Source: a virus
DNA length: 64,000 bases
Reading direction: 5' to 3' (one strand)
IMG/VR virus record: IMGVR_UViG_3300050343_000214
Location: 41,802-105,801 of that record
Below are positions 1 to 64,000 of this stretch, in pieces; within the stretch, counting starts at the first letter, position 1, and each line of letters opens with the position of its first letter. The notes below the pieces were generated by a model. The model was not told the origin of the DNA and did not search any database. It worked only from the letters and a program-made list of their open reading frames with translations. The position numbers and the translations under genes are program-made.

Positions 1-2
1 AT

Positions 3-56
3 CTTAAAGTCGGGCCAGACGGCAGGATCAAAGAGTCTCAAAGCGAATTGGCGTAG
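3..56 (+). CDS. C-terminal end of an upstream gene (partial)
   Basis: An open frame enters from the left edge and reads 17 residues (LKVGPDGRIKESQSELA) before a TAG stop. The next gene's ATG follows one base later, which matches the tight packing of this structural block. Too little is present to name a family. The alternative is that the next gene itself begins outside the window, because its frame is also open to the left edge. Confidence 0.45.
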   Translation, partial: LKVGPDGRIKESQSELA

Positions 57-57
57 A

Positions 58-3000
58 ATGACAAACTTTAGTTTTAATTGTGTGTTTCAGGATCATTCAT
101 TGATCCGCAATAAAAGCTCGGCAAGTGTCAGGGCCACGACTAAGTGCGTGAACGCCGCAAGAACTAAATTAGTTTCATCTGCATCTGTCAGAACTATTGC
201 TGGCAAGAAGGTTCCCGTATCGGCAAGGATTAAGAAATCTTTAAAGTTGAATGCTGCGCTGCAAACACAGGTGGTTGCAGTTTCGTCCAAGATATCCATT
301 AAGTCTAATGTTAGATCTTCTCTTGTAAATACTAGCGGGTTGTCTGTTGGCTGTAGGATTTCTTGCCAATCTTCTTTTAAGAATACATACGTTGATAAAA
401 TAGGTGGTGATTTATCTCAGATAAATGCTATTCAAGGATTTACGGGAAACCAAAAATTATATCCTAAGAGTGATATCACTATATCTGTGAATAACAATAC
501 TTTTGTAGACCAGTTTGGATCTACCTCTAATCTTTTTGATAAGATAAACGATGGTATATTTACAGGTAATTATCAAGAAAATTTTAACTCTAGTAGTAGG
601 ATGGTTGACAGTACCACTTTTATAGAACCCTCTTCTATATTAACAGACGGTACGTTTAAATATGTTTGTGAGGTAGACGCTCCCACCACTACTCCAAAGC
701 AAAGTTTTCTTTTTGTTAGAGCAGCAGCTCCAATGAGAAATTATGCTTCGTCTATGCCCCCTTCTTATAAACTATATAATGTATCTTTTCTAGACCCTAA
801 TGGTGATACTATAGTACAGTATGATGATATATTAATTAGGGGTGATTCTAATTACAATGATAATAAAGATGATAATTTTGTTACATACATATCTGGCCCC
901 TTAGTCAACAATATAGAAAAACCTGAGTGGCATACTGGCTATCCCTTATTTGGTCAAACCTCTGGCTACAAACTCTCTTTTGATTTAGATATTATATGTA
1001 GCGATATAGGATTCTCTGATAAGTTCAACCAAGGCTATCTTACTGAGTCTTGTGTTCTTCCTAGCTCTATCCACTCTGGCAATGATCACCTTGCTATTGA
1101 TGGTTCTCCCTTATCCACAAGTAGTCAAGGATTTATAAACCCTACAGACAATGTAAGAATCAGCGCTATAGAAATTGTAAATAGTGGTACTCCATTTGGT
1201 TTCTCTGTAGCTAATGCTGTAAACGCATTTGTGAAGACTGACGAAAAAGGACTGAGAATAGACAGGGAAATATTACCTTCTGAAATACAACTATCTACAT
1301 TTGACACCACAATACACCCTCAAAGTTTTTCAATTTGGGAATCTGACGATGCCTCTTTAGATAATACCAGCTCTAGCGGTTGTCAAGAAATTACTAAGAT
1401 ATTAAGAAAAAATAATGATGAGAATTATATTAACTTGTCTAGCTCTACAGTAGCAGACTCTGGAAAGTTAATAGTAAAGTTTAGTCATGAACCCCCTCTG
1501 CCAACCAATCGTTTCGTTGCTGGAGCTTTTGATATAAATTTCATGCAGCCAGAGAAAGAGTTTGATTACGCAGAGTATAAGAAGGTACATGCTTCCGACT
1601 CTATGTTTGTCGTAGATGAAGTGTTCTTAAAAGTCATTGCTAAAAAGGGAGCAAGCGCACCAGACTATACCCTAGATGTTGTGGGATACAGTTTTGATCA
1701 TTTACTTTTTAACACGCCAAAGGTTGGCGGCTTCCTGCAAAACACTGAGGGCGCAGGAACCATTCCGTCTGCCATTCAAACTGTAGGTGTAAATGATTTA
1801 GGGGTTGCAACTGAACCTTTATCTAACAAACAGGGATTTGCATTAAAGCCTTTAACTCCTAGTGATGGAGGAGATCATTATATTGTTGCTACAGCACCCG
1901 TAGTAAACTCCACTACTTTTGAAGAATACATTGTACCGCTCAAGGTTTATAGGCAGGGAGATGTGGGCATTCATCCAAATTATAATGTTAGCACATTCTT
2001 TGAGAATTTATTTCTAGATATTTGCCCCTTGCCGGTAGATGCTACTATTGCTTCTGTTAGATTATTAGTTAAACATAAACCGTCTAACGCGATGACGCTA
2101 TACACTCTAGGACATAAAGATTCTGTTGACTTAGGCAGAGAAGACACTTTCATGTCTCCTTCTGAGAAAAAATCTGTAGATACTCCTACAAGTTTTGGTA
2201 ATTATAATCATCCGTTATCTACTATAGAAAATATTCCAGCAGGATATAGTTCAGACGATTCCATGAAAAGCAACTACTCTAGAAGATGGAGGGGTGTTGA
2301 TGGGCTTGTTGCTGTTGGTCCGTTTGATTTTTCAGAGTTTGGTTTTGGTTTTTATAACCCGCAACTTAAAGCTCCATTCTTGGGAGGTTATTTCTCCTTT
2401 AATAACGACTCTGGAAATGATATTATATCAGATGATTTATATGAGCTACCCGGAATTACTGGAGAGTATATAGGTAATTATAATAAGTTACAGAATACAG
2501 GCTTAAGGTTTAAAAACGACCAGCTGTTCACTGGCTCTACGTCTCATACTACTATTGATTGGACTTCAATAACAGCCAATCAAGCAGACCCCCTATCTGG
2601 TCAGATCGCTGATGCTTTTGATAACACCGTTAGAGTATCTGGAGTTAATGGATATATTTCCTTTGATGATTTTGATGTTACCTCTGGCGTTATTGCGTTT
2701 GTTAGGTTTAGTCCTGACGAAAATATGTCATTTAATTCTAGTGTATTATTCTCTAAATATAATTCTGGCAAAGACTTAGAGTTTTCTTTAGGTTATAACA
2801 ATGGCTACCTCACAGCGCAAGCAACGGATGATCAAGGCAACCTTATAACCATACAAGATTCTCTTCTTTATACAAATTATTCTTACCCATTATCTGTTGT
2901 TTTGGCGTATAATAATACAAGCGACGGAGTAATGACATTATACACTGATAATGAAATTGACTCTACAGGATTTAATAGGCTCAGAGCTACCTCAAGCACT

Positions 3001-3993
3001 TTCCAAATAATAGACAGCGATAGCTCTTTTGACGTTGGTTATAGTAGCGGCGCTAGTGGTGGATCTAATGCCTTCATTACTGATTTGGCGATATCTGCTC
3101 CAAACCTATATACCGACCCAATGATGTTGTCAATGAATGTTTCTGATTTCTTAGATTCAATTCATACTAAGTATTGGGATGATGGAGAGGCTGCTGCTAA
3201 TGACACTAGAGAAATAAGCAGATTCATTGATAAAAATACAGACGAGTGGCACTTAGGAGGATTTTCAGTCTGTGCTTTTGATAAATCTTTCGATAGATTT
3301 ACAGAGCGCTTTGGTAAAGATTTTATTACTCACAGGGTTAAGAATGACGGTCAGGCTTACAGCACTCACGTAGATTCTAGCATATCTTCTGACGTAGATA
3401 GCGACACATCGTATCACACTCAAATAGAAAATGATTTCCTTAGAGTTAATCTAAAAAGCACAGAAGATTCGTTTAGCGATGAAGATGTCTTTTATTCATT
3501 AGCTCCCAGAATTACCAAGCAGCTGCCTAGAGGTTATAAGTTTTTTAAAGACTCAGTATCGGTAGACACTATAATAGAGCATATTACATATGATGATATA
3601 GTATGGAATGATGATAGCATAGGACCAAAACTAATTGTTAGTTTATATACGACGAATAAGGACAATACATTGAGATCTGAAAATAATATTGGATTAATAA
3701 ACAGGTCAGTGCATTATATTCCACCTTCCTCGTGTATCCACAAGATAACCAGCGACTTTGCGTTTGAAGACTTAATTAATACTGATAGCGAGGCTTGGTG
3801 TGATTTCGATCAGTCCTTAAACAAGACTGAGTTCACACATAAGTTTTTCGCAGAGGACATGCAAGAAATGTTTTTGCAGTACGATATAGCTTATCCTTCT
3901 GGAGTAGCTTATGACTCTACTGTTAATATTTATGGCTCTAGAGTAAAGTTTGAAGAACCTTTCCACAAGGCTAGGACTATAACTAATTTATAG
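58..3993 (+). CDS. Very large virion structural protein with a LamG/concanavalin-like domain
   Basis: A 1,311-residue protein rich in Ser, Asn, Asp and Thr and poor in Lys-rich helices, as expected for a beta-rich phage tail or fibre protein. Residues about 850-1010 look like a laminin-G/concanavalin-type jelly roll: a GVNGYISFDDFDV opening, alternating beta strands, and a closing AFITDLAIS strand of the kind seen in LamG_3 domains. Such domains bind glycans or protein ligands on cell surfaces. The N-terminal 100 residues are basic and repetitive (several SSASVR-like stretches). It is first in a co-directional run of structural genes, and the next gene has a GAGGA ribosome site only 9 bases downstream. 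The frame is open to the window edge, so the chosen ATG is not certain. A role in host attachment or as a tail component is inferred from fold and neighbourhood. Confidence 0.6.
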   Translation: MTNFSFNCVFQDHSLIRNKSSASVRATTKCVNAARTKLVSSASVRTIAGKKVPVSARIKKSLKLNAALQTQVVAVSSKISIKSNVRSSLVNTSGLSVGCRISCQSSFKNTYVDKIGGDLSQINAIQGFTGNQKLYPKSDITISVNNNTFVDQFGSTSNLFDKINDGIFTGNYQENFNSSSRMVDSTTFIEPSSILTDGTFKYVCEVDAPTTTPKQSFLFVRAAAPMRNYASSMPPSYKLYNVSFLDPNGDTIVQYDDILIRGDSNYNDNKDDNFVTYISGPLVNNIEKPEWHTGYPLFGQTSGYKLSFDLDIICSDIGFSDKFNQGYLTESCVLPSSIHSGNDHLAIDGSPLSTSSQGFINPTDNVRISAIEIVNSGTPFGFSVANAVNAFVKTDEKGLRIDREILPSEIQLSTFDTTIHPQSFSIWESDDASLDNTSSSGCQEITKILRKNNDENYINLSSSTVADSGKLIVKFSHEPPLPTNRFVAGAFDINFMQPEKEFDYAEYKKVHASDSMFVVDEVFLKVIAKKGASAPDYTLDVVGYSFDHLLFNTPKVGGFLQNTEGAGTIPSAIQTVGVNDLGVATEPLSNKQGFALKPLTPSDGGDHYIVATAPVVNSTTFEEYIVPLKVYRQGDVGIHPNYNVSTFFENLFLDICPLPVDATIASVRLLVKHKPSNAMTLYTLGHKDSVDLGREDTFMSPSEKKSVDTPTSFGNYNHPLSTIENIPAGYSSDDSMKSNYSRRWRGVDGLVAVGPFDFSEFGFGFYNPQLKAPFLGGYFSFNNDSGNDIISDDLYELPGITGEYIGNYNKLQNTGLRFKNDQLFTGSTSHTTIDWTSITANQADPLSGQIADAFDNTVRVSGVNGYISFDDFDVTSGVIAFVRFSPDENMSFNSSVLFSKYNSGKDLEFSLGYNNGYLTAQATDDQGNLITIQDSLLYTNYSYPLSVVLAYNNTSDGVMTLYTDNEIDSTGFNRLRATSSTFQIIDSDSSFDVGYSSGASGGSNAFITDLAISAPNLYTDPMMLSMNVSDFLDSIHTKYWDDGEAAANDTREISRFIDKNTDEWHLGGFSVCAFDKSFDRFTERFGKDFITHRVKNDGQAYSTHVDSSISSDVDSDTSYHTQIENDFLRVNLKSTEDSFSDEDVFYSLAPRITKQLPRGYKFFKDSVSVDTIIEHITYDDIVWNDDSIGPKLIVSLYTTNKDNTLRSENNIGLINRSVHYIPPSSCIHKITSDFAFEDLINTDSEAWCDFDQSLNKTEFTHKFFAEDMQEMFLQYDIAYPSGVAYDSTVNIYGSRVKFEEPFHKARTITNL

Positions 3994-4001
3994 AGGATAT
4001 T

Positions 4002-7000
4002 ATGTCTGGATTTAATTTATATATTGAAGGTGAAAAAATACAATATGGTTCAATGCCTATCTACGTGGGAGGTCAAGAATCTTCTCATAGTAGCCTAAAT
4101 CTATTTCATCAAAGCATAATTAAGTATCCTACCTCTGGAGAGTTAAATCTTTTTTGCTCACAATTGACCTGCACTCAGGTGGGAAATGATCTTGTCTGCC
4201 CTATTGAAGACAGTTTTATTCTGCACACCCTAAGAACTGAATCTCTAATAGACGGTGGTTCTTCTGAGGACGATTTAGAATTTTCTCTTTATGTTCGTGG
4301 CAGACAACGCTTCTTTGGAGAGCCTACCACTGGCGGTGGCTCTAGCGGTTCTGATAGTTCTACTCAGCGTGGCGATGTCAATACAATGCCCCTGTATCTT
4401 GAAACTTCCAACGGTTTAGATAATGGAACTTTAAATCTATATACATCTGGACTGAATTCTATACAGGACACCAACAACAATCTATCTCTTTTTACTTTTT
4501 CTGAAACTGTAGGATTACCAACTCAGACTAATGCGTCTGCCCCACTGCATGTGTTTGGATTTATTGATGAAAATGACGACAAAGCTATAATGCCATTGGT
4601 TCTTTTCGGCAAAACTATAAGCTCAACCTTAAATCAAGAAACAATTAATGCTAGTTTTTCACTATTCGTTTCTAAAAATTCTAACTTTACTTGGAACGCT
4701 TCTGCGTTTGGCGTTAGTACAGAGGTAGACGACGAGCCATTTATTAGTGTTGATCCTACTGACGCAATCCGTGGCGTTGAATTAATTTGTTATGGAGATT
4801 GTATAACGGGCACTTGCGAAGAATTAGTTTTACGATCCCATGATACTGATTGGTTTTCTGTAGATTGTTTAGACGGTGGCATATTCAGAGCTGAGAATAC
4901 ATACACAGATTTAAATAATAATGCGTTTGGATCTAGCGTTCCTTATAGTGGTCATTTTTACGGAGCGAGAAAGTTTACTGGATTGGAGCCTTTCACTCCT
5001 TATTCTGTTAACATCAAGGGTTCGTCAGGTTCTAGCGTTAGAATACCAGCACCTAAAGAGTTAAATAATTGGGAATTTACATCCAACAGAGAAGATGGAG
5101 ATAATGATTCTTTACCATTATTCTCTGGACTTAAACTTATAGGGGATGCACCATACGCATCTGGCGGCAGAAACCAAGGCGATAAGTATGGCAGCTCTGT
5201 TTCTATGACTCAAGATCTTTTAGCCGTTGGCTCTCCAAACTTTGATATAGATGAATGTTGCTGGTGTCTTAGAAGATGATAACGATATAACTCTGAATAA
5301 TGCTGGTACTGTATTCTTATATAGGAGAGGGCGCAGAGCCAGTGTCTGACGCCGAAATTGTATCTGACAAGGCTGGCTGGGATTTAGAAGCGCAATTATT
5401 CTTGCCTTCAGGTATACTAAGAGATTATTATAAAGAGACGATCCTTCCGCTTGCTGGTACAGATGCTACTGTAACAGAAAGAAAGTGGTATCTTGGTCAA
5501 GAAGGTAGGAACTTTGGTCAAAGCTTGGCGACTTGTATAATTGATCAAGTGGATTTAGCCTCTGGTGAGAAAGCCTCTGTTCGAGGATGATAAACAATTG
5601 AGTTGTTGTTGGCGCGCCTAACGCAAGTTGGACAAGAACATTTGCTGCTCCAGCGCAAGCTGAACACGATATCTTATTAATGGTATTTACGGATGAATTT
5701 TCTCCAAGTGTTGGCAGGCAAACTTACAATGATATTCTAAATGACATCAAGCAAAATAACTTGTTGTACAAATATTATTCTAAACCAGCCATTGATATAA
5801 CTATTAAAGTTATAATATTCCAACCTATGGATTTTACTTTGCAACCAGACATAGATTTTCCAGAACCCACACCTACATTTATCTTGAAGAAGTCTATACT
5901 CTAGACACACTAACGATGTTAATGGAACTTCTGAATTTCAGAACCGAGACGATAATATATTGCAGCAGATAAAAGACGCTTACTTTGAAATGTATCCTAC
6001 TCAGCGATCCCAAGCAACCCTCTATACTTGGAGTCTATGTAGATGATAGTAGATCTCTAGGCACTACAGCTATGGAGCCTGCTCTCTCTAGATTCAAGTC
6101 TTTCTACCAAGACAGAGTATTTAACAATGGATTGCAAGATGTTTTCAATACGCCCTTCTTCTGGAGCCGTGCTTGAGACTGTTACCGACGACGAAAACTG
6201 GATTCAACAGAGTAGGTCTTTGCTTGACTTTACATTAGATAGCGGTAGATTGATCACGAAAGAGTTTTTGAGTTTACTAACTGACCCAGAAGAGTTTGGC
6301 TCCTTCAATACCGACTCTAGAAGAGTTCAACGAAGCCCCTGCTAGCGGTGGAACCGTTTACGTTTTTGAAAAAGAAAGCGGCGCATGGAATCTTATACAA
6401 GAGCTAGCATCTCCTACCACAGAAATTGATGTAGACGTAGACAGGTTTGGAAAAGCTGTAGAGATAAGTAAAAATGGTGAGGTCATAATAGTAGGTTCTC
6501 CTTACATGGATGAAGCTCTCACTGTTTACGAGTACGATTACGACGAAAAAGAACGTCTTTATAGCAATGTTGAAAAATGGGTAGATTATCATATAGCTGA
6601 GTCTACAGATCAAAATGTATATCCTAATCTTAAATTTAATATTGATGAGCTTAGGAAAATATTTGATGACGATGAAGATGTTTTTAGATCTATTTATGCT
6701 GTATTGAATCCAGATCAAAAATATAGATACCGTACAGACGCTGCTTATTGGGGAGCGCAAGGTGTCATAGAAGAATACAAAAAAATATATGAATACAAAT
6801 ATAGTGACATTGAATACAAGGGCAGTTATACAAAGTTGTTAGAAAGATTTGCTCCTACTTCCCGAATGGGATACAGCGTAGCTGTCAATGCTTCTGGAAC
6901 TTCTCTTGCTATTGGTTGTCCTACTGACAGTCTTGATCAATCTGATGATTCTAACTTATACTATCATCCTACTAATTCTGGTCAGATATTATGGCCCTCA

Positions 7001-10000
7001 CACACCAACGCTGGCTCTGTGCGCGTTTTTGATGCAAGAAAGTATTATCCTCATAGCAAAATTGTAGAATATGGAAAGTTTGGAAACAAAACTAAATCGT
7101 TTATAGACGAAGGCTCTGAAAGTCAATTTGCTCATTACTCTGGAGTGTATGATGGTATAGACAAGACTTTCCACATTACTGACTTCAATGATTTTGACAT
7201 ACCTGAAGACGCTGGTATTGTTTTTATAATCTGTCCAGAAGTTAATTTTGCTAACGATGCAGTCATTGGAAGACTACAAGCTTGGCTAGACTTGGGTGAT
7301 AGAAACTTAGTTCTAGTTGGAAACAATTCTACATTCGAGGAGAATTCAGCATTTTATGAATCCAACGAAATTGTAAATGATATTCTTGCTAAGTTGGATT
7401 CTGCAATGACTCTTAAGCCAACCATAGGCATGAAGAGATCTCTACTTGGTGATAACGCTTGTCAGGATGTCCCCAATATACTGCCAGTTTCCCCGCCGGA
7501 TAATTCTATAGAATCTTATATAGATAATTCTAGCAACTTACATGCTAGAGGTGTGTCTCATATTGCAATGAAGACCCCCAACGTTCCTAACAAAAGCTCT
7601 TACTTTATTAATGTGAATCAGATTATGTATGAAAATTATACATGTGATTCTGACTACACTCAATATAATAATTATTGCTCCCCACCCTTGCAAGACGGTG
7701 CTGATCTTAGGTCTTCTTGGAGAACTAGTGCGGGAGTCAGGAATTGGCCTAATATCTTTGATGATGTTTTTGAAGGTAGCCGACAACCACCTGTTCCGCT
7801 ATATACTTCAGCAGAAGTCAGAGAGCCGTTTACTTTAAACATACCAGAAGTTCCTGCTAGGTCCGGCATCTTCTTAGAGTTTGATTTAGTTCAATCAGAT
7901 GCCTCTCCAGCGTTTGGTGATATCATAGACAGTAACATCAAAGACTTTGCTTGGTCTAGCACTGAAACTGATTATACATATCTTAATACTAATTATGGTA
8001 ATAATACTAATCCAAACAGATTTTTTGATCCACAGTCAAAAGTTTTTACTGACCCATTAATACAGTCTGAGGGTTCTAACGGCGTAGAAAACATTAAGAC
8101 TGAAGCGGAAGTTTCAGACAAGGCTTATTTCTCAGCTGAAGAAAGACTTCCCAACAATTTCTCTAAAGTCTATTTAATATCTTCATTGAGGACAGAGCTT
8201 TTAGATAAACTTTATTCTGGAGGAGATAGGAATATCAATTTCTATTTTAATATTGCTGCCAAAAATAGGTTTGGTGGATCACACATAGCGCAGCTCAACG
8301 CTTTCTCTGGAAGGTCAAATTTCACAGATGCTATTTCAGGCTCTGCGCTAGAGCTAGTGTTTACAAATAATGGTAATACCGTAGATACTAATGTTAATAT
8401 ATCACAGCTTGTCAATGGCAATTCTCAAGGTAAGACATATGATGTGTGTTGGGTAGCAAATCCTCTTAACAGCCCTTCTGATTCCGAAGTACGTGAAATT
8501 AAATTGTGGATGAGTAATGGCAAGAAAAAACTTGTTGTTACTTATGACAACCCCGAATCTGCTCAAGCTGCTAAGGATTTATGCGAGGCTCTAGAATTGT
8601 CAATGGCCCCCTTGTATTTACCCCAAAGAAAAAAGTTTGCTAATAACAAAAACGATACACCTAAGAGCAGTAGGTTTTATTCTTTCAATAACTCCTCTAG
8701 ATTTGTTGGTATTAACGATAATAATAGAGCAATTAGATTTGGATTCGACGCAGAAAGAGATAGCATATCGACGCTAACTTTAGATATATCTAGAGATACT
8801 TTTATACCTATATCTTTGGGTAGAGCTACCGCCATAGCGCAGGTTAATCATGGGATAAGTGATGATAAATACATAGATGTGGGTTTCAGCTTCATGAAAA
8901 CTGGAATCTGTAAAGTTGATTTTGCCGTTCAGCCAAATACCGCTTACAGGATTTCTTTTGAAACTATAGCATTTTCTAAACTAGAAACAGAGCCTTTAAA
9001 TGTATACATAACCAATTGCAATGGAACGCCCACCTTTGAATCCGCTGATACGCCTCCCACGCAGGATATTATAAACTGGGACAATGACAATAATAATGTT
9101 TCTGTATTCACAGCGCCAGTTGGTATTATTGGTTCTTTGGGTAGTCATACTTCTTTTAGAAAAATTCACGAATTCAATATTAAGACTTTGAGTAATGTAG
9201 ATAGCATTTCTGTATTTATAGAGGGTAACAATCCTAGAACTAGCAACACATCAATTCTTCCCAGCACTCTGGCCTTGAATAGTATATCTGGTCATGAAAT
9301 TTCGATAGAAGAACGTCCAGTATTCAAGAAGGTAGCTAGATATGAGACTAGACTTATCAGACCGGCAGAGCCAGCTAGAACAACCACTGTTACATTTGAT
9401 GAACCTATTCCGTTTACGTCTGATAGTTCTAATAATTGTCCTACTGCTGACTGCTCTGATGTGTTTAAAAATACTGAGATAGAAGATGGCGCCGTAGTAG
9501 TGGCTCAGGAAATTTATTATGCTGGTGATCATAGCAAGGGTATAAATAGATCTAGGATAACTGTCATTGCTGACGCAGACATGATTCAAGGTAATTGTAT
9601 ATTTGATGACGATGGTTCTATTAAGCCTGAACATAAAGACTTCCTGCAAAGCCTGTATCCAGACACTATATTCCCAACCAATCTAAATGCAAGAATTTTT
9701 GATGTCAATAAAAAAATCATATCAGACGAACGAGGCAGTCCTGCTAGGTACTATCACGGTTTTGGTAAAGATGGTTTAATTGGTCGTTTCATTCCAGAGC
9801 AAGGAACTCCTTCTTCTGGATTATTGATGCAAGACTTTAGAGATGTCTCTGATACCGCTATCGAGCGACCAGTATTAGATGATACAAATCAAACTTCTGT
9901 ATTCTCAGCTTTCATAGATAGCCAATCTCACTTCGGTGTTAATTCTAAATTTTCTCAAAATTTCAGTGGCGTATCTTACTCCGATGCTAATGTTTTAGGT

Positions 10001-11485
10001 GGACTGCCTGACGTTTTAAGAGACCACAATGTAGACTTTTTAGATTTTAGAGCATTTCCTTCAGGCTATCCGGGCGATTTATTTGGATTTGATATAGCCT
10101 ATTATAACGGTCACTTGGTAATTGGTTCTCCTTATGCTGCATATGAGCGAACATACATTACTCCTTGGTCTGAAGTTTCTGGTAACACCCCTCAGTTTTC
10201 TCATCCTAGCGGAATAGTTGTTAGTAATTATGGTGGCGCTGGTTCTGTATATGTTTATAATCAGTCTAGCAATGGCGATTGGGATTTAAAACAAAAATTA
10301 AGGCCAGATGGTATTAATGTGGGTCAAGATCTTAGCACTCAAGCAGAGTCTATCCTGACGGCAGCTTTAGGTGCTAACAATTACGATTTAGATTTCCTTC
10401 TTGAGTATTCTCCTATTACTGACAAATTTGGATACTCCGTAGATATTCACGGTGACGTTATAGCCGTTGGCGCTCCGGGTCATGATTATCCAGTTGAAGT
10501 GGACGTAACGGTTCAAGGAGCTTTTGAAACAAGAAGTTTTAATTTTGAATTTGATATTGAAACTAGAATCAGTAAAGACTTGGGAGACGAAGAAGTTAGA
10601 TTGGTTTTAGGTGTCGCCAGCGGCGTGCTGAATAACGGAGCTATATTTACTTTTGAGAACAGGTTTGGGGACAAGATATCTGGTTTCAGGAATTGGGAAT
10701 TTGTAGAAAAATTAATGCCTCAAGGTTACAACTCTAGAGTGCAAGAACAAGTGGCTGCCTCTGGTACAGAAAATGAAAACTTTGGCGAATCTCTTGCTAT
10801 ATACAGACCAAAAAGAAGAGACGCTGATTATACTGTAGCTATTGGCACTCCTTATCACAAGTTTGCGACTAGTGGAAATCATATTTCGCCAGAGCCTCTA
10901 GAAGATGCTGGAGCAGTCACCACCTTTGATGCTATGCTGAGAACTAATAATGCATTTAGTGCGGCTTCTGGGTCTGGCGCTTTTATAGATGCTTTTGTGT
11001 ACGGGATAGCTAGAAACCAATACAGCGTAAATCTATACATAGACAATACTGATTTAGATAGAGACTACTATGCTAACGGCGTAGTATATGCTAATAATGA
11101 AGGAGAAATATTTATAGAAGCTTCTGGTCAAGATCTTAACGCAAATGGCTTCACAGTGCATAGACCTTACATTCAATCAGTTTTAGGTGGAATTTCTCGT
11201 CCAACCTCGTCTTCTATTAATGATAATTTCTCGCTATACACCTCCGCTATTACTGACTCAACTCGGGCAGAAATGCCACTATATTGCTTACCCTCAAATA
11301 AAGCAAATGTGTATAATAGTGTGGGAATGTTTGTAGATTCTATCGACTTGGCTGGCTCTAACATTATGCCACTATTTGTAACTGCGGGATCAGGAACTCC
11401 TATATCTGACGATGATTTTAACTTGTTTGTTAGCGGCGTTGGTAATCCTGACGACAACATTCACCTTATTACTTTTGGATTTTAA
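4002..11485 (+). CDS. Giant virion protein with seven FG-GAP (integrin-alpha-like) blades; frameshifted
   Basis: Start ATG follows a good ribosome site (GAGGATATT then ATG). The reading frame is broken at about 5275, 5590, 5900, 6170 and 6345, then clean to 11485; conserved motifs continue across the breaks, so I merge them (about 2,490 residues). Seven FG-GAP-type repeats are visible: DKYGSSVS..LLAVGSPN (about 5186-5241), NFGQSLA..VVVGAPN (5510-5630), DRFGKAVE..VIIVGSPY (6439-6510), SRMGYSVA..LAIGCPT (6862-6930), DLFGFDIA..LVIGSPY (10075-10137), DKFGYSVD..VIAVGAPG (10422-10485) and ENFGESLA..TVAIGTPY (10768-10860). Seven is the blade number of an integrin-alpha propeller. About 1,000 residues sit between blades 4 and 5; part of this (AGIVFIICPEV..RLQAWLDLGDRNLVLVGN and SRITVIADADM) resembles a GldG/DUF4350-type Rossmann domain. 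Short repeats with MPLY and NLF/NLY motifs occur at both termini. Probably a tail or fibre adhesin; function inferred. Confidence 0.6.
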
Positions 11486-11487
11486 TT

Positions 11488-13065
11488 ATGTCAACACTAG
11501 TCACAGTTACCTCTACTTCACCCACAACTCCCGCTTATAGAATTAAAGATGTGTCTGGCGTCCTAAAGTATCTTGAGCCAGAACCTTTAATATCTTTTTC
11601 CAGTTCTCCTGTGCAGCAGGGAAGCCATTCGTTGGGGTATGAACACAATGTTACTTTGACTTGCTATGCTCACACAACTGGAAATGCTACTGAAAGAGCT
11701 AATACGCTTCTAAATAATATAGCTTCTTTAGATAATTTTTTCACTACAGAAGCAAAAGAATTTCAAATCATGGGCGCTGCCAATGCAACCCATCCAGCTT
11801 ACACTTGGAACATCTTGAACCCTACTGTTTCTACAGAGGAGTCCAATTTCTACAATTTAGTTAAGTATACTATTAATTTTACTGGCTACACACCAGAGAG
11901 CGGTGGCTCAGTATCTGGAACAATCAGTCATAAAGATGATGACCAAGTAATTGATACCAACTTTACTAGCATTCCATTGGCATCTTTTTCTGACACTTTC
12001 GATTACCAACCAGACGATTCTCTAGGTTATGCTTTCGATGATCCTACTGCAAAGCCTTATAGGTTTACTAGAACTGTCTCGGCTACCGCCAGACCAGTAA
12101 GCAACGCTTCCCTCCATCGAGATAGCGTTTTTCAAGCCAGCGCTGTTAGCGGAGCAAAAACTTTTGTGGAGGCTAGATTGGCTTATGACGGCACAGACAT
12201 CGGTGCGCACCAAGTATCTGACACGTTTAGGTATGGTGAAGGAATTAGTCTGTTTAATCTACAAAGGTCTGTTAATATTGATATGGCTAATTTGTCATAC
12301 AGCGTTACTATTAATGGTATTTATGCAAGTGGTAGTGCGGGATCAGTTACAGAGCAAGGAGCTTTTGAAACATACAGCACAACAGTATCTAAAGAGGCAA
12401 ACACTCCTATTGTTAGCGTAACTGTAGATGGGAAGTTGATGGGCTATCAAGCTAACACTCAAAATACTAATCTAAACACAGTTAATGCTGGTGCAACTGC
12501 TGGAGCTATGGCTAAATTATCTCATATATCAAATGGTAATTATGGTTATGGATCAATTATTTTTAGACGCGCACAGTTCGCCGCTGGAGTACCACTAAAT
12601 TCTAGCCCCAAGTCTGTAAGCATTGCTGACAGCACCATCGCTGATAATTCAATTAGTTATAATGTTAGTTACGACAATAGACCGTCTCCTATTATAAGCG
12701 GAGCAATAACAGAATCAGTTACCGTAAATGATAGTTATCCAACCGATGTGTACGCTTCTATTCAAGTTATGGGTAAGCGCAGCGGACCAGTGTTTCAGTA
12801 TATGAACACCACTACTCATTATGAAAGAGATGTTTCAATAGAACTACAAATGGATTTAAATAATATACCAAATACTTTAAATGGAGCTGCGTTAATGGGA
12901 TACAGCCCTTCTTTGGACAGCAATACTAGAGATGCAGTCAACGGCTTAATAAATAGCCTGTCTCCAGCTGGAAGTTGGGGCTATGTCATGCTAAAAAGTT
13001 GTAATGAAAGTTGGTCTCCAAAAGATGGAAGATACACGGCTAATATAGGATGGATCTATAAATGA
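11488..13065 (+). CDS. Uncharacterised structural protein, 525 aa
   Basis: Starts two bases after the preceding stop and ends in an ATGA overlap with the next gene, so it is translationally coupled within the virion module. The protein is Ser/Thr/Asn-rich, has no signal peptide or membrane segment, and is predicted by eye to be nearly all beta. It contains an NDSYPTDVYASIQVMGKR strand region in the C-terminal third and finishes with a compact aromatic end (GWIYK). I do not recognise a family. Position between the giant propeller protein and other large tail-like genes suggests a tail, baseplate or decoration component; that is inference from context only. Confidence 0.5.
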   Translation: MSTLVTVTSTSPTTPAYRIKDVSGVLKYLEPEPLISFSSSPVQQGSHSLGYEHNVTLTCYAHTTGNATERANTLLNNIASLDNFFTTEAKEFQIMGAANATHPAYTWNILNPTVSTEESNFYNLVKYTINFTGYTPESGGSVSGTISHKDDDQVIDTNFTSIPLASFSDTFDYQPDDSLGYAFDDPTAKPYRFTRTVSATARPVSNASLHRDSVFQASAVSGAKTFVEARLAYDGTDIGAHQVSDTFRYGEGISLFNLQRSVNIDMANLSYSVTINGIYASGSAGSVTEQGAFETYSTTVSKEANTPIVSVTVDGKLMGYQANTQNTNLNTVNAGATAGAMAKLSHISNGNYGYGSIIFRRAQFAAGVPLNSSPKSVSIADSTIADNSISYNVSYDNRPSPIISGAITESVTVNDSYPTDVYASIQVMGKRSGPVFQYMNTTTHYERDVSIELQMDLNNIPNTLNGAALMGYSPSLDSNTRDAVNGLINSLSPAGSWGYVMLKSCNESWSPKDGRYTANIGWIYK

Positions 13066-13877
13066 GTACAACCACTGTTGACCCAGCTGTTGCTGTTTTA
13101 AAATACAATGCAGCGAGGTATCCAGAAGAATTTGATAGCGCCATAGAAGGTGTGTCATGGAATACTTACAATGAATTGTCTATGGCTGAGATAGACTTAG
13201 ATTTTCTTTCTAATAAAACACAAGTCGCACAGAATAATTTAGAAGCCACAATACTCAATGATGGAACAAACACGTATTTTGATACTTTTTCTTCCGATTT
13301 TTCTTATGATAATGTTTTATATAGCGGAGTAAAGAGAGCCACAGGAACTCAAACTGGCGGGTTCGTAGAGGTTGATCAGTCAGAAGTAGAGTCTAAGTTT
13401 GAGCATAGGTTTATGCCTAATTATGATAGTGACAGCGACTTGACATATACAGGCGTCGATGACGATGGGAATACTCAGACTTTTAACTTTCGTGGAAAAT
13501 TTGGTGATCAGGCTTCTTTTGAGAGTAATCAATCTAATGCTTCTGGCGTCATTGAATTTAAAACATTTAAGTTTAAAGACGGAATTGTTGAAGCTGCCGT
13601 CAAAGAGGTAGATTTAGAACACATGGGGCTAAGTGGTATTGTTACAACAGACACTTTTACCAGCTTAGACAATGATGAGAGAAATCCTAACTTTACTAGT
13701 TTTGAGCCAGACGGGAGTAAGGCTGCTGGAGGTATTTTTTTTGAGCCAGATGGTAAGGGTGGTGGAGTAGACACTGGTGAACCAACTGACGATTTTACAG
13801 AGCCTGACGAGGCACAGGAAGAGGAAGAGGAAGATGATACCACTCCAACAGCTACCACCACATCTGCCCCAACTTAA
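13062..13877 (+). CDS. Acidic structural protein with disordered tail, 271 aa
   Basis: Begins in an ATGA overlap with the upstream gene. The first about 220 residues are mixed, with an Asp-rich central part (DYDSDSDLTYTGVDDDG region) that could bind calcium. The last 50 residues are very acidic and low-complexity (a run of E and D at about residues 250-257, followed by TPTATTTSAPT), typical of a flexible tail. No family recognised. An 18-base gap with AAAGGA ribosome site separates it from the next gene. Likely a minor virion protein by location. Confidence 0.5.
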   Translation: MSTTTVDPAVAVLKYNAARYPEEFDSAIEGVSWNTYNELSMAEIDLDFLSNKTQVAQNNLEATILNDGTNTYFDTFSSDFSYDNVLYSGVKRATGTQTGGFVEVDQSEVESKFEHRFMPNYDSDSDLTYTGVDDDGNTQTFNFRGKFGDQASFESNQSNASGVIEFKTFKFKDGIVEAAVKEVDLEHMGLSGIVTTDTFTSLDNDERNPNFTSFEPDGSKAAGGIFFEPDGKGGGVDTGEPTDDFTEPDEAQEEEEEDDTTPTATTTSAPT

Positions 13878-13897
13878 TATTATAAAAGGACTGTCAA

Positions 13898-16800
13898 ATG
13901 ACTTATAATTCTAATACTAACAAATCTATAATTAGAGAAAACCAAAGCGCCCCTAGCTTAAGTTCGTCTTATGCCATTCAACAGGGAGCAAGAGAAAGTG
14001 GCTTATTTGCTCCTGAGCAACAGAGTTTCTTGGGTGCTAGCATTACAAACTTTAGCGTACAAAACGGTGATGGTTCTAGTCCATCATCTTTATCCGTAGA
14101 GCTTGTAGAAGATCCTGACTTTAACAATTATGTCAATGAGATATCTGGTGTTGGTGGCTTTGAGTATGACCCGTATCACAACGGATCTAGTGACAACTTC
14201 AATCCACCAGCTGTAGGTATGCCTGTCTTTTTTGTTTACGCGACTCCAAGAGCTAAAATCAAAGATGCGTTTTACCCAACTGGCGCCCTTCCTAATGGTG
14301 AATCTATTTTTAAATTTGGGGGCTTGCTACAAAGTTTTCATCAAACTAATTCTGTTGGTGGTAGGACTTTTTCAGTTACAGTTTCAGACCCAAGAGAGAT
14401 ACTATCCAATATATATTTGATATTAAATCACTCCGACACAAAAGTTGGAGACGTTGAGAACAATGTATTTAATGTGTTTGGTTTTTTAGAATACAATCCT
14501 ACAGACGACACAAGGGAAATGTTTAATGGTTATACCTCTAACGTCTTAAGAAGGAGTGGGGATGGAACACAGTTTGCTGGCGACGACATGTATTATAGCG
14601 CGGGAATACCCGCCTTGCCAGCTAATCAGCTGTATCCTACGCATTACTTTGAAAATACAGGTTATGACATACCAAGTTCCCCATAACTGGAACTGCAATG
14701 TCTAGGCGTGGATCTTACGGAATGCCTTACTACAGGATAATGCAAGGCTTATCTGCAATGAGCGCTACGCTTCCACATGCAGAATATTCTGGATTTTGCT
14801 GGAGGTATATATTATAGAGGTATGACATTCAATTTAGTCTTTAATGGACTACCTCCCTGTTCCTCCTATGTATTGTTTCGATCAAGACAGCACTGATCTA
14901 TTATCATTTTTGATAGAGATAGCTGACGCCTCTGGCAGAGAAATATCCGTATCTTTGAGGCCATCTCAAACCAATTCGGCTACTTCTTTCTCTGGTGGTG
15001 ATATCATAATTAATTTTATTGATAGAACTATGGAAAGTTCTGTGGGTCAGATACGTAATTTTATTAAAAATAATGTGCCACAATCTAAAGATCCGTCAAG
15101 CGGTGGATCGTCTTCTGAGTTTAGTCAAGCTGAAAAGGAAGATATTGGATATGAAGCTACTAATCCTGAAACTGGCAAGATAGTATTTGGTGGTAATAGG
15201 GTTGACTTATATGCATTTACTAGCAATCATGATGATGGCAGATATTTTAAACTAAACAACGGGCAAGTACCAGTCCAATGGATCTTACTTTGCTAACAAT
15301 CAATTCTTGCCGTACTATGGGAAGTTGTCTGAAAATGTTTTCAGTCCCGTTAGAGGGTCTGGGGATTGGAGGCAAATATTATTAGACTCCAGTGGGCTGG
15401 GTGCGTTTGGGGTTGGCAACTATTACATTGCGACAGAAGTTGAATTGAGATACGCTGCAAAAAACTTTAAGGCTTGGAAAAGTTTTCTGGAGTTCTTTGA
15501 TCAACAAGTACCTGACCAAGCTAGTAACTAATCCAAGAGTCTAGATATCAAGATGTGTTTAGAGACGGTGGGGCGACTAAGAGTGCAGGATTCTGACGGG
15601 GTGCGCGTTAGAGGTCTGAAAGTTCCTAGATGCTTATTCACTAACGATACAGGTTTTGAAGACGGAGTGCCTAAAAATCCTTGTTCTCCACCTTTTGGTT
15701 TTCCTCTTTACTATGGAAGATCTAACTCTATAGGACTATCATTAGACGGTCTTATTGATCCTCGGTTTAGTGTTCTTGCTGATTTAAACAGGGTTAAACA
15801 GTCTTCCGGTGAAGACATACAGGTGGTAGTAAATTATCTTATTGACAAGTATACTAAACTAAGAAATTTGAGAGGTATTAGTCAAGCAGAAGAAGACTTG
15901 TTAGAAAGTCTAGAAGAAGGAAATCTTAATCCAGAGTACTTACAAAGAGCTTCTGAGTCTCTTTCCAAGCAAGTATACACAGCTAAGTCTGCGGAATTTA
16001 GCAAAAACAGAAAAGAGAATGTACAGAAAATATATAACTTTGTTAGATCGGTAGCTACACAATGCTATGGTAAGAAATTTCTAGTTAGAATACCGAACAA
16101 GCCCAACTACAAGTTTGCTTCAGGTACTGCTACTGGAGTAGAGCTTAACGGCAATAAAAGCATTTACAAAAAAGGATATTTTGGTTTTCCCCCAAGGTCT
16201 TCTGTGTCCGGTTCAGACTTGAGCGGTGCAGCTGGTGGTGACGATATTTCATTTGTTTACAATTCCAATGACACCAATATTAATAACGATCAATCTAAAT
16301 TTCATAGAGCATTAATAACTAATTACAATCCTATAGATGCTGCTTTAGCACATAACTTTACTCCCAATGCAGCTGGTGGATTTTTAACTAAAAGCGCATA
16401 TGCGACAGGGCTTAAAAGTGCATTAATACCTAGAGATTTAAGTTCCTTTGGTACTTCCTATAGGATACAAGGTTATGCTAGATATGATCACGCTGAATAT
16501 TTAAATATACCCAGTACTGATTGTTATACTGAAAAAGTCGGAGATGATCCAAATAGGAAAAACGCCATACCAAATAAAATAGCTGGAACAGATGAATTTG
16601 AGGCTCGGGTTAGTGGGGAAACTATGCTAGGTTTCATGCCTATAGAATTAGATGAAAAATATTATTTTCCAGCACAGACTGTTTCACGTACTGTTAAAAG
16701 ATACGGTACAAACTTAAGAAGCAAAGTCTACTATGTGGCAGAAGCTCAAACTCCAGATGAGGATGGGAAACTGCCAGAGAATGCAACTTTAGAATCAAAA

Positions 16801-18060
16801 ATAGAATTAATACCAAACTACAAATCTAATCACACACAATCTATAGTAGATTTTCCAAGAGACAGTATAGGCAAAATTATACCTTATCCAGATACATCTA
16901 GAGCTTACGCTCTGATTACTTTGCCAGAAAAGGTCACTGTCAAAAGAGACAACGTTGGAGACATACCGATTCGTAACCATTTTAAGGCGGCAACTTATAT
17001 AAATCATTTCGGAGACGATGCGTCAATAAATACAGTTACACACGTAAAGACAAACAAAAGATTAGATTTTGCTAATCAAGGCGCTTCTCTTACATTCTTT
17101 AACCCCAATAGGTTGTTTAGCTCTCCTAAAGGTTTGCCCCCAGACGTTGTTGTGTTGCCATTAGAAAATGAGCAGGCTTGCTATGGACCTTGGTATACTG
17201 GTCCCGTTAGAGTTAAAAATGATGATGATACCTACAGTTATAAGGTGATTAAAAACTCTGGAGGTAAGGTTAATATTGAGATGGATGAAAGTTTGACCCC
17301 TTGGAACTTTGGGTCATATGAGCTGATGAATGTAGCTGGCATGGCTAGGACAGAAGTTATTAATACTTTGTATTTTGCGTCAGAAAAAGGATCTATCACT
17401 TTTCCCGGTATGCCTTTTGGTATCTTTGAAATAGGAGATATCGCTGCAAATTCGGGGCCAATACTAGACAGTATAAGTTTTGATATAGGCGTGGGTGGAG
17501 TTCACACTAGCTATAGATTTCAAACATATACTAGAAGTTTTGGAGCTATGAAAAAACAACAACAGAAATCTTTGGATTTAATGAAGACGCAATCTTTAAA
17601 AGCTGGCAAAGCTAATTTTGATTTATTCACTAAGGGGATAATAAAATCTAAATTTAGCGGCGCACTTCCCAAAAGACAATTTAAGCCTTACGAGTCTTTT
17701 TACGAAGAGCCAAGCAGTAGCACTACAGACACTGAAATTGTATCCTTAGTACCAGCTGTTAATCCAGCTGATCCCAGAGGGGACTCTTTTACAAAACTAA
17801 CGCCTCAAGCGGCTAATGTTTCTTCAGAAGGTCTGCAAGCAAGCATAGAAGGTTCAGAAGATATTACATCTTTAGCGGAAGAGAATTACAATTCTGCAAT
17901 AAAACAATCTTCAGACGGAAAGGTTGTTGTTTCTATGGAGCCTCACGCTAGCGTCCCGTCTGTAGATATAGGAAATGCTGAATCGTTAGAGTCGTTGTAT
18001 CAACAACCCACCGATTCGTATGATTTAGACAATATAACACTCAGTTATTGGAGGACATAA
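13898..18060 (+). CDS. Large structural protein, possibly tail hub/baseplate; frameshifted
   Basis: Start ATG is preceded by AAAGGA. The frame breaks at about 14680, 14795, 14850, 15290 and 15535, but sensible protein continues in the alternative frames (for example FAGGIYYRGMTFNLVFNGLPP then VPPMYCFDQDS), giving about 1,387 residues. From about residue 320 a segment reading DLLSFLIEIADASGREISVS resembles the hub-type signature in large phage tail proteins, where an aromatic-rich strand precedes a hydrophobic helix and a sensor-like strand. The C-terminal 150 residues are Ser/Glu-rich and probably flexible. It ends with GAGGACATAAA, which supplies the ribosome site for the next gene. Assignment as a hub/baseplate protein is weak; structural role is well supported by context. 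Confidence 0.5.
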
Positions 18061-18061
18061 A

Positions 18062-21000
18062 ATGGCGAGTCAAGGAAACTTTTTTAGCTCTACTTCACAA
18101 AATCATCAGTTTCTTACTAATGATCCCGTGTTTTTAAAATATGGTTCTGGTAGTTTTACTAAGAAAAGTATTAAAAATGTTTTAAAAGGTATGAGGGATG
18201 ACGGTGATAATATATCAGATGAGGAATTCTACAAAGACCATCTAGAGGGAATAGCAGATGATGGCTTAACCATTGACATTATTAATAATGCAAACAGTGG
18301 TTCTTGGGTTGGTAAAGAATTTGTCGATGCTAATAATTCTTATAGCGACGTAACCTACACCTTTCAAGAGGTAATAGATTTAGTAGATACTTTTGAAGAA
18401 AAAATAAAAGACTTAACTAAGAAGCACGAAGACAAAGATACTGCTGTACAAAAAAGAACCGATGCAAAAAATTGGATATCTGCTAACATTGATACGTTTA
18501 AAACTGGAGAGCAAGAATGCTTACAGTTACACGGAACACTTTTTTATGATAAAGACTTAGACGACAACGGTAGTCAAAAAGAGTATTGGACTAAAATATT
18601 TTTCTACATGCCTAAAGAAAGAAACAATGAAAGGGTTGTAGCCACCAAGGGAAAGACAGTTATATCAGACGTTGGCACTCGCGCTACTGGAGCCAAGTAT
18701 TCAACCAGCAAAACTAAATCAGCGTTATCAAGACACCATCCGGGCCTGTATATTAACGCTGATGCTATAGATGCTTCCAGCCTAGACGATCTTGCTTCAG
18801 GGCCATTACGATTATCTTACAATAATAGTCTTGGGATGTGGGAATCTTCTCAATGTATATTAGCTAGACTTATTACTGACTTGGCGCCAGCCGGTAACAA
18901 TCCGTTCACTATGCCGGATGAAACGAATGGTTACTTGTCTGATCCCGATGAGGCGGCAGCGTTTTATAACAAAGGGTCTGAATTCTATACTGGCAATTTT
19001 AGTACTGGGTTAGCAGTTCCTGTCAATGCTGAAAATAAAAATCCACATTTGTTTGGTCCTAATTTTAACATGGATGAATATGGCGAAAAATCAATAGAAA
19101 GAATCATGGTCGTTAACAGGGCAGAAAAAGAGTTTACTGCTGGCACGTTGATAATGTGTACTTTGATTGGGGCAGAGTGGATAGTTTCTGAATTTAGCAC
19201 AGCTGGTCAGGGATTTCCTACTAGAATGGGAGCTTGGACTTTCTCTAAATTTATTGCTAACTCAGATAATTATTTCAGAAGCAATGATGAAACAGACAGA
19301 ATGTGGGACATAAATACATATGAAGACAGAGCTAGAAAGAGATGGTATGAAGATTGGAAGACATCAGTTGCTGATGGATCAGAATCTCATTTGGGATTTC
19401 ACAACATTGCAACAATCGCTACAGACAACGGAGCGGAAAATGTTCCATTCAATCCCAGCTGTGGTTATCAAATGTGTACATCTTTTGATACAGCTAAATA
19501 TCATAAAGACACTAAGATAAATTTTGATGAAATAATGTCAGACACTCAGGGAGATCCACAGGGCAATCACCTTCCTATATTTTGGGGTCCGGTTCTTCCA
19601 GATGGATACAATTCTAAAGCTCCCACTATAGGTGAAGCTGGCGCGTCTTTTGGTATCAATAGTGACAAATATTTCTACTCTACAGACTATCTAGATGAAA
19701 TGAATATCCCAGCGGACATGGCTGTTAACGGACCCTACAGTGAAGATTATAATACGTCTCCCATACTTCCGCTAGATTACTGGCAAGAAAAACTTTTTGG
19801 TGGTGGAAGTCTTTACAGTAATGCTAAAAGCTATAGAAACGAAATATTTGCTTCTCAAACTTACAAAAATGGTTTTGGGTTTCAACCTAAAAATCCAAAC
19901 AGACTTCAATTTGCTCCACTTACTATGGAGATGGTAATTAATACAGACGAAGATCAAGCAGATGAATCTAATCCAAATTACGACAATGGATTTACAGGCG
20001 GCGGTAAGGTTGCGATGTATAATAACTGGAGGCAAGCGTATGGTAATGAAAACATGTTTGGCTTTATGTTTGACAGATATAGCTGTGTTGCAAAACAAGC
20101 CAAGCAAATACAGTACGACAAAAAGGTTGAATTTAAACCTTTAAGTACTCCGTATAATTATTGGTATACTCTATTTAGAGACCAAGAAAATGAACAAACA
20201 CAAGGCTTGAATCTTACAGCGGTCACGGCTGCTATCAACAGAATATCGCGCCCCGGTGGTGGAGAAGTTAATATTGAGGTTGCGCAACAATTTGGTACAA
20301 CACCCGCAAGAACAGTTTCAGGTGGACAGAATGCTTCTTTTAATGGAGTGGCTGCTTTCTTTGGTGTACCGTCCATGACTCCCGCTACTCCTCCAAGTAG
20401 CAATACTTTTACTCAGTGGGGTAGCGTTACAGATAAATATAATACAGCTGGGACAACAGCTCTTCACTGTAGAGCGTTTGATGCTTGGCCTCGTAGAGAT
20501 ACTATATGGGATACGAGATTCTTTTCTGCTCTCCATTTCAATCCAGATTTAGAAGATGAAGACGGCAGGACAGATGTAGACTTTCAAGTTCCCACATTGT
20601 CTTGAGTGGAGGATTTCCTTCAGATGGTGCTTCTATCACCGCTGCCGATGAAGCTAGTTATAAAGACAAGAAAGATTGGACGTATGATAAAATACGCAGA
20701 GGAAAGCTTCTCACTAATGGTGGATTTAAATATAATAAATTAACTATTGGTCTAGACCCATCTAGCCTTGTAATAGCTAAAGCTGGCGAAACTGGCGTGT
20801 CTGGATTTGTTGATAATGATAGAAATGAATATAAGTTTTATGTAAACGTTACTGATGGCGCAGTACAATCTGTGGATTTTAACGCTTCTGATTCTTTGGG
20901 TGTTTCATTAGAAGGTGTAGATTTAAGTCCCTAATGCGTTCTCGGGCGCTTATGTTGATGATGACGGAACGACACACAATGGTTTTATCGTCAGGTACGC

Positions 21001-21285
21001 AGATGCTGTCCTTATATTTCAAGGGAAGGTCAGGCTCGTTAAAAGGCAAGATAATGGGCCTACGGAACACGGTGGAGTTGTCAGATGTACAGCTAGCAGC
21101 AAACTACGGGCAAGGTCAAGTAAGTGGCACAACCAGCGCTTCTTTGGCGTTAGATCCTAATAAATACAGGGAAATACGACGTTTATTTCTTCTTTCATAA
21201 TGACATTTCACACACGTATCAGAGCGCCGACTACAATCCCTTTATGTCAAATGGATTACAGTACGTGGTAGCTAATATAACTTAA
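18062..21285 (+). CDS. Large uncharacterised structural protein; frameshifted near the C-terminus
   Basis: ATG follows a GAGGA site lying over the upstream stop. The first 847 residues are in one frame; breaks at about 20600, 20934 and 21155 lead into frames that read well (SGGFPSDGAS, then NAFSGAYVDDDGTTHNG, then VYFFFHNDISHTYQS) to a TAA at 21283-21285, about 1,075 residues. Residues about 110-145 form a charged helix (EEKIKDLTKKHEDKDTAVQK), a possible coiled coil. The remainder is aromatic, Asn/Gly-rich and beta-like. No family recognised. Position just before the strongly translated small gene at 21335 and its terminator places it in the virion block. Confidence 0.5.
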
Positions 21286-21334
21286 TTTTGGTGTATATAA
21301 CTATGTTTCATACCTTTTTACGGAGATTTTAACA

Positions 21335-22087
21335 ATGGCAGAGATCAAATTTATGGCAAATATCAAGGGCGCAGCAGCAACAGCTGACTCTAATTTGCTA
21401 AACCACACTGGGAGTAATGGTGAGGAGAAGCAAGGGCTAGGATTTTATGGCTTGGCTCATGGCTTGTCTGTTCCGGTTGGTAGCGTTCAAGACACTACTT
21501 TTGTGACCAACGAAACTGGAACAGCAGTCGGCTCGCAACTAAACAATACGGCTATGTCTTCTCTTGGAGATGGTAGCACGGTTGGCGAAGTAAAAGTAAA
21601 CAATTCAGCGGCAATTGATCTAAACAAATTGCCTAATTATTTATGCCCACTTAATCTGAGATTTACAAACGACGATGCAGTTAGAGTTCAAGAATGTAAG
21701 TTGCGTGTCTTTAACAAGAGCGACATTGATACGCCTGCTCAGGGTGTAACTACTTACGTCTTTGAGGCTAGGCATCCATCGAATCTTCAGACTGTAGGAA
21801 ATCTCAACCATAGAGGTAGATCAGATAACAGCTGGGTTGAGTTCAGTTCTTCTACCGCCAACAACGCAGGGCAAGTTGTTGACATGGTAATGACACCATC
21901 TCCGGGTGCGAGCGGAGTAAATACTGACAACCAAGACAGTGATACTGCCTTGGGCTATAGCACCACTGAGGGAGTTACACACGCCAGCACTCAGCACGAT
22001 TGGTATGTCGCTCTCAGCGCAGAACCTGAAAGCATTGGAAGCAAAGAGAATTACGCTCTGTATTTTACATTAGAATACTTGTCGTAA
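21335..22087 (+). CDS. Probable abundant virion protein, 250 aa
   Basis: A 250-residue protein with its own leader (21286-21334), ribosome site (ACGGAG, 9 bases before ATG) and terminator. These features, together with codons that look more GC-rich than those of its neighbours, suggest high expression. The product is beta-rich, with a hydrophilic Asn/Gly/Ser composition, no membrane segment and an aromatic C-terminal strand (YALYFTLEYLS). It could be a major tail-tube, capsid or decoration protein, but no family signature is visible. It is the last gene of the + strand block. Confidence 0.55.
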   Translation: MAEIKFMANIKGAAATADSNLLNHTGSNGEEKQGLGFYGLAHGLSVPVGSVQDTTFVTNETGTAVGSQLNNTAMSSLGDGSTVGEVKVNNSAAIDLNKLPNYLCPLNLRFTNDDAVRVQECKLRVFNKSDIDTPAQGVTTYVFEARHPSNLQTVGNLNHRGRSDNSWVEFSSSTANNAGQVVDMVMTPSPGASGVNTDNQDSDTALGYSTTEGVTHASTQHDWYVALSAEPESIGSKENYALYFTLEYLS

Positions 22088-22113
22088 TTTTTTTATTAGG
22101 TATGAAACAAGAT

Positions 22114-22147
22114 AGCTACCCACCCCTTGCGGGGTAGGTAGCTTTTT
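22114..22147 (+). terminator. Hairpin terminator between convergent blocks
   Basis: A 13-base stem, AGCTACCCACCCC against GGGGTAGGTAGCT with one mismatch and a TTGC loop, is followed directly by TTTTTCTTT. It lies 26 bases after the last + strand stop and just before the - strand stop at 22150, so it ends the structural transcript. On the - strand the mismatch becomes a G-U pair, so it may work in both directions. Its stem resembles the terminator at 63804-63827. Confidence 0.85.
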
Positions 22148-22149
22148 CT

Positions 22150-22482
22150 TTATTCGTTGGTCTTCGTCTTGGGATTCCATTTAACCCAACCGTTATCAGG
22201 AAGCCAATCGTCTCCATCCTTACGTTTAGGGAATAGACCGCCGCCCTTCTTCATTGAACCAAACGCCAACTTAGCGCCACAGTCCATGCAGCGCAATTCA
22301 AAATACTCATTCTCGTCTACGTTTCTTACGACGAACTTGATGTTTTCTGATCCACACTTTCCACACTTAGCTTCCTCAAATACTTCTTGAAATCTTGAAA
22401 TTTGAGTAAACAACTCTCGTTGTGTGTCTGCATCAAATTCTGCTGTAATTCTTTTATTTGCTGTTGTATAACTAATCTTCAT
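22150..22482 (-). CDS. Small zinc-ribbon protein
   Basis: About 110 residues. Two CxxC pairs (CGKCGS and CMDCGA, about 26 residues apart) form a classic zinc ribbon, followed by a Lys/Gly-rich, Trp-containing tail (DGDDWLPDNGWVKW). I prefer the ATG at 22482, because GTGGAG lies six bases upstream, over the GTG at 22494. It is last in the - strand replication/recombination run, next to the annealing-like protein, and just before the shared terminator. Zinc ribbons of this type are common in phage recombination neighbourhoods; a DNA-related role is inferred. Confidence 0.65.
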   Translation of the reverse strand: MKISYTTANKRITAEFDADTQRELFTQISRFQEVFEEAKCGKCGSENIKFVVRNVDENEYFELRCMDCGAKLAFGSMKKGGGLFPKRKDGDDWLPDNGWVKWNPKTKTNE

Positions 22483-22518
22483 TATGATCTCCACTCTTCA
22501 TTGTATCCAGCGACATTG

Positions 22519-23235
22519 CTAGGAATAGAAACTCTTGTCACGCTGATACTCATTAAGACGATCAATGATATCGCTTGCGACTTTCTTTGAAATTTTCTTA
22601 CTATGGCTAACATTAAATACTTCAGCAAGTAATTTAGAACCATCTACGTTCAATTGCTTGCATTTAATATCAATGAAATTTGATTGAGCATCGCTCATTC
22701 GTCCTTGATCGTTGTAGTCACCGCCCGAACTATTAGTTTGCTTAGAGAGATCTCTGACTATTTTAGCGGTATCTTTCTTGGTTAGTTCTTCTGCTGCGAC
22801 ACCCTTAATCTTTAACACTTTGCGTAAAGCTCTAGCTTCTGCTCTAGTACTGGCAATAGCCACAGCGAATGCGCAAAACATATCGTCCGTATTACCCTCC
22901 CATGAATCTGCTACTTCTGAACACTTCAGACCGTTAGCAAATTCTATAGTAAATATGACCGTAGCCCTGCCGTGATGATCGTCACGATCTGTGGGTTTTA
23001 CCCACGTTGGACCACTAAAAGCCATTGGCCCCAGAACAAGCTCAGACACCCTCCTAAGCCCTGTTACAAGAGGATGACCATTCACTAGCTCATCTTCCTG
23101 AAAGAGCGTCATGGCGTAATCATGCCACTCTGGAGACAACATGCTGGGGGCGTCTTCAGATATTACATCTTTGACGCTAGTATCAGTATTTGACGCTGTA
23201 TTCAACCCAACTTCTTCAAATAAATTCTCACTCAT
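22519..23235 (-). CDS. Putative single-strand annealing protein (Rad52/Erf-like)
   Basis: About 238 residues; start ATG at 23235 chosen because AAAGGA sits six bases upstream. The core shows a beta-strand region with GRATVIFTIEFANGLKCSEV, then an alpha helix ASTRAEARALRKVLKIKG. A strand-rich half followed by an Arg/Ala helix ending RKVL is what phage Sak/Erf/Rad52-type annealing proteins show near their DNA-binding groove. The C-terminal 60 residues (MSDAQSNFIDIKCKQLN) form a separate helical domain. Such proteins anneal complementary strands during phage recombination, alongside RecA and SSB encoded elsewhere here. Similarity is by pattern only; a DUF of unknown role is the alternative. Confidence 0.4.
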   Translation of the reverse strand: MSENLFEEVGLNTASNTDTSVKDVISEDAPSMLSPEWHDYAMTLFQEDELVNGHPLVTGLRRVSELVLGPMAFSGPTWVKPTDRDDHHGRATVIFTIEFANGLKCSEVADSWEGNTDDMFCAFAVAIASTRAEARALRKVLKIKGVAAEELTKKDTAKIVRDLSKQTNSSGGDYNDQGRMSDAQSNFIDIKCKQLNVDGSKLLAEVFNVSHSKKISKKVASDIIDRLNEYQRDKSFYS

Positions 23236-23246
23236 TATCTGTCCTT

Positions 23247-24014
23247 TCATATCTTTATTTCAATATAACGTTCTGATTTCTTAGGAAATTTAGTCTCAAT
23301 ACCATGTAGCATATCTATAATATTATTCTTTAGCTTCTCCTTGTCGTCCAATGATAGCGAGTCTGACATAATCTTTACTCTTATTATAGCAAACCCCTTG
23401 CTTAAAATCAACCCTGTTTTTTGTTCGTCTGCTTTTATTTGTTTCTGTAGCTTCTCTTCCCCCCATATAGGAAGAAAGTGAGAGGGTCCGTCTATTTCTA
23501 ATATCGTCTTTAGCGCTGGAAAATATAAATCTATTTCTAAGCGCTCGTTTACAATCAGGTTTCTTTTGTGTTGTTCTGACTTTATATTAGCTCTTGTTAT
23601 TTCTTTATACAAAAATTTTTCTAGTTTAGACCCCTCCTTGCCCGCTGCCTGTATAGCCTTTATGGATAAAGCCCGCATAGTCTTCTTGTGTTCCTCGCTC
23701 ATCCCTTCCCACCTTCTCTTTGCGGCCTTGACGTACTCCGCATATTTCTCCTCGCTCATTTCTGACCAAGCCTTTTTTCTTCCTCTGCTTATTTTTAATT
23801 TTTCATCTTTAGTTCTCTTTTTACCTAGAGTGGGTATCTTAGAACTTCCATTATCTAAAGCATTTTTCTGAGCTTCGCTTCTCGTCTTCAGTGGTACTTT
23901 ATTTTTTACAAGTATCCTGCGCACCTTATTAGGATAAGTACTAAAGTGTTTAGCTATTTCGTATGTGCTTTTTTGTTTTTCAGTGTACATTTGTACTATT
24001 TGTTTTTCATCCAT
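23247..24014 (-). CDS. Vsr/PD-(D/E)XK-type nuclease with N-terminal HTH, homing-endonuclease-like
   Basis: 255 residues. Residues 3-40 look like a helix-turn-helix (STYEIAKHF..NKVRRILVKN). Residues about 60-120 are a Lys/Arg-rich helical linker with repeats resembling nuclease-associated modular DNA-binding motifs. Residues 150-230 carry a Vsr-like nuclease core: ERLEIDLYFPALKTILEIDG, then PSHFLPIWG and a KGFAIIRVKI strand. Architecture of DNA-binding modules plus a Vsr-like core is typical of phage free-standing homing endonucleases. It overlaps both neighbours' coding ends, so it now sits inside the operon rather than in an intron. A nuclease function in recombination is the alternative. 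Confidence 0.6.
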   Translation of the reverse strand: MDEKQIVQMYTEKQKSTYEIAKHFSTYPNKVRRILVKNKVPLKTRSEAQKNALDNGSSKIPTLGKKRTKDEKLKISRGRKKAWSEMSEEKYAEYVKAAKRRWEGMSEEHKKTMRALSIKAIQAAGKEGSKLEKFLYKEITRANIKSEQHKRNLIVNERLEIDLYFPALKTILEIDGPSHFLPIWGEEKLQKQIKADEQKTGLILSKGFAIIRVKIMSDSLSLDDKEKLKNNIIDMLHGIETKFPKKSERYIEIKI

Positions 24015-24444
24015 TGTTCAGTTCCTGAATTAGAGATGGTATATCTGTAATAGATGACAAGTTAATATTGTCACCTAACAACCTTTTGTATTCTTTTGTC
24101 TTTGAGCTATCCATCGAGATAGCTTTAAATGAATTATGTTTGATTAACAACAATCCTAAGTCTACTGGCTCATAATCTATCATATATATTGGATTGATAT
24201 TAGATGGTATGCTAGCCAATTGAATAATTTTTTGCAAAGAAAATGCTAATACGATACCCCTGTAGCTCCAGAGGTTGCTAGAGTCAATCATTGGTATGTT
24301 TAACGACTTAGACGCATCGGTAATTCTATCATGTATAATACATACATCAAATTCCTGCCCCGTCTGTTCAAATATTTTATTACATATTTCTAATTGCTGT
24401 TTGTTGGTCAGGTCAGCGCAAATTCCCAAGTTATTTCTAGACAT
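24007..24444 (-). CDS. Uncharacterised protein, 145 aa, in sugar-modification cassette
   Basis: No family recognised. The sequence alternates hydrophobic strands and helices (DVCIIHDRI, IYMIDYEP, FKAISMD), which suggests a small Rossmann-like alpha/beta fold. It is the downstream neighbour of another unknown protein and the glycosyltransferase cassette, with a 4-base ATGA-type overlap to the nuclease gene. A role with the carbohydrate genes is only inferred from position. Confidence 0.45.
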   Translation of the reverse strand: MSRNNLGICADLTNKQQLEICNKIFEQTGQEFDVCIIHDRITDASKSLNIPMIDSSNLWSYRGIVLAFSLQKIIQLASIPSNINPIYMIDYEPVDLGLLLIKHNSFKAISMDSSKTKEYKRLLGDNINLSSITDIPSLIQELNNG

Positions 24445-24452
24445 TATTTTAC

Positions 24453-25334
24453 CTATATTTTCTGTGTAACGTCGTGCAGTTTTCCAACATTCGAGAACAG
24501 GGTTTTAATTCTATTCTTAGGTGAGTGTTTTGCTAATATTACTTCTCTCATTGCCTTAGTGTCATACTTTTCTTTCTTATCGTAATCTATGTTAATCTCC
24601 GTTTTGAGTAACTTAGACAGTGCGGAATTTACATTAGCTAATGCATCTTTATCTTCTACATCTAGGTAGACTTGATTACCAAAATACAATGCGTTCCAAA
24701 AAACTTCTGGTATGTTTTGGTGATCTATATTTCTAAAAACAATATTCTTATAATTTACAAACATTTTTGCGGACACGAAGTTGTTAGTATATGCATCGGC
24801 CCCTGATGTTTTGTCTGTGTTGAAAGTGTTTAAAAAGTGACAACTTCCCTTGTATTCTTTTTTGTCTGCCGCCCTTTCTATAATAACTGCTGTGTCAATA
24901 TCAAATTTTTTGGGATGTATATCTATATTCGTGTCCGCACAATTAGGTATGTTTACATAAGGATGCCCAAAGTCAATATTCTTGTGGGCAAGGTTTGAAC
25001 TAAACACTAGTGCGCATTCTAATTTATTTTCTTTTATTTCGCCCTTGAGAAAACTTCCCACCATCTTAGCCTCTTCGTGAGTTATATAATCAATATTTAA
25101 TATGTGCTTTACTTTAGTTTTAGACTCATGATTATACGCAACGATGTTCTCTATTTCTGCTCCCACATTAATGATTGAGTAGTCTGGCTGAAACTCGTCG
25201 TAAACAAGAAATATATCATTAGCGTTCGGGAATAAGATAGATTGACAATCATCTATAGAATTCAAGAACTTATGAAAGTATAGGGGTTGTGTTAAAACAG
25301 TAGAACTGTAGTTCATTATAGAAAATTTTGTCAT
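24453..25334 (-). CDS. Uncharacterised alpha/beta protein, 293 aa, possible glycosyltransferase
   Basis: Starts in an ATGA overlap with the nucleotidyltransferase gene upstream. Alternating strands and helices, an ILFPNANDIFLVYDEF segment near residue 35 and an NALYFGNQVYLDVEDKDAL segment near residue 230 are compatible with a GT-B glycosyltransferase, where the latter type of segment lies in the donor-binding half. Classic GT4 motifs (EAMSCG) are absent. Membership of the sugar cassette is supported by coupling; enzymatic function is not demonstrated. Confidence 0.4.
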   Translation of the reverse strand: MTKFSIMNYSSTVLTQPLYFHKFLNSIDDCQSILFPNANDIFLVYDEFQPDYSIINVGAEIENIVAYNHESKTKVKHILNIDYITHEEAKMVGSFLKGEIKENKLECALVFSSNLAHKNIDFGHPYVNIPNCADTNIDIHPKKFDIDTAVIIERAADKKEYKGSCHFLNTFNTDKTSGADAYTNNFVSAKMFVNYKNIVFRNIDHQNIPEVFWNALYFGNQVYLDVEDKDALANVNSALSKLLKTEINIDYDKKEKYDTKAMREVILAKHSPKNRIKTLFSNVGKLHDVTQKI

Positions 25335-26067
25335 TTGTTGTCCTGACCTTTGGTTAAATTTATTTTCTTAACAGCCTTATTGTCTTCCACTGGTTTAATA
25401 GCTATTTTTTTATGGGACACTAGAGTGTTTACTATTTCATACAAAACTTTGTTTTTATAGTCATTAGATGTCACTAGTTTTCTGAATTCATTAGCTGGAG
25501 AGCCGTTATGTATATAAAATATTTCACACCACTTACAATCTATTGCGCCGTAACAAATATACTCAATAGACATGTTCTTTCCATCTACGTTTACGCCTAT
25601 ATCTAAATTTGTACCACTACTTCTAGACACCATCGTTTCGCATTGTTTTAGTGGCATTTGTTTTAAACTGTTTTTGTCAAAAGATACACCGCCATTAATT
25701 ACTAATATATTATCATTACTCGTGTTGTTAACCGCTATTCTTAAGGATTCGCATAGCCCAGTATCTTCATAGCTTGTGTATTCTCCACGCATCTTATATT
25801 TATATGTTTATATTTAGTAGACACATAAGATTGTATTTTTTGAGCTTCGTATCCTGAGCTAATAATTATCTCTACATTTTCAAATGCTTCTCTTATACAT
25901 TCGATATGATGGTCTATAATTTTTTTGTTCTTCCTTATGTCTATCAGTGCAATGCTGCCTAAAGACTTCATGCGTGTAATGAAGCTATGGTATATCAGGA
26001 TCACGGTAACTAAGCCTTGAGTAGTCTTAGTTTTTCTTGTAGATGTTACATACTTGTAGGAGGTCAT
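25331..26067 (-). CDS. Sugar-nucleotidyltransferase-like protein (NTP_transferase), frameshifted
   Basis: Two frames join near 25770. The first part carries ALIDIRKNKKIIDHHIECI and EIIISSGYEAQKI; the second continues with SYEDTGLCESLRIA and DNILVINGGVSFD. That order (signature strand, ID-x-H helix, second strand, Asn/Thr-rich ligand loop, then an ILVINGG strand ending at the metal site) matches MobA-like or hexose-1-phosphate nucleotidyltransferases, which make activated sugars. The start at 26067 is an ATGA overlap with the methyltransferase stop. The Gly-rich nucleotide loop at the N-terminus is not canonical (SLGSIALID), so substrate and activity are uncertain. It would feed the adjacent glycosyltransferases. 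Confidence 0.55.
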
Positions 26068-26477
26068 GATTTTGTGACTACTATAGTATAAGTCTCCTCT
26101 TCCAACGATGATGATAAAATTGTCATACCACACCCTCTCAATATGTTCATTGTCATATCAAACCTGTGTAGATTCTTTTTTCCTAAAATGAAAGAATTAA
26201 AGTCTATGTTTTTCTTTCTTTCAAATGTAGCCTTGCACAATGAGGTTAGCTCTGTGTCTGAAAAGACTGCTTGTCCACCTTTTCTAAGTTTAGTTGCGAC
26301 ATACGCAATTGTTTCTTGCATTTTATTGGGTTCTACATAGCATAAAACATGGTCTATAATAAACTGTTCTGCGCTATGGTTGGGTATGGTCTTTACTTCC
26401 AAGTTGTCTACATCTACATGAGTGTAGTTATTAAGTCTTTTGTGTTGCGTGTCTTTGTTGATTAGTTGACATTTCAT
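26064..26477 (-). CDS. Small SAM-dependent methyltransferase-like protein
   Basis: 137 residues. VDNLEVKTIPNHSAEQFIID is followed by VLCYVEPNKMQETIAYVATK and LRKGGQAVFSD, the pattern of strand 4, helix and post-helix KGG turn of class I methyltransferases (Methyltransf_11 type). The SAM-binding glycine loop region at the N-terminus is short or missing, as in small methyltransferase-like proteins of glycan clusters. Coupled by ATGA overlaps on both sides to a glycosyltransferase and the nucleotidyltransferase. Likely modifies a sugar; may be catalytically incomplete. Confidence 0.5.
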   Translation of the reverse strand: MKCQLINKDTQHKRLNNYTHVDVDNLEVKTIPNHSAEQFIIDHVLCYVEPNKMQETIAYVATKLRKGGQAVFSDTELTSLCKATFERKKNIDFNSFILGKKNLHRFDMTMNILRGCGMTILSSSLEEETYTIVVTKS

Positions 26478-27460
26478 ATTATATCCTTTACGTCTTTAAA
26501 TACTTGATTCCACCTATCAATAAACAAATTCTCAGAAAACATATTGATAATTGTTTTTCTAGCTTCTTCACCTAATTTGCGCGCTTGATCTGGATTGTCT
26601 AATAGTGTTCTTATATATCCTTTCAATTCTTCAGCGTCGTTAGATACGAATCCATTAACCCCATTTTTAATTACTTCCGGTATCATACATGTCGCAGAAG
26701 ACACTACTGCACAACCGCAAGACATTGCTTCTAAGAGAGACATTGGTATTGGGCTATCGTTGGTTGTGTTCAAATACACAGAGTGCTTGTTATACTCATC
26801 TACTAATTCTTCTGTAGATTTAGCTGCTGTAGAAAGTCCCTCAGTGTCTCCCTTTAACGTAGTCTCAAATTCTTTGGTAATTTCTTTCCATAGAGTAAAA
26901 TTTAAGCAGTAATCTCTGTTTATAAAATCATTTGCTATAGTCAAAACCTCATTAACTCTTTTTTCTTTTCTGTCGCAGAATGTTATAGAATCAATTCCGT
27001 GATTGATTACTATTGAGGGATGTGGTGAATTCCAAGCTTTCTTTGATGTTTCAGATATATAGACATTAATATTCCCAACCATATTATTAATTTGTTGTAT
27101 GTGTTGTTTATTAAAGTTGGAGGTTGGCATGATATGATCCGATACTACGATAGGCAGACCCAGCCTGTCGTTAATCTTAAGCGCTATATTATACTGACTG
27201 ATTTTACTATGCACTAGTATCAAATCAAAATCTATGTAACTTGGGAAATTATTAGAATTTACTATATTATAATTTTCTGGAACTACTGTTTGCTCACTGT
27301 TCCAAGTTTTACCGCCTGAAACTTCTAATGAATAAAAGTTATGTCCAGTTTTGCACAGCTGAGTTTCATATCTCTCATGAGTCGGAAACGTTAGTATGTT
27401 TAATGGTTTTGTTTCGTCGTTACACTGATGTATAATTTTTCTGACTTTACTTATGCTCAT
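26474..27460 (-). CDS. GT-B glycosyltransferase (GT4-like)
   Basis: 328 residues. The C-terminal half has the donor-site signature of GT4 enzymes: SPIPMSLLEAMSCGCAVVSS, then MIPEVIKNGVNGFV. A conserved acidic residue (E in LLEAMSCG) is the typical nucleotide-sugar contact. A central segment (IVINHGIDSITF) corresponds to the start of the second Rossmann domain. It transfers a sugar from a nucleotide donor to an acceptor, probably in the cytoplasm. ATGA overlaps link it to the glycosyltransferase upstream and the methyltransferase downstream. Acceptor (virion protein, lipid or DNA) is unknown. Confidence 0.8.
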   Translation of the reverse strand: MSISKVRKIIHQCNDETKPLNILTFPTHERYETQLCKTGHNFYSLEVSGGKTWNSEQTVVPENYNIVNSNNFPSYIDFDLILVHSKISQYNIALKINDRLGLPIVVSDHIMPTSNFNKQHIQQINNMVGNINVYISETSKKAWNSPHPSIVINHGIDSITFCDRKEKRVNEVLTIANDFINRDYCLNFTLWKEITKEFETTLKGDTEGLSTAAKSTEELVDEYNKHSVYLNTTNDSPIPMSLLEAMSCGCAVVSSATCMIPEVIKNGVNGFVSNDAEELKGYIRTLLDNPDQARKLGEEARKTIINMFSENLFIDRWNQVFKDVKDII

Positions 27461-28573
27461 TTTAGCAATAACTCCTTCATCTTAGCGCCTACCGTTTTGT
27501 GGCTAAAATTTTGCCCCCTCTTCAGTCCTTCGACCTTGGCTTTTAAGGGGTGTGTATAGTAAGACCTCATAGCATCTATGGCTTGCCGTTCACTTGGTAC
27601 AGCCCAAGATTCCTTGCCCGTGTATATGTTACTTAACGCCGCCCCTCTATTGTTGCACGGTACAAAAACAACATCTATCAAAGTTCCAGTATCTTTGTTG
27701 TATGGGTCTATAAACTCTTTAGGGCCAGCAAAGTTGGTACATATAGGGTGATTGCCCATACACATCGCATCAAAAGCTGGTATAGACCAAGCCTCTCCGT
27801 GAGATAGGCCAACAAAACAATCGCATGTTTTATGCAAAGATAGTATCTCTTTGTCATCCAGATGATCTGCTACAATAATAACTTTGGCGTACAATGAATC
27901 GTCGCTATATATATTTAGTTTGTTTTTTACATCATCTGCTATTTGCTTAATTTCTTTGTAGACGTATTCTTTATCCTGACTTATAGACCCTACTTTTAAG
28001 ACTAAGCAAACATTTTCATTATTAGTGAATGCGCTATAATAAGCTCTCAGTGTGCCTTCTATATTCTTGCGAGTAGTCAAATCGGCAATCGTGTAAAATT
28101 TGTAAGTCCCACTTATGTTATGGGCAGAAAAATCAAAATCCTTAATATCAGATTGGTAAGAATCAATATCAAAAGCGTGTGGTATAACATTTACATTATT
28201 TAGGCCACACTTGTTTAATTCTAACAGGTTGTCTTGACATGGAACCCATACGTCAGACATGAGTTGATAGTTTGAAATCCAAGGATGGCACTGTAGGTCT
28301 TTAGTTTCTAAAACCGTATAGCCAATATTTTTTCTTGAATTTGCTTGTGCCAATATACATGATGGGAAGTATGTGCTGTATGCAATAGTCCACACCTTTT
28401 GTGTCGCCAGTTTCTAAATATTGCAATCGTTCTGGCACATCTGACTTTCTTGAGATTGCTATATTTCTGCAAACGACATCCACGCCCACGCTATCTAAAG
28501 CTAATATCAAATCCTGAGCTGCTTTAGCCCACCCTGTACCTTCTCTATAGTGACCTAAATATAACACTTTCAT
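27457..28573 (-). CDS. GT-B glycosyltransferase (GT4-like), one frameshift
   Basis: The N-terminal part begins MKVLYLGHYREGTGWAKAAQ, an acceptor-side Rossmann start with the GTGW-type loop; the frame breaks near 28370 and continues with HPWISNYQLMSDVWVPCQDN, VIPHAFDID, and a donor-site region VGLSHGEAWSIPAFDAMCMG followed by FAGPKEF. HGEAWSIPAFDAMCMG is the GT4 equivalent of E-x7-E with the last acidic residue as D. Both ends overlap neighbours by ATGA. Function as for the adjacent glycosyltransferases; the substrates are unknown. Confidence 0.75.
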
Positions 28574-30225
28574 AGTTTAAATTTTTCCCGTCTAACTTGT
28601 TCCCAGATATTGATGATTTTTCTTTTCTCTTTACATTCTTCATACGCGCTTTCAATCGTAACTTTATTGTGTTCTATTTTTCGCCCCATAGAGACTGCTG
28701 AATCATCTTCGTTAAAATAAGACCCAATAATCTGTGATGTTTGATAGCCATAGTTTAAACTCTCTAGTAAATCTGCATAGAAAAAAGAATTTATTTTTTC
28801 AGGCTGATGCAAGACTTCTGCTACAAGCCACTTGGCAATAACATCTAAGGGCTGTTGTTTTATTTCTTCTTGGAATTCTAATGGTTTTTTAATATCTGGG
28901 GCAGAAAACCATGTTTCTTGTTCTGGAATAATTTCTAAACTATCAAAAGCTTCTTCCCATTTTGCTCCACTTTTTTCCCACGTAAACTCTTTTAAGAAAT
29001 TATTACGAATGTCTTTAGATGCTTTCTCTCGTTCGCTTGTTGTTTTATTAAAAAATTCTAAAAATATTTGACATGCATGTTCGTTGTCTGGAACAGCTCT
29101 TTCGCAACCCGTTTCCATTTCTTTGTATAGAGCTTTAGGATTGATTGCAAATCCATCAAGTTGTTTAATAACAGATTCCATTGCTGAGTATTTTATGGAC
29201 GCAACGGGAACGCCACATGCGGCAGCTTCTACTTGCGGCAGTCCAAATCCTTCTGAATTAGCGTATTGTACGTACAGGTCAAACATATTCATAATCTCAG
29301 ACAATTCTTCGTAACCTAAACCTTGTTTAACGCTAGCCATACGCGCATTGTATTTACCAGTATACGGAGAAGTTGTAGTGGAGCCTTTAAAGGTGGAGAC
29401 AAAAGGCTTGAACGTATCGGCGCAAACGTATGTGAACAATACTTTAGAAATAATATTGTTTTCATGCAAAAGCTCTGGTATATTCCATCCAGCGTCTGGA
29501 AAACATGTGTGACAATATAGCATATGTTTTTCTGGATCTTCTACAGATTCAAGAAATTTACTATATGCTTTAAACAAGTCTGGATATAGCTTCCTTCTTT
29601 GATTCCTCATTACAGTGCCAATTATTTTTGTGTTTTTATCTATACCATATTTAACCTTTAGCTCTTCTTTATTTTTTGGTTTATATTCTGGGTGCGCAGA
29701 AGGAGGTGCGCTTCCTATGTAGTTTATCTTCCCTCCAGATTGTTCGTTGAGTACATCACCCGACCAATCAGAGTAACTTAGGCACACATCTGTTCTAGAA
29801 AATGTGTCTATCCATTCCCTAGCTTGAGGATATGCGTCTACCGTGGGCATTAAAACCCATTTAAAGAATTTCCTGTATGGAGATTTGTCTATAAAATCAA
29901 TCATCCAAAAGTCTCTAATATCACAAACTATGTCGGGCTTGAAATTTAGACATGTGTTTTCAAAAGCAAATCCACCAAACTGAGCCGTAGCGTTAGCCTT
30001 ATACTTATTTATTCTTTCTTGATCATTAGTATTTGGAATTACACCGTAATACTTCCAAGGCGTTTCTGTTGCCCGTGGGTCATCGTTAGTACCATAAGCG
30101 CCTAATTCAGCTATTTCGTATTTACCTGTGCCATGAAGATATCTCAATATTTCTCTGGAGTATGTTGCATACCCCGTATGTAAGAAAGTTGATTCTGTGC
30201 AAAATAATATACGTTTTTTTCTCAT
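28570..30225 (-). CDS. GT-B glycosyltransferase with C-terminal extension
   Basis: About 551 residues from the ATG at 30225, which shares its A with the SSB stop (TGATG). N-terminal RILFCTESTFLHTGYATYSR is a typical acceptor-domain start; the donor domain has KIIGTVMRNQRRKLYPDLFKA, then YANSEGFGLPQVEAAACGVP, a clear GT4 E-x7-E-like motif. About 120 extra C-terminal residues are helical and not part of the usual fold; they might bind the acceptor. Placed directly downstream of ssb, so the sugar cassette is co-transcribed with replication genes. Confidence 0.8.
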   Translation of the reverse strand: MRKKRILFCTESTFLHTGYATYSREILRYLHGTGKYEIAELGAYGTNDDPRATETPWKYYGVIPNTNDQERINKYKANATAQFGGFAFENTCLNFKPDIVCDIRDFWMIDFIDKSPYRKFFKWVLMPTVDAYPQAREWIDTFSRTDVCLSYSDWSGDVLNEQSGGKINYIGSAPPSAHPEYKPKNKEELKVKYGIDKNTKIIGTVMRNQRRKLYPDLFKAYSKFLESVEDPEKHMLYCHTCFPDAGWNIPELLHENNIISKVLFTYVCADTFKPFVSTFKGSTTTSPYTGKYNARMASVKQGLGYEELSEIMNMFDLYVQYANSEGFGLPQVEAAACGVPVASIKYSAMESVIKQLDGFAINPKALYKEMETGCERAVPDNEHACQIFLEFFNKTTSEREKASKDIRNNFLKEFTWEKSGAKWEEAFDSLEIIPEQETWFSAPDIKKPLEFQEEIKQQPLDVIAKWLVAEVLHQPEKINSFFYADLLESLNYGYQTSQIIGSYFNEDDSAVSMGRKIEHNKVTIESAYEECKEKRKIINIWEQVRREKFKL

Positions 30226-30542
30226 CAATAATCTGCCTCTTCTTCTCCACAAATATCAAATTCGTTTACTCTAAAAACGATCTCTTCCGTGTCTCTATTT
30301 TCATGTTTAGCTGATGATTGTATAGTAATTTTCGTACCCTTGGTAGCCAGCCGCTCAATGATTTCAGCTCCAGTATGCCAAGCCTCGCAGTTAAGATATG
30401 TTGGTATACGAGCTTTTTCCCCGGTACTCTTTGTTTTGCGATAACTATAGACAACGATAGTAAATTCTGCCTTTACAACGTTGCCCACAACAAATGTGTG
30501 GGGTTTGTCTACAAGATACCCAGTAAAACAACAATTGTTCAT
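30225..30542 (-). CDS. ssb: Single-stranded DNA-binding protein (OB fold)
   Basis: 105 residues. MNNCCFTGYLVDKP, KAEFTIVVYSYRK, PTYLNCEAWHTGAEIIERLA and KGTKITIQSSAKHEN follow the order of strands in bacterial SSB OB folds, where the W-x-x-x-A-E helix and the G-x-x-I-x-I-x-G strand are diagnostic. The C-terminus is acidic (ICGEEEADY), comparable to the protein-recruiting tip of SSB though lacking the usual DIPF. It coats single strands at the fork and in recombination. Gene lies between the polymerase C-half and the glycosyltransferases. Confidence 0.85.
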   Translation of the reverse strand: MNNCCFTGYLVDKPHTFVVGNVVKAEFTIVVYSYRKTKSTGEKARIPTYLNCEAWHTGAEIIERLATKGTKITIQSSAKHENRDTEEIVFRVNEFDICGEEEADY

Positions 30543-30591
30543 TTTGTCTCCTATCTTAGTATATTAGCTTGTACTTTTAAAAAATACAACT

Positions 30592-32151
30592 TTATGTTTC
30601 AAAAATTTTATTTACAATAAACGATGTGTCATTCTTATTAACTTGTCCGCAAAATACAAGATTGTTACCCTCGTATAATATATATTTGTATTTATTCTTA
30701 ACTTTGGGGAATATTATTACACTGTCTAGGATAGATGTATCATCTTCTATTGTTAGAAATGCCATCATTTCCCCTTTAGAATTGCCCTTTGTAATCTTGT
30801 ATTCAGATAGTCTTTGTATGTTTGCCACAACGCATAGGTTTTTACCCTTTTTGCCATTGACTATTTCCTTGCATGTGGTGTCTGCGGCAGACTTGTCAGC
30901 TACATCAACTCTAGTTAAAGTAACGGGACAGCCTAGAAATCTAGTTTCTTGATCAATAACCCAGCCCGGATCGTCATCTAGGCTATACGGTGGGTCAATA
31001 AGAAGTTGAATTTCATTTTCTATTACTTGTTGTCTGCTTACCCTAGATGTACCCCCGCCATTTTTTTTGGTGGGCGCTAGAGATTTCAATGCTTCTAAGA
31101 GACTATCCCAAGACTTATTTTTATAGTTTGTGTCCATCCACGAAACTTCGCCTTTAGTTAGAACTCGAAAGATCTCATAGTCATACAGGGCTTGATTCCT
31201 CGAAACTTTAGACCCAAAGTCTCTAAAAAATCCTATTGATGCCAAAGCCTTGAAAGATGTTGAGCTAATTTTTGTGCTAAATTTGAGCAGTATCTCCAAC
31301 CAATCAAACTTCTGTATCTTCTTACCAGATTCTTTTTCACACTGCTTGACTGCTTGAAATACTTTATCTCCACTTACGCCTGATAAGGATTTAACATTTT
31401 TAATACCAAAATATATCTTATTTCTCTTACTATTAAAGTCTAAGTCAAAATTTGCAAGGCTAGGAGTTCTTGTTTCAATATCAAACAACTTTGCTTCTGA
31501 TACTAATTCGTATACTTCTTGTTGAGGATCTTGTTTTTCATTGGCGTAAAATAGGTATGCTAGAAAAAATTCATTAGTATTATGGGCTTTTTGGTATGCG
31601 CTCCAGTAGGAACACACTGCGTAAGATACGCTGTGAGATTTATTAAATGCATATCGAGCAGAGGCTTGAATCCAACCAAAGATTTCTTCTGCCTCTTCTT
31701 TGTTGACCATTCCTACTTTCTTAGCTCCCTTAATAAACATTGTTTTTACTTTAGCCATTAAGTCAGCTTTCTTTTTACCAATAGCCTTGCGTAGCCCGTC
31801 TGCTTCTTCTAGATTAAATCCAGCAATCTTTTGCGCAATACGCATAGATTGCTCTTGATATACTAACACTCCGTATGTAGGCAAAAGAATTTCTTCTAGT
31901 GATTCATGTAGATATGTAACCTCTTCACGACCGTGCTTACGGTCAATGAAGTGTTGTGTCATAGATTTTCCATCTACGTATGCCTTTAAACATCCGGGCC
32001 TAATGATAGCGATTAGGGCAGATAGTTCTTCGATATTGTTAGGGGCTAACTTTTTCGACCAAGACTTACCCAGATTACTTTCTAATTGAAAGACACCCTT
32101 TGTTTTGCCTTCTGCAAACAGTTCCCAAGTTAGTTTATCGTCGTAATTCAT
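30592..32151 (-). CDS. dnaE: DNA polymerase III alpha, C-terminal part (split gene)
   Basis: 519 residues starting at the region equal to the E. coli DnaE fingers: TKGVFQLES, then IIRPGCL, LVYQEQSMRIA, ADGLRKAIGKKK and AFNKSHSVSYAVCSYW. A helical HhH-type region follows, and an OB-like segment with MMAFLTIEDDTSILDSVIIF near residue 455-475. The catalytic aspartates are not here but in the separate gene at 34167-35738. The start overlaps the upstream glycosyltransferase gene by 17 bases. No intein sequence is present at its N-terminus. The product must assemble with the N-terminal half to form a working polymerase. Confidence 0.9.
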   Translation of the reverse strand: MNYDDKLTWELFAEGKTKGVFQLESNLGKSWSKKLAPNNIEELSALIAIIRPGCLKAYVDGKSMTQHFIDRKHGREEVTYLHESLEEILLPTYGVLVYQEQSMRIAQKIAGFNLEEADGLRKAIGKKKADLMAKVKTMFIKGAKKVGMVNKEEAEEIFGWIQASARYAFNKSHSVSYAVCSYWSAYQKAHNTNEFFLAYLFYANEKQDPQQEVYELVSEAKLFDIETRTPSLANFDLDFNSKRNKIYFGIKNVKSLSGVSGDKVFQAVKQCEKESGKKIQKFDWLEILLKFSTKISSTSFKALASIGFFRDFGSKVSRNQALYDYEIFRVLTKGEVSWMDTNYKNKSWDSLLEALKSLAPTKKNGGGTSRVSRQQVIENEIQLLIDPPYSLDDDPGWVIDQETRFLGCPVTLTRVDVADKSAADTTCKEIVNGKKGKNLCVVANIQRLSEYKITKGNSKGEMMAFLTIEDDTSILDSVIIFPKVKNKYKYILYEGNNLVFCGQVNKNDTSFIVNKIFET

Positions 32152-32818
32152 ATGAAGCTTTTTTACTCTCTATAACTTTACTCAAATTTTTGTATTTTTC
32201 AACTAAGCACTTTTGTAGAGGTTGATTACTAGTGCTAATACTACAGTCGTGATAAAGGAATGATGAACTGTCACCATGATTAAATGTGTCGCGTGGAAAA
32301 ACCTCGGTTATATCTCTTACTGGTTGTAGCTCTTTTAAAGTTTTTTGTATCAATACTTGATCTACTGTCGTAAAATTGTCACTGTTAGCCGTAGCTATAA
32401 TGTATTTAAAAAAATTCTTGGAGGCATAAGAGTTCTTTATTATAGCAGATCCAGCGTTGATATTCCAATATGAATTCTCAGAACAACTCTCCGCAGTACA
32501 CCAAAGAATATCCTTATTAGACATCTTAGTGATACATCTCATATCAAATCCAAAATTACATATGGCTATATCTGTGTCCATAGCAAAGAAATAATCTACG
32601 TCCGGTCTTTCTTCTAATAACTTTAAAAGTATTATCCACTTTGTATAGTATCCTTTAGTATGATCCCCACCGTGTTGTGCTACCATGTCGTCATTGTTAT
32701 AGACTTTATACTCAATATCAAACCTGCTAAAATAGTGCTTGTTGTGATTATAAGTTAACTTGTTGATATCGTAAAAGTTTTGATCATGATTAGAGAATGC
32801 AAGTATTTTACTTGACAT
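32135..32818 (-). CDS. GT-A glycosyltransferase (DxD type) between the polymerase halves
   Basis: 227 residues. PDVDYFFAMDTDIAICN contains a DTD motif in the position of the metal-binding DxD of GT-A enzymes such as GT34/GT8, and NINAGSAIIKNS is the usual loop after it; a late HGDSSSFLYHD segment supplies the conserved HG. These enzymes transfer hexose from a nucleotide sugar. It overlaps the exonuclease gene upstream (11 bases) and the polymerase C-half downstream (17 bases), so it is fully integrated in the replication operon. Confidence 0.7.
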   Translation of the reverse strand: MSSKILAFSNHDQNFYDINKLTYNHNKHYFSRFDIEYKVYNNDDMVAQHGGDHTKGYYTKWIILLKLLEERPDVDYFFAMDTDIAICNFGFDMRCITKMSNKDILWCTAESCSENSYWNINAGSAIIKNSYASKNFFKYIIATANSDNFTTVDQVLIQKTLKELQPVRDITEVFPRDTFNHGDSSSFLYHDCSISTSNQPLQKCLVEKYKNLSKVIESKKASYELRR

Positions 32819-33488
32819 ACAATCCCCCGTTGGCGAATGCTTTATCTAGTTCAATTTCTTGGTAAACTGCTCGATGAGTTTTTAGTAGCTTTATAAATAT
32901 ATTAGCAGTATCTTTGACATCCTGCAACGCATCGTGAGCATTTTCGGAACTTAATCCCATGCGCTCTCTCAAGCTATCCATGCTTATGGATCTAATGCTA
33001 GGATCTCCCTCTGTCCACATGTGCATATTATCCATAACGTCACACTTGTGAATTTTGCTGAACATTTTTTGCTGCTGCCTCGCGTCGTCGTAAGGTCCGT
33101 ATTCTTTACATAGCCTATTAATGATAATCATATCAAAGCCAATGATGTTAAAACCTACGGGGATGGGATTAAAGAAAGGATCTTTTTTCCAATTATATTT
33201 GTCTACAAAGGTGCAAAACTTTCTCCATACTGATTTTAAGGTTGGAGCCTTTGCTAAATCATCTCTATTTTTTCCAGTAACTTTGAGCGCCCCGTCTTCG
33301 ATTGGATCTAAACCTGCGGCAATAGCGGCATCGTCGCTAAGAATAGGTCTAATCTCACTGTTAAAAGTTCCCTTCATAGACAAGTTTCTACCATCCAGCG
33401 CTAAGGCAGCGATTTGAGTAGGTTGTGTTTTATGAGGGTTACGACTTCCTGTTTCAAAGTCAAATACGATATAGTCTCTGTTAGCCAT
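32808..33488 (-). CDS. DEDDh 3'-5' exonuclease (DnaQ-like), probable proofreader
   Basis: 226 residues. Exo I motif IVFDFETGS (D and E), Exo II VGFNIIGFD, and Exo III ENAHDALQDVKDT (H and D) give all residues of the DEDDh site. Such enzymes remove mispaired 3' ends. It lies between the two halves of the polymerase alpha gene, whose own PHP domain appears to lack metal ligands, so this protein is the likely separate proofreading subunit. Ribosome site AAGGA six bases before ATG. Confidence 0.85.
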   Translation of the reverse strand: MANRDYIVFDFETGSRNPHKTQPTQIAALALDGRNLSMKGTFNSEIRPILSDDAAIAAGLDPIEDGALKVTGKNRDDLAKAPTLKSVWRKFCTFVDKYNWKKDPFFNPIPVGFNIIGFDMIIINRLCKEYGPYDDARQQQKMFSKIHKCDVMDNMHMWTEGDPSIRSISMDSLRERMGLSSENAHDALQDVKDTANIFIKLLKTHRAVYQEIELDKAFANGGLYVK

Positions 33489-33490
33489 AG

Positions 33491-34180
33491 TTAGTCCTTC
33501 TTTTCTATTCTTTTAGTAAAAAGGGAGTCGCCAGAAATTCCTTCAAACTGATATTCCCTTGCTTGTTCGTGTAATCCGTATTCATTCAAAAACTCTGCAA
33601 TCTTTTCTAAGCTCTGTTCTCCATCGTACATAATGTATTTTGTTGACCATTCAAAAACCGTAGCCTTTACTGTGGTGATTAAATTCTTACACCCTAAGAA
33701 CGCATGATATTCAGCACCTTGAATGTCCATAAAAATTGCATCTATTGATGGTATATTATATTTCTTACAGAAGCTGTATAGTGAAGTTGTTTTAACCTTT
33801 ACTTCTTCGTGTATGTCATTAACCTTAAAAATACTTTTCATACCTACTCCCGGCTTCAATATAGAACCCTGTCCAGTGTTTTGTAGGTTTTTACCAATCA
33901 TGGTTTCTTCGTCTTTGATACTTTCTGTTGGAAAATATTTGTAGAAACTAATTTCCCCATCCACCGCGCTTATTGCTTTGTGGTAAACGCTGACGTTGGG
34001 ATTATCCTCAAACTTGTCTTTGATGATTTGACAATTAAACGCATCAGCTTCAAATGCATAAATTTTAGCATTAGGCCAAGCGTCTAATATTTCTGGTATA
34101 TCATACCCCCTGTGGGCGCCAACTTCAAATATATGCTTTAAGTCAGGAAAACTTTCCTTAACCCTATTAATGAACAGCAT
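33491..34180 (-). CDS. FkbM-family methyltransferase
   Basis: 229 residues. IFEVGAHRGYDIPEIL is the SAM-binding loop (E-V-G-A-x-x-G), IYAFEADAFNC the acidic ribose-binding strand, and AIFMDIQGAEYHAFLG the FkbM D-I-Q/E-G-x-E motif. FkbM enzymes O-methylate sugars or polyketides. Overlaps the end of the polymerase N-half by 14 bases and is followed two bases later by the exonuclease gene. It would act with the phage glycosyltransferases. Confidence 0.85.
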   Translation of the reverse strand: MLFINRVKESFPDLKHIFEVGAHRGYDIPEILDAWPNAKIYAFEADAFNCQIIKDKFEDNPNVSVYHKAISAVDGEISFYKYFPTESIKDEETMIGKNLQNTGQGSILKPGVGMKSIFKVNDIHEEVKVKTTSLYSFCKKYNIPSIDAIFMDIQGAEYHAFLGCKNLITTVKATVFEWSTKYIMYDGEQSLEKIAEFLNEYGLHEQAREYQFEGISGDSLFTKRIEKKD

Positions 34181-35738
34181 TTGTCAATTCCTTTATTTTC
34201 ATTAGTTTATCTAGGAGGTTAATTCCTAGAACATCAAACTTTACATGACCTAGTGCTTCTAAGTCTGTCATTTCTAAGCCTGCTATCTTTTCTATAGAAC
34301 CTTTCTGTTGTATCATTGGACATACGTTTTGCAATTTGTCTTTAGATATTACCACGCCAGCAGCGTGTTTGCCCTGTGTTTTAAATGTGCCTTCCATATC
34401 AATAGCTTGCTGGAAGTATTGCGCGTAGTCACCATCAAGCTTTCCTTCGTCTGTGATGTTGCAAAAATCTCTTAAGTCATCTGACCTGTTAATCAAAGAC
34501 CAACGTATTATAGATCGGTCTTCGTCGTCCATGTCTGCTAGCTGATCAGATATGTCTGCTTCATTTGGTATACTCTTTGTTATAGCATTCATCTCGCTAA
34601 AAGAACAAGCCTCATTTATCCTTAAAACTTCTTTTATTGCACTACGCCCCTGCAACCTTCCAAATGTTATCATCTGGCTAACATGATCTTTACCATAAGT
34701 TAGTTTAAGATAATCAATAACTTCATCACGCTTTTTGCCCGGAACGTCCATGTCAATATCTGGCAAGGAAACATGACCACCAGTGTTTCTTCCAGCGTTG
34801 TAAAACCTCTCAAACAATAAATCGTGTTCCACTGGATTGATCTTTGTTATACCAATAAGATATGAAATAAGACATCCAGCAGCAGAGCCTCTGCCGGGAC
34901 CAGCAATACAGCCCATGTCATCTTCTACATGCCTTATTATATCCTGAACAATCAAGAAGTAGCCAAATAGATCTGCGTCTTTAATAACTTGTAATTCTTT
35001 CCTGAATCTATCTCCATATATTTTTTGGGTATCTTTATCTTCGCCAACCAGAGGTTTTACAAATTTTGTATATCCCTTTCTAGCCATCTTAGTTAAGTAG
35101 TCTTCTTGAGACAACCCTTTAGGACATACAAATTTCGGAAGCATGGGTGGATTTAAAATTTCATAGTCTTCACAGGAATCATATATATATTCCAACTCTT
35201 TTGTTACTTTGCCTTTCGTAATACACTTGTTGTCCTTAGTAAAATATTCTAGCAAATCAGCATCTAGTTCTTTATTTCTAATTTTAGTATTTACTTTTGG
35301 TAATGTAGTCTTTAATGCAGAACAAAGTAGAACTCTGTGTAAAGCAGCTTGCTTACTATTGACATAATAAGATGGCTGAATGTTATCTTTTTCAGCTTGT
35401 AGGGCAATTAAGTTATTTCTACCTACTATTTCTTTTGCTATGTCTTTTGGCATGTTGCCATTTTCATCAGTAAAAGAAACCATCTGTATAAGGTCGTGCC
35501 ACCCGTCTTTATTCTTAGCATATATTGTAGTGTTATCAAAAGAACATCCAATGATAGGCTTGACTCCCACCTTCTTACACGCTTGATGAAATGACACTGC
35601 GCCAGAGATTGTCTTATAATCTGTGATGCCACACGCAGGATAATCATTGTCAGCACAAACCTTTGCAAGTTCATGCGGTTTTGAAAAGCCTTTTAGCAAA
35701 CTATAATGCGTAAAATTCTTCAATGGAAACCAGTTCAT
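34167..35738 (-). CDS. dnaE: DNA polymerase III alpha, N-terminal part: PHP and palm (split gene)
   Basis: 523 residues aligning to E. coli DnaE from its start to just past the third catalytic aspartate. Seen in order: a short PHP-like region (YSLLKGF, CGITDYKTISGAVSFHQACK, VKPIIG), GPGRGSAAGCLISYLIGIT, LPDIDMD with catalytic D327 and D329 (E. coli D401, D403), ITFGRLQGRSAIK, KTQGKHAAGVVIS, and VKFDVLGI with D502 (E. coli D555). It stops 20 residues after that. The fingers and C-terminal domains are encoded 2 kb downstream at 30592-32151, after FkbM, exonuclease and glycosyltransferase genes. PHP metal ligands look lost (TDY instead of TDH; F/T instead of the HxH start). Together the halves total 1,042 residues, near a normal alpha subunit minus the tau-binding end. 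Confidence 0.92.
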   Translation of the reverse strand: MNWFPLKNFTHYSLLKGFSKPHELAKVCADNDYPACGITDYKTISGAVSFHQACKKVGVKPIIGCSFDNTTIYAKNKDGWHDLIQMVSFTDENGNMPKDIAKEIVGRNNLIALQAEKDNIQPSYYVNSKQAALHRVLLCSALKTTLPKVNTKIRNKELDADLLEYFTKDNKCITKGKVTKELEYIYDSCEDYEILNPPMLPKFVCPKGLSQEDYLTKMARKGYTKFVKPLVGEDKDTQKIYGDRFRKELQVIKDADLFGYFLIVQDIIRHVEDDMGCIAGPGRGSAAGCLISYLIGITKINPVEHDLLFERFYNAGRNTGGHVSLPDIDMDVPGKKRDEVIDYLKLTYGKDHVSQMITFGRLQGRSAIKEVLRINEACSFSEMNAITKSIPNEADISDQLADMDDEDRSIIRWSLINRSDDLRDFCNITDEGKLDGDYAQYFQQAIDMEGTFKTQGKHAAGVVISKDKLQNVCPMIQQKGSIEKIAGLEMTDLEALGHVKFDVLGINLLDKLMKIKELTNAVH

Positions 35739-35743
35739 ATTGT

Positions 35744-36280
35744 TTATAATTTCCTTCTATCAATTACAACTATCGTCTTTTTCCATACTTAAGATCTTCT
35801 AGATAGGCATATGGTTTGTGTTCCACAATGTTATGAAATATCTTCTGTTATCCAAACGCCTTCACTAGATAGTACCATATCGCTTATAGAAATCAAATAT
35901 TTTTGCTGTTTTACAGTATGAGAGCAATCTTCAATTACTAAATCAATGTCATTCTTATAATTGTTTTCTAACCACTGTTTAAACTCTAGAGCTTCTACGT
36001 CTCCATGATACACATCGTTGAGTAATGTGCTACAAAATGTTTCTTTTGATTTTACAAATTCTTGGTAAGCTGGCTCAACATTCTCAAAACTTTTGATATC
36101 TAATATCAGCACCTATATGAAAATTACCAATATTGTTATCAACCAAAAACTTGGTAAAACCGCAAATCATCTCAAGCACCTTTCGTACTTAGATTGCCAG
36201 AAGTTTTGGTAAAAGATTTTATAATTATGTTGATGGCAAAATTTGTCTGTATAGTCAGACGAACTGCTATAATTAATCAT
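35744..36280 (-). CDS. CmcI-like class I methyltransferase, frameshifted
   Basis: Reassembled from several frames: MINYSSSSDYTDKFC, then FLVDNNIGNFHIGADIRY, then IDLVIEDCSHTVKQQ, GVWITEDIFHNIVEHKPYAY and VVVIDRRKL. DLVIEDCSH and VWITEDI with a late DRR are the signature of CmcI/rhamnosyl O-methyltransferase-type proteins, which often occur in glycan clusters. Breaks at about 36175, 36100, 35845 and 35775 make this one of the more damaged genes here; indel error or real decay cannot be separated. Lies between the PAP2 and polymerase genes. Confidence 0.5.
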
Positions 36281-36325
36281 TTTCCTTTTGGCAAAGGTCT
36301 TTTAACTGGTTCGTTAGTAGACGGT

Positions 36326-37024
36326 CTAGGCTGTCCGGGTAATGTCAATGGGATTTTTTCTGGCTCTTTCATCTTCTAGTCCTTTTGTCAATTTGTATAG
36401 CTTGTCAATTACAATCTTTGAAGCATCGTTGTCTGACGGGTAGTGAACTCCCTGTAATATTCTAGCAAGTCCACAGTAATTAGACAACTCAAAAAATTTA
36501 TTTTTATGTTCTGGATACTGGTCGGCAAGTACATGAGCTGCTAATTCAGAATACATAGTATGACCACTAGGATACGAAGGAGTGTGATGTGTTTCCGTAA
36601 ACATAACCTTAATGTCAAGATTATAATATGGCGCAAGTTGTTCTGGTCTAGCCCTATTGTGATAATACTTTAGAGCGTACATATATTGCTCTATTATGTT
36701 ATAATAAGAGTTAAACTTATGTTGGGGAAAAGATAAAGCTTTAGTCTTTAAAAATTTACGGAATAGATCTAGTGGTTCTTTATCAACCGTGTACACTAAA
36801 TCAAGCTCTTGATATGTTCTTGAATTAGTTAGTCTGGATATTTGATTGAGTTCTCTTTCCGTGATGGCGCTACTGTTAGACGGCGGTGGAGGTACTATAT
36901 CCTTAATTGATATACCCAAAGTATATAACTCGTCGTGGTAATTGACTTTATTCGCCAGATAACCTATATTATCTAGATCTTGCTTTTTATCTATAATTTC
37001 TGCTACTTTATTTATTAAGCTCAT
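36326..37024 (-). CDS. PAP2-superfamily phosphatase
   Basis: 232 residues with the three PAP2 active-site motifs in order: KYYHNRARP (K-x6-RP), PSYPSGHTMYSE (PSGH), and ARILQGVHYPSDNDAS (SR-x5-H-x3-D type, with A before R). The two histidines are the catalytic nucleophile and acid. Members remove phosphate from phosphatidic acid, undecaprenyl or sugar pyrophosphates. No clear transmembrane helices flank the motifs, so it looks like a soluble class-A acid-phosphatase form. Overlaps the small gene upstream. A phage copy beside glycan genes suggests use in lipid- or sugar-phosphate turnover; that is inference. Confidence 0.8.
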   Translation of the reverse strand: MSLINKVAEIIDKKQDLDNIGYLANKVNYHDELYTLGISIKDIVPPPPSNSSAITERELNQISRLTNSRTYQELDLVYTVDKEPLDLFRKFLKTKALSFPQHKFNSYYNIIEQYMYALKYYHNRARPEQLAPYYNLDIKVMFTETHHTPSYPSGHTMYSELAAHVLADQYPEHKNKFFELSNYCGLARILQGVHYPSDNDASKIVIDKLYKLTKGLEDERARKNPIDITRTA

Positions 37025-37229
37025 ATTCTCTCTCGGTGAATACTTTTTCTAATCTTTGTACTAATCTAGTGCCCGCTCTACGTCTAAAACATGGCAGTAA
37101 TCCATGTATACACAAGTATATTCCAGCTCTAATACATATGAAACCATGACCCACGGCAAACTTGAAGTGCTGCCAGTAGGTCATGTTGTTTTCATTTAGA
37201 TGCTCATTCCATTTTTTTCTAAGTGTCAT
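37008..37229 (-). CDS. Small DUF6356-like protein
   Basis: About 73 residues from the ATG at 37229, which directly follows the upstream TAA (TAAAATG). Central segment MTYWQHFKFAVGHGFICIRA then GIYLCIHGLLPC is a conserved amphipathic to hydrophobic stretch I associate with DUF6356, followed by a basic RRRAGTRLVQRLEKVF helix. One membrane-associating helix is plausible. Function unknown; co-transcribed with PAP2. Confidence 0.6.
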   Translation of the reverse strand: MTLRKKWNEHLNENNMTYWQHFKFAVGHGFICIRAGIYLCIHGLLPCFRRRAGTRLVQRLEKVFTEREYELNK

Positions 37230-37230
37230 T

Positions 37231-37746
37231 TTACCAAGCCTTGCAGGACCAGTATCGAGCTTTCCAGCGTGGGCCGGGATTGTCACAATTGTGTCTTGCT
37301 CTAAAGTTTTTGCGTCTACCCGGATCGTTTTTCTTAATCTTCATGTTAGGATCACCAAAATTAACTTTGACTACATTGCCAGATCCGTTTTTGACATAAA
37401 CGCTTCTTTTCTTAGGACCATCAGGAGTTAAAAACGGTTTGCCTAACTTGACTTTACGCCCTTGGTATTCAGCCGCTTGAGTTTCTTCATTTTGTGCTTT
37501 TTTCCAAGCGTCTGGATCTGGCCTATCTTTGTCGCCCTTCTTGGCAGGCTTGTAGTTTTTCCCTTCTCTTTCCTTCTTCTTGCGAATATTTTCCCACAAA
37601 GAAGCAGCGTCATGTTCTTCTTCAGATTCGCCAAAGTCTTCATACTCTGCTTCTGCTGGAAGGTAGAAGTTTTCTTCTGTGAGTTCTTCTGTGAAACCAT
37701 ACGTGTCTGTGGTATAAGCTTCATCTGCCTGATTGATTCTAGACAT
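37231..37746 (-). CDS. Phage protein with C-terminal RARHxC/KARYWSCKxW motif
   Basis: About 171 residues from the ATG at 37746, preceded by AGGAGA; this start overlaps the glycosyltransferase stop. The N-terminal half is acidic (EEL, EAEYEDFGESEEEHD), the middle basic and low-complexity, and the C-terminus carries KVNFGDPNMKIKKNDPGRR, FRARHNC and KARYWSCKAW. I recognise this C-terminal signature from proteins encoded by many large tailed phages but know no tested function; the Cys/His content would suit a zinc-binding fold. Confidence 0.6.
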   Translation of the reverse strand: MSRINQADEAYTTDTYGFTEELTEENFYLPAEAEYEDFGESEEEHDAASLWENIRKKKEREGKNYKPAKKGDKDRPDPDAWKKAQNEETQAAEYQGRKVKLGKPFLTPDGPKKRSVYVKNGSGNVVKVNFGDPNMKIKKNDPGRRKNFRARHNCDNPGPRWKARYWSCKAW

Positions 37747-38632
37747 TTGTAGTCTCCTGTTTAAGATCTTGGGATTGTTGTTCGACTGCCTGTATAGCAT
37801 AATTCATCATAGGAATAAGCTTTTCAGGAGGTAGCCGTTGGGAAAAATTATTAAATATTTGTTCGATCATTTTGTCGTTAGGGTCTCTGGTTATTTCATA
37901 CCATCCTACAAAATAATTCCATATTCTGTCCTCTAATTTTAGAGGATATGCTACACCGTTAGGTCTAGAGAATCTATGCAGCCACTTAAATCCCGGTACA
38001 CACATAGCCTCTCCACCAGCCCGTCTAAATTTTTCGTGTATGTAGCCTTCTTCTCCACCAAAACCCCTAAACAGTTCATTGAACCCTAGCCAGTTCTTAG
38101 TTTCGCAAGAAAACACTCCAAGTCCATGCATGGGTATCTTAAAAGGCTTTCCGGCTTCAAGGCCAGCATCATCTTTAGCCCATTTGCCATACATGTCGCC
38201 TCCCCAAGCAGGTCTAAAATGAGTTGCGCAGCCTTTTAAATTGTCGTACATCATTGGGCCTTGAACAATATCTTTGCAGTCTGGTTTAGTTTCATAATAT
38301 TCTAATAGGCTTTCTAATGAACCTTGTGGGAACATCACATGGCAGTCCATAGAAACACAGTATTTGCCTGTTGCGTTTTGAAAAATTAAGTTTCTGTTTG
38401 CGGTAGTTTGTTTTTCTGTGTATGGTATAAGTTTGACTGAATCTTTCATCCATCCTGACACCAAGCCCTCTATGGCTTTTCCATGAGCGCTATTAGGGTT
38501 ATTGTCTATGACGATCAACTCCACATCACCACTTTTAACTAACTTATGATACATTTTCAATGACTGTAAAGAAAAATATACGCCATCAAAATCATCAAAG
38601 GTACACATTCCTATAGTTAATAATTTACTCAT
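37739..38632 (-). CDS. GT2-family glycosyltransferase
   Basis: 297 residues. N-terminal LLTIGMCTFDDFDGVYFSLQ, ELIVIDNNPNS and YTEKQTTANRNLIFQNATG, then SMDCHVMFP (D-x-H in the DxD position), and RGFGGEEGYIHEKFRRAGG (ED-like catalytic base region) are all GT2 features. Transfers a sugar with inversion. AAAGG site before the ATG. It is separated from the GT4 cassette by the polymerase operon, so sugar genes are dispersed among replication genes. Confidence 0.8.
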   Translation of the reverse strand: MSKLLTIGMCTFDDFDGVYFSLQSLKMYHKLVKSGDVELIVIDNNPNSAHGKAIEGLVSGWMKDSVKLIPYTEKQTTANRNLIFQNATGKYCVSMDCHVMFPQGSLESLLEYYETKPDCKDIVQGPMMYDNLKGCATHFRPAWGGDMYGKWAKDDAGLEAGKPFKIPMHGLGVFSCETKNWLGFNELFRGFGGEEGYIHEKFRRAGGEAMCVPGFKWLHRFSRPNGVAYPLKLEDRIWNYFVGWYEITRDPNDKMIEQIFNNFSQRLPPEKLIPMMNYAIQAVEQQSQDLKQETTNV

Positions 38633-38644
38633 ATTTTGCCTTTC

Positions 38645-39670
38645 CTAGCCGGGAGCTTCGTAAAATCCTATATCAAAACCTTCTCTGCTACACTCAGAAA
38701 TAGTTTTTTCCATACCGTGTTTATTGAGGTGGTTCTGTATATACATACACATATTTTGGTCTGTATCAGCCCAATTGTTTTTGTAATAATGGCACAATTT
38801 GGTGCATTTAAAGCTCTTTCTAGTAGGAGAAATGGGCTTGGGAGACACATTTTTCTGGATTTCCTCAAAACGATCCTTGAGCATACCTAAGAACTTATCA
38901 TGGTCTGACCTATCAAAACACATAGAAAATGGACCACCATCTTTTATGTAAAAAATAGTCATAATAGCTTGTTTGTATTGCGGAAAAAGCTTAGAAATTG
39001 CATAGTTATACAGTAGTAATTGAGGGTCTACCATTAACTTTTCATAAGTCTTTTCCTCGCCAGTTGCCCAATCAATTCTTTTGCCCGTCTTCCAATCTAC
39101 TACTTCTATAGTGTCATCGTCTGTCTGAGTCACTAAGTCAATGGTTCCCTTGATTGCCAGCTGGCCTTTGATTGTCTCGCCATCAGGCGTATTATACTCG
39201 TATTTAGCCCAATCTTCTTCTATAGGTATGTCGAAGTGTGGTTCTGGCGCTACTATGGTCCTGTTTCTAGGGTCAAATTGACCATCATTCCACTGTAATG
39301 CCTGCCATGTCCACTTCCTACAGTCTTCTTTGTCTTTATTGTGCCAATCGTGATGGTTTTCCTGAGCAGTGTACGAGGAAAAACTTTGTTCTAATAAATC
39401 ATTGACTAAATCATATGTTTCTAAATGTGATTTATTGATACTAACTTTGCCAATAGCATCGTCGTCTAAAATTAATTTGCGCTTCTTACCGGCATTTTGT
39501 TTAGCAAGCTGTAAGCCAGCTAAAACCTCTAATACTTTGTGAACTACTGTCCCCTGTACAGCCTTTTTGCCACTAAGGGTTTGATAGCCCAGAACATAAG
39601 TCAAAAAATATTGCATTTCGCAGTATCTCCAATTATTAAAACTGGAAGATCTCATATATGTTATTAGCAT
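38645..39670 (-). CDS. RecB/Cas4-like PD-(D/E)XK exonuclease
   Basis: 341 residues. SSSFNNWRYCEMQYFLTYV is the N-terminal helix with the first iron-sulphur cysteine, VQGTVVHKVLEVL the conserved histidine helix, IKGTIDLVTQ the catalytic D strand, and VVDWKTGKR the D/E-x-K pair, followed by QLLLYNYAISK (QxxxY). Late cysteines (CTKLCHYY, MCMYI) could complete a 4Fe-4S cluster. Such nucleases resect DNA ends for phage recombination. The ATG overlaps the dNMP kinase stop (GAATGCTAA). Confidence 0.85.
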   Translation of the reverse strand: MLITYMRSSSFNNWRYCEMQYFLTYVLGYQTLSGKKAVQGTVVHKVLEVLAGLQLAKQNAGKKRKLILDDDAIGKVSINKSHLETYDLVNDLLEQSFSSYTAQENHHDWHNKDKEDCRKWTWQALQWNDGQFDPRNRTIVAPEPHFDIPIEEDWAKYEYNTPDGETIKGQLAIKGTIDLVTQTDDDTIEVVDWKTGKRIDWATGEEKTYEKLMVDPQLLLYNYAISKLFPQYKQAIMTIFYIKDGGPFSMCFDRSDHDKFLGMLKDRFEEIQKNVSPKPISPTRKSFKCTKLCHYYKNNWADTDQNMCMYIQNHLNKHGMEKTISECSREGFDIGFYEAPG

Positions 39671-40418
39671 TCAATGCCCCATTTCTTTTGTAATTTGTTT
39701 AAATCGTTTAGTAGTTGATCTATATCCCCTTTGTTGTCTACGATGTGATCAAATTGGTTCCAATCAAAACTCTCGACATCTAAAGCTTTTTCGCAGTCGT
39801 GATCAGACTCAAAAGGATTTCTAGTCAATCTAACGACAATTCCTCCCGCCTCTTTGATGGCATTGATTTCATTGGGAAATCTTACGTCTGGTATAATAGC
39901 TACAGATGATTGTTCTCTCGCTATTCTTTTCATGGTATAGTCAACCCAGATAGAATCTTTTATATCTCTCATAACTTCTGTTCCAAAATATTGCAAAAAT
40001 TCTCTAGCACTCATGGGAGGTAGTGTTGTTGTCTTGTGTTTCCTCCATCCGTGCTGACCGTATGGAGTTAGAGTATTTTTATCTTCATCAGACCCATACA
40101 CCTGCTCTGGTTTCAGGTCGAATAATTCCACGGCAATAGACTTAAGAGGATCGGCAAAATGGTAGATCTTTACAAAAGGCCAAATTTCCTGCTCTGCATA
40201 GCTAACGAACATCTCATCTTTTCTGGTTAGATCAAACACTACCCCACCCGACATTCCCATCACTGTCAGTTGTCTTAATGGACAGAGGAGCCCACGTCAG
40301 TGATCACAAAATCCTGTACCATCATGTTTTTAGCTTTTAATATTGATCCAGCTATGTAGTTTGCTGCCGTGTTTTTGCCAGACTGTTTCCTGCCAGATAT
40401 TCCTATGACCTTGACCAT
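39664..40418 (-). CDS. Deoxynucleoside monophosphate kinase, two frameshifts
   Basis: From the ATG at 40418 the protein begins KVIGISGRKQSGKNTAANYI, a P-loop of the T4 gp1/dNMP kinase type (G-x-K-x-S-G-K-x-T). Frames change at about 40300 and 40245 and continue through VFDLTRKDEMFVSYA, KIYHFADPLKSIAVELF, REFLQYFGTEVMRDI, and IIPDVRFPNEINAI followed by VVRLTRNPF. These match the LID and nucleotide-binding elements of the family. It phosphorylates dNMPs for dNTP synthesis, working with class II RNR and dUTPase. Confidence 0.85.
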
Positions 40419-40450
40419 TAGATATGTGCCTTTCAAGTCAAGTAAGTATT

Positions 40451-41447
40451 TTACTTCTTTATGTCCTTTACGCTCATATCTCCAACGTCCTTATCTAGAA
40501 AGCTTAGGAAATGTAATCTTATACATTCTCGATAAAGACCTTTGTATTTTTATTCTTGCTTCTCTTCCTGCTTGATCGTTGTCTGTTATGACAACGAGAT
40601 GTGTAATTGGAAGCTTTTTAAGCTTTTCTATATGCTGTCTCGATATTGTCTTGCCGAATACGCTAACAGCATTTTTGACCCCCGCTTCGTACATTCTCCA
40701 CACATCGCCCTGACCTTCTAGAACATACATGGTATTAGTTTTACAGGCAGTTTTGATTGCCCTGTGAAAATTGTAGAAATAATTGTTCTTGTCAAATCCT
40801 TTTGGTGTAATTAAAAATTTAGGAGTTTTATATTCTTTAATGCTTCTACCAATAGCGCCTACAACTACATCTCCCACATCGTTATGTATAGGTATAATAG
40901 ATCTCTCATTCATTATACCGTTTTCTAAACAATCTCCCACTCCAAAATGCTTTAATGTTCTTTTGGAAAATCCTCTATTAGAGAAGTAGACTGACGGAAC
41001 TTCACAACTACACTCGCATTGTACTGGCATGTCGTTAACAGTTTTATTATTCTTTGTGAATATTTTATTTATAGATTCAATGTCTGTGGGTTCCGTTGGC
41101 TTGCTAGTCGTAGTAGCGTTGGAATTATAGTCAATATGTATATTTAATTCTTTTTTTATCCACCCTAATGCATCCTTGAATTCAGCGTCCTGACCGCTTC
41201 TAGCTGTTAACACGCCGCATATTAAACCGAACACATCATTTCTATGCTGCTCTTGACAATCCCTAGTCCAACACTTCCATATACCTTTTGATTTACAGAA
41301 AGAGAACGCTCTGGGGTTATCACTAGATTCATGAATAGGACATGTTGAATATATATTATCTCCAAAGTCCTCGAATTCTATACCAAGCTTTGTTAAGACT
41401 TTAGTTATATCGTTATTCAGATTCTGTTTCAGTGTCTGCAAGTTCAT
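40451..41447 (-). CDS. DnaG-type DNA primase
   Basis: About 332 residues. A CHC2 zinc finger near the N-terminus (CPIHESSDN, then WKCWTRDCQEQH) and a TOPRIM domain (MYVLEGQGDVWRMYEAG with catalytic E, and VVITDNDQAGREA with DxD) are evident. One frameshift at about 40500 replaces the early stop with a tail reading LDKDVGDMSVKDIKK. Synthesises RNA primers for the phage fork. Overlaps the helicase gene by 35 bases, which fits the functional pairing. Confidence 0.88.
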
Positions 41448-42898
41448 TTTTTAGCTTATCCATATCCTTTACTAAACCCGTGTCGCCCACTGGTTCGTTC
41501 TTGAATTCATTTCTAGTTCGTAGCTCTATTAACTTTGCATGTGCGCCTTGCATTTGCATGTTTATATAATCTCCATCATCCATGCCAGCTCCGTGTCTAG
41601 ATACAATGGGTACAAGCTTTCTGTTCCCTGCATTTGGACCGTCTTCCGCGACTTCTTCTGGTGATTTTGATTTGAAAATGCTAAACGAAGTGCAGAGCCA
41701 AATAAGCCTGTCAGAACCACTAACAGCATCTGTGCTTTCCTTAGTTATGCCATCACGATTTAATTGCACGAAGGATAGACAAGGTATGTCTAGTTTAACA
41801 CATAAATTATGTAATGATGTTATTTGAAATCCTAGCGCCTGATATTCCTGAACGTTGTTGGTTATAGACGAAGAGGACATGAGTTTCAGGTAATCATAAA
41901 TAATTACGCAGTCGTTGGTTTTATTTGATTCATCAGTCTTGACTTCCTGAGCCACCCACCTTCTAATAAGATTCAAAATATTTTCAAATGGTTTTCCAGC
42001 GACACTGATATAGCTGTAAGGTATATCTTCTAATTTGGCAACGGCTTCATTGACTTTATCATGCTTAGTATTATCTTCTGTAAATTTGCCGGTTGCAACC
42101 TCGTTGATAGGAACTCCGCTAATATTAGCTATAAGCCTATTGAGATGATCTTCTTTAGACATTTCAGTATCTAATACTAATACCTTTATTCCTTGTGATG
42201 CTACATTTAAAGCAACATTATCAGCAAATACTGATTTGCCAACTTTGGGTCTTGCAGATACAAGGTCAACGCATTTTCGTCTAAGACCACCCCCAATAGC
42301 TTCGTCATATCTAGTGAATCCCGTGGGTACACCAATGATATCACATTTGTTTTCTTCGAGAAATTTAACATAGTCTTCTATCCCCGTCTCCTATCTTTTC
42401 TGGGTTTTCCCCGCCATCATCTTCACGCAGGAAGTCAGTAACGGGTTCTTCTAAAATGTTTATGACTTCATCAATACTCTCAGAGCCATTGACTGCGCCT
42501 ACATCTTTATGTATCTTATTTGTAAGTTTTTGTATCTTACGTGCAAATTCAAATTTTTTCATTTGAACGGCAAAGCCCAAGGTGTTTTCAGGTGTGACAG
42601 GAAAATCATATAAGGACTTAATGTATTGTAACTCTTGTTCTGTCTTAAGTCTCTCTGACAATTTTAAGTGTTCGGCAGCAGACATGATAGTAACAATGTC
42701 GGGGTGTTGATCGTTACTTATTACATGTTCAATGCATCTATAGAGGGCTTTATTGTTTAAATTACCAAAGCTATCTACAGAAATAATATCGGACACAATA
42801 ACTTGTGCGTCTATTCCATACTGTAGCAAGCTAGCTAGCAAGGCTCGCTCTGATCCAATATCTAAAAGTTTTTCCATATCACCTTCCTGAGCATCCAT
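41413..42898 (-). CDS. DnaB-type replicative helicase, one frameshift
   Basis: N-terminal domain (SERALLASLLQYGIDAQVI, QHPDIVTIMSAAEHL) is the DnaB_N helical bundle that meets primase. The frame breaks near 42375 then continues with GVPTGFTRYDEAIGGGLRR, SARPKVGKSVFADNVA (Walker A), VLVLDTEMSKED (the DnaB E-M-S motif), CVIIYDYLKLMSS (Walker B) and CLSFVQLNRDG (sensor). About 494 residues, close to DnaB length. Hexameric 5'-3' helicase at the phage fork. Confidence 0.9.
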
Positions 42899-43514
42899 CG
42901 CATCTGTAAAACTGACCGTACACTAATGAAGAATTAATTGAAAATGTTTTGCCGCAAACATGACAATTCATATCAACCATCTTAGCTGGAGGTCTTGTTC
43001 TGGGAGTCATTGCTATGCTTGGAGTCTGCACATCTTTACTCTCTCCGCTGTCAGACCAAGTGTTTTTACCAGCAGTAACTCGTTCTTTTCTCTTTTGAGA
43101 CTGTACTGCACTTTTAGATTTCATTGTAAAGTCTGAGACAGAAGTAGTAGTATCTTCGTTCTCAAATTCCTTCTTAATGTGTGGAGGCATCGTCGTAGTC
43201 CACTTGGGATTAATATCTATGTCTTCTTCGTTTGGGGGCGTACCACTGTCCTGCAATGCTGCTAAGAACATTGCTTTCTGTTGGTCGGACAGAGACCTCA
43301 TAAAATCATCCATACTCATTTGTTTTTTGCCTCCGTTTTTTCTAAATTGGATATAACTATCTATAAGTCGTTGTTTCTTTGTCTTCTTTTCTTCTGCTGA
43401 CATGCGATTATATTTATCAATATGTTTCTCTATTTTTTGATCTATAGTTCGGTATGGTCCTATTTCTTTTATAAAATTAATTCTGTCAAATACTGCTGGA
43501 AACCTTTCTCTCAT
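42879..43514 (-). CDS. Uncharacterised protein with C-terminal zinc ribbon
   Basis: About 211 residues from the ATG at 43514 (GGGG eight bases upstream). N-terminal half is helical and charged, the middle is Ser/Thr/Lys-rich and probably disordered, and the last 30 residues hold MNCHVCGKTFSI and FYRCDGCSG, two CxxC pairs forming a zinc ribbon. Immediately upstream of, and overlapping, the helicase gene. A helicase-loader or replication-accessory role is possible from position but not shown by sequence. Confidence 0.55.
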   Translation of the reverse strand: MRERFPAVFDRINFIKEIGPYRTIDQKIEKHIDKYNRMSAEEKKTKKQRLIDSYIQFRKNGGKKQMSMDDFMRSLSDQQKAMFLAALQDSGTPPNEEDIDINPKWTTTMPPHIKKEFENEDTTTSVSDFTMKSKSAVQSQKRKERVTAGKNTWSDSGESKDVQTPSIAMTPRTRPPAKMVDMNCHVCGKTFSINSSLVYGQFYRCDGCSGR

Positions 43515-43998
43515 GATCTTTTCCCCTTTCTCCATTAGATATATCTGCTTTACGTTTTAATTCATATATTTTACCATCAAGTGCTTGAACTCTTGACTCT
43601 GCAATCTCACGGTAATGATCTACGGTTGCTGCATATTCATCATTTACAATTATAAGTGGTCTACGCTCCTCATACTTGGTATACTTACTAAACTGGTCGT
43701 GATTTTTTGCAACCATTTTATTTAGCTTATCGTTACACCAATTTAGCGCAATCTTCTGCATATTTAGTTCATCTTGCAGATGTGTTGAGAAGCTATACAA
43801 TTCATAAGCCCAAGCAAATAGCTCGTCTTTAGTGAGCGTATTTATGGTATCTCTGTCAGCATTAGCACATCTATGCCAATCCTCTCTGAACCTTTTGTTA
43901 AACCTAGCATGGCTAGCATTTAAAAAGTCGTCAACCATAGCTTTCAAGTCAGCCAACTGCTCACTCGCCGTTTTCAATTTGTTCTCTCCATTGCTCAT
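43486..43998 (-). CDS. Uncharacterised helical protein, 170 aa
   Basis: Mostly alpha-helical, with heptad-like stretches (ASEQLADLKAMVDDFLNAS and a DHYREIAESRVQALDGKIYE coiled-coil near the C-terminus). No catalytic motif seen. Overlaps both neighbours. Family not recognised; location between a nuclease and the helicase-associated protein suggests a DNA-metabolism accessory. Confidence 0.5.
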   Translation of the reverse strand: MSNGENKLKTASEQLADLKAMVDDFLNASHARFNKRFREDWHRCANADRDTINTLTKDELFAWAYELYSFSTHLQDELNMQKIALNWCNDKLNKMVAKNHDQFSKYTKYEERRPLIIVNDEYAATVDHYREIAESRVQALDGKIYELKRKADISNGERGKDHERKVSSSI

Positions 43999-44394
43999 CT
44001 GTATCTGAATACTTCAATACTATTATATCAACCTTGTTCAATTCGCACCATTCTATTTTATCTTCATCTTTTGCTTTTGCAATAGCAAAGTCTGCTTTAT
44101 TTTTATGAAAGAATGGCGTATACTCGTAGTGTTGTTGACCATGCACCTCTATAGCCTAATTTAATTTGGGGGATTAAAAAATCTAGGAAAAGCACACCTT
44201 TTCTGTGTGACTTTGCCGTACTTCCCGGTAGCTTCACCTCTTCCAGTATCCGGTAAGAGTGGAATATCTCTTTCAAGACGTTCCTTGCGCTCTCACGTGG
44301 TACTTTGATCTTTTTCTTTTGTCGTTTGCGTAGAACGTTGTAGCCGTGTTAAGTTCCAAGCGTACTCTCTGCCATTTATACCTATAACCTTCAT
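43961..44394 (-). CDS. Vsr-like PD-(D/E)XK nuclease, frameshifted
   Basis: Reassembled from ATG 44394, preceded by AGGAG. MKVIGINGREYAWNLTR leads (frame change near 44340) into VPRESARNVLKEIFHSY, then VLFLDFLIPQIKLAIEVHG, QQHYEYTPFFHKNK (frame change near 44150) and KIEWCELNKVDIIVLKYS. The D-F-L-I-P...E-V-H-G-Q-Q-H core and the following WCELN strand match Vsr/very-short-patch-type phage endonucleases. The second such nuclease in the window (see 23247-24014), without the N-terminal HTH. Likely in recombination or DNA repair. Confidence 0.6.
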
Positions 44395-44458
44395 TTATTA
44401 CTCCTATTATTAGCTTGGCAACTAATACTCCGCAAAATTTCTACAATGTTGATTATAC

Positions 44459-44605
44459 TCATGAGTTTACTATTATTTTTAATTTTTTTTCTAAAGTTTT
44501 AATAGTTCTTAATGCCGCATCAGTAAGTTCATAATCTCTCTTATACCCACGCATCGCGTCGAGTATTCTCCAAGCTTCCGTTTTATTCAAATCAATTTTT
44601 GCCAT
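44459..44605 (-). CDS. Small helical protein, 48 aa
   Basis: Starts at an ATG with AAGGAG upstream, its A shared with the RecA stop (TAATG). Sequence MAKIDLNKTEAWRILDAMRG is followed by a Lys-rich helix (TIKTLEKKLKII). No family recognised. Translational coupling to recA supports it as real. The about 65 bases between its stop and the next gene hold no clear element. Confidence 0.5.
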   Translation of the reverse strand: MAKIDLNKTEAWRILDAMRGYKRDYELTDAALRTIKTLEKKLKIIVNS

Positions 44606-45722
44606 TAAAACAGCTCCTTGATCTGCTCGTATACAAAAGATGAAAGATCTGGATTATTATTTAGAAATTCTAGGGTGTATTATTAGAGCCTTGAAATTTA
44701 AAAAATCTCTCTATGTCTTCTGGTTTTTCTCCCACGTTATTATCTTTTAGTAATTTTTGTACGATTTTATTGTCTACGTTGTCAATAGCGCACTGGATAG
44801 TATACCAAGCGCCAGCAGTCTTTAATGAGTCTAAACTCACAGGCTATCTGCACGACCTCCTGAGTCTCATCTAGGCCAATTCCATAACGAATCCAGCTCT
44901 CTGCCGTGCTATTTGGAGTACCTCCAGCGCAAGAGGTTTTAATATTCCAATTTGCAATTTGACCAACGTGAGGGCCAGTATCTTTCGGAACTTGCCAGCG
45001 ACCACGATGAGTGATAACCATATTAGTTCCAGCTTGATACTGTAGCATATTGCCGCAGTCTGCCATTTTAGATGGAGAGTATGGGGACCCACCAGTGTTT
45101 GCGATGTTGTGCGTTATGCAAACAAGAATTGTTTTGTTCTTCATCAGTGTGCCACTAATTCGTTTAAAAAACATAGAAAGCAATCGAGGTAAAGCATTTC
45201 GCACACCCGTTCTAACTTCACCGTCTAGTTCTACTTGTGGAACCATATTAGATAGTGAGTCTGTAATTATTAAACAACCGGGATCGTTATTAATATAATA
45301 TTCTACAATGTTTAAAAAGTCTTCTGCTGATAAAATTTTGTCATCTGTAGACTGAACAATAAGAATTCCATCTGGGTCAAGACCTTTAATGCCATCAAAG
45401 TTTTGCTTAGACAATCTACCCTCGGTGTTAAGATAAATAACGCGCTTACCTTTAGCTTGACACTTTGCTGCAAAATGTAGTGCTGTGGTTGTTTTTCCAG
45501 ACTTTGGATCTCCTGTCATAACCACTACAGACCCCTCACGCAATCCACCACCAAGCGCTATGTCTAAGTGCGGGAGAGATGCCAACAACTTCTAGGTCGA
45601 TTTATAGTTGCCAACACTTCAGTTCCAGTGCTAACAACATCTCCATACTTACCTACTACGCTATTGCTAACAACATCCGTGTCAAATTTGTTAGATACTT
45701 TCTTTTTCTTTACTTTACTCAT
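44605..45722 (-). CDS. recA: RecA-like recombinase, frameshifted at both ends
   Basis: From ATG 45722 (ATGA overlap with the preceding gene). A basic N-terminus (SKVKKKKVSNKF) leads across two frame changes (about 45600 and 45575) to EVVGISPALDIALGGGLREG, VVMTGDPKSGKTTTALHFAA (Walker A), VIYLNTEGRLS, CLIITDSLSNMVPQ (Walker B) and ILVCITHNIAN (sensor). Loop 2 region SPYSPSKMADCGNMLQYQAG has the DNA-binding position of RecA. The C-terminal portion continues past a break at 44825 as AGAWYTIQCAIDNVDNK and ends LSSFVYEQIKELF. About 370 residues, RecA/UvsX size. Catalyses strand exchange. Confidence 0.88.
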
Positions 45723-46246
45723 AGTTTCCTCAATTTGTTGATTGAACTTTTCTTGTTTGCGTACTGTTTATTTCTATGTTTCAACGTCTTTGACTCTATT
45801 TCTTCAATCGCAACTTCTTTATTAGACTCTTGAGATAGCTTTAAAGAGTCTTCGCGTTCTTTATGATACCTCTTTATGGCCTCTATTGCAACAGGATTAT
45901 ATTTCCATCCTGCTGGACTGTGAGCTTTGAGTCCAATGTGATATATTTTTTCAAAATGTTCTGATTTTACAGCGGATAGTATGATCGCTGGGTCAAACTT
46001 TTTTCGTAATTGTCTAGCGGCTTTCATATTTCTCATGAATACATCATGATACTTGTCTCCCTTGGTCCAAAATTTATAAGACGGTTTGTCCATTTTGAAA
46101 GCGTCTGTCCATCTCAATATCAAGTATTCAGCAATGTAAGATTCAAAAGTGCAATGCTCTCCAGTGTGGATGTGCTTGTATCTATATTCCTCAGACCACT
46201 GTTTTTGGTACTCTTTATTAAACAGTTTTGCCTTTTGCTTTTTCAT
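45719..46246 (-). CDS. Uncharacterised basic helical protein, 175 aa
   Basis: Very Lys-rich and helical; N-terminal half has a conserved-looking aromatic block (CTFESYIAEYLILRWTDAFK, YKFWTKGDKYHD), C-terminal half a charged low-complexity helix ending in KKSSINKLRKL. Coupled to recA by ATGA overlap. No recognised family; nucleic-acid binding is plausible from composition only. Confidence 0.45.
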   Translation of the reverse strand: MKKQKAKLFNKEYQKQWSEEYRYKHIHTGEHCTFESYIAEYLILRWTDAFKMDKPSYKFWTKGDKYHDVFMRNMKAARQLRKKFDPAIILSAVKSEHFEKIYHIGLKAHSPAGWKYNPVAIEAIKRYHKEREDSLKLSQESNKEVAIEEIESKTLKHRNKQYANKKSSINKLRKL

Positions 46247-46475
46247 TATACACTAAAGCCTCTCTAAAGCAAGTGTCAACACTATCTTCATAGTGGTCTT
46301 CTCTCGTCAATTCGGGGGTAGACCATAACTCTTTTAGCACCATGCCCCCTTGTATCTTTCCAATTGTAAAACACTGTTTGGACTCACCTCCATATTGACC
46401 ACGTATAGATGTAACTACGTAAGCGCCATCCGACTGCGAGCAATCAATAGTCTCTCTATGAGACTTATACTGCAA
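46218..46475 (-). CDS. Uncharacterised protein, 85 aa
   Basis: Small protein with alternating strands (AYVVTSIRGQYGGESKQCF, GKIQGGMVLKELW) and an acidic helical end. No motif recognised. Overlaps the next gene's start by 29 bases, consistent with an operon. Confidence 0.4.
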   Translation of the reverse strand: MQYKSHRETIDCSQSDGAYVVTSIRGQYGGESKQCFTIGKIQGGMVLKELWSTPELTREDHYEDSVDTCFREALVYNEKAKGKTV

Positions 46476-46491
46476 GCCAACACTGTAGACA

Positions 46492-46662
46492 TTAAGATTT
46501 TTTTTTGCGGCAATAATCTTGAATAGTCAACCACTCTTTAATGTCTTTTAAAAACACTGTTGAGCCATTAGAAAATTTTACATAAATCCATATTGTTTTT
46601 CTATGTTTTGGATTATTCTTGTAATATATCTTCCAGCCTTCTTCTTCAAATATATATGTCAT
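46492..46662 (-). CDS. Uncharacterised protein, 56 aa
   Basis: ATG at 46662 overlaps the preceding stop as ATGA, so I use that start rather than the one at 46683. MTYIFEEEGWKIYYKNN and IWIYVKFSNGSTVFLKDIK suggest a small beta-rich domain. No family recognised. Confidence 0.4.
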   Translation of the reverse strand: MTYIFEEEGWKIYYKNNPKHRKTIWIYVKFSNGSTVFLKDIKEWLTIQDYCRKKKS

Positions 46663-46943
46663 TTCTTTATTGTAGTTGTGCAAGAATCGGTCAAAGGAGT
46701 TCCTTTTTGAGCAACTGCGTCAGATATGGAGGAGGCACTTTCCGTCATGACTGCGCCGCCTTTATGTCGTGTAATACTTTGGTCCAACATACTTTTTACT
46801 GTAGATGGATGATCTTTTAAATACTTAGTAATAGAAGACTTTGTTCTATCTAAGTCCTTGGCAAGTGTATCAACATCGTGTTCGTCTCTGTGGTGTTCAA
46901 TATAGTACACCTCTGCTTTTCCAAGCGGTCCCTTTTTAGCCAT
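46659..46943 (-). CDS. Small HTH-like protein, 94 aa
   Basis: Residues about 20-45 (DVDTLAKDLDRTKSSITKYL) fit a helix-turn-helix in which the second helix follows a D-R-T turn, as in sigma-like or transposase-type DNA-binding domains. The C-terminal half is Ser/Thr-rich and flexible. Could regulate phage transcription; no test of this from sequence. Overlaps the gene upstream by 8 bases. Confidence 0.45.
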   Translation of the reverse strand: MAKKGPLGKAEVYYIEHHRDEHDVDTLAKDLDRTKSSITKYLKDHPSTVKSMLDQSITRHKGGAVMTESASSISDAVAQKGTPLTDSCTTTIKK

Positions 46944-47208
46944 TTAAAAAACTCCTCTGTGCCTTAGTTATATAAATCCTACTATTCGTTTTCAAATACT
47001 TTATATAAGATTTGAACGTATCTTCATTTGTATTTCTAAGCGACAGAATTAAGTTTGATTCTCTATTACTATCTGCGCCTAAAGGATCGTATAAGTTATT
47101 GTTGTGCGTTAAAACACTAAAAACAGTTTGTCGAGATCCTTCTAGTTTTTCAGCAAAAATTAATATGTCTTCGTCTGAATACTCTTCGCCATTTCTATTA
47201 TATTTCAT
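46936..47208 (-). CDS. Uncharacterised protein, 90 aa
   Basis: Helical, charged protein (YSDEDILIFAEKLEGSRQ, TFKSYIKYLKTNSRIYITKA). No motif recognised. One base from the FmdB-like gene and overlapping the HTH-like gene, so part of the same transcript. Confidence 0.4.
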   Translation of the reverse strand: MKYNRNGEEYSDEDILIFAEKLEGSRQTVFSVLTHNNNLYDPLGADSNRESNLILSLRNTNEDTFKSYIKYLKTNSRIYITKAQRSFLNG

Positions 47209-47209
47209 A

Positions 47210-47548
47210 TTAACCTCTTTTTTGTCCTGTCATTATATAATGGTGTTGATGTTCTTTATTCATTCTGTTAATCATTCTCCTTGACTCTCTCTGCTCTCTC
47301 GCTTTGTCGTCTTGTTTTTGCATAGCGTTAGATCTCTCATAATGGCCCTTGTTCTTCCAATTTTTATCACATTGTTGACCAATAGTGGTTGGTTCTTGAT
47401 AAACATGTCCGTACAGACCTCCAGTTATCACTCGCTCTAAAGATTCTTCGTTACACTCTGGACATTTAGTTAACGCATCATCTTTAATAGATTGCTGCAC
47501 ATCTTCCATTACATGGTTACATGTTGTACATTGATAATCATATAGCAT
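47210..47548 (-). CDS. FmdB-family zinc-ribbon protein
   Basis: 112 residues. YDYQCTTCNHVMEDVQ, then KCPECNEESLERVITGG, is the CxxC-CxxC zinc ribbon with the terminal hydrophobic strand of the FmdB/CxxC_CxxC_SSSS family. The rest is a basic, Gln/Arg/His-rich tail. ATG shares its A with the PhoH stop (TAATG). Possibly a small nucleic-acid-binding regulator. Confidence 0.75.
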   Translation of the reverse strand: MLYDYQCTTCNHVMEDVQQSIKDDALTKCPECNEESLERVITGGLYGHVYQEPTTIGQQCDKNWKNKGHYERSNAMQKQDDKAREQRESRRMINRMNKEHQHHYIMTGQKRG

Positions 47549-48233
47549 TATTCTTCCAGCGCGTAAAGCACTGCTCCAATTATTCCATTCCTCTGTATAT
47601 CATGATACTCTAATTTACAGATTCCGACACCCTGTACATCAGATAATCTTTCTATACAAAAATCTAACCCACTATTTCTAGTCAATATCTGTCTGTTTAT
47701 TGTCACCATTAATTAATACTTTAGAATGTTTACCCATTCGTGTAACAAACATTTTTATTTGTTCCAACGTGCAGTTCTGAGCTTCATCTAAGTATCATAT
47801 ATGAGTCGTGAAACGTAGACCCGCGCATCGTTTCTAAAGGTTCAAACCTGATTCTGCGTTGATTAAAATACATTCCAAACCTATCTCTACCTAAAAAGTA
47901 ACGTAAGTTTTCTTCCATAGGTTGTAGATATGGTTTTATCTTTTCATTTAATTCTCCCGGCAAAGATCCAAGATCTCTACCAGTACATACTAAAGGTCTT
48001 GTGACAATGATTGTATCAATTTCGTCTTTTAATAATTTTTGCGCCGCAATTCCAGCAGCAATAAAAGATTTACCGCTACCAGATGGACCTGTGCAAAAAA
48101 CCACATCATTTTCTACAATAGATCTGATATAATTTTTTTGATTTTCAGTTTTAGCCTCCAGTACGTTTGGTTTACTTGCTTTTTGTTCTTTACGCTTTTT
48201 TCGATTGTTATGTGCCTGTGCTGCCAAAACCAT
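47548..48233 (-). CDS. phoH: PhoH-like ATPase, frameshifted
   Basis: Walker [20 protein letters not shown], then [37 protein letters not shown] and [12 protein letters not shown] are hallmark PhoH blocks; breaks near 47790 and 47695 are followed by [19 protein letters not shown] (Walker B region), [13 protein letters not shown] and a C-terminal [17 protein letters not shown]. About 228 residues, short as in many marine phages. Role in phages is debated (RNA metabolism). The 5' end overlaps dut by 26 bases. Confidence 0.85.
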
Positions 48234-48655
48234 TACTCCCTCGTTGCGAGGTTTCTAGTTCTTCTCTTAACGAGTAAAGAGACCCACTTCGGGAACCTCT
48301 TGGAATATAATCTGCGCGATTCTATCCCCACGCTTTATCTTCTACGTCTTCGTCTAGAAGTATTGTAAAGACAAACCATGATCTCTCCCCTGTAGCCAGA
48401 GTCTACAACTCCAGCTAGTACGTCTATGCCATGTTTAACTGATAGCCCAGATCTGGGCCAGATTAATCCAGCCATATTTCAGGCATATCAAAAGATATAC
48501 CAGTTTTAATTGTTTCTCTTTCTTTTGCGAATACCCAAGCTTCTATCGTCAGCAAAGTACAAATCAAATCCAGCATCTGTCTCTATGTGCTTTAAATGGC
48601 ATCTGTGCAGTTGTTCAGTCAATTAAGTTTATACAGTCCAGACAAATCCCCTCAT
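48208..48655 (-). CDS. dut: dUTP diphosphatase, several frameshifts
   Basis: All five trimeric dUTPase motifs are visible in successive frames: [20 protein letters not shown] (motif 1, one extra A at about 48588), WPRSGLS (2), [17 protein letters not shown] (3), GDRIAQIIF (4) and [11 protein letters not shown] (5). Hydrolyses dUTP, lowering uracil misincorporation and supplying dUMP. The exact N-terminus is unclear because of early breaks; 48655 is the nearest ATG after a GGAG site. Motif 5 lies in sequence shared with the start of phoH. Confidence 0.8.
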
Positions 48656-48670
48656 AATTATAGTTATCTC

Positions 48671-50908
48671 CTAAATTATATCACACTTCCCGCCAGCGCA
48701 AGCTACTTCTTGAACTGGATTAACATTATTTTGTTTTTCTATTACCACTGTGTAGTCTATATCCTTGTACTCACGTTTAATATCTAGCCATTCTTTCCAG
48801 TTGTAGACATCTTTCATGCAATATGTAAGTTGTTTTAGATCTCCGTTCCATGTATCTGTCAGCAAACTGTTGACATTTATTTTGATAGGACTTTTTATCT
48901 TTGCCTTTATGTTTTTGACCAACACCTAGCAGGCTATCGCAGGCTGCCCAAAGATTATCTTCATACAGTGAAAGTCCAACTTCTATCAGTCCACTAACAA
49001 ACATCGCAGCGTCTCCGTAGTGCTGTATCTGCTCGCTAGGTAAATACACCGTTGTGAATGGAGCTTGTGCGTAGTCTTTATCTCCAGCGATTGGTAATAA
49101 AGAAACACCACAGAAATACTTACGATTTTTATAAATAAAACTCTGTAACTTCTTCCCATTCGTCTGGTTTAACATTGATAGTATTAGATACATTATGTGT
49201 TAACCAAGGTTGAGTACATTGCTTTGGATTTGTACCGCTTGACAACCCAGTTACGCTGCGTACTCCTGACGTACTCAAGCAAGTCAATTGCTCCAACTTG
49301 ATTTTTAATCTTCGCACCGTCTGGAACCTCCACACAAAATGCTACTACGTCATCCGAGTCATTGTTAGACCATACGGACTCTTCACAGGCTCTAGGATTA
49401 ATACTTCTGAAGTGTTGGTAGATAGGCTCCATTTTATTTGCTTGGACTCTACGGATGTATCTCTTGGCGTGGTGGGGATGTATGCCAGATGACGTTCCAA
49501 GAATGCAACTTGACGTTCCTTCTGGCTTGACACACGTAGTTCTTGCAGCTTGATTGACACCAATTAATTTTGCCAGCTTTTTTATTTGTTTCTTTAACTA
49601 TTTCTGCGCCCTTCTTTTGCACTTCTGGATCAAGACAGATTTCATGTTGCTCCATAACGCCCGTCATCGACACGCCTAACAAAGCTTCGCGGCTTATAAT
49701 TCTTTCTGATACCTCTCCGAGATATGGAAAGCTAGCAAATCCAGCTTGCAGTGTTCCAATAATTGCAGCAGAAGCACATGCTTCGTAAAATTCTTTTTTG
49801 GTTGTTACTTTGGCGCAGTTAATAGTCGATAGATTACACGCCTGCCACCCAGTTTTACCTGTCTTTTCGTCTACAGGCCACATGCCAATTTCCACGCAGG
49901 GATTCACAATCAGCTCTGTAGAATCAGACCAGACAAATCCGGGCTCTCCAAACTCTTTTACGGATTGCATTAGTTCAGAAAATTGTTCTTTAGTTGTCTC
50001 GTTTCGCAAAAGCAATGCAGAATTGTTGGAACGTCCGCGCTGTGGGTTGTCAGTAAACCATGATCCAGTTTTGGCTTTCGCCATTTCTTCGTCGTCAGCA
50101 GAAAACAAGCAAATTGTAGCGCTACGACGAACACCACCACTAATTACAGCGTCAGCCGCATACATCACTATATCATATGCTTCAATAGGTCTAAGTTTCT
50201 TCTGTCCATTTTTAATAGCTCCGTCAAGGGTCTTCTTGATTTGCTTGTAAGGGCATTTCTTAAAGGATCTGGGCCGGGAGCCTTCCCTCCGCTAGACTTT
50301 AAATGAGAGCCTGCTGGACGTATTTCTGAGTAGTCGAAAACAATTGTTTTACCATTATATTCAGGGAAAAGATTATCTCCCTTAAAATAACTAGAGACAA
50401 GAACGCCCACTGCGTCTGACCATCCCTCAATAGAATCTTTAATGACAAATTTCTTTTGACCATTCTTTCCTTTAATTAAGTTAGGAAGTTTAGCGATATG
50501 ATGTTTTTGTACAGAAAATCCAGTTCCACACCCACATAATAGCAGATACATGCACTCTTGGAAAAATCTTGTTCTATCAATATATGATGCAATACAATTA
50601 TATATTCTAGCATTATGTTTGAATATAGGAGAGCCACCAAACTGCAAAGCTCTTTGTGAACCAAGAAGCTTTTTTCTTCTTCATATCACTCGTATGCTTG
50701 ATCAATATGACCTTAACAATGTCTGCCAATGGAGGTGTTCGTCGCTATCAGTTGTAACACTAGGATCGGATGGGTCAGCATACTTGTCAATCATCATCTG
50801 TCTTACTCGATCAACTGATTCACCCCATGTCTCTCTTCTTTCTTTGCTTTCATCCCACCTTGCGTATTTAGAAACGAACGTATAATTCATCAAGGATTTA
50901 ATTGACAT
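48671..50908 (-). CDS. nrdJ: Adenosylcobalamin-dependent (class II) ribonucleotide reductase, many frameshifts
   Basis: Starts MSIKSLMNYTFVSKYARWDE. Motifs in order across about seven breaks: ARIYNCIAS (first redox Cys), CGCGTGFSVQKHHIAKLP, EIRPAGSHLKSSGGKAPGP, ISGGVRRSATICLFSADD, NPCVEIGMWP (thiyl-radical Cys region), ACNLSTINCAKV (partner Cys), LLGVSMTGVME, KPEGTSS-type loop, and C-terminal VACAGGKCDII, whose C-x4-C equals the CEGGAC pair of Lactobacillus RTPR. Monomeric enzyme reducing NTPs with coenzyme B12. Phage depends on host or environmental B12. Motifs are intact, so the gene is probably functional and the breaks are sequence errors. Confidence 0.88.
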
Positions 50909-50951
50909 CTACGATCCTCATGTTCTTTTAAGTAAATTAAATTATATAAAA

Positions 50952-51569
50952 CTAATCAAAATATTTTTCAAGCAACTTGTAAACAATAAACTTGCACACA
51001 GTAGGGATTATAATGAATACCAATAGGTATGTCAGTATAACAGAACCATACTCTTTTTGCATTTCTTTTTTAACATTATGCGTTACAAAGTCAACACACT
51101 GCTTCTTCAATTTTCTTTTATCTTTTGCTGTGGCGGTTTTAAAGCATGTTGCCTGACTAGATATTTTAGCCCATTCGTCAGCATAAAACAAACATAAGTT
51201 TGCAATTTTTTTCTTTTCCCCACAATATTTTGTGTCTATGATTTGCTGTATACTAGAGACGTTTGCGCCGTCTGCGCTTGAGCTAAAAAATCCATCATAT
51301 GGAAATGGTATAGATGGGAAATTTTTAAGTTCAAAAAAACCATGCTCATCTTTAAGAGTGATACTGACGACTGTGGCTGAGATTGTAAAAATTCTTTTTA
51401 TAGACGCCTTGGGTTTGTTATCAACAAAATTTATTGTTATTGATTCATCTTCATTCTTAATTACTTCAAACTTTAAAGGAGACTCTGCTGCTATTTTAAT
51501 TCCGTTTATTTCAGCTCCTTCTTCTGTAAATAAGCTTGATATTAATTCTTTTGCTTCTTTAGGAGACAT
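50952..51569 (-). CDS. Tail-anchored membrane protein, 205 aa
   Basis: A soluble beta-rich region (residues 20-115), a Cys/Lys-rich helical part (ATAKDKRKLKKQC) and one hydrophobic helix near the C-terminus (SVILTYLLVFIIIPTVCKFI). No signal peptide, so the topology is probably cytoplasmic with a C-terminal anchor. Four Cys in the helical section could form disulphides if exported. Unknown family, first of a group of membrane/exported proteins upstream of nrdJ. Confidence 0.5.
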   Translation of the reverse strand: MSPKEAKELISSLFTEEGAEINGIKIAAESPLKFEVIKNEDESITINFVDNKPKASIKRIFTISATVVSITLKDEHGFFELKNFPSIPFPYDGFFSSSADGANVSSIQQIIDTKYCGEKKKIANLCLFYADEWAKISSQATCFKTATAKDKRKLKKQCVDFVTHNVKKEMQKEYGSVILTYLLVFIIIPTVCKFIVYKLLEKYFD

Positions 51570-51573
51570 ATTA

Positions 51574-52032
51574 CTAACCTTTCTGAATTAACGCCCAAGA
51601 CACTCCTTCAAAGTATGCGTGTAAAGCTTTGCGCTCTGACTTGCTTAGTTGATGATTATCATCTCCTATGACTGATCTGAGAATATCAGATATGCTCTCC
51701 GCAAGTCCGTCGTACTTATCAGCAAGTGTTGATTTAAAAAACAACTTCCCTGCTATTACATACACATCATTTACTTGCTGACAGTCAGTATTATATCCTA
51801 AAATTCTTTTAGAGAATTCATAATTAAAAATAGCTAATTTTTCTCTATCATCTTGATCTGTTACTAGAGCAGAAATGTTTTTGGATATTGACAAGATTGG
51901 ATCGCTAGGCTTTTCTATGTTTAGTATACTTGGCGTTGGAATAAACGGCCTAATATCTATGTTAGATAAATCTACATTGAGGCCAAATACAGAATAAGCA
52001 AGCAAGACGAGTGCTATTACTTTTTTATACAT
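51574..52032 (-). CDS. Exported protein with signal peptide, 152 aa
   Basis: MYKKVIALVLLAYSVFGLNV is a typical Sec signal (basic start, hydrophobic core, G-L cleavage area). The mature part is helical with a conserved-looking DREKLAIFNYEFSKRILGY and a final YFEGVSWALI. I have an impression of similar proteins in marine phages but cannot verify. Probably periplasmic; might act in lysis or exclusion. Starts two bases before its neighbour's end. Confidence 0.5.
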   Translation of the reverse strand: MYKKVIALVLLAYSVFGLNVDLSNIDIRPFIPTPSILNIEKPSDPILSISKNISALVTDQDDREKLAIFNYEFSKRILGYNTDCQQVNDVYVIAGKLFFKSTLADKYDGLAESISDILRSVIGDDNHQLSKSERKALHAYFEGVSWALIQKG

Positions 52033-52034
52033 TA

Positions 52035-52301
52035 TTATTCCTCCGTATTTAACAACGGAAATACCTCGTCAATTTTTTCGACGGCAGATTTAAGCTCTAA
52101 CGATTCACATTGGTTTCTGAGCGTGTGCCAAGTTTCAACTACTTCAATGAATGAAGCGGCCTGCGCTTGAACTTCAGGGCTAGGTTTTCTTTTGAATAAA
52201 TTTTTTACGTAAGTCACGTAGGGCTTAACATCAAAATTGACAAACAATAAACTTGCGGCAACCGCAATGGCTATTAGCCTTAATAAAACTTCTGTATCCA
52301 T
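52035..52301 (-). CDS. Small N-anchored membrane protein, 88 aa
   Basis: One hydrophobic helix (LLRLIAIAVAASLLFV) then a Tyr/Lys linker and an amphipathic helix (ASFIEVVETWHTLRNQCE). Bitopic layout like an inner-membrane spanin or pinholin partner, but no lipoprotein partner is evident. Overlaps its upstream neighbour by one base. Confidence 0.45.
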   Translation of the reverse strand: MDTEVLLRLIAIAVAASLLFVNFDVKPYVTYVKNLFKRKPSPEVQAQAASFIEVVETWHTLRNQCESLELKSAVEKIDEVFPLLNTEE

Positions 52302-52660
52302 TATTCCTCCAAAATTTTTAATGGTTGAACGACAATAGTATCATCCTTTTTCCCGTGATATGGACACACAGTTTTGTGACCGTCTCCGTGGACTATAACT
52401 CCAGAGCCTTTGCAAATGCATTTATCTGGATCTGGATGTGGACCGACTATATCTGGAGTTGGTTTTACTCCAAATACTTCTTTCTCTGACTCGTCAAAGG
52501 ACTTCTTGACTTCTTGCTTCCATAACTCTACTTCTGAAGGTTCGCTGCTAAAACTAAGAGGTGTTCCTCCATCAATTATAGACGGAGGGTTATTTACAAA
52601 GTGCAATGTTCCTATGACAGAAATTAAACTAATAAAGCATAATTCCAAAAATCTTTTCAT
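52301..52660 (-). CDS. Membrane-anchored zinc-binding protein, 119 aa
   Basis: Signal-anchor helix (FLELCFISLISVIGTLHFV), Glu/Ser linker, then a compact motif CICKGSGVIVHGDGHKTVC followed by PYHG, with four Cys/His pairs that would bind one zinc. The motif resembles a DnaJ-type CxCxGSG element and recurs in phage proteins of unknown role. Overlaps its upstream neighbour by four bases. Confidence 0.5.
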   Translation of the reverse strand: MKRFLELCFISLISVIGTLHFVNNPPSIIDGGTPLSFSSEPSEVELWKQEVKKSFDESEKEVFGVKPTPDIVGPHPDPDKCICKGSGVIVHGDGHKTVCPYHGKKDDTIVVQPLKILEE

Positions 52661-52887
52661 GGACTGCCTCCATCCACAGCGTTGTAATAAGAAATATCAT
52701 CGAATTTTGCAGTGTAGAGAGTTTCTAGTTCTGTTGGTGTTAAACTCGTATCAAACTCAACAAAACTAGGATCGGTGCTGGTATCAATTGTAAACGAAGT
52801 TCCAGTAGGAAAACAGCTTACTGTGACAGTTCCGTTCCTAAGAGTTGTGGTTGAAGCGTGTGCGTTTTGAGCGACATCAGTTGGCAT
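52657..52887 (-). CDS. Small uncharacterised protein, 76 aa
   Basis: Thr/Ser-rich strands (TTTLRNGTVTVSCFP, GTSFTIDTSTDPSF) and an acidic helical end. No membrane segment. Separated by 31 bases from the LamG-like gene upstream and coupled to the membrane-protein group downstream. Could be a small virion protein; family unknown. Confidence 0.4.
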   Translation of the reverse strand: MPTDVAQNAHASTTTLRNGTVTVSCFPTGTSFTIDTSTDPSFVEFDTSLTPTELETLYTAKFDDISYYNAVDGGSP

Positions 52888-52918
52888 ATTAATCTCCTTT
52901 TATAAAAATAATGTTGTA

Positions 52919-53782
52919 TTAGGGCGCAGATGTAGTGCTAATCATTGGGTAAGTAGTAAAGGTCACACTTTCAAAGTCTTGACTTGGCGTTGCGGGTGGG
53001 GTAAAATTCAAGCCTCTTTTGTATACAGCCAAATTTCTAATGTGAAAATGATCTATCTGACCACTAAAAGCATTGTTTCCATCTTTGTCAGAACCAATTG
53101 TTAGTTTTCCACCGTTTAAAAATTCTATTACTTGATCAGAATTTTCTGACTGTGTGGTCGTTGTCTTTTTACGCCATCAATGTACATATAAAAATTTACT
53201 GTTAGTATACCCTGAGCCACTCTGTCTGACGATAGCTACATGATGCCATCCGCTAAGGCCCACAGCATCGCTGGTTAGACTGCGCGTACTTACAGTGCCG
53301 AAATCTTTATGTAAATAGGTATAGCTAAATTTAATTTTGTTATCAATCATCTCTACTTTATAATTTCCATAGGAATTCTCATGACTTTGTTCTAACAAAA
53401 CAGCGCTGCTAACATTTGCAGTAAAGTAAACAAAGAATTCCAGTGTAAAATTGTTTGTACCAATAGCTGTTAGAGCATTGTCGGAATTAGTATCGTCGTT
53501 ATAGATTCTTCCCCCTGAAGTATTTTTTAATGAAGCTAGACCAAACTTCTTATTAGTTCCATCTAGATTAATATTAGAAGATGTAAAATCCAGATCAGCG
53601 CTGGAAACATCCTCGAAATTATTATTAAAGGGTAAAAGTACGAGGCTTGCATAACCACTCGCTGGAAGGTCTTGAGGGTTATATATTAGCTCGTTTTCAG
53701 AATAAACTTGCGCCACTGGGGTGTCAGGCTCTGCGCCAGAGTACAGCGTTACGGTTTGTTCGCCAAGATATATATTAGCCAT
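52919..53782 (-). CDS. LamG/concanavalin-like lectin protein, one frameshift
   Basis: Opens MANIYLGEQTVTLYSGAEPD, then the LamG_3 pattern: FGLASLKNTSGGRIYND, FTLEFFVYFTANVSSAVLLE, KIKFSYTYLH, GWHHVAIVRQ. Frame changes near 53170 and continues QVIEFLNGGKLTIGSDKDG, SGQIDHFHIRNLAVYK. About 287 residues including a flexible C-terminal end (STTSAP). Probable glycan- or surface-binding virion protein, next to Mtd-like proteins. Confidence 0.7.
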
Positions 53783-53800
53783 ATTATTTTGCTCTTTTAA

Positions 53801-54403
53801 TTAGGTTACTACGTATATTGTGTTGGGATCTTTGTCTGCTAAAGCTGTATATTCTGAGCTGCTTAATGCGAGAATATTGTTTGCGGTTACTTTATATGCT
53901 AACCATTTATCTAGAGTTGCATCGTAAGTAAACGACGCTGCTTGACCGTACTTTAAAAGTATGTCAGATCTTGGGATACAATAAATTCTGTTAGCTGCAA
54001 CAGCTGTTGTACTTTGACTTTTGATTGTGATGTTTCTGTCTCCAGAAGTTACATCATTTATCAAAACAAATTGCTTAATTGCGTAGTCATCATCTACCCC
54101 GTGTATGGTAAAGTTTGCGTTTAATGTAGATACTTTAATTAGGTCTAGATTAGCAGTTGGCAGAAATGCGGCATCTGACGTAGACACACCGTCTCCCAAC
54201 GTTTGTGTACCACCTACTTTTTGCTCAACCGAACTGTTGATTGTAGGCAATGCTGACCAAGCCCTGTCACCATCTCCAATTTTTAAGACGTTGGTATCAA
54301 CAGCAAATGCTGGTTCACCACTGGCTAGAATTGGATTGGCGCTACTGAATGAATCTCCTGTTCCTCTTCTTATCTGAATTCTTGTGTTAGTATAATCTGG
54401 CAT
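53801..54403 (-). CDS. Tail-fibre protein with Mtd-like N-terminal domain
   Basis: IQIRRGTGDSFSSANPILAS, GEPAFAVDTNVLKIGDGD and WSALPTI follow the repeat typical of the Mtd/hyaluronidase-type N-terminal domain (IQ-x-RRG...W...NP-x-LA-x-GE-x-G...D...KIGDG-x-x-W-x-LP), used to attach receptor-binding proteins to tails. The rest is beta-rich. 200 residues. No reverse transcriptase or variable repeat seen nearby, so no evidence for a diversity-generating system. Confidence 0.75.
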   Translation of the reverse strand: MPDYTNTRIQIRRGTGDSFSSANPILASGEPAFAVDTNVLKIGDGDRAWSALPTINSSVEQKVGGTQTLGDGVSTSDAAFLPTANLDLIKVSTLNANFTIHGVDDDYAIKQFVLINDVTSGDRNITIKSQSTTAVAANRIYCIPRSDILLKYGQAASFTYDATLDKWLAYKVTANNILALSSSEYTALADKDPNTIYVVT

Positions 54404-54462
54404 AGTATTTTACCCTTATGTATTGTGTACAGTGTGTCAACATATAATACACTGAACTGTAA

Positions 54463-54757
54463 TTAAAATGCCGATAAACTAATCTTTTTCCATTGATTAG
54501 TATCATAACAAACATATAAATAGTTGCTATCTACGGCGGTTTGACCTTTTTCACCTTGGGCTGTACCAGAGGTGGGAATATCGGAGTGACTGTTAGTTAC
54601 TGGCAAACTAGCCCATGTGCTAGACCCGTCGCCTGTCTTGAGGGTGTTGGTATCAAGCGCAAGAGCTGGTTCTCCGCTGGCTAACACTAACGTGCTAGAT
54701 CTTAGCTCATCGTTAGTTCCTCTTCGGACTTGTATTTTACTATATTGTGATGCCCAT
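54463..54757 (-). CDS. Short Mtd-like tail-fibre protein, one frameshift
   Basis: After a break a few codons into the gene the frame reads SQYSKIQVRRGTNDELRSST, then LASGEPALALDTNTLKTGDG and WASLPVTNS, so it is a paralogue of the neighbour at 53801-54403. About 98 residues; the C-terminal part (TAVDSNYLYVCYDTNQWKKI) is a small beta domain common at fibre ends. Starts 3 bases after the Hint-protein stop. Confidence 0.65.
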
Positions 54758-54760
54758 TTT

Positions 54761-57082
54761 TTACTCCAAGGTTTCTGCGCATACTGGTGTTACCCCATCA
54801 TTTTTGGGGAAAGGATGACTCCAAAAGACGTTTATTGATTCTACTTGCTTAACGTCGGTAACATCGTATTTAGCTACTGGTATATTGCACAGACTAGCAT
54901 TGGAAAATATATAGCCACTGTGTATCGTCGGAGTTCTCTCAAATAGTTTGTATTCGCCAGCCTCTACGCTAGTTACAATCTCTCCTACACACTCTCCGTT
55001 GGGTGATCCATCGCTATCTAAACACTGATCTGCAAACATCGCTGGGTCGTTTTGAAAGTAGTAAGCTCTAGTAGGATCGCATCCGCAACTTTGTTTACAT
55101 GGCGAAGGAAAAGAATGATTTCTGAAATCTTGTGATATCATTTGTTCCCATACGCTTTGACCATCACCAAAGACTCCAATATCGCATCCACCATAAAAAT
55201 TATCGCCGTATTCCATACACGGCATCATGATGAAAGCTGGATTATCTAGGGGCCAATTTGGATTATCATTATAAAATAACTCTGGATGAGTTTCAAATGT
55301 ACCTTCTGGCTCTAATAGATCAATTAAAAACTCATAATGATCGCTATACTTCTGTTTCCACTCTTCAACTTCTTGATTTGTTAAAGGCTCGGGTTTGACG
55401 CAGGAAAAACCGTAGCCATTATAATGCATATTGTATCCCTCGGGACATCTTCCTTGAGGATCACTTACATTATTATTTGTTTCACACCCATACCTCGGTT
55501 CGTCTACTGCTACAATTCTATAAGTGGGACATTGTAGCACGGTTCCTTTTGAACCGTCTTCATTATAACATTGTATACTAGTAGTTTCTTCTATAAGTTT
55601 TGTACAGCCAGCAACTGGAAGTTGCTTCATAAGATCCGATGACTCTAATGCATCACAAGAACAAGGAACATCTGGAATGTCTTCATATCTACATTGATCA
55701 TCTACTGGACAATCGTCTGGACAAGTGCCGTATCTAGTCCAGCCTACATGTATTTTACCAGCAAGATCAGGACACGCAGGTTCAAGAACTGGTGGATCGC
55801 ATGGCGCTCGGGTCGTGGTTGTTGTTGGTGCGGCAGATGTTATAGGAGGAGGATTTGTTGGTTGGGAAGTAGCTAGAACCGATTTATTGTGACTGAGGAA
55901 TTCATCTGCCACATAAGTATGAGCATCATCTACTTGGATAATAACAACATCTTGTACGCCGTTGTCTTCTATTTTAGATATTGTGCGCCCTTGTAACACT
56001 TCGTCAACCACTAAGTCATACGCTGAAACCCATTGATTTTTATGATAGAACTGATGACTAGGAGAGCATGTGAAAGTACCCCCATCCTCAAAAGATAGTT
56101 TGAGAGTTTCAGATAACTTAATTCCAACGTATGTTATTTCATGCTCACCAGACTCCATAGTTATTTCATGTTGTGTTAATAATTTATCACCCACAACTAA
56201 TTCACCAGCGAGTTTTTCACTACCGTCCGACATTTGAATCGGAGTATCCACCGTGGGGCAACCGGCAATACAAAATATGTGTTTATACATGTTTGATTTG
56301 GGGGGTCATAATAAATGATGCGACGGTTCAAGGAGTCATAGCTACACCAACCACCTGACAACACAGGGGGACACGTTGTTGTGGCTGACGATGTAGTTGT
56401 AGTCGTCGTGTTGGTAGGGTCTGACAAACAGTTTTGCAGACAACCCTCGGCATCAAAAACTCCCAAGTAACCTTCGTTACATAAGCCGTTTGTCTGATTA
56501 GTAACTGATGAAAAATCGCAGGCTTCGCACTCAACTAGCACTACCATGCGCTCTGTATATATCTTAGTTCTTAAATTAGGGTCTCTATAATATATAGTAG
56601 TAGATACAAAGGCATTTTGTCCATCTATTAGAGTTTTGCCCAAGCTATTTTCGTTATCATCTAGAAAATCAGACAGAGGGAAAGTCTCTACTTTAGATTG
56701 TAGATGAGTAGCAGTCTTAATATTATCTTCTGTTGCAAAATTATCAAAGCTGTACTCTACAGTAGTTCCATTATCTATTTGGTCTGAAATATTAAAAACC
56801 ATAGTGACTTCTGCCGTATGGCTATTCAGCTTGCACTTACCATCCTGCTGAACTTTTAGTTGTTCTGGATTAGATGGAGTGTCTAGCTTAAAGGCGTTGA
56901 ACCTAAAGTCTATTTCTCATCATCGCAGTTAGTATACGGGAGAGAAGTGTCTTTACTAATAAATAAATATGTTTCACCATACTCTAGCATATCTATGCCT
57001 TGTAGACCGCCCCCTTCAACAAACGAAACTGTTGACCATTAGTTAAAAACTTAATGATCTTAGATATATTATTAGTATTCAT
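54761..57082 (-). CDS. Cys-rich surface protein containing an intein-like Hint domain; frameshifted
   Basis: From ATG 57082. Frames change at about 57030, 56925 and 56275, giving about 770 residues. Order: an unknown N-terminal domain (IDFRFNAFKLDTPSN, VTMVFNISDQIDNGTTVEY), a short Cys-rich part, a Thr-rich linker (TNTTTTTTSSATTTC), a block ending NRRIIYYDPPNQTC, the 125-residue Hint domain (separate entry), a second Thr-rich linker (SAAPTTTTTRAPC), and a Cys-rich C-terminal domain (CDPPVLEPACPDLAG, CPDDCPVDDQC). Most Cys are in pairs, suggesting disulphides in an extracellular fibre. No reason to call it an enzyme other than Hint. Confidence 0.6.
55886..56260 (-). other. Hint (hedgehog/intein) domain, BIL-like
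   Basis: 125 codons from a Cys after IAG to the Asn of SHN. Block A: CPTVDTPIQMSDGS and ELVVGDKLL. Block B: GTFTCSPSHQFY, with the conserved T-x-x-H-type His. Blocks F/G: VDDAHTYVADEFLSHN. The residue after Asn is Lys then Ser, not the Cys/Ser/Thr that protein splicing normally needs, and no homing endonuclease is present. That layout fits bacterial intein-like (BIL) domains, which cleave or ligate at their ends. Confidence 0.8.
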
Positions 57083-57093
57083 ATTATTTTACT

Positions 57094-57378
57094 TTATGGT
57101 CGAGATCTAGGGTCTTTCATTGCCTTTTTAATAGCTAGATTGACAACACAATCTGCGCCAAACTTGACAAACGGTAGTTTTCTCTTAGTGGCTTCTTCTG
57201 CTAACCAAGTTAATATTTCTTCCTTATTATCTTGACACCATTTAATTCCTTTATTATCCATCTGCGCTGCGCGTTGATTACAAGAACATGTTGGTGTGGA
57301 TTTAATGCCTACTAGACTAAACATTTTCTTAAGCTCCGCACCAGCACCATGGACTATTTGGGAATTTACTATGCTCAT
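57094..57378 (-). CDS. Small Cys-containing protein, 94 aa
   Basis: GAGAELKKMFSLVGIKSTP, then CSCNQRAAQMDNKGIKWC and EEILTWLAEEATKRK. The GAGxELKK...C-x-C...A-x-MD-x-x-G-x-x-WC pattern is one I associate with a family of small proteins in Planctomycetota and some phages; I cannot check this. May be fused with 57329-57541 if an indel lies in their overlap. Confidence 0.55.
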   Translation of the reverse strand: MSIVNSQIVHGAGAELKKMFSLVGIKSTPTCSCNQRAAQMDNKGIKWCQDNKEEILTWLAEEATKRKLPFVKFGADCVVNLAIKKAMKDPRSRP

Positions 57379-57541
57379 TATCTAAATAATATACTTCTGC
57401 TTTTATCTCTTTACCTTCCCCGGTCTTTAATTGTGCCATTTCATCTGATTTTACTACGCAGGGCAGAGTTTCTTCTACGGTATAATTTCTTTGTTTGCAT
57501 AAGTTTTCGTAAGCTTGTTTTTCCATTTTAACGATTGGCAT
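57329..57541 (-). CDS. Small hypothetical protein, 70 aa
   Basis: Good ribosome site (GGAG five bases before ATG). Sequence KQAYENLCKQRNYTVEETLP then an acidic KTGEGKEIKAEVYYLDNE. The last 16 residues overlap the next gene in another frame, so either a 50-base overlap or one missing base joins them into a single about 150-residue protein. Confidence 0.45.
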   Translation of the reverse strand: MPIVKMEKQAYENLCKQRNYTVEETLPCVVKSDEMAQLKTGEGKEIKAEVYYLDNEHSKFPNSPWCWCGA

Positions 57542-57577
57542 TGTTTTCTCCTTTATTTCATCAGTTGAAGTGTCCTT

Positions 57578-57583
57578 ATTATA
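57578..57583 (-). promoter_or_regulatory. Possible -10 element (TATAAT)
   Basis: On the - strand a perfect TATAAT lies 36 bases before the ATG at 57541, in one of the few gaps of this operon (57542-57638). No well-spaced -35 box: TTTACA lies only 13 bases upstream. In AT-rich DNA such a hexamer can occur by chance. Confidence 0.25.
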
Positions 57584-57638
57584 TTACCATATTTGTTGTA
57601 AAAAACCAAATTTATTCGCCAGAACTGTAGTTTCATCC

Positions 57639-60600
57639 TTACGGATAAGAGTTCTCTTCGTAGCCTTCTGCAAACTGGCCTGTACATTCTTCTTCCGGCG
57701 GTGAGGGACACCGACAGTCAGCGACGGTTTGAACCGTAGCGCCTTCGCTGCCCTCATGGGTAGGCATTGAGTCCCCACAAATCTCTCGTAGCGAAGCACA
57801 AGTACTGTCACCGCAGTCTCCATCGGCACCGCTGAAAACCCACCACTCTATGACCTCTGAAACTGTACACTGTTGCTGAAGCCATTCATTAGCTACGTCA
57901 CTTATAGTTCTAGTGCCTAAACACAGATCTTCCCATAAAGAACTTGGCATTGTTTCACATGTATGCTTCGTCTCAAGGTATTCTAACTCTTTTGACAAAT
58001 CTTCAGTTATCTCATCTAAGTAATCACTAGTATCACCACAGCATTGATTGGGGATAGTTAGTAAAAGTGTCCCAAGACCAGTTACAATTAATAGAATTTC
58101 CTCCTGCGCATGTGCAGGGCGTTGGTGCTGCTGTGGTTGACGGCGGCGGGGCTGTTGGTGGTGCAGGTAAGTCAGGACATTGATCCCAACCTGTTTGACA
58201 GCCATCAGCACCATAAATTGCCTCGACAGGAAATCCATCGTCGCACACGGGTGATGCCAACGTAAAGTCTGGACATTCAGGTGGGCCGGGAATATCAGGT
58301 GTTGTTCTTGGTGGTCGTGGTCCTAACGTTGGATTTGGTGGATTAGGAAATGGTGGAAATGGACCCATAGGTGGTATCGGTGGTATCGGTGGTGCAGAAG
58401 GTAAAGGTGGTCGTGGTGGATATCTCGGAGGATTGTTTGGTGTTGGATCAGGATCTTCTGGTGTTGGATCAGGATCTTCTGGTGTTGGATCAGGATCTTC
58501 TGGTGTTGGATCAGGATCTTCTGGTGTTGGATCAGGATCTTCTGGTGTTGGATCAGGATCTTCTGGCGGTGGATCAGGATCTTCTGGACACTCATCCCAA
58601 CCAGTTGGCAGTCGTTCTCATCGAAAGTTCCTGATGGCGAAGAAATATTACCATCTTCATCTCACATTCGGGTGCTGCTCGTTAAACGCTGGACAATCAC
58701 ATGAACCCCAACCAGTTTGGCAGTCGTCCTCATCGAATTCTCCAGATGGAGAAGTGTCGTCTGGGACATTCGGGCTTTGGTTCATCAAATTCTGGACAGG
58801 GGCATTTTCCCCCAGCCTATTTGACAGTCATTATCATCTGATTCTGGTTCAGGAGAAGAAATATTACCATCTTCATCTACGCATTCGGGTGCTTCCTCGT
58901 CAAATTCTGGACAGGGGCATTTTTCCCAACCAGTTTGGCAGTCATCATCATCATAAATTCCATCTGGTGAAGATCCATCTTCGCACTCGGGTGCTGGATC
59001 TGAAAATTCTGGACATGGACATTCACCCCAACCTGTTTGGCATCCAAGCCATCATATATCGCCTTCAACGAAAACGAGATCTCCGTTGGAGGAGGGTGCG
59101 CATTCGGGTTCTGGATCGTTAAATGGCGCACAAGTGGTAGTTGAGGTAGTAGAAGAAGTAGTACACCCTGACAGACATGTATTACCACAAAGGTCTCTTA
59201 CTACTATATCATATGTCACTGTTTGTGGCAAACCGCCAAACGGCGACTCTATTAAAACCGTTTTAGTACCCATCTGTATGCCTCTTCCATGCTTAGGTGG
59301 ACACGGCGGGTACGAGTCAGCATCGCAATCGCAATCTGGTGGAGGGGGAGGACACTCACCCCAACCTGTTTGGCAGCCGTTCTCGTCCTCAGTTCCTTCC
59401 GGCGAAGAGCCGTCTGCACACTCAGGCGCTGGAACGTCAAACTCTGGACATTCGCATGGACCCCAACCCACAACGCAGTCTAAACCATCGGATCGTTCTT
59501 CACCGTCTTTCAGTGGTATAGCGCTTGTTCCTTCTGGACATTCTGGTGCGTCTGGTTCAGGAGGACAGGTTGCGGCGGCGGGTCTGTTGGTGGTGGTGTG
59601 GTATTACAAGGTTCATGACCAGTATGACACCACAAGCCGGGAGCTGTTTCCGAGGTTATTGGTCTTCCTCCACCGAGTTCGCATTGTGGGTCATCCGGTC
59701 CCGGGGACATGTTGGTGGTGCTTCCGTGGTTGTATTGCAGGAATCGTAGCCACTAACACACATTGTTCCATCGGGTCCAGTGAACCAAATGGGATCTCCT
59801 CCACCAAAAGAACAGTCGGGAGGAGGTGGTTCAGGGAGGACATTGAAAATCTGGACATCCACAACAAATATTGCCTACTTCATCTTTACTATCCTCAAAT
59901 GCTTGGCTACCATCGGGCTGTGTAACGGGATTCTGTATCGGCTCCGGCGCTCCATACAAGCACGTTCTGCCGCAAGTGCCCTCACAGCTATTGTCAGGGG
60001 GGAGGGAGAGTGGTCGTTGTTGTTGTACTACAAAGGCAGCCAGTAACATTGTCACAAGCGTCTGTAAATTCTTCTTCTACACTGAGCGGAGAGCAGTACG
60101 AAGAGCATCCATTTCTTCAACTATTATACACTCACAGTCATCTGCATTGTCGGGACAGCCACAAAAAGTATAATCAGGAAGAGAAGTGTCGCAAGGATCA
60201 GGGTTACAATCCCATCCAATAATTCCAGATGGGCAACAATCAGAGTCCGTTGAATTGCCTTCCATCCTTACGCTCATTGCATATATTGGCACTGGTTCGT
60301 TACCGTTATCACAAGGTATTTTTGGAGGACAACAATCTTCTGGCTCTTCTGGACAGTCTCCCCAGCCTGTTTGGCAGTTGTTGTCGTCGAAAGTGTCCTT
60401 CCGCGAAGAGCCGTCTGAACACTCAGGTGCTGGAACGTTAAACTCTGGACAATCACATGATGTGTAGCCAATTGTACAGCCATATATGTCTTTTATTATA
60501 GTGGGCAATGTTCCGTCTGAGCATGGGGGTGGAACAGCGGGAGGCGAGTCACACACCACTGGAGGTAAAGTCGTTGCGCACATCTGCCTGTCGGGATCAT

Positions 60601-62002
60601 AGAAAGTACCAGAAGCACATATGCAATTTTGCACAGACTTACCGTTCATAGTTAGATTTGGCCCAGATATAGATCCTAGTATATTTCATTACAAGGTCTG
60701 TGTTCAGGTGCTGACGGCCTGTCTTTACAATCGCTATAATTAACGCACTCTATAGCTAGTCCGTCTGGCCCCAACGTCAGTCCGATAGAAGTTTCTCTGT
60801 ATTGATTTTCCCCACATGGCGCTGGCTCGCTGAACAACCATTTGGCGGTTGCGTGGTTTTACATACGTATTCACCACAAGGTTTGGGAATATTAACATTA
60901 ATCGGTGGTTTAATAAAATCAACGCCGGTAAAGACAATCTAAATCAGGCAAGTATGAATAATCAACAACACACATAGTTTGGACAACCATTACTTGGTAA
61001 ATCCATCTTGATTAAGTACTTCGTATAAATCCGTACAGTTTGCCGCATTAAATTCTGCCCCTGTTGGACAAGCTGTAGTGGAAGTTGTAGTTGTACTAGT
61101 TGTTGTTGTGGTAGTGCTAGTTGTTGTGCTTGTAGTTGAAGTTGTAGTCACTGGGATACAGTTGTGTTGATCACATCCATCTTGTTGGAAAAAAGTTCCA
61201 TCTGGAGTATATCCTTCTGGACAGTCATAAGGCGGTGAACACGTTGTTGTGGTCGGAGCAGCGGTTGTAGTCGTCGTTGTGCTAGTAGTAGTTGTTGAGG
61301 TTGTTGTAGTTTGTAGTTTGTAGCAGCAGAACTACAGTCAACGAGGGACATCCAGCACCATCGTCTTCTACTTCTACCCATTGACCGCTGCCAACAGGAC
61401 ACTCAATAGTGGATGATTCCCACCACGATACATTTGAGCCAGAATCTGTAGTATCACACAGCCAGTTCCAAATTGAGTACACCCAGTTACTGGATCTACT
61501 CCAATTACCTGTGCAGAAAAATTACTAGGACAAGGCGCTGGAGTTGGGCAAGCCGTCGTAGTAGTGCTAGTAGTGGTGCTTGTCGTTGTTGTTGAAGTCG
61601 TAGTGGTTGTAGTGGCGCAACTGCCAGACCCATCATCTGCACAACACATGCCATATAGTTTACAACCAGCCTCATCAATACCAGTGACAATTCTAGTGTG
61701 ATTTGCGTCAGGGACATGGTGCAGGAGTGTTATTACAAGGGGTAACAGGGTCAGAATCTATCGGAACGCACATATATCTTGGGCATGGGTCTTCAAGATC
61801 AAAATTGCCAAAGGTGTTCAATGAGCCGGGACTGTTACTACGGTGACTAGGATATAATATTTTTTCATAGCCAGTTGGACAGGTTTCTGGTTCGCAACAC
61901 TCTCTATATACAGGACAGCCTTCAGAAGTTAGCCCTTTATACGTATATTTATTAAATGTTAATTCGTTTTCAAGGGAAGGTTCTCCATTTAAAATACCTC
62001 AT
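57639..62002 (-). CDS. Giant Cys-rich repeat, Thr-rich (mucin-like) surface protein; heavily frameshifted
   Basis: Coding is continuous on the - strand from an ATGA overlap with the peptidase at 62002 to a TAA at 57639, but frames switch roughly every 100-300 bases (about 1,450 residues in all). Order: GLTSEGCPVYREC, CPTGYEKILYP; a Cys part linked by Thr tracts (near 61560-61615, 61250-61310 and 61080-61140); CTGAEFNAANC-type blocks; then about nine copies of a four-Cys repeat (separate entry); a Pro-rich region with seven DPDPTPE units; and a C-terminal domain (CCGDTSDYLDEITEDLSK, WWVFSGADGDCGDSTC). No membrane helix. Probably a secreted or virion-surface adhesin. It may be two genes, or fused to the peptidase. 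Confidence 0.55.
58170..60550 (-). repeat. Array of about nine four-cysteine protein repeats
   Basis: Consensus: C-P-E-F-x-x-P-x-P-E-C, then D-G-S, an acidic stretch, C-Q-T-G-W-G-x-C. Clear copies lie near 60352-60455, 59360-59457, 58915-59030, 58800-58920, 58690-58800, 58590-58695 and 58170-58280; diverged ones near 60445-60545 and 59455-59545. Frames differ between copies, consistent with indel errors in repetitive DNA. Confidence 0.75.
58436..58582 (-). repeat. Seven tandem 21-bp units encoding DPDPTPE
   Basis: Exact 21-base units (one variant at each end) without spacers, in frame on the - strand as a Pro/Asp/Glu linker. The + strand reading (Gly/Ser repeat) is a shadow. Confidence 0.9.
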
Positions 62003-62922
62003 CTTATAGTCCAATCTACCTTTCTAGGTGGAAAACCATCTACGTCGCTAAAAGCCCAATGCTCCATTTTGATTAAGCATTACCTCTAGCATCTTTTTCT
62101 CGTACCCAAAACTACCATCTGGTTGGTCAAATCTTTTTGGACCACTATTAAATGCTCCCCAACTAGTTTTGTATTAAGAAATAAGGTTTCATTTGTATAT
62201 TTTGTGAGAATCGTCCATAGCCACCCAGCGACATTGCGTGATTCCAAGACCCACTTTTTTTAGCTATGCCATGTTCACTACGGCGTGAGGAAAATCCATA
62301 ATTACTACAGACACTTAAAGCATACCCATTGGCAATAGCATCTCTTGCTTCTTCTACAGATTTAACCATGCTAATAGTTTTGACTTGATGTTTTTTTCCT
62401 TCTTCTTTTACTTCTCGAAGGAACTCCAGCTTCTCCCCCATCTAGTACCAACTCTACTATTATATTTAGACAAATCTACAAACCCATAATCTTTTCTAAC
62501 CAGTATGCCACCGTTTTGATGTACAAATCTAGCAGCTACAGAGCATGACATGCCTTGACCACCATGACCTCTTGATCCATAGATAGCTTCTGTAGCACCT
62601 CTTGCTACGAAATCTTCTGCGTCTGACCACCCACAATTTCGTGACATCTAGTTACATCAACAGCGTTTCTAGTAGAATGTGAAACACAATCGCCAGTAGT
62701 TTGCCGTTCGTGCGCACCAAACGTGGGATCAAACTTTTGCGCTGATTTATAAAGTAACGCAACTTTCCTTCTCCACTACCATACAGATCAGAAGCTGCTA
62801 CACCAAAAAGTGGGTGTGGCAGTTCTCCTAGTAAGTTTATCTGTATCTTCTGGATCACACCAAGATCCTACAAGGCCATTCTTGTAGGCTTTAAGTATGT
62901 CTTGGTTTTTTAAACATATCAT
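61999..62922 (-). CDS. Papain-like (C1-type) cysteine peptidase, frameshifted
   Basis: ATG 62922 overlaps the holin stop (TAATG). Motifs in order: LVGSWCDPEDTDK, HERQTTGDCVSHSTRNAVD (catalytic Cys), GMSCSVAARFVHQNGGIL, ARDAIANGYALSVCSNYGF, KSGSWNHAMSLGGY (catalytic His), and, after a break at 62165, TSWGAFNSGPKRFDQPDG (equivalent of N-S-W-G, with the Asn at the break). So the Cys-His-Asn triad of clan CA is present. About 308 residues. Adjacent to a holin-like gene and to the Cys-rich surface protein; could process that protein, or act on the host surface. Confidence 0.75.
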
Positions 62923-63143
62923 TACTCCGGTACATTATTTTTAGCCCACTTAACTACAGTATTAATAACAACAGCTGCAATGGGAACAATCATAACGCCT
63001 ATATTACCAAGATCTAAGTCTGCCATGTTTTCACCAAAATACGTAAGACCAGCAGCAAGTGCTACAAGTGCTGTATTTTTAGCAATTTCAATAACATCTG
63101 TTACATTAAGAGAAAATGCTGGGGAATTTTTTTCGTCTGCCAT
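62922..63143 (-). CDS. Putative holin, 73 aa
   Basis: Short protein with two hydrophobic stretches (IAKNTALVALAAGLTYFG and IGVMIVPIAAVVINTVV) joined by an acidic turn, and a basic end (KWAKNN), the layout of class II phage holins. Coupled by TAATG to genes on both sides. Holin would time lysis, but no standard endolysin is seen next to it. Confidence 0.6.
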   Translation of the reverse strand: MADEKNSPAFSLNVTDVIEIAKNTALVALAAGLTYFGENMADLDLGNIGVMIVPIAAVVINTVVKWAKNNVPE

Positions 63144-63760
63144 TATTGTGCCTCGTTTTCTTCTGTTATACTAACTAAAAAGCCGCCATGCTCTGTCGTT
63201 ATTTTATAAGGATACCCTAGTAAACTTACCTTAACTCCATTTATTAGTTCTGTCTCTTTGATAAATCTTCTGTTCATGCTTAAACAAGATTTGAACTCAG
63301 AAAGAACTCCTTCTCTATCCTTTTCTTTAAACAAGCTAATCCAATCAAATCCTTCTATCATGTAATTGGCATTTTTATTCCAACTGTTAGATGATCTTTT
63401 GGTTAGTTCTATTAAGTTTGCATTACTCCATATTAATCTTCCTTCCTTGTCATGTTTCAAACAAAGGACATGCCACTATAGTGTAATGCAGCTTTAGTTC
63501 GTTGTATTATAACTTTTTGCCTATTCTCTATTCTTTCACAACTTTCCCTCATAGATATTATAGCATCTTTGAGGCTACTTCCACCATTTGTACAAAGTTC
63601 TTTTTTTATTTCTTCTACAGATTCAACAAAAAAATCTTGATTTTTGCACAATTTCACAATAGGCTTTAGACATTTCTTCCAGAACTAACGTACAAAGACC
63701 ACCCATGCCGCTAATTCCACCAATTATAATTGCTATTATCTCTGGGTTGATATCAATCAC
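63143..63760 (-). CDS. Membrane-anchored PAS-domain protein, frameshifted
   Basis: From a GTG at 63760 (AAAGG upstream) the protein reads INPEIIAIIIGGISGMGGL, one membrane helix, then (break near 63663) a coiled helix VESVEEIKKELC and ENRQKVIIQRTKAAL, then (break near 63475) a PAS fold: LCLKHDKEGRLIWSNANLIE, YMIEGFDWISLFKEKDREGV, LINGVKVSLLGYPYKI, GGFLVSITE. About 205 residues. No kinase or cyclase domain follows; the next gene is the holin (TAATG overlap). Confidence 0.65.
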
Positions 63761-63803
63761 AATGTAACCTTTCTTCTATTATGTATAGTGAACTAAATAT
63801 AAG

Positions 63804-63827
63804 GCTACCCCCCACTGGAGGGGTAGC
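63804..63827 (-). terminator. Hairpin terminator after the right-edge gene
   Basis: Perfect 8-base stem GCTACCCC / GGGGTAGC with an eight-base loop, 20 bases after the stop of the gene at the right edge, followed on the - strand by a moderately T-rich CTTATATTTAG. It shares its stem sequence with the terminator at 22114-22147. Confidence 0.75.
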
Positions 63828-63846
63828 TATGATTAATATAATAGAA

Positions 63847-64000
63847 TTAAGATTCTTTGCTATTTCTAGCTTTATAGTTAGCCCTTTCAGGTGCGTCAGC
63901 GCCAAACATGAACGTCAGTTCACCCGGAATTGACAAGCTTGGTCGTCCAGCATCTGAAGATGTTGCTGCTGTAGATCCGTCAGTAATTACTACAAGATCC
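63847..64000 (-). CDS. C-terminal end of a virion-type protein (partial)
   Basis: Reads LVVITDGSTAATSSDAGRPS, LSIPGELTFMFGADAPERAN and ends KARNSKES. Open to the right edge. Followed by its own terminator, like the probable abundant protein at 21335-22087, which suggests strong separate expression. No family visible from 51 residues. Confidence 0.5.
   Translation of the reverse strand, partial: DLVVITDGSTAATSSDAGRPSLSIPGELTFMFGADAPERANYKARNSKES

What the first reader, a model, noticed from the sequence alone, without database searches (positions are those of the whole stretch)
55886..56260. Intein-like Hint domain inside a phage Cys-rich surface protein
All core Hint blocks are present (Cys1, block B His, HTYVADEFLSHN) in 125 residues with no endonuclease. 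The +1 residue is Lys, so normal splicing is unlikely; BIL-type cleavage or ligation is expected. The domain separates an N-terminal region from a Thr-linked Cys-rich domain, which suggests maturation or covalent attachment of a virion or secreted adhesin. Most phage inteins sit in replication enzymes, not surface proteins.
Basis: partly seen in the sequence, partly recalled or inferred. Interest (0 to 1): 0.75.

Follow-up and report, generated by a model that had tools for sequence, protein, structure and literature searches.

The report
Self-processing Hint domain in phage adhesin
A phage tail-type surface protein carries a small intein-like domain with every residue needed to cut itself, and it belongs to a widespread family of such domains in phage tail proteins that nearly always have a lysine right after the cutting site, hinting that the lysine takes part in the reaction.

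Summary
Window 55886-56260 (-) encodes a complete 125-aa Hint domain (Cys1, His69, His114, His124-Asn125, then Lys) with no endonuclease. A second, 99%-identical contig shows that the host gene is one 774-aa ORF; the window's copy is broken by single-base gaps. AlphaFold gives a confident Hint fold (pLDDT 92; TM 0.84 to DnaB mini-intein, 0.80 to solved BIL domains). Neighbouring genes are tail-fibre and adhesin-like, so a surface protein is likely.

It is not a rarity. It belongs to a phage Hint subfamily (signature TxHExTxxWG) of about 40 sequence clusters, several in confirmed tail proteins, mostly at the protein's C-terminus.

In the subfamily, 37 of 40 clusters have Lys at +1 or +2, its position switched repeatedly on the tree, and Arg never replaces it. 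In an unselected set of Hints without Cys/Ser/Thr at +1, it is 34 of 48 (expected 9%). I read it as an A-type BIL-like autoprocessing domain in which the Lys amine has a role, possibly as isopeptide acceptor; a ciliate BIL domain is reported to do this. No activity is shown here.

The parts
55886..56260 (-). Hint domain, 125 aa, Cys1 to Asn125
   Evidence: translation; profile and fold matches
56258..56260 (-). Cys1, block A nucleophile
   Evidence: present in 99% of 77 subfamily rows
56147..56176 (-). subfamily signature T29-Q-H31-E32-x-T34-x-x-S37-G38 (W at position 37 in 96% of relatives)
   Evidence: T29 and H31 invariant, E32 96%, T34 97% in 77 rows
56054..56056 (-). His69, block B histidine
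   Evidence: invariant in 77 rows
55886..55924 (-). blocks F/G: A113-H114-T-Y-V-A-D-E-F-L-S-H124-N125
55883..55885 (-). Lys at +1 (Lys126), the conserved post-Asn lysine
   Evidence: Lys at +1 or +2 in 37 of 40 subfamily clusters; K+1/K+2 switches on the tree
54761..55882 (-). C-terminal part of host protein: Thr/Pro linker then Cys-rich region (about 374 aa)
   Evidence: no Pfam match outside the Hint
56261..57082 (-). N-terminal part of the host gene (about 274 aa in contig L001), broken in the window by single-base gaps near 56284, 56918 and 57030
   Evidence: alignment to L001 and its 774-aa ORF L001:5200-7524
53801..54403 (-). neighbour: Mtd_N and Phage_tail_C domains (tail-fibre type)
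   Evidence: Pfam 2.8e-10 and 5.5e-7
54463..54756 (-). neighbour: Mtd_N protein (97 aa in L001:7528-7821; the window ORF runs 54463-54687)
   Evidence: Pfam 2.7e-12 on the L001 copy
53177..53782 (-). neighbour: Laminin_G_3 / lectin-like protein (287 aa in L001, truncated in the window)
   Evidence: Pfam 2.4e-16 on the L001 copy

Best explanation
This is an A-type BIL-like Hint domain that autoprocesses a phage tail or adhesin-type protein. Expected chemistry (inferred from the family): Cys1 attacks the preceding Gly carbonyl and forms a thioester, helped by His69; Asn125 cyclises, helped by His124, and cuts the C-terminal junction. With no Cys/Ser/Thr at +1, the products are mainly cleavage fragments or an amine-resolved ligation. 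The conserved Lys at +1 or +2 is functionally required, most likely because its amine resolves or helps to resolve the thioester. In most relatives the Hint is the protein's C-terminal end, so the usual outcome would be release or capping of the tail protein's C-terminus; in the window's protein it would separate or rejoin the 274-aa N part and the Cys-rich C part. Shown here: sequence, fold, conservation, context. Not shown: any cleavage or ligation.
For: All catalytic residues are present and near-invariant in 77 relatives: C1 99%, H69 100%, H114 92%, H124 and N125 99%. Hint fold with pLDDT 91.8 and TM 0.84 to Ssp DnaB mini-intein, 0.80-0.81 to BIL2, 0.80 to C. thermocellum BIL. Neighbours carry Mtd_N, Phage_tail_C, Laminin_G; subfamily hosts include phrog_1101 and phrog_4271 tail proteins, phrog_5616 tail fibre, Phage-tail_3, Phage_Tail_Tip. 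Lys at +1/+2: 37 of 40 subfamily clusters; set sampled without selecting on the +1 residue 34 of 48 clusters against 4.8% Lys background per site, p about 1e-24 (by source 27/33 genomes, 17/27 viral). At least 6 to 9 label changes between K+1 and K+2 on the tree. Cleavage and partial splicing by A-type BILs lacking a +1 nucleophile are reported (PMC4031507).
Against: No activity measured. Block B has Ser instead of Thr, and the window sequence has Ser at position 37 where 96% of relatives have Trp. The host gene is frame-broken in the window copy, so its intact form rests on one other contig. Samples were drawn with block F/G or TxHE patterns, so they are not a full census, and clusters share ancestry.
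Confidence: 0.68

Rival explanations
1. Classic A-type BIL reaction: thioester at Cys1, Asn cyclisation frees the alpha-amine of the +1 residue, and that alpha-amine attacks the thioester and rejoins the flanks. The Lys side chain plays no direct part.
For: Proposed mechanism for type A BILs lacking a +1 nucleophile (PMC4031507); the window's Hint has long flanks on both sides, so rejoining would make sense.
Against: It does not explain why Lys is kept at +1 or +2 with switching position and without Arg replacements in the subfamily, or why many members end 1-15 residues after Asn with nothing to rejoin.
Confidence: 0.2
2. Self-removing C-terminal maturation domain, comparable in role to the self-cleaving chaperones of tail spikes: the Hint cuts itself off after folding, and Lys acts as a general base or orienting residue rather than as acceptor.
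For: C-terminal position and short tails in most subfamily hosts, including confirmed tail fibres; Gly- or Pro-rich linkers before Cys1.
Against: The window's own Hint is internal with 374 aa after it, as are several relatives (L246, L248, L306, L328, L334).
Confidence: 0.2
3. Inactive relic of an intein, kept as a structural module.
For: No activity data; one substitution at a conserved position (S37) in the window's copy.
Against: Catalytic residues near-invariant in 77 rows of clusters down to about 30% identity.
Confidence: 0.08
4. Assembly artefact or chance ORF.
For: The window has many single-base gaps relative to L001.
Against: The 375 bases are identical in a second contig where the gene is intact; strong fold and profile matches.
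Confidence: 0.01

Closest known systems
A-type bacterial intein-like (BIL) domains (Amitai 2003, Dassa 2004; solved: C. thermocellum BIL, 2lwy)
   Same: Hint fold, Cys1, block B His, C-terminal His-Asn, no endonuclease, no Cys/Ser/Thr at +1, variable secreted or surface hosts
   Different: Only about 22% identity to 2lwy in the fold alignment; subfamily signature TxHExTxxWG; Lys at +1/+2; host is a phage tail/adhesin protein
BIL2 of the Tetrahymena BUBL1 locus (6y75, 6tmm)
   Same: Hint fold (TM 0.80-0.81), ends in His-Asn, reported to form an isopeptide bond on a Lys epsilon-amine (PMC8616854)
   Different: Eukaryotic, ubiquitin-like flanks; no Lys directly after Asn in the solved chain
Phage and bacterial mini-inteins (gp41-1, Ssp/Npu DnaB)
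   Same: Fold and motifs; best structure and sequence matches
   Different: They have Cys/Ser/Thr at +1, sit in replication enzymes and splice cleanly (own knowledge)
PT-HINT pretoxin domain (PF07591)
   Same: Best Pfam match, Hint in variable surface proteins
   Different: Below the curated cut-off (23.5 vs 27.7 bits); no toxin domain recognised downstream

Membership tests
A-type BIL domain | Hint fold with blocks A, B, F, G | tested here: met
A-type BIL domain | C-terminal His-Asn and Cys1 | tested here: met
   H124-N125 and C1, 99% in 77 relatives
A-type BIL domain | no Cys/Ser/Thr at +1 | tested here: met
   +1 is Lys
A-type BIL domain | no homing endonuclease; variable, secreted or surface host protein | tested here: met
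   125 aa; tail/adhesin neighbours and no host homologue in 50,697 phage records outside the Hint among the listed hits
A-type BIL domain | autocleavage with occasional splicing | not testable with these tools
   needs expression and mass spectrometry
Class 1 intein | Cys/Ser/Thr at +1 and insertion in a conserved site of a conserved protein | tested here: not met
   Lys at +1; host without recognised homologue
PT-HINT pretoxin domain (PF07591) | score over the curated cut-off and C-terminal toxin domain | tested here: not met
   23.5 bits against 27.7; no domain downstream
Intein_splicing (PF14890) | score over the curated cut-off | tested here: not met
   10.9 bits against 35.8; family search of the whole record found none

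The most novel reading that the evidence does not exclude
The conserved Lys at +1/+2 is the acceptor of the Cys1 thioester: the domain makes an isopeptide bond between the C-terminus of the N-terminal segment and the Lys side chain, in cis or between neighbouring subunits, and so covalently caps or cross-links phage tail proteins. This would be a phage and bacterial counterpart of the ciliate BIL2 isopeptide reaction, used by a large Lys-marked class of Hint domains.
Probability: 0.22. Interest if true: 0.9.

Novelty: new variant of a known kind. Interest (0 to 1): 0.6.

Why it matters
If the Lys takes part in the chemistry, many Hint domains of phage tails and of bacterial genomes would be amine-directed acyl transferases rather than failed inteins, giving a genetically encoded, ATP-free way to cap or cross-link virion proteins and a possible new ligation tool. 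It makes a simple experiment decisive (K to A and K to R next to C1A and N125A). Even without that, it shows that BIL-like Hints are a regular part of phage tail proteins.

Tried and rejected
Protein scans with the single sequences found only the near-identical contig. A pattern that demanded +1 Lys was useful for finding loci but biased, so it was left out of the Lys statistics except where a later scan without that demand hit the same locus. I considered a true intein (no +1 nucleophile), a pretoxin Hint (score and downstream region do not fit) and an artefact (second contig is identical over the Hint). PHROGs gave no convincing family for the window protein. Paper searches for phage Hint/BIL domains and for Lys acceptors found no report of the post-Asn Lys or of this tail-protein subfamily; the library lacks most subscription papers, so absence is weak evidence.

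Full report
Observation. The minus strand of 55886-56260 codes for 125 residues from Cys1 to Asn125 followed by Lys. The whole domain is one open stretch, without endonuclease. Pfam's best match is PT-HINT at 7e-5, under its cut-off; phmmer against solved chains finds the gp41-1 intein at 0.002 over residues 15-136 of the query.

The host gene. In the window the ORF 54761-56290 begins at an internal ATG only ten residues before Cys1, and the preceding ORF 56197-56802 lies in another frame. A contig from another metagenome record, 99.1% identical over 13.2 kb with 54 gap openings, has one 774-aa ORF there (L001:5200-7524): about 274 aa, the Hint, then Lys and about 374 aa with a Thr/Pro linker and a Cys-rich region. 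The window copy is therefore frame-broken by single-base gaps, most likely sequencing or assembly errors (inference); the Hint DNA is identical in both. Next to it lie proteins with Mtd_N, Phage_tail_C and Laminin_G domains and a 1386-aa Cys-rich, Thr-linked protein. This is a tail-fibre/adhesin neighbourhood, in a phage with DNA polymerase III alpha, primase and exonuclease genes. That the protein is in the virion is inferred from context.

Relatives. No listed phage record matches the protein outside the Hint. A six-row profile found 24 loci in viral contigs, and two further scans many more. After removing duplicates there are 81 domains ending in HN, in 40 clusters at 60% identity. In 77 rows the conserved positions are C1, A18, G24, T29, H31, E32, T34, W37, G38, H69, W77, A113, H114, H124, N125; the window has Ser at 37. 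Host proteins include clear tail proteins: L251 (phrog_1101 tail protein 1e-118, Phage-tail_3 5e-32), L253 and L254 (phrog_5616 tail fibre), L250 (Phage_Tail_Tip). Most carry the Hint at the extreme C-terminus, after a Gly- or Pro-rich linker, with 5-15 residues behind Asn; a minority, like the window's, have it inside.

Fold. AlphaFold with the 17-row alignment gives mean pLDDT 91.8. Foldseek matches the Ssp DnaB mini-intein (TM 0.84), Tetrahymena BIL2 (0.80-0.81), C. thermocellum BIL (0.80), gp41-1 (0.75). The relatives' profile hits the DnaB inteins at 9e-10 and BIL2 at 1e-9 by sequence.

The lysine. I sampled Hints with patterns ending at HN, so the next residue was free, in bacterial/archaeal genomes and viral contigs, kept full-length Hints and clustered them. 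Among those without Cys/Ser/Thr at +1, Lys at +1 or +2 occurs in 27 of 33 genome clusters and 17 of 27 viral clusters. Pooled at 50% identity, together with five subfamily clusters: Lys at +1 in 25 of 48, at +1 or +2 in 34 of 48, with Lys at 4.8% in positions +3 to +14 (p about 1e-24). Several proteins end exactly in HNK. In the TxHE subfamily it is 37 of 40 clusters, 17 at +1 and 20 at +2; two of the three exceptions have Lys at +3 or +4 and the third is an ordinary intein with Cys at +1. Arg does not stand in for Lys in any of these clusters. On a tree of 77 domains the Lys position changes at least 6 to 9 times. A residue that moves by one position but stays Lys is better explained by a need for the amine than by a fixed contact or by charge alone; this step is inference.

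Mechanism. A-type BILs have His-Asn ends, lack the +1 nucleophile, mainly cleave and sometimes splice, by Asn cyclisation and attack of the freed amine on the thioester (PMC4031507). BIL2 of the ciliate BUBL1 locus is reported to form an isopeptide bond on a Lys epsilon-amine and to transfer its flank to other proteins (PMC8616854); its chain has no Lys directly after Asn, so the resemblance is in the reaction, not in that detail. The best-supported view is an active A-type BIL-like domain with a functional Lys; transfer to Lys is the most novel reading not excluded.

Verdict. The setting in a surface protein is not exceptional, because such domains are frequent in phage tail proteins. What raises the interest is the conserved Lys, which I did not find described in the papers available.

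Noticed in passing
window 30592-35738 (-): DNA polymerase III alpha is coded in two separate ORFs (PHP/NTPase part 34167-35738, finger part 30592-32151) with three unrelated genes between them (FkbM methyltransferase, RNase_T exonuclease, GT34-like glycosyltransferase); no split-intein residues seen at the break.
   Followed up: partly
window 48745-61983: Many single-base gaps relative to contig L001 (54 gap openings in 13.2 kb), so ORFs in this part of the window are often broken; the window assembly has indel errors here.
   Followed up: yes
L001:484-4644 (window about 57.6-61.8 kb, -): 1386-aa protein of Cys-rich repeats with long Thr runs and a PEDPDPT repeat; no Pfam match.
   Followed up: no
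L177 (Gemmatimonadetes MAG): Hint related to this subfamily follows a stretch that looks like a nitrile-hydratase-type leader peptide (LTDAELEAVAGGN).
   Followed up: no
Flavobacterium loci such as L146, L165, L191: Family of C-terminal Hints ending HN-xK (YK, IK, FK, VK), one genome with two copies in 4 kb.
   Followed up: partly
L167, L092: Several Hint domains in tandem in one protein (archaeal MAG L167; viral contig L092).
   Followed up: no
window 4002-11485 (+): Two large proteins with FG-GAP_2 repeats (425 and 1729 aa), possibly further adhesins.
   Followed up: no

What the first reader, a model, noticed from the sequence alone, without database searches (positions are those of the whole stretch)
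58170..60550. Undescribed-looking four-cysteine repeat array in a phage protein
About nine copies of a roughly 38-residue unit (CPEF..P.PEC.DGS...CQTGWG.CP) form disulphide-rich tandem modules like those of eukaryotic extracellular proteins. I cannot match it to a named domain. Such arrays are rare in phages and imply folding in an oxidising compartment or outside the cell.
Basis: partly seen in the sequence, partly recalled or inferred. Interest (0 to 1): 0.65.

Follow-up and report, generated by a model that had tools for sequence, protein, structure and literature searches.

The report
Cysteine-module array in marine phage adhesin
A phage from an environmental (probably marine) sample encodes a giant protein built from at least twelve small four-cysteine modules and threonine-rich linkers, belonging to no catalogued domain family and sitting where its relatives carry tail-fibre genes, so it is probably a disulphide-stiffened host-binding protein; the copy in this window is broken by sequencing errors.

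Summary
The array is real and coding, on the minus strand. In the window the gene is broken by about 24 one-base indels, almost without substitutions, in a long-read-like pattern. A near-identical contig (L002/L010) carries it intact: 1658 aa, 138 Cys. It has 12 modules of C-x8/9-C-x14-22-C-x6-C (nine of them ending in C[QV]xGW), further diverged four-Cys units, Thr-rich linkers and a repeated EDPDPTP stalk. No Pfam, PHROGs, NCBIfam, PDB-sequence, Foldseek-PDB, BFVD or isolate-phage match was found. The gene follows a papain-like peptidase; in 17 of the 30 closest relatives that slot holds an Mtd_N-type tail-fibre gene. A relative (G007) has an 1823-aa, 121-Cys array inside its head/tail gene cluster, followed by a homologue of the small gene that follows the window array. 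In 2.9 million viral contigs that small gene was found only beside these arrays. A third relative has related six-Cys repeats. I read it as a virion-borne, probably disulphide-cross-linked adhesin in a two-gene cassette. Disulphide formation and virion location are inferred, not shown.

The parts
57639..61983 (-). Cys-module array gene, 5'-truncated and frame-broken in the window; intact 1658-aa copy at L002:6497-11473
60452..60553 (-). module 1, CDSPPAVPPPCSDGTLPTIIKDIYGCTIGYTSC (aa 695-727)
60350..60451 (-). module 2, CQTGW type (aa 729-761)
59737..59842 (-). module 3, CVSGY type (aa 932-966)
59606..59709 (-). module 4, CHTGH type (aa 976-1010)
59454..59567 (-). module 5, CVVGW type (aa 1024-1061)
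59352..59450 (-). module 6, CQTGW type (aa 1063-1095)
58573..59132 (-). modules 7-11, five contiguous CQ[TI]GW modules (aa 1169-1350)
   Evidence: AF2 model of modules 10-11
58438..58587 (-). EDPDPTP heptapeptide stalk, about 7 copies; one 21-bp unit more than in the relative
58177..58275 (-). module 12, CQTGW type (aa 1448-1480)
61070..61620 (-). Thr-rich (TTTSTTT) linkers alternating with divergent four-Cys units
57094..57541 (-). small partner gene (148 aa in L002), paired with Cys arrays in two phages at different genome positions; frame-broken in the window
61989..62930 (-). upstream papain-like (C1) peptidase gene, frame-broken in the window; intact in L002:5562-6485. Low end from the alignment; high end estimated
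54761..57082 (-). downstream Cys-rich, Thr-linker protein with an internal HINT (intein-like) domain; 774 aa intact in L002
53801..54403 (-). Mtd_N / Phage_tail_C tail-fibre gene just beyond the cassette

Best explanation
The gene encodes a large virion-associated adhesin or fibre of a tailed phage. Its reach and stiffness come from tandem four-cysteine mini-domains, each a Pro-rich loop plus a beta-hairpin in the model, joined by Thr-rich and EDPDPTP linkers. It is made in the cytoplasm without a signal peptide and put on the particle, possibly with the help of the small partner protein encoded next to it. Its cysteines probably pair as disulphides once the particle leaves the cell, so that it resists outside conditions and proteases while binding the host surface. 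Shown here: the array, the intact frame, absence of known domains, placement in the fibre slot, and the conserved partner. Inferred: virion location, disulphides, host binding, role of the partner.
For: Intact 1658-aa frame with 138 Cys. The gene directly follows a peptidase gene after which 17 of the 30 closest relatives (all those at 74% identity or more) have an Mtd_N-like fibre gene and several others have none, so it is an insertion slot for fibre-type genes. A Mtd_N fibre gene and a laminin-G-like gene follow downstream. In relative G007 the 1823-aa, 121-Cys array lies in the structural cluster, next to a virion structural protein (phrog_6002, E 8e-27) and three genes from a likely major head protein that is 90% identical to that of G000. 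The partner gene is conserved beside both arrays (49% over 101 aa, E 3e-34), and a scan of 2.9 million viral contigs found it only in contigs carrying them. AF2 model of a module pair: mean pLDDT 87, two hairpins. No hydrophobic segment: best 19-residue KD mean 0.78. Thr-rich linkers also occur in other structural-type proteins of the same genome.
Against: No virion proteomics. N- and C-terminal domains are orphans (N-terminal model pLDDT 38), so no attachment domain is recognised and the Mtd_N anchor is absent. Cysteine pairing is not resolved. The link between the window modules and the G007 modules is modest and one-sided: the window profile finds G007 (sum 38 bits against at most 9 in shuffles), but the G007 profile does not find the window protein. 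The partner scan used patterns drawn from only two sequences.
Confidence: 0.62

Rival explanations
1. The array is a metal- or calcium-binding protein: cysteines hold Zn, Cu or Fe in the reducing cytoplasm, or acidic loops bind calcium, and no disulphides form.
For: Made without signal peptide; no thioredoxin-family match in G000 or G001 (one relative, G007, has one); very acidic protein (285 D+E against 60 K+R); DRDGDGDPE-type linkers in the G007 array.
Against: Spacing is C-x8/9-C-x14-22-C-x6-C with no CxxC knuckles and no conserved His. Calcium binding and disulphides are compatible.
Confidence: 0.15
2. The protein is released at lysis or exported and acts outside the particle, for example as a decoy, matrix or anti-grazer protein, not as a virion part.
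For: No recognisable virion anchor; the neighbouring peptidase and HINT protein suggest processing.
Against: Slot shared with fibre genes and, in G007, placement inside the head/tail cluster; no signal peptide.
Confidence: 0.15
3. The window array is an assembly or sequencing artefact with no real gene.
For: The window copy is broken by about 24 indels and loses its first 218 codons at a jump (61983/61989) where identity to the relative falls from about 100% to 81%.
Against: An intact 1658-codon frame exists in a separate contig, and a two-gene counterpart in a third.
Confidence: 0.03

Closest known systems
Mtd_N-type phage tail fibres (PF18454), with RCC1 or laminin-G modules
   Same: Same genomic slot behind the same peptidase gene in close relatives; long modular proteins; one lies just downstream in the window
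   Different: No Mtd_N domain in the array protein; the body is Cys modules and Thr-rich linkers instead of RCC1/beta folds
1823-aa Cys-array protein of phage record G007 (L099:5888-11359)
   Same: Four-Cys modules C-x6/9-C-x16/19-GC-x5-C, Thr-rich linkers, same small partner gene behind it, no known domain
   Different: Module sequence GC[VI]xGYxC with DRDGDGDPE linkers; sits in the structural cluster, not behind the peptidase; sequence link to the window modules is weak
P0002 (1458 aa, 148 Cys) and P0003 (1265 aa, 236 Cys) of record G048 (L097)
   Same: P0002 repeats share GCxVGYxC with G007; same phage group by the peptidase gene
   Different: Six-Cys units; P0002 ends in a beta-propeller-like region; no partner gene found there
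Eukaryotic extracellular Cys modules (EGF, antistasin, TSP3) and sea-anemone toxin PF00706
   Same: Small Cys-rich tandem or knotted units; PF00706/1sh1 is the best chance-level match (E 0.28 and 0.23)
   Different: No significant match to any; Cys number and spacing differ

Membership tests
Phage tail fibre / receptor-binding protein | Encoded in the tail-fibre or structural region | tested here: met
   Slot holds Mtd_N fibres in 17 of 30 closest relatives; G007 array in the head/tail cluster
Phage tail fibre / receptor-binding protein | Known virion-attachment domain (Mtd_N or similar) | tested here: not met
   Pfam, PHROGs, NCBIfam: none in the 1658-aa protein; N-terminal model unusable
Phage tail fibre / receptor-binding protein | Present in the particle and binds the host | not testable with these tools
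   No isolate relative in 50,697 phage records
Known eukaryotic-type Cys module (EGF, antistasin, TSP, TIL and others in Pfam) | Profile score at or above the curated cut-off | tested here: not met
   No Pfam family at E up to 0.1 for the whole protein; best single-module or module-stretch hits 0.011-0.28, below cut-off where a cut-off was shown
Known eukaryotic-type Cys module (EGF, antistasin, TSP, TIL and others in Pfam) | Shared fold with a solved structure | tested here: inconclusive
   Foldseek PDB and BFVD best E 4.4 and 1.7; VIA-align no Z of 2 or more; the model is only 72 residues
Disulphide-rich protein | Cysteines paired | not testable with these tools
   Even number and invariance of Cys per module fit; coordinates of the model were not available to measure S-S distances
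Same module family as the G007 array | Profile similarity beyond cysteine placement | tested here: inconclusive
   A1 profile on G007: sum 38 bits against at most 9 in 100 Cys-preserving shuffles; reverse profile within shuffles; hhalign probability 70%
C1 (papain-like) peptidase, upstream gene | Gln, Cys, His, Asn active-site residues | tested here: met
   Q73, C78, H227, N250 at 99-100% in 80 relatives; PF00112 above cut-off

The most novel reading that the evidence does not exclude
A previously undescribed domain family, four or six cysteines with a GCxxG[WY] hairpin, was expanded in a group of uncultivated phages into giant adhesins. They travel as two-gene cassettes with a dedicated partner that helps fold, oxidise or attach them, so that cytoplasmically made phage fibres are stiffened by dozens of disulphides after lysis.
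Probability: 0.3. Interest if true: 0.75.

Novelty: new variant of a known kind. Interest (0 to 1): 0.52.

Why it matters
Known phage fibres are mostly beta-helical or lectin-like and cysteine-poor (from general knowledge). A phage group that swaps these for arrays of orphan Cys modules with a conserved partner gene would give a new adhesin scaffold and a testable case of how disulphide-rich proteins made in the cytoplasm mature. The module is small enough to express and solve.

Tried and rejected
Named domains: Pfam, PHROGs, NCBIfam, PDB sequences, Foldseek PDB, VIA-align and BFVD gave nothing significant. Isolate phages: no match for the array, the HINT protein, the peptidase, the partner, the G007 array or P0003. 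Bacterial genomes: pattern scans with two module alignments found no confirmed relative; these scans need near-exact short patterns, so absence is weak. N-terminal fold: single-sequence model pLDDT 38, discarded. Phage sulphhydryl oxidase PF04777: uninformative, as no control genome rang. Terminase phrog_2: not found in this partial contig. A first G007 module alignment with out-of-register copies was replaced. Papers: no description found in four searches.

Full report
Origin. The window is bases 41802-105801 of a 105,801-base IMG/VR virus record, and it ends at the contig end. It is a tailed phage: tape-measure, major tail protein and weak head-protein matches on the left part of the record, and phage DNA polymerase, primase, exonuclease, UvsX-like and RNR genes plus an Mtd_N tail-fibre gene in the window. 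No tRNA genes and no PHROG terminase match were found. That the sample is marine is my guess; the records carry no habitat label here.

The observation. On the minus strand the modules are scattered over three frames. A scan of viral contigs found one contig, L002/L010, with the gene intact: 1658 aa, 138 Cys, 187 Thr, 228 Pro. From 57.5 to 61.98 kb the window differs from it by 6 mismatches and about 24 single-base indels; of 27 such indels from 57.09 to 61.98 kb, 23 lie in runs of 2 or more identical bases. This is an error pattern, not decay. One apparently real difference is an extra 21-bp unit in the EDPDPTP stalk. At 61983/61989 the alignment jumps over the first 218 codons, and beyond it identity drops to 81%, so the window contig is deleted or chimeric there.

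Anatomy. Twelve modules fit C-x8/9-C-x14-22-C-x6-C with invariant cysteines and 52% mean column identity; TGT and TGC are mixed at Cys positions. The N-terminal half has further four-Cys units (C-x4/10-C-...-GC-x3/6-C) separated by TTTSTTT linkers. There is no signal peptide or membrane segment (best 19-residue hydropathy 0.78). AF2 on a module pair with seven rows gave pLDDT 87 and one beta-hairpin per module. Neither PDB nor BFVD gave a significant structural match.

Surroundings. The gene lies between a C1 peptidase and a small 148-aa gene, followed by a 774-aa Cys-rich protein with an internal HINT domain, then Mtd_N and laminin-G genes. The peptidase has over 160 relatives in viral contigs. 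In the 80 kept, the active-site Q73, C78, H227 and N250 are 99-100% conserved. In 17 of the 30 closest, the gene right behind it begins with an Mtd_N-like domain; several others have no fibre gene there. The Cys array therefore occupies a fibre insertion slot.

Relatives. A module-profile search over 50 related records gave one match, G007, with an 1823-aa, 121-Cys protein carrying modules such as CDDVEIKICLDENGNEIPAIPTVDSNGCVTGYTC and long Thr-rich linkers. It lies directly behind a virion structural protein, three genes from the major-head-like protein that is 90% identical to that of G000. The gene behind it is homologous to the window's small partner (49% over 101 aa, E 3e-34). Among all fetched loci, and then in a scan of 2.9 million viral contigs, that partner was found only beside these arrays (patterns from two sequences, so distant forms would be missed). 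A third relative, L097, has 1458-aa and 1265-aa proteins with 148 and 236 Cys. Its GCxVGYxC repeats are clearly related to G007's: profile sums 71 and 106 bits against at most 8 in Cys-preserving shuffles. The window's CQTGW modules are linked to G007 only one way (38 against at most 9 bits; the reverse is negative). Shared layout plus shared partner gene make common descent likely, not proven.

Function. The most economical reading is a virion adhesin that replaces or joins Mtd_N fibres. Disulphide pairing is expected from the even, invariant cysteines, but a cytoplasmic product would have to oxidise late. No thioredoxin-family match was found in the window's record, though G007 has one. Metal binding and a role outside the virion remain open. 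The partner protein could be a chaperone or attachment factor; this is inference from gene order only.

Judgement. The feature is real, larger than reported, and matches no catalogued family. It belongs to a known kind (modular phage adhesin) with an unusual and apparently new building block.

Noticed in passing
window 54761-57082 (-); L002:12029-14353: A 774-aa Cys-rich protein has a HINT/intein-like domain (PT-HINT E 1e-4, below cut-off) ending in ..YVADEFLSHN|K, without a C/S/T at +1, as in bacterial intein-like domains that cleave rather than splice. Its first about 45 residues (KIIxFLxNGQ) recur in other large proteins of the phage (L094:7740-9959, L093:17660-19999).
   Followed up: partly
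window 61989-62930 (-); L002:5562-6485: A papain-like peptidase with fully conserved active site is present in at least 163 viral contigs but in no isolate phage record searched.
   Followed up: partly
L097:399-4196: A 1265-aa phage protein with 236 cysteines (19%), many as CC pairs, in no known family.
   Followed up: partly
L051:16191-19283, L054:16372-19374, L055:16398-19469: Related 1000-1030-aa proteins with 72-75 Cys and a shared C-terminus ending APQSIFYEP lie downstream of the same peptidase in another branch.
   Followed up: no
window 61983-61989: Sharp change from near-identical to 81% identity against L010 with loss of 666 bp; possible chimera or recombination point.
   Followed up: partly
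window 30592-32151 and 34167-35738 (-): The DNA polymerase is split in two genes with about 2.0 kb (32152-34166) holding three other ORFs between them.
   Followed up: no
window 49449-50168 (-); L002:18205-20424: Class II ribonucleotide reductase is intact (739 aa) in the relative; a 239-aa ORF matching only its middle is seen in the window.
   Followed up: no
L013:10921-14574: A tail fibre with an Mtd_N start carries RCC1 repeats (E 3e-58) in the same slot.
   Followed up: no
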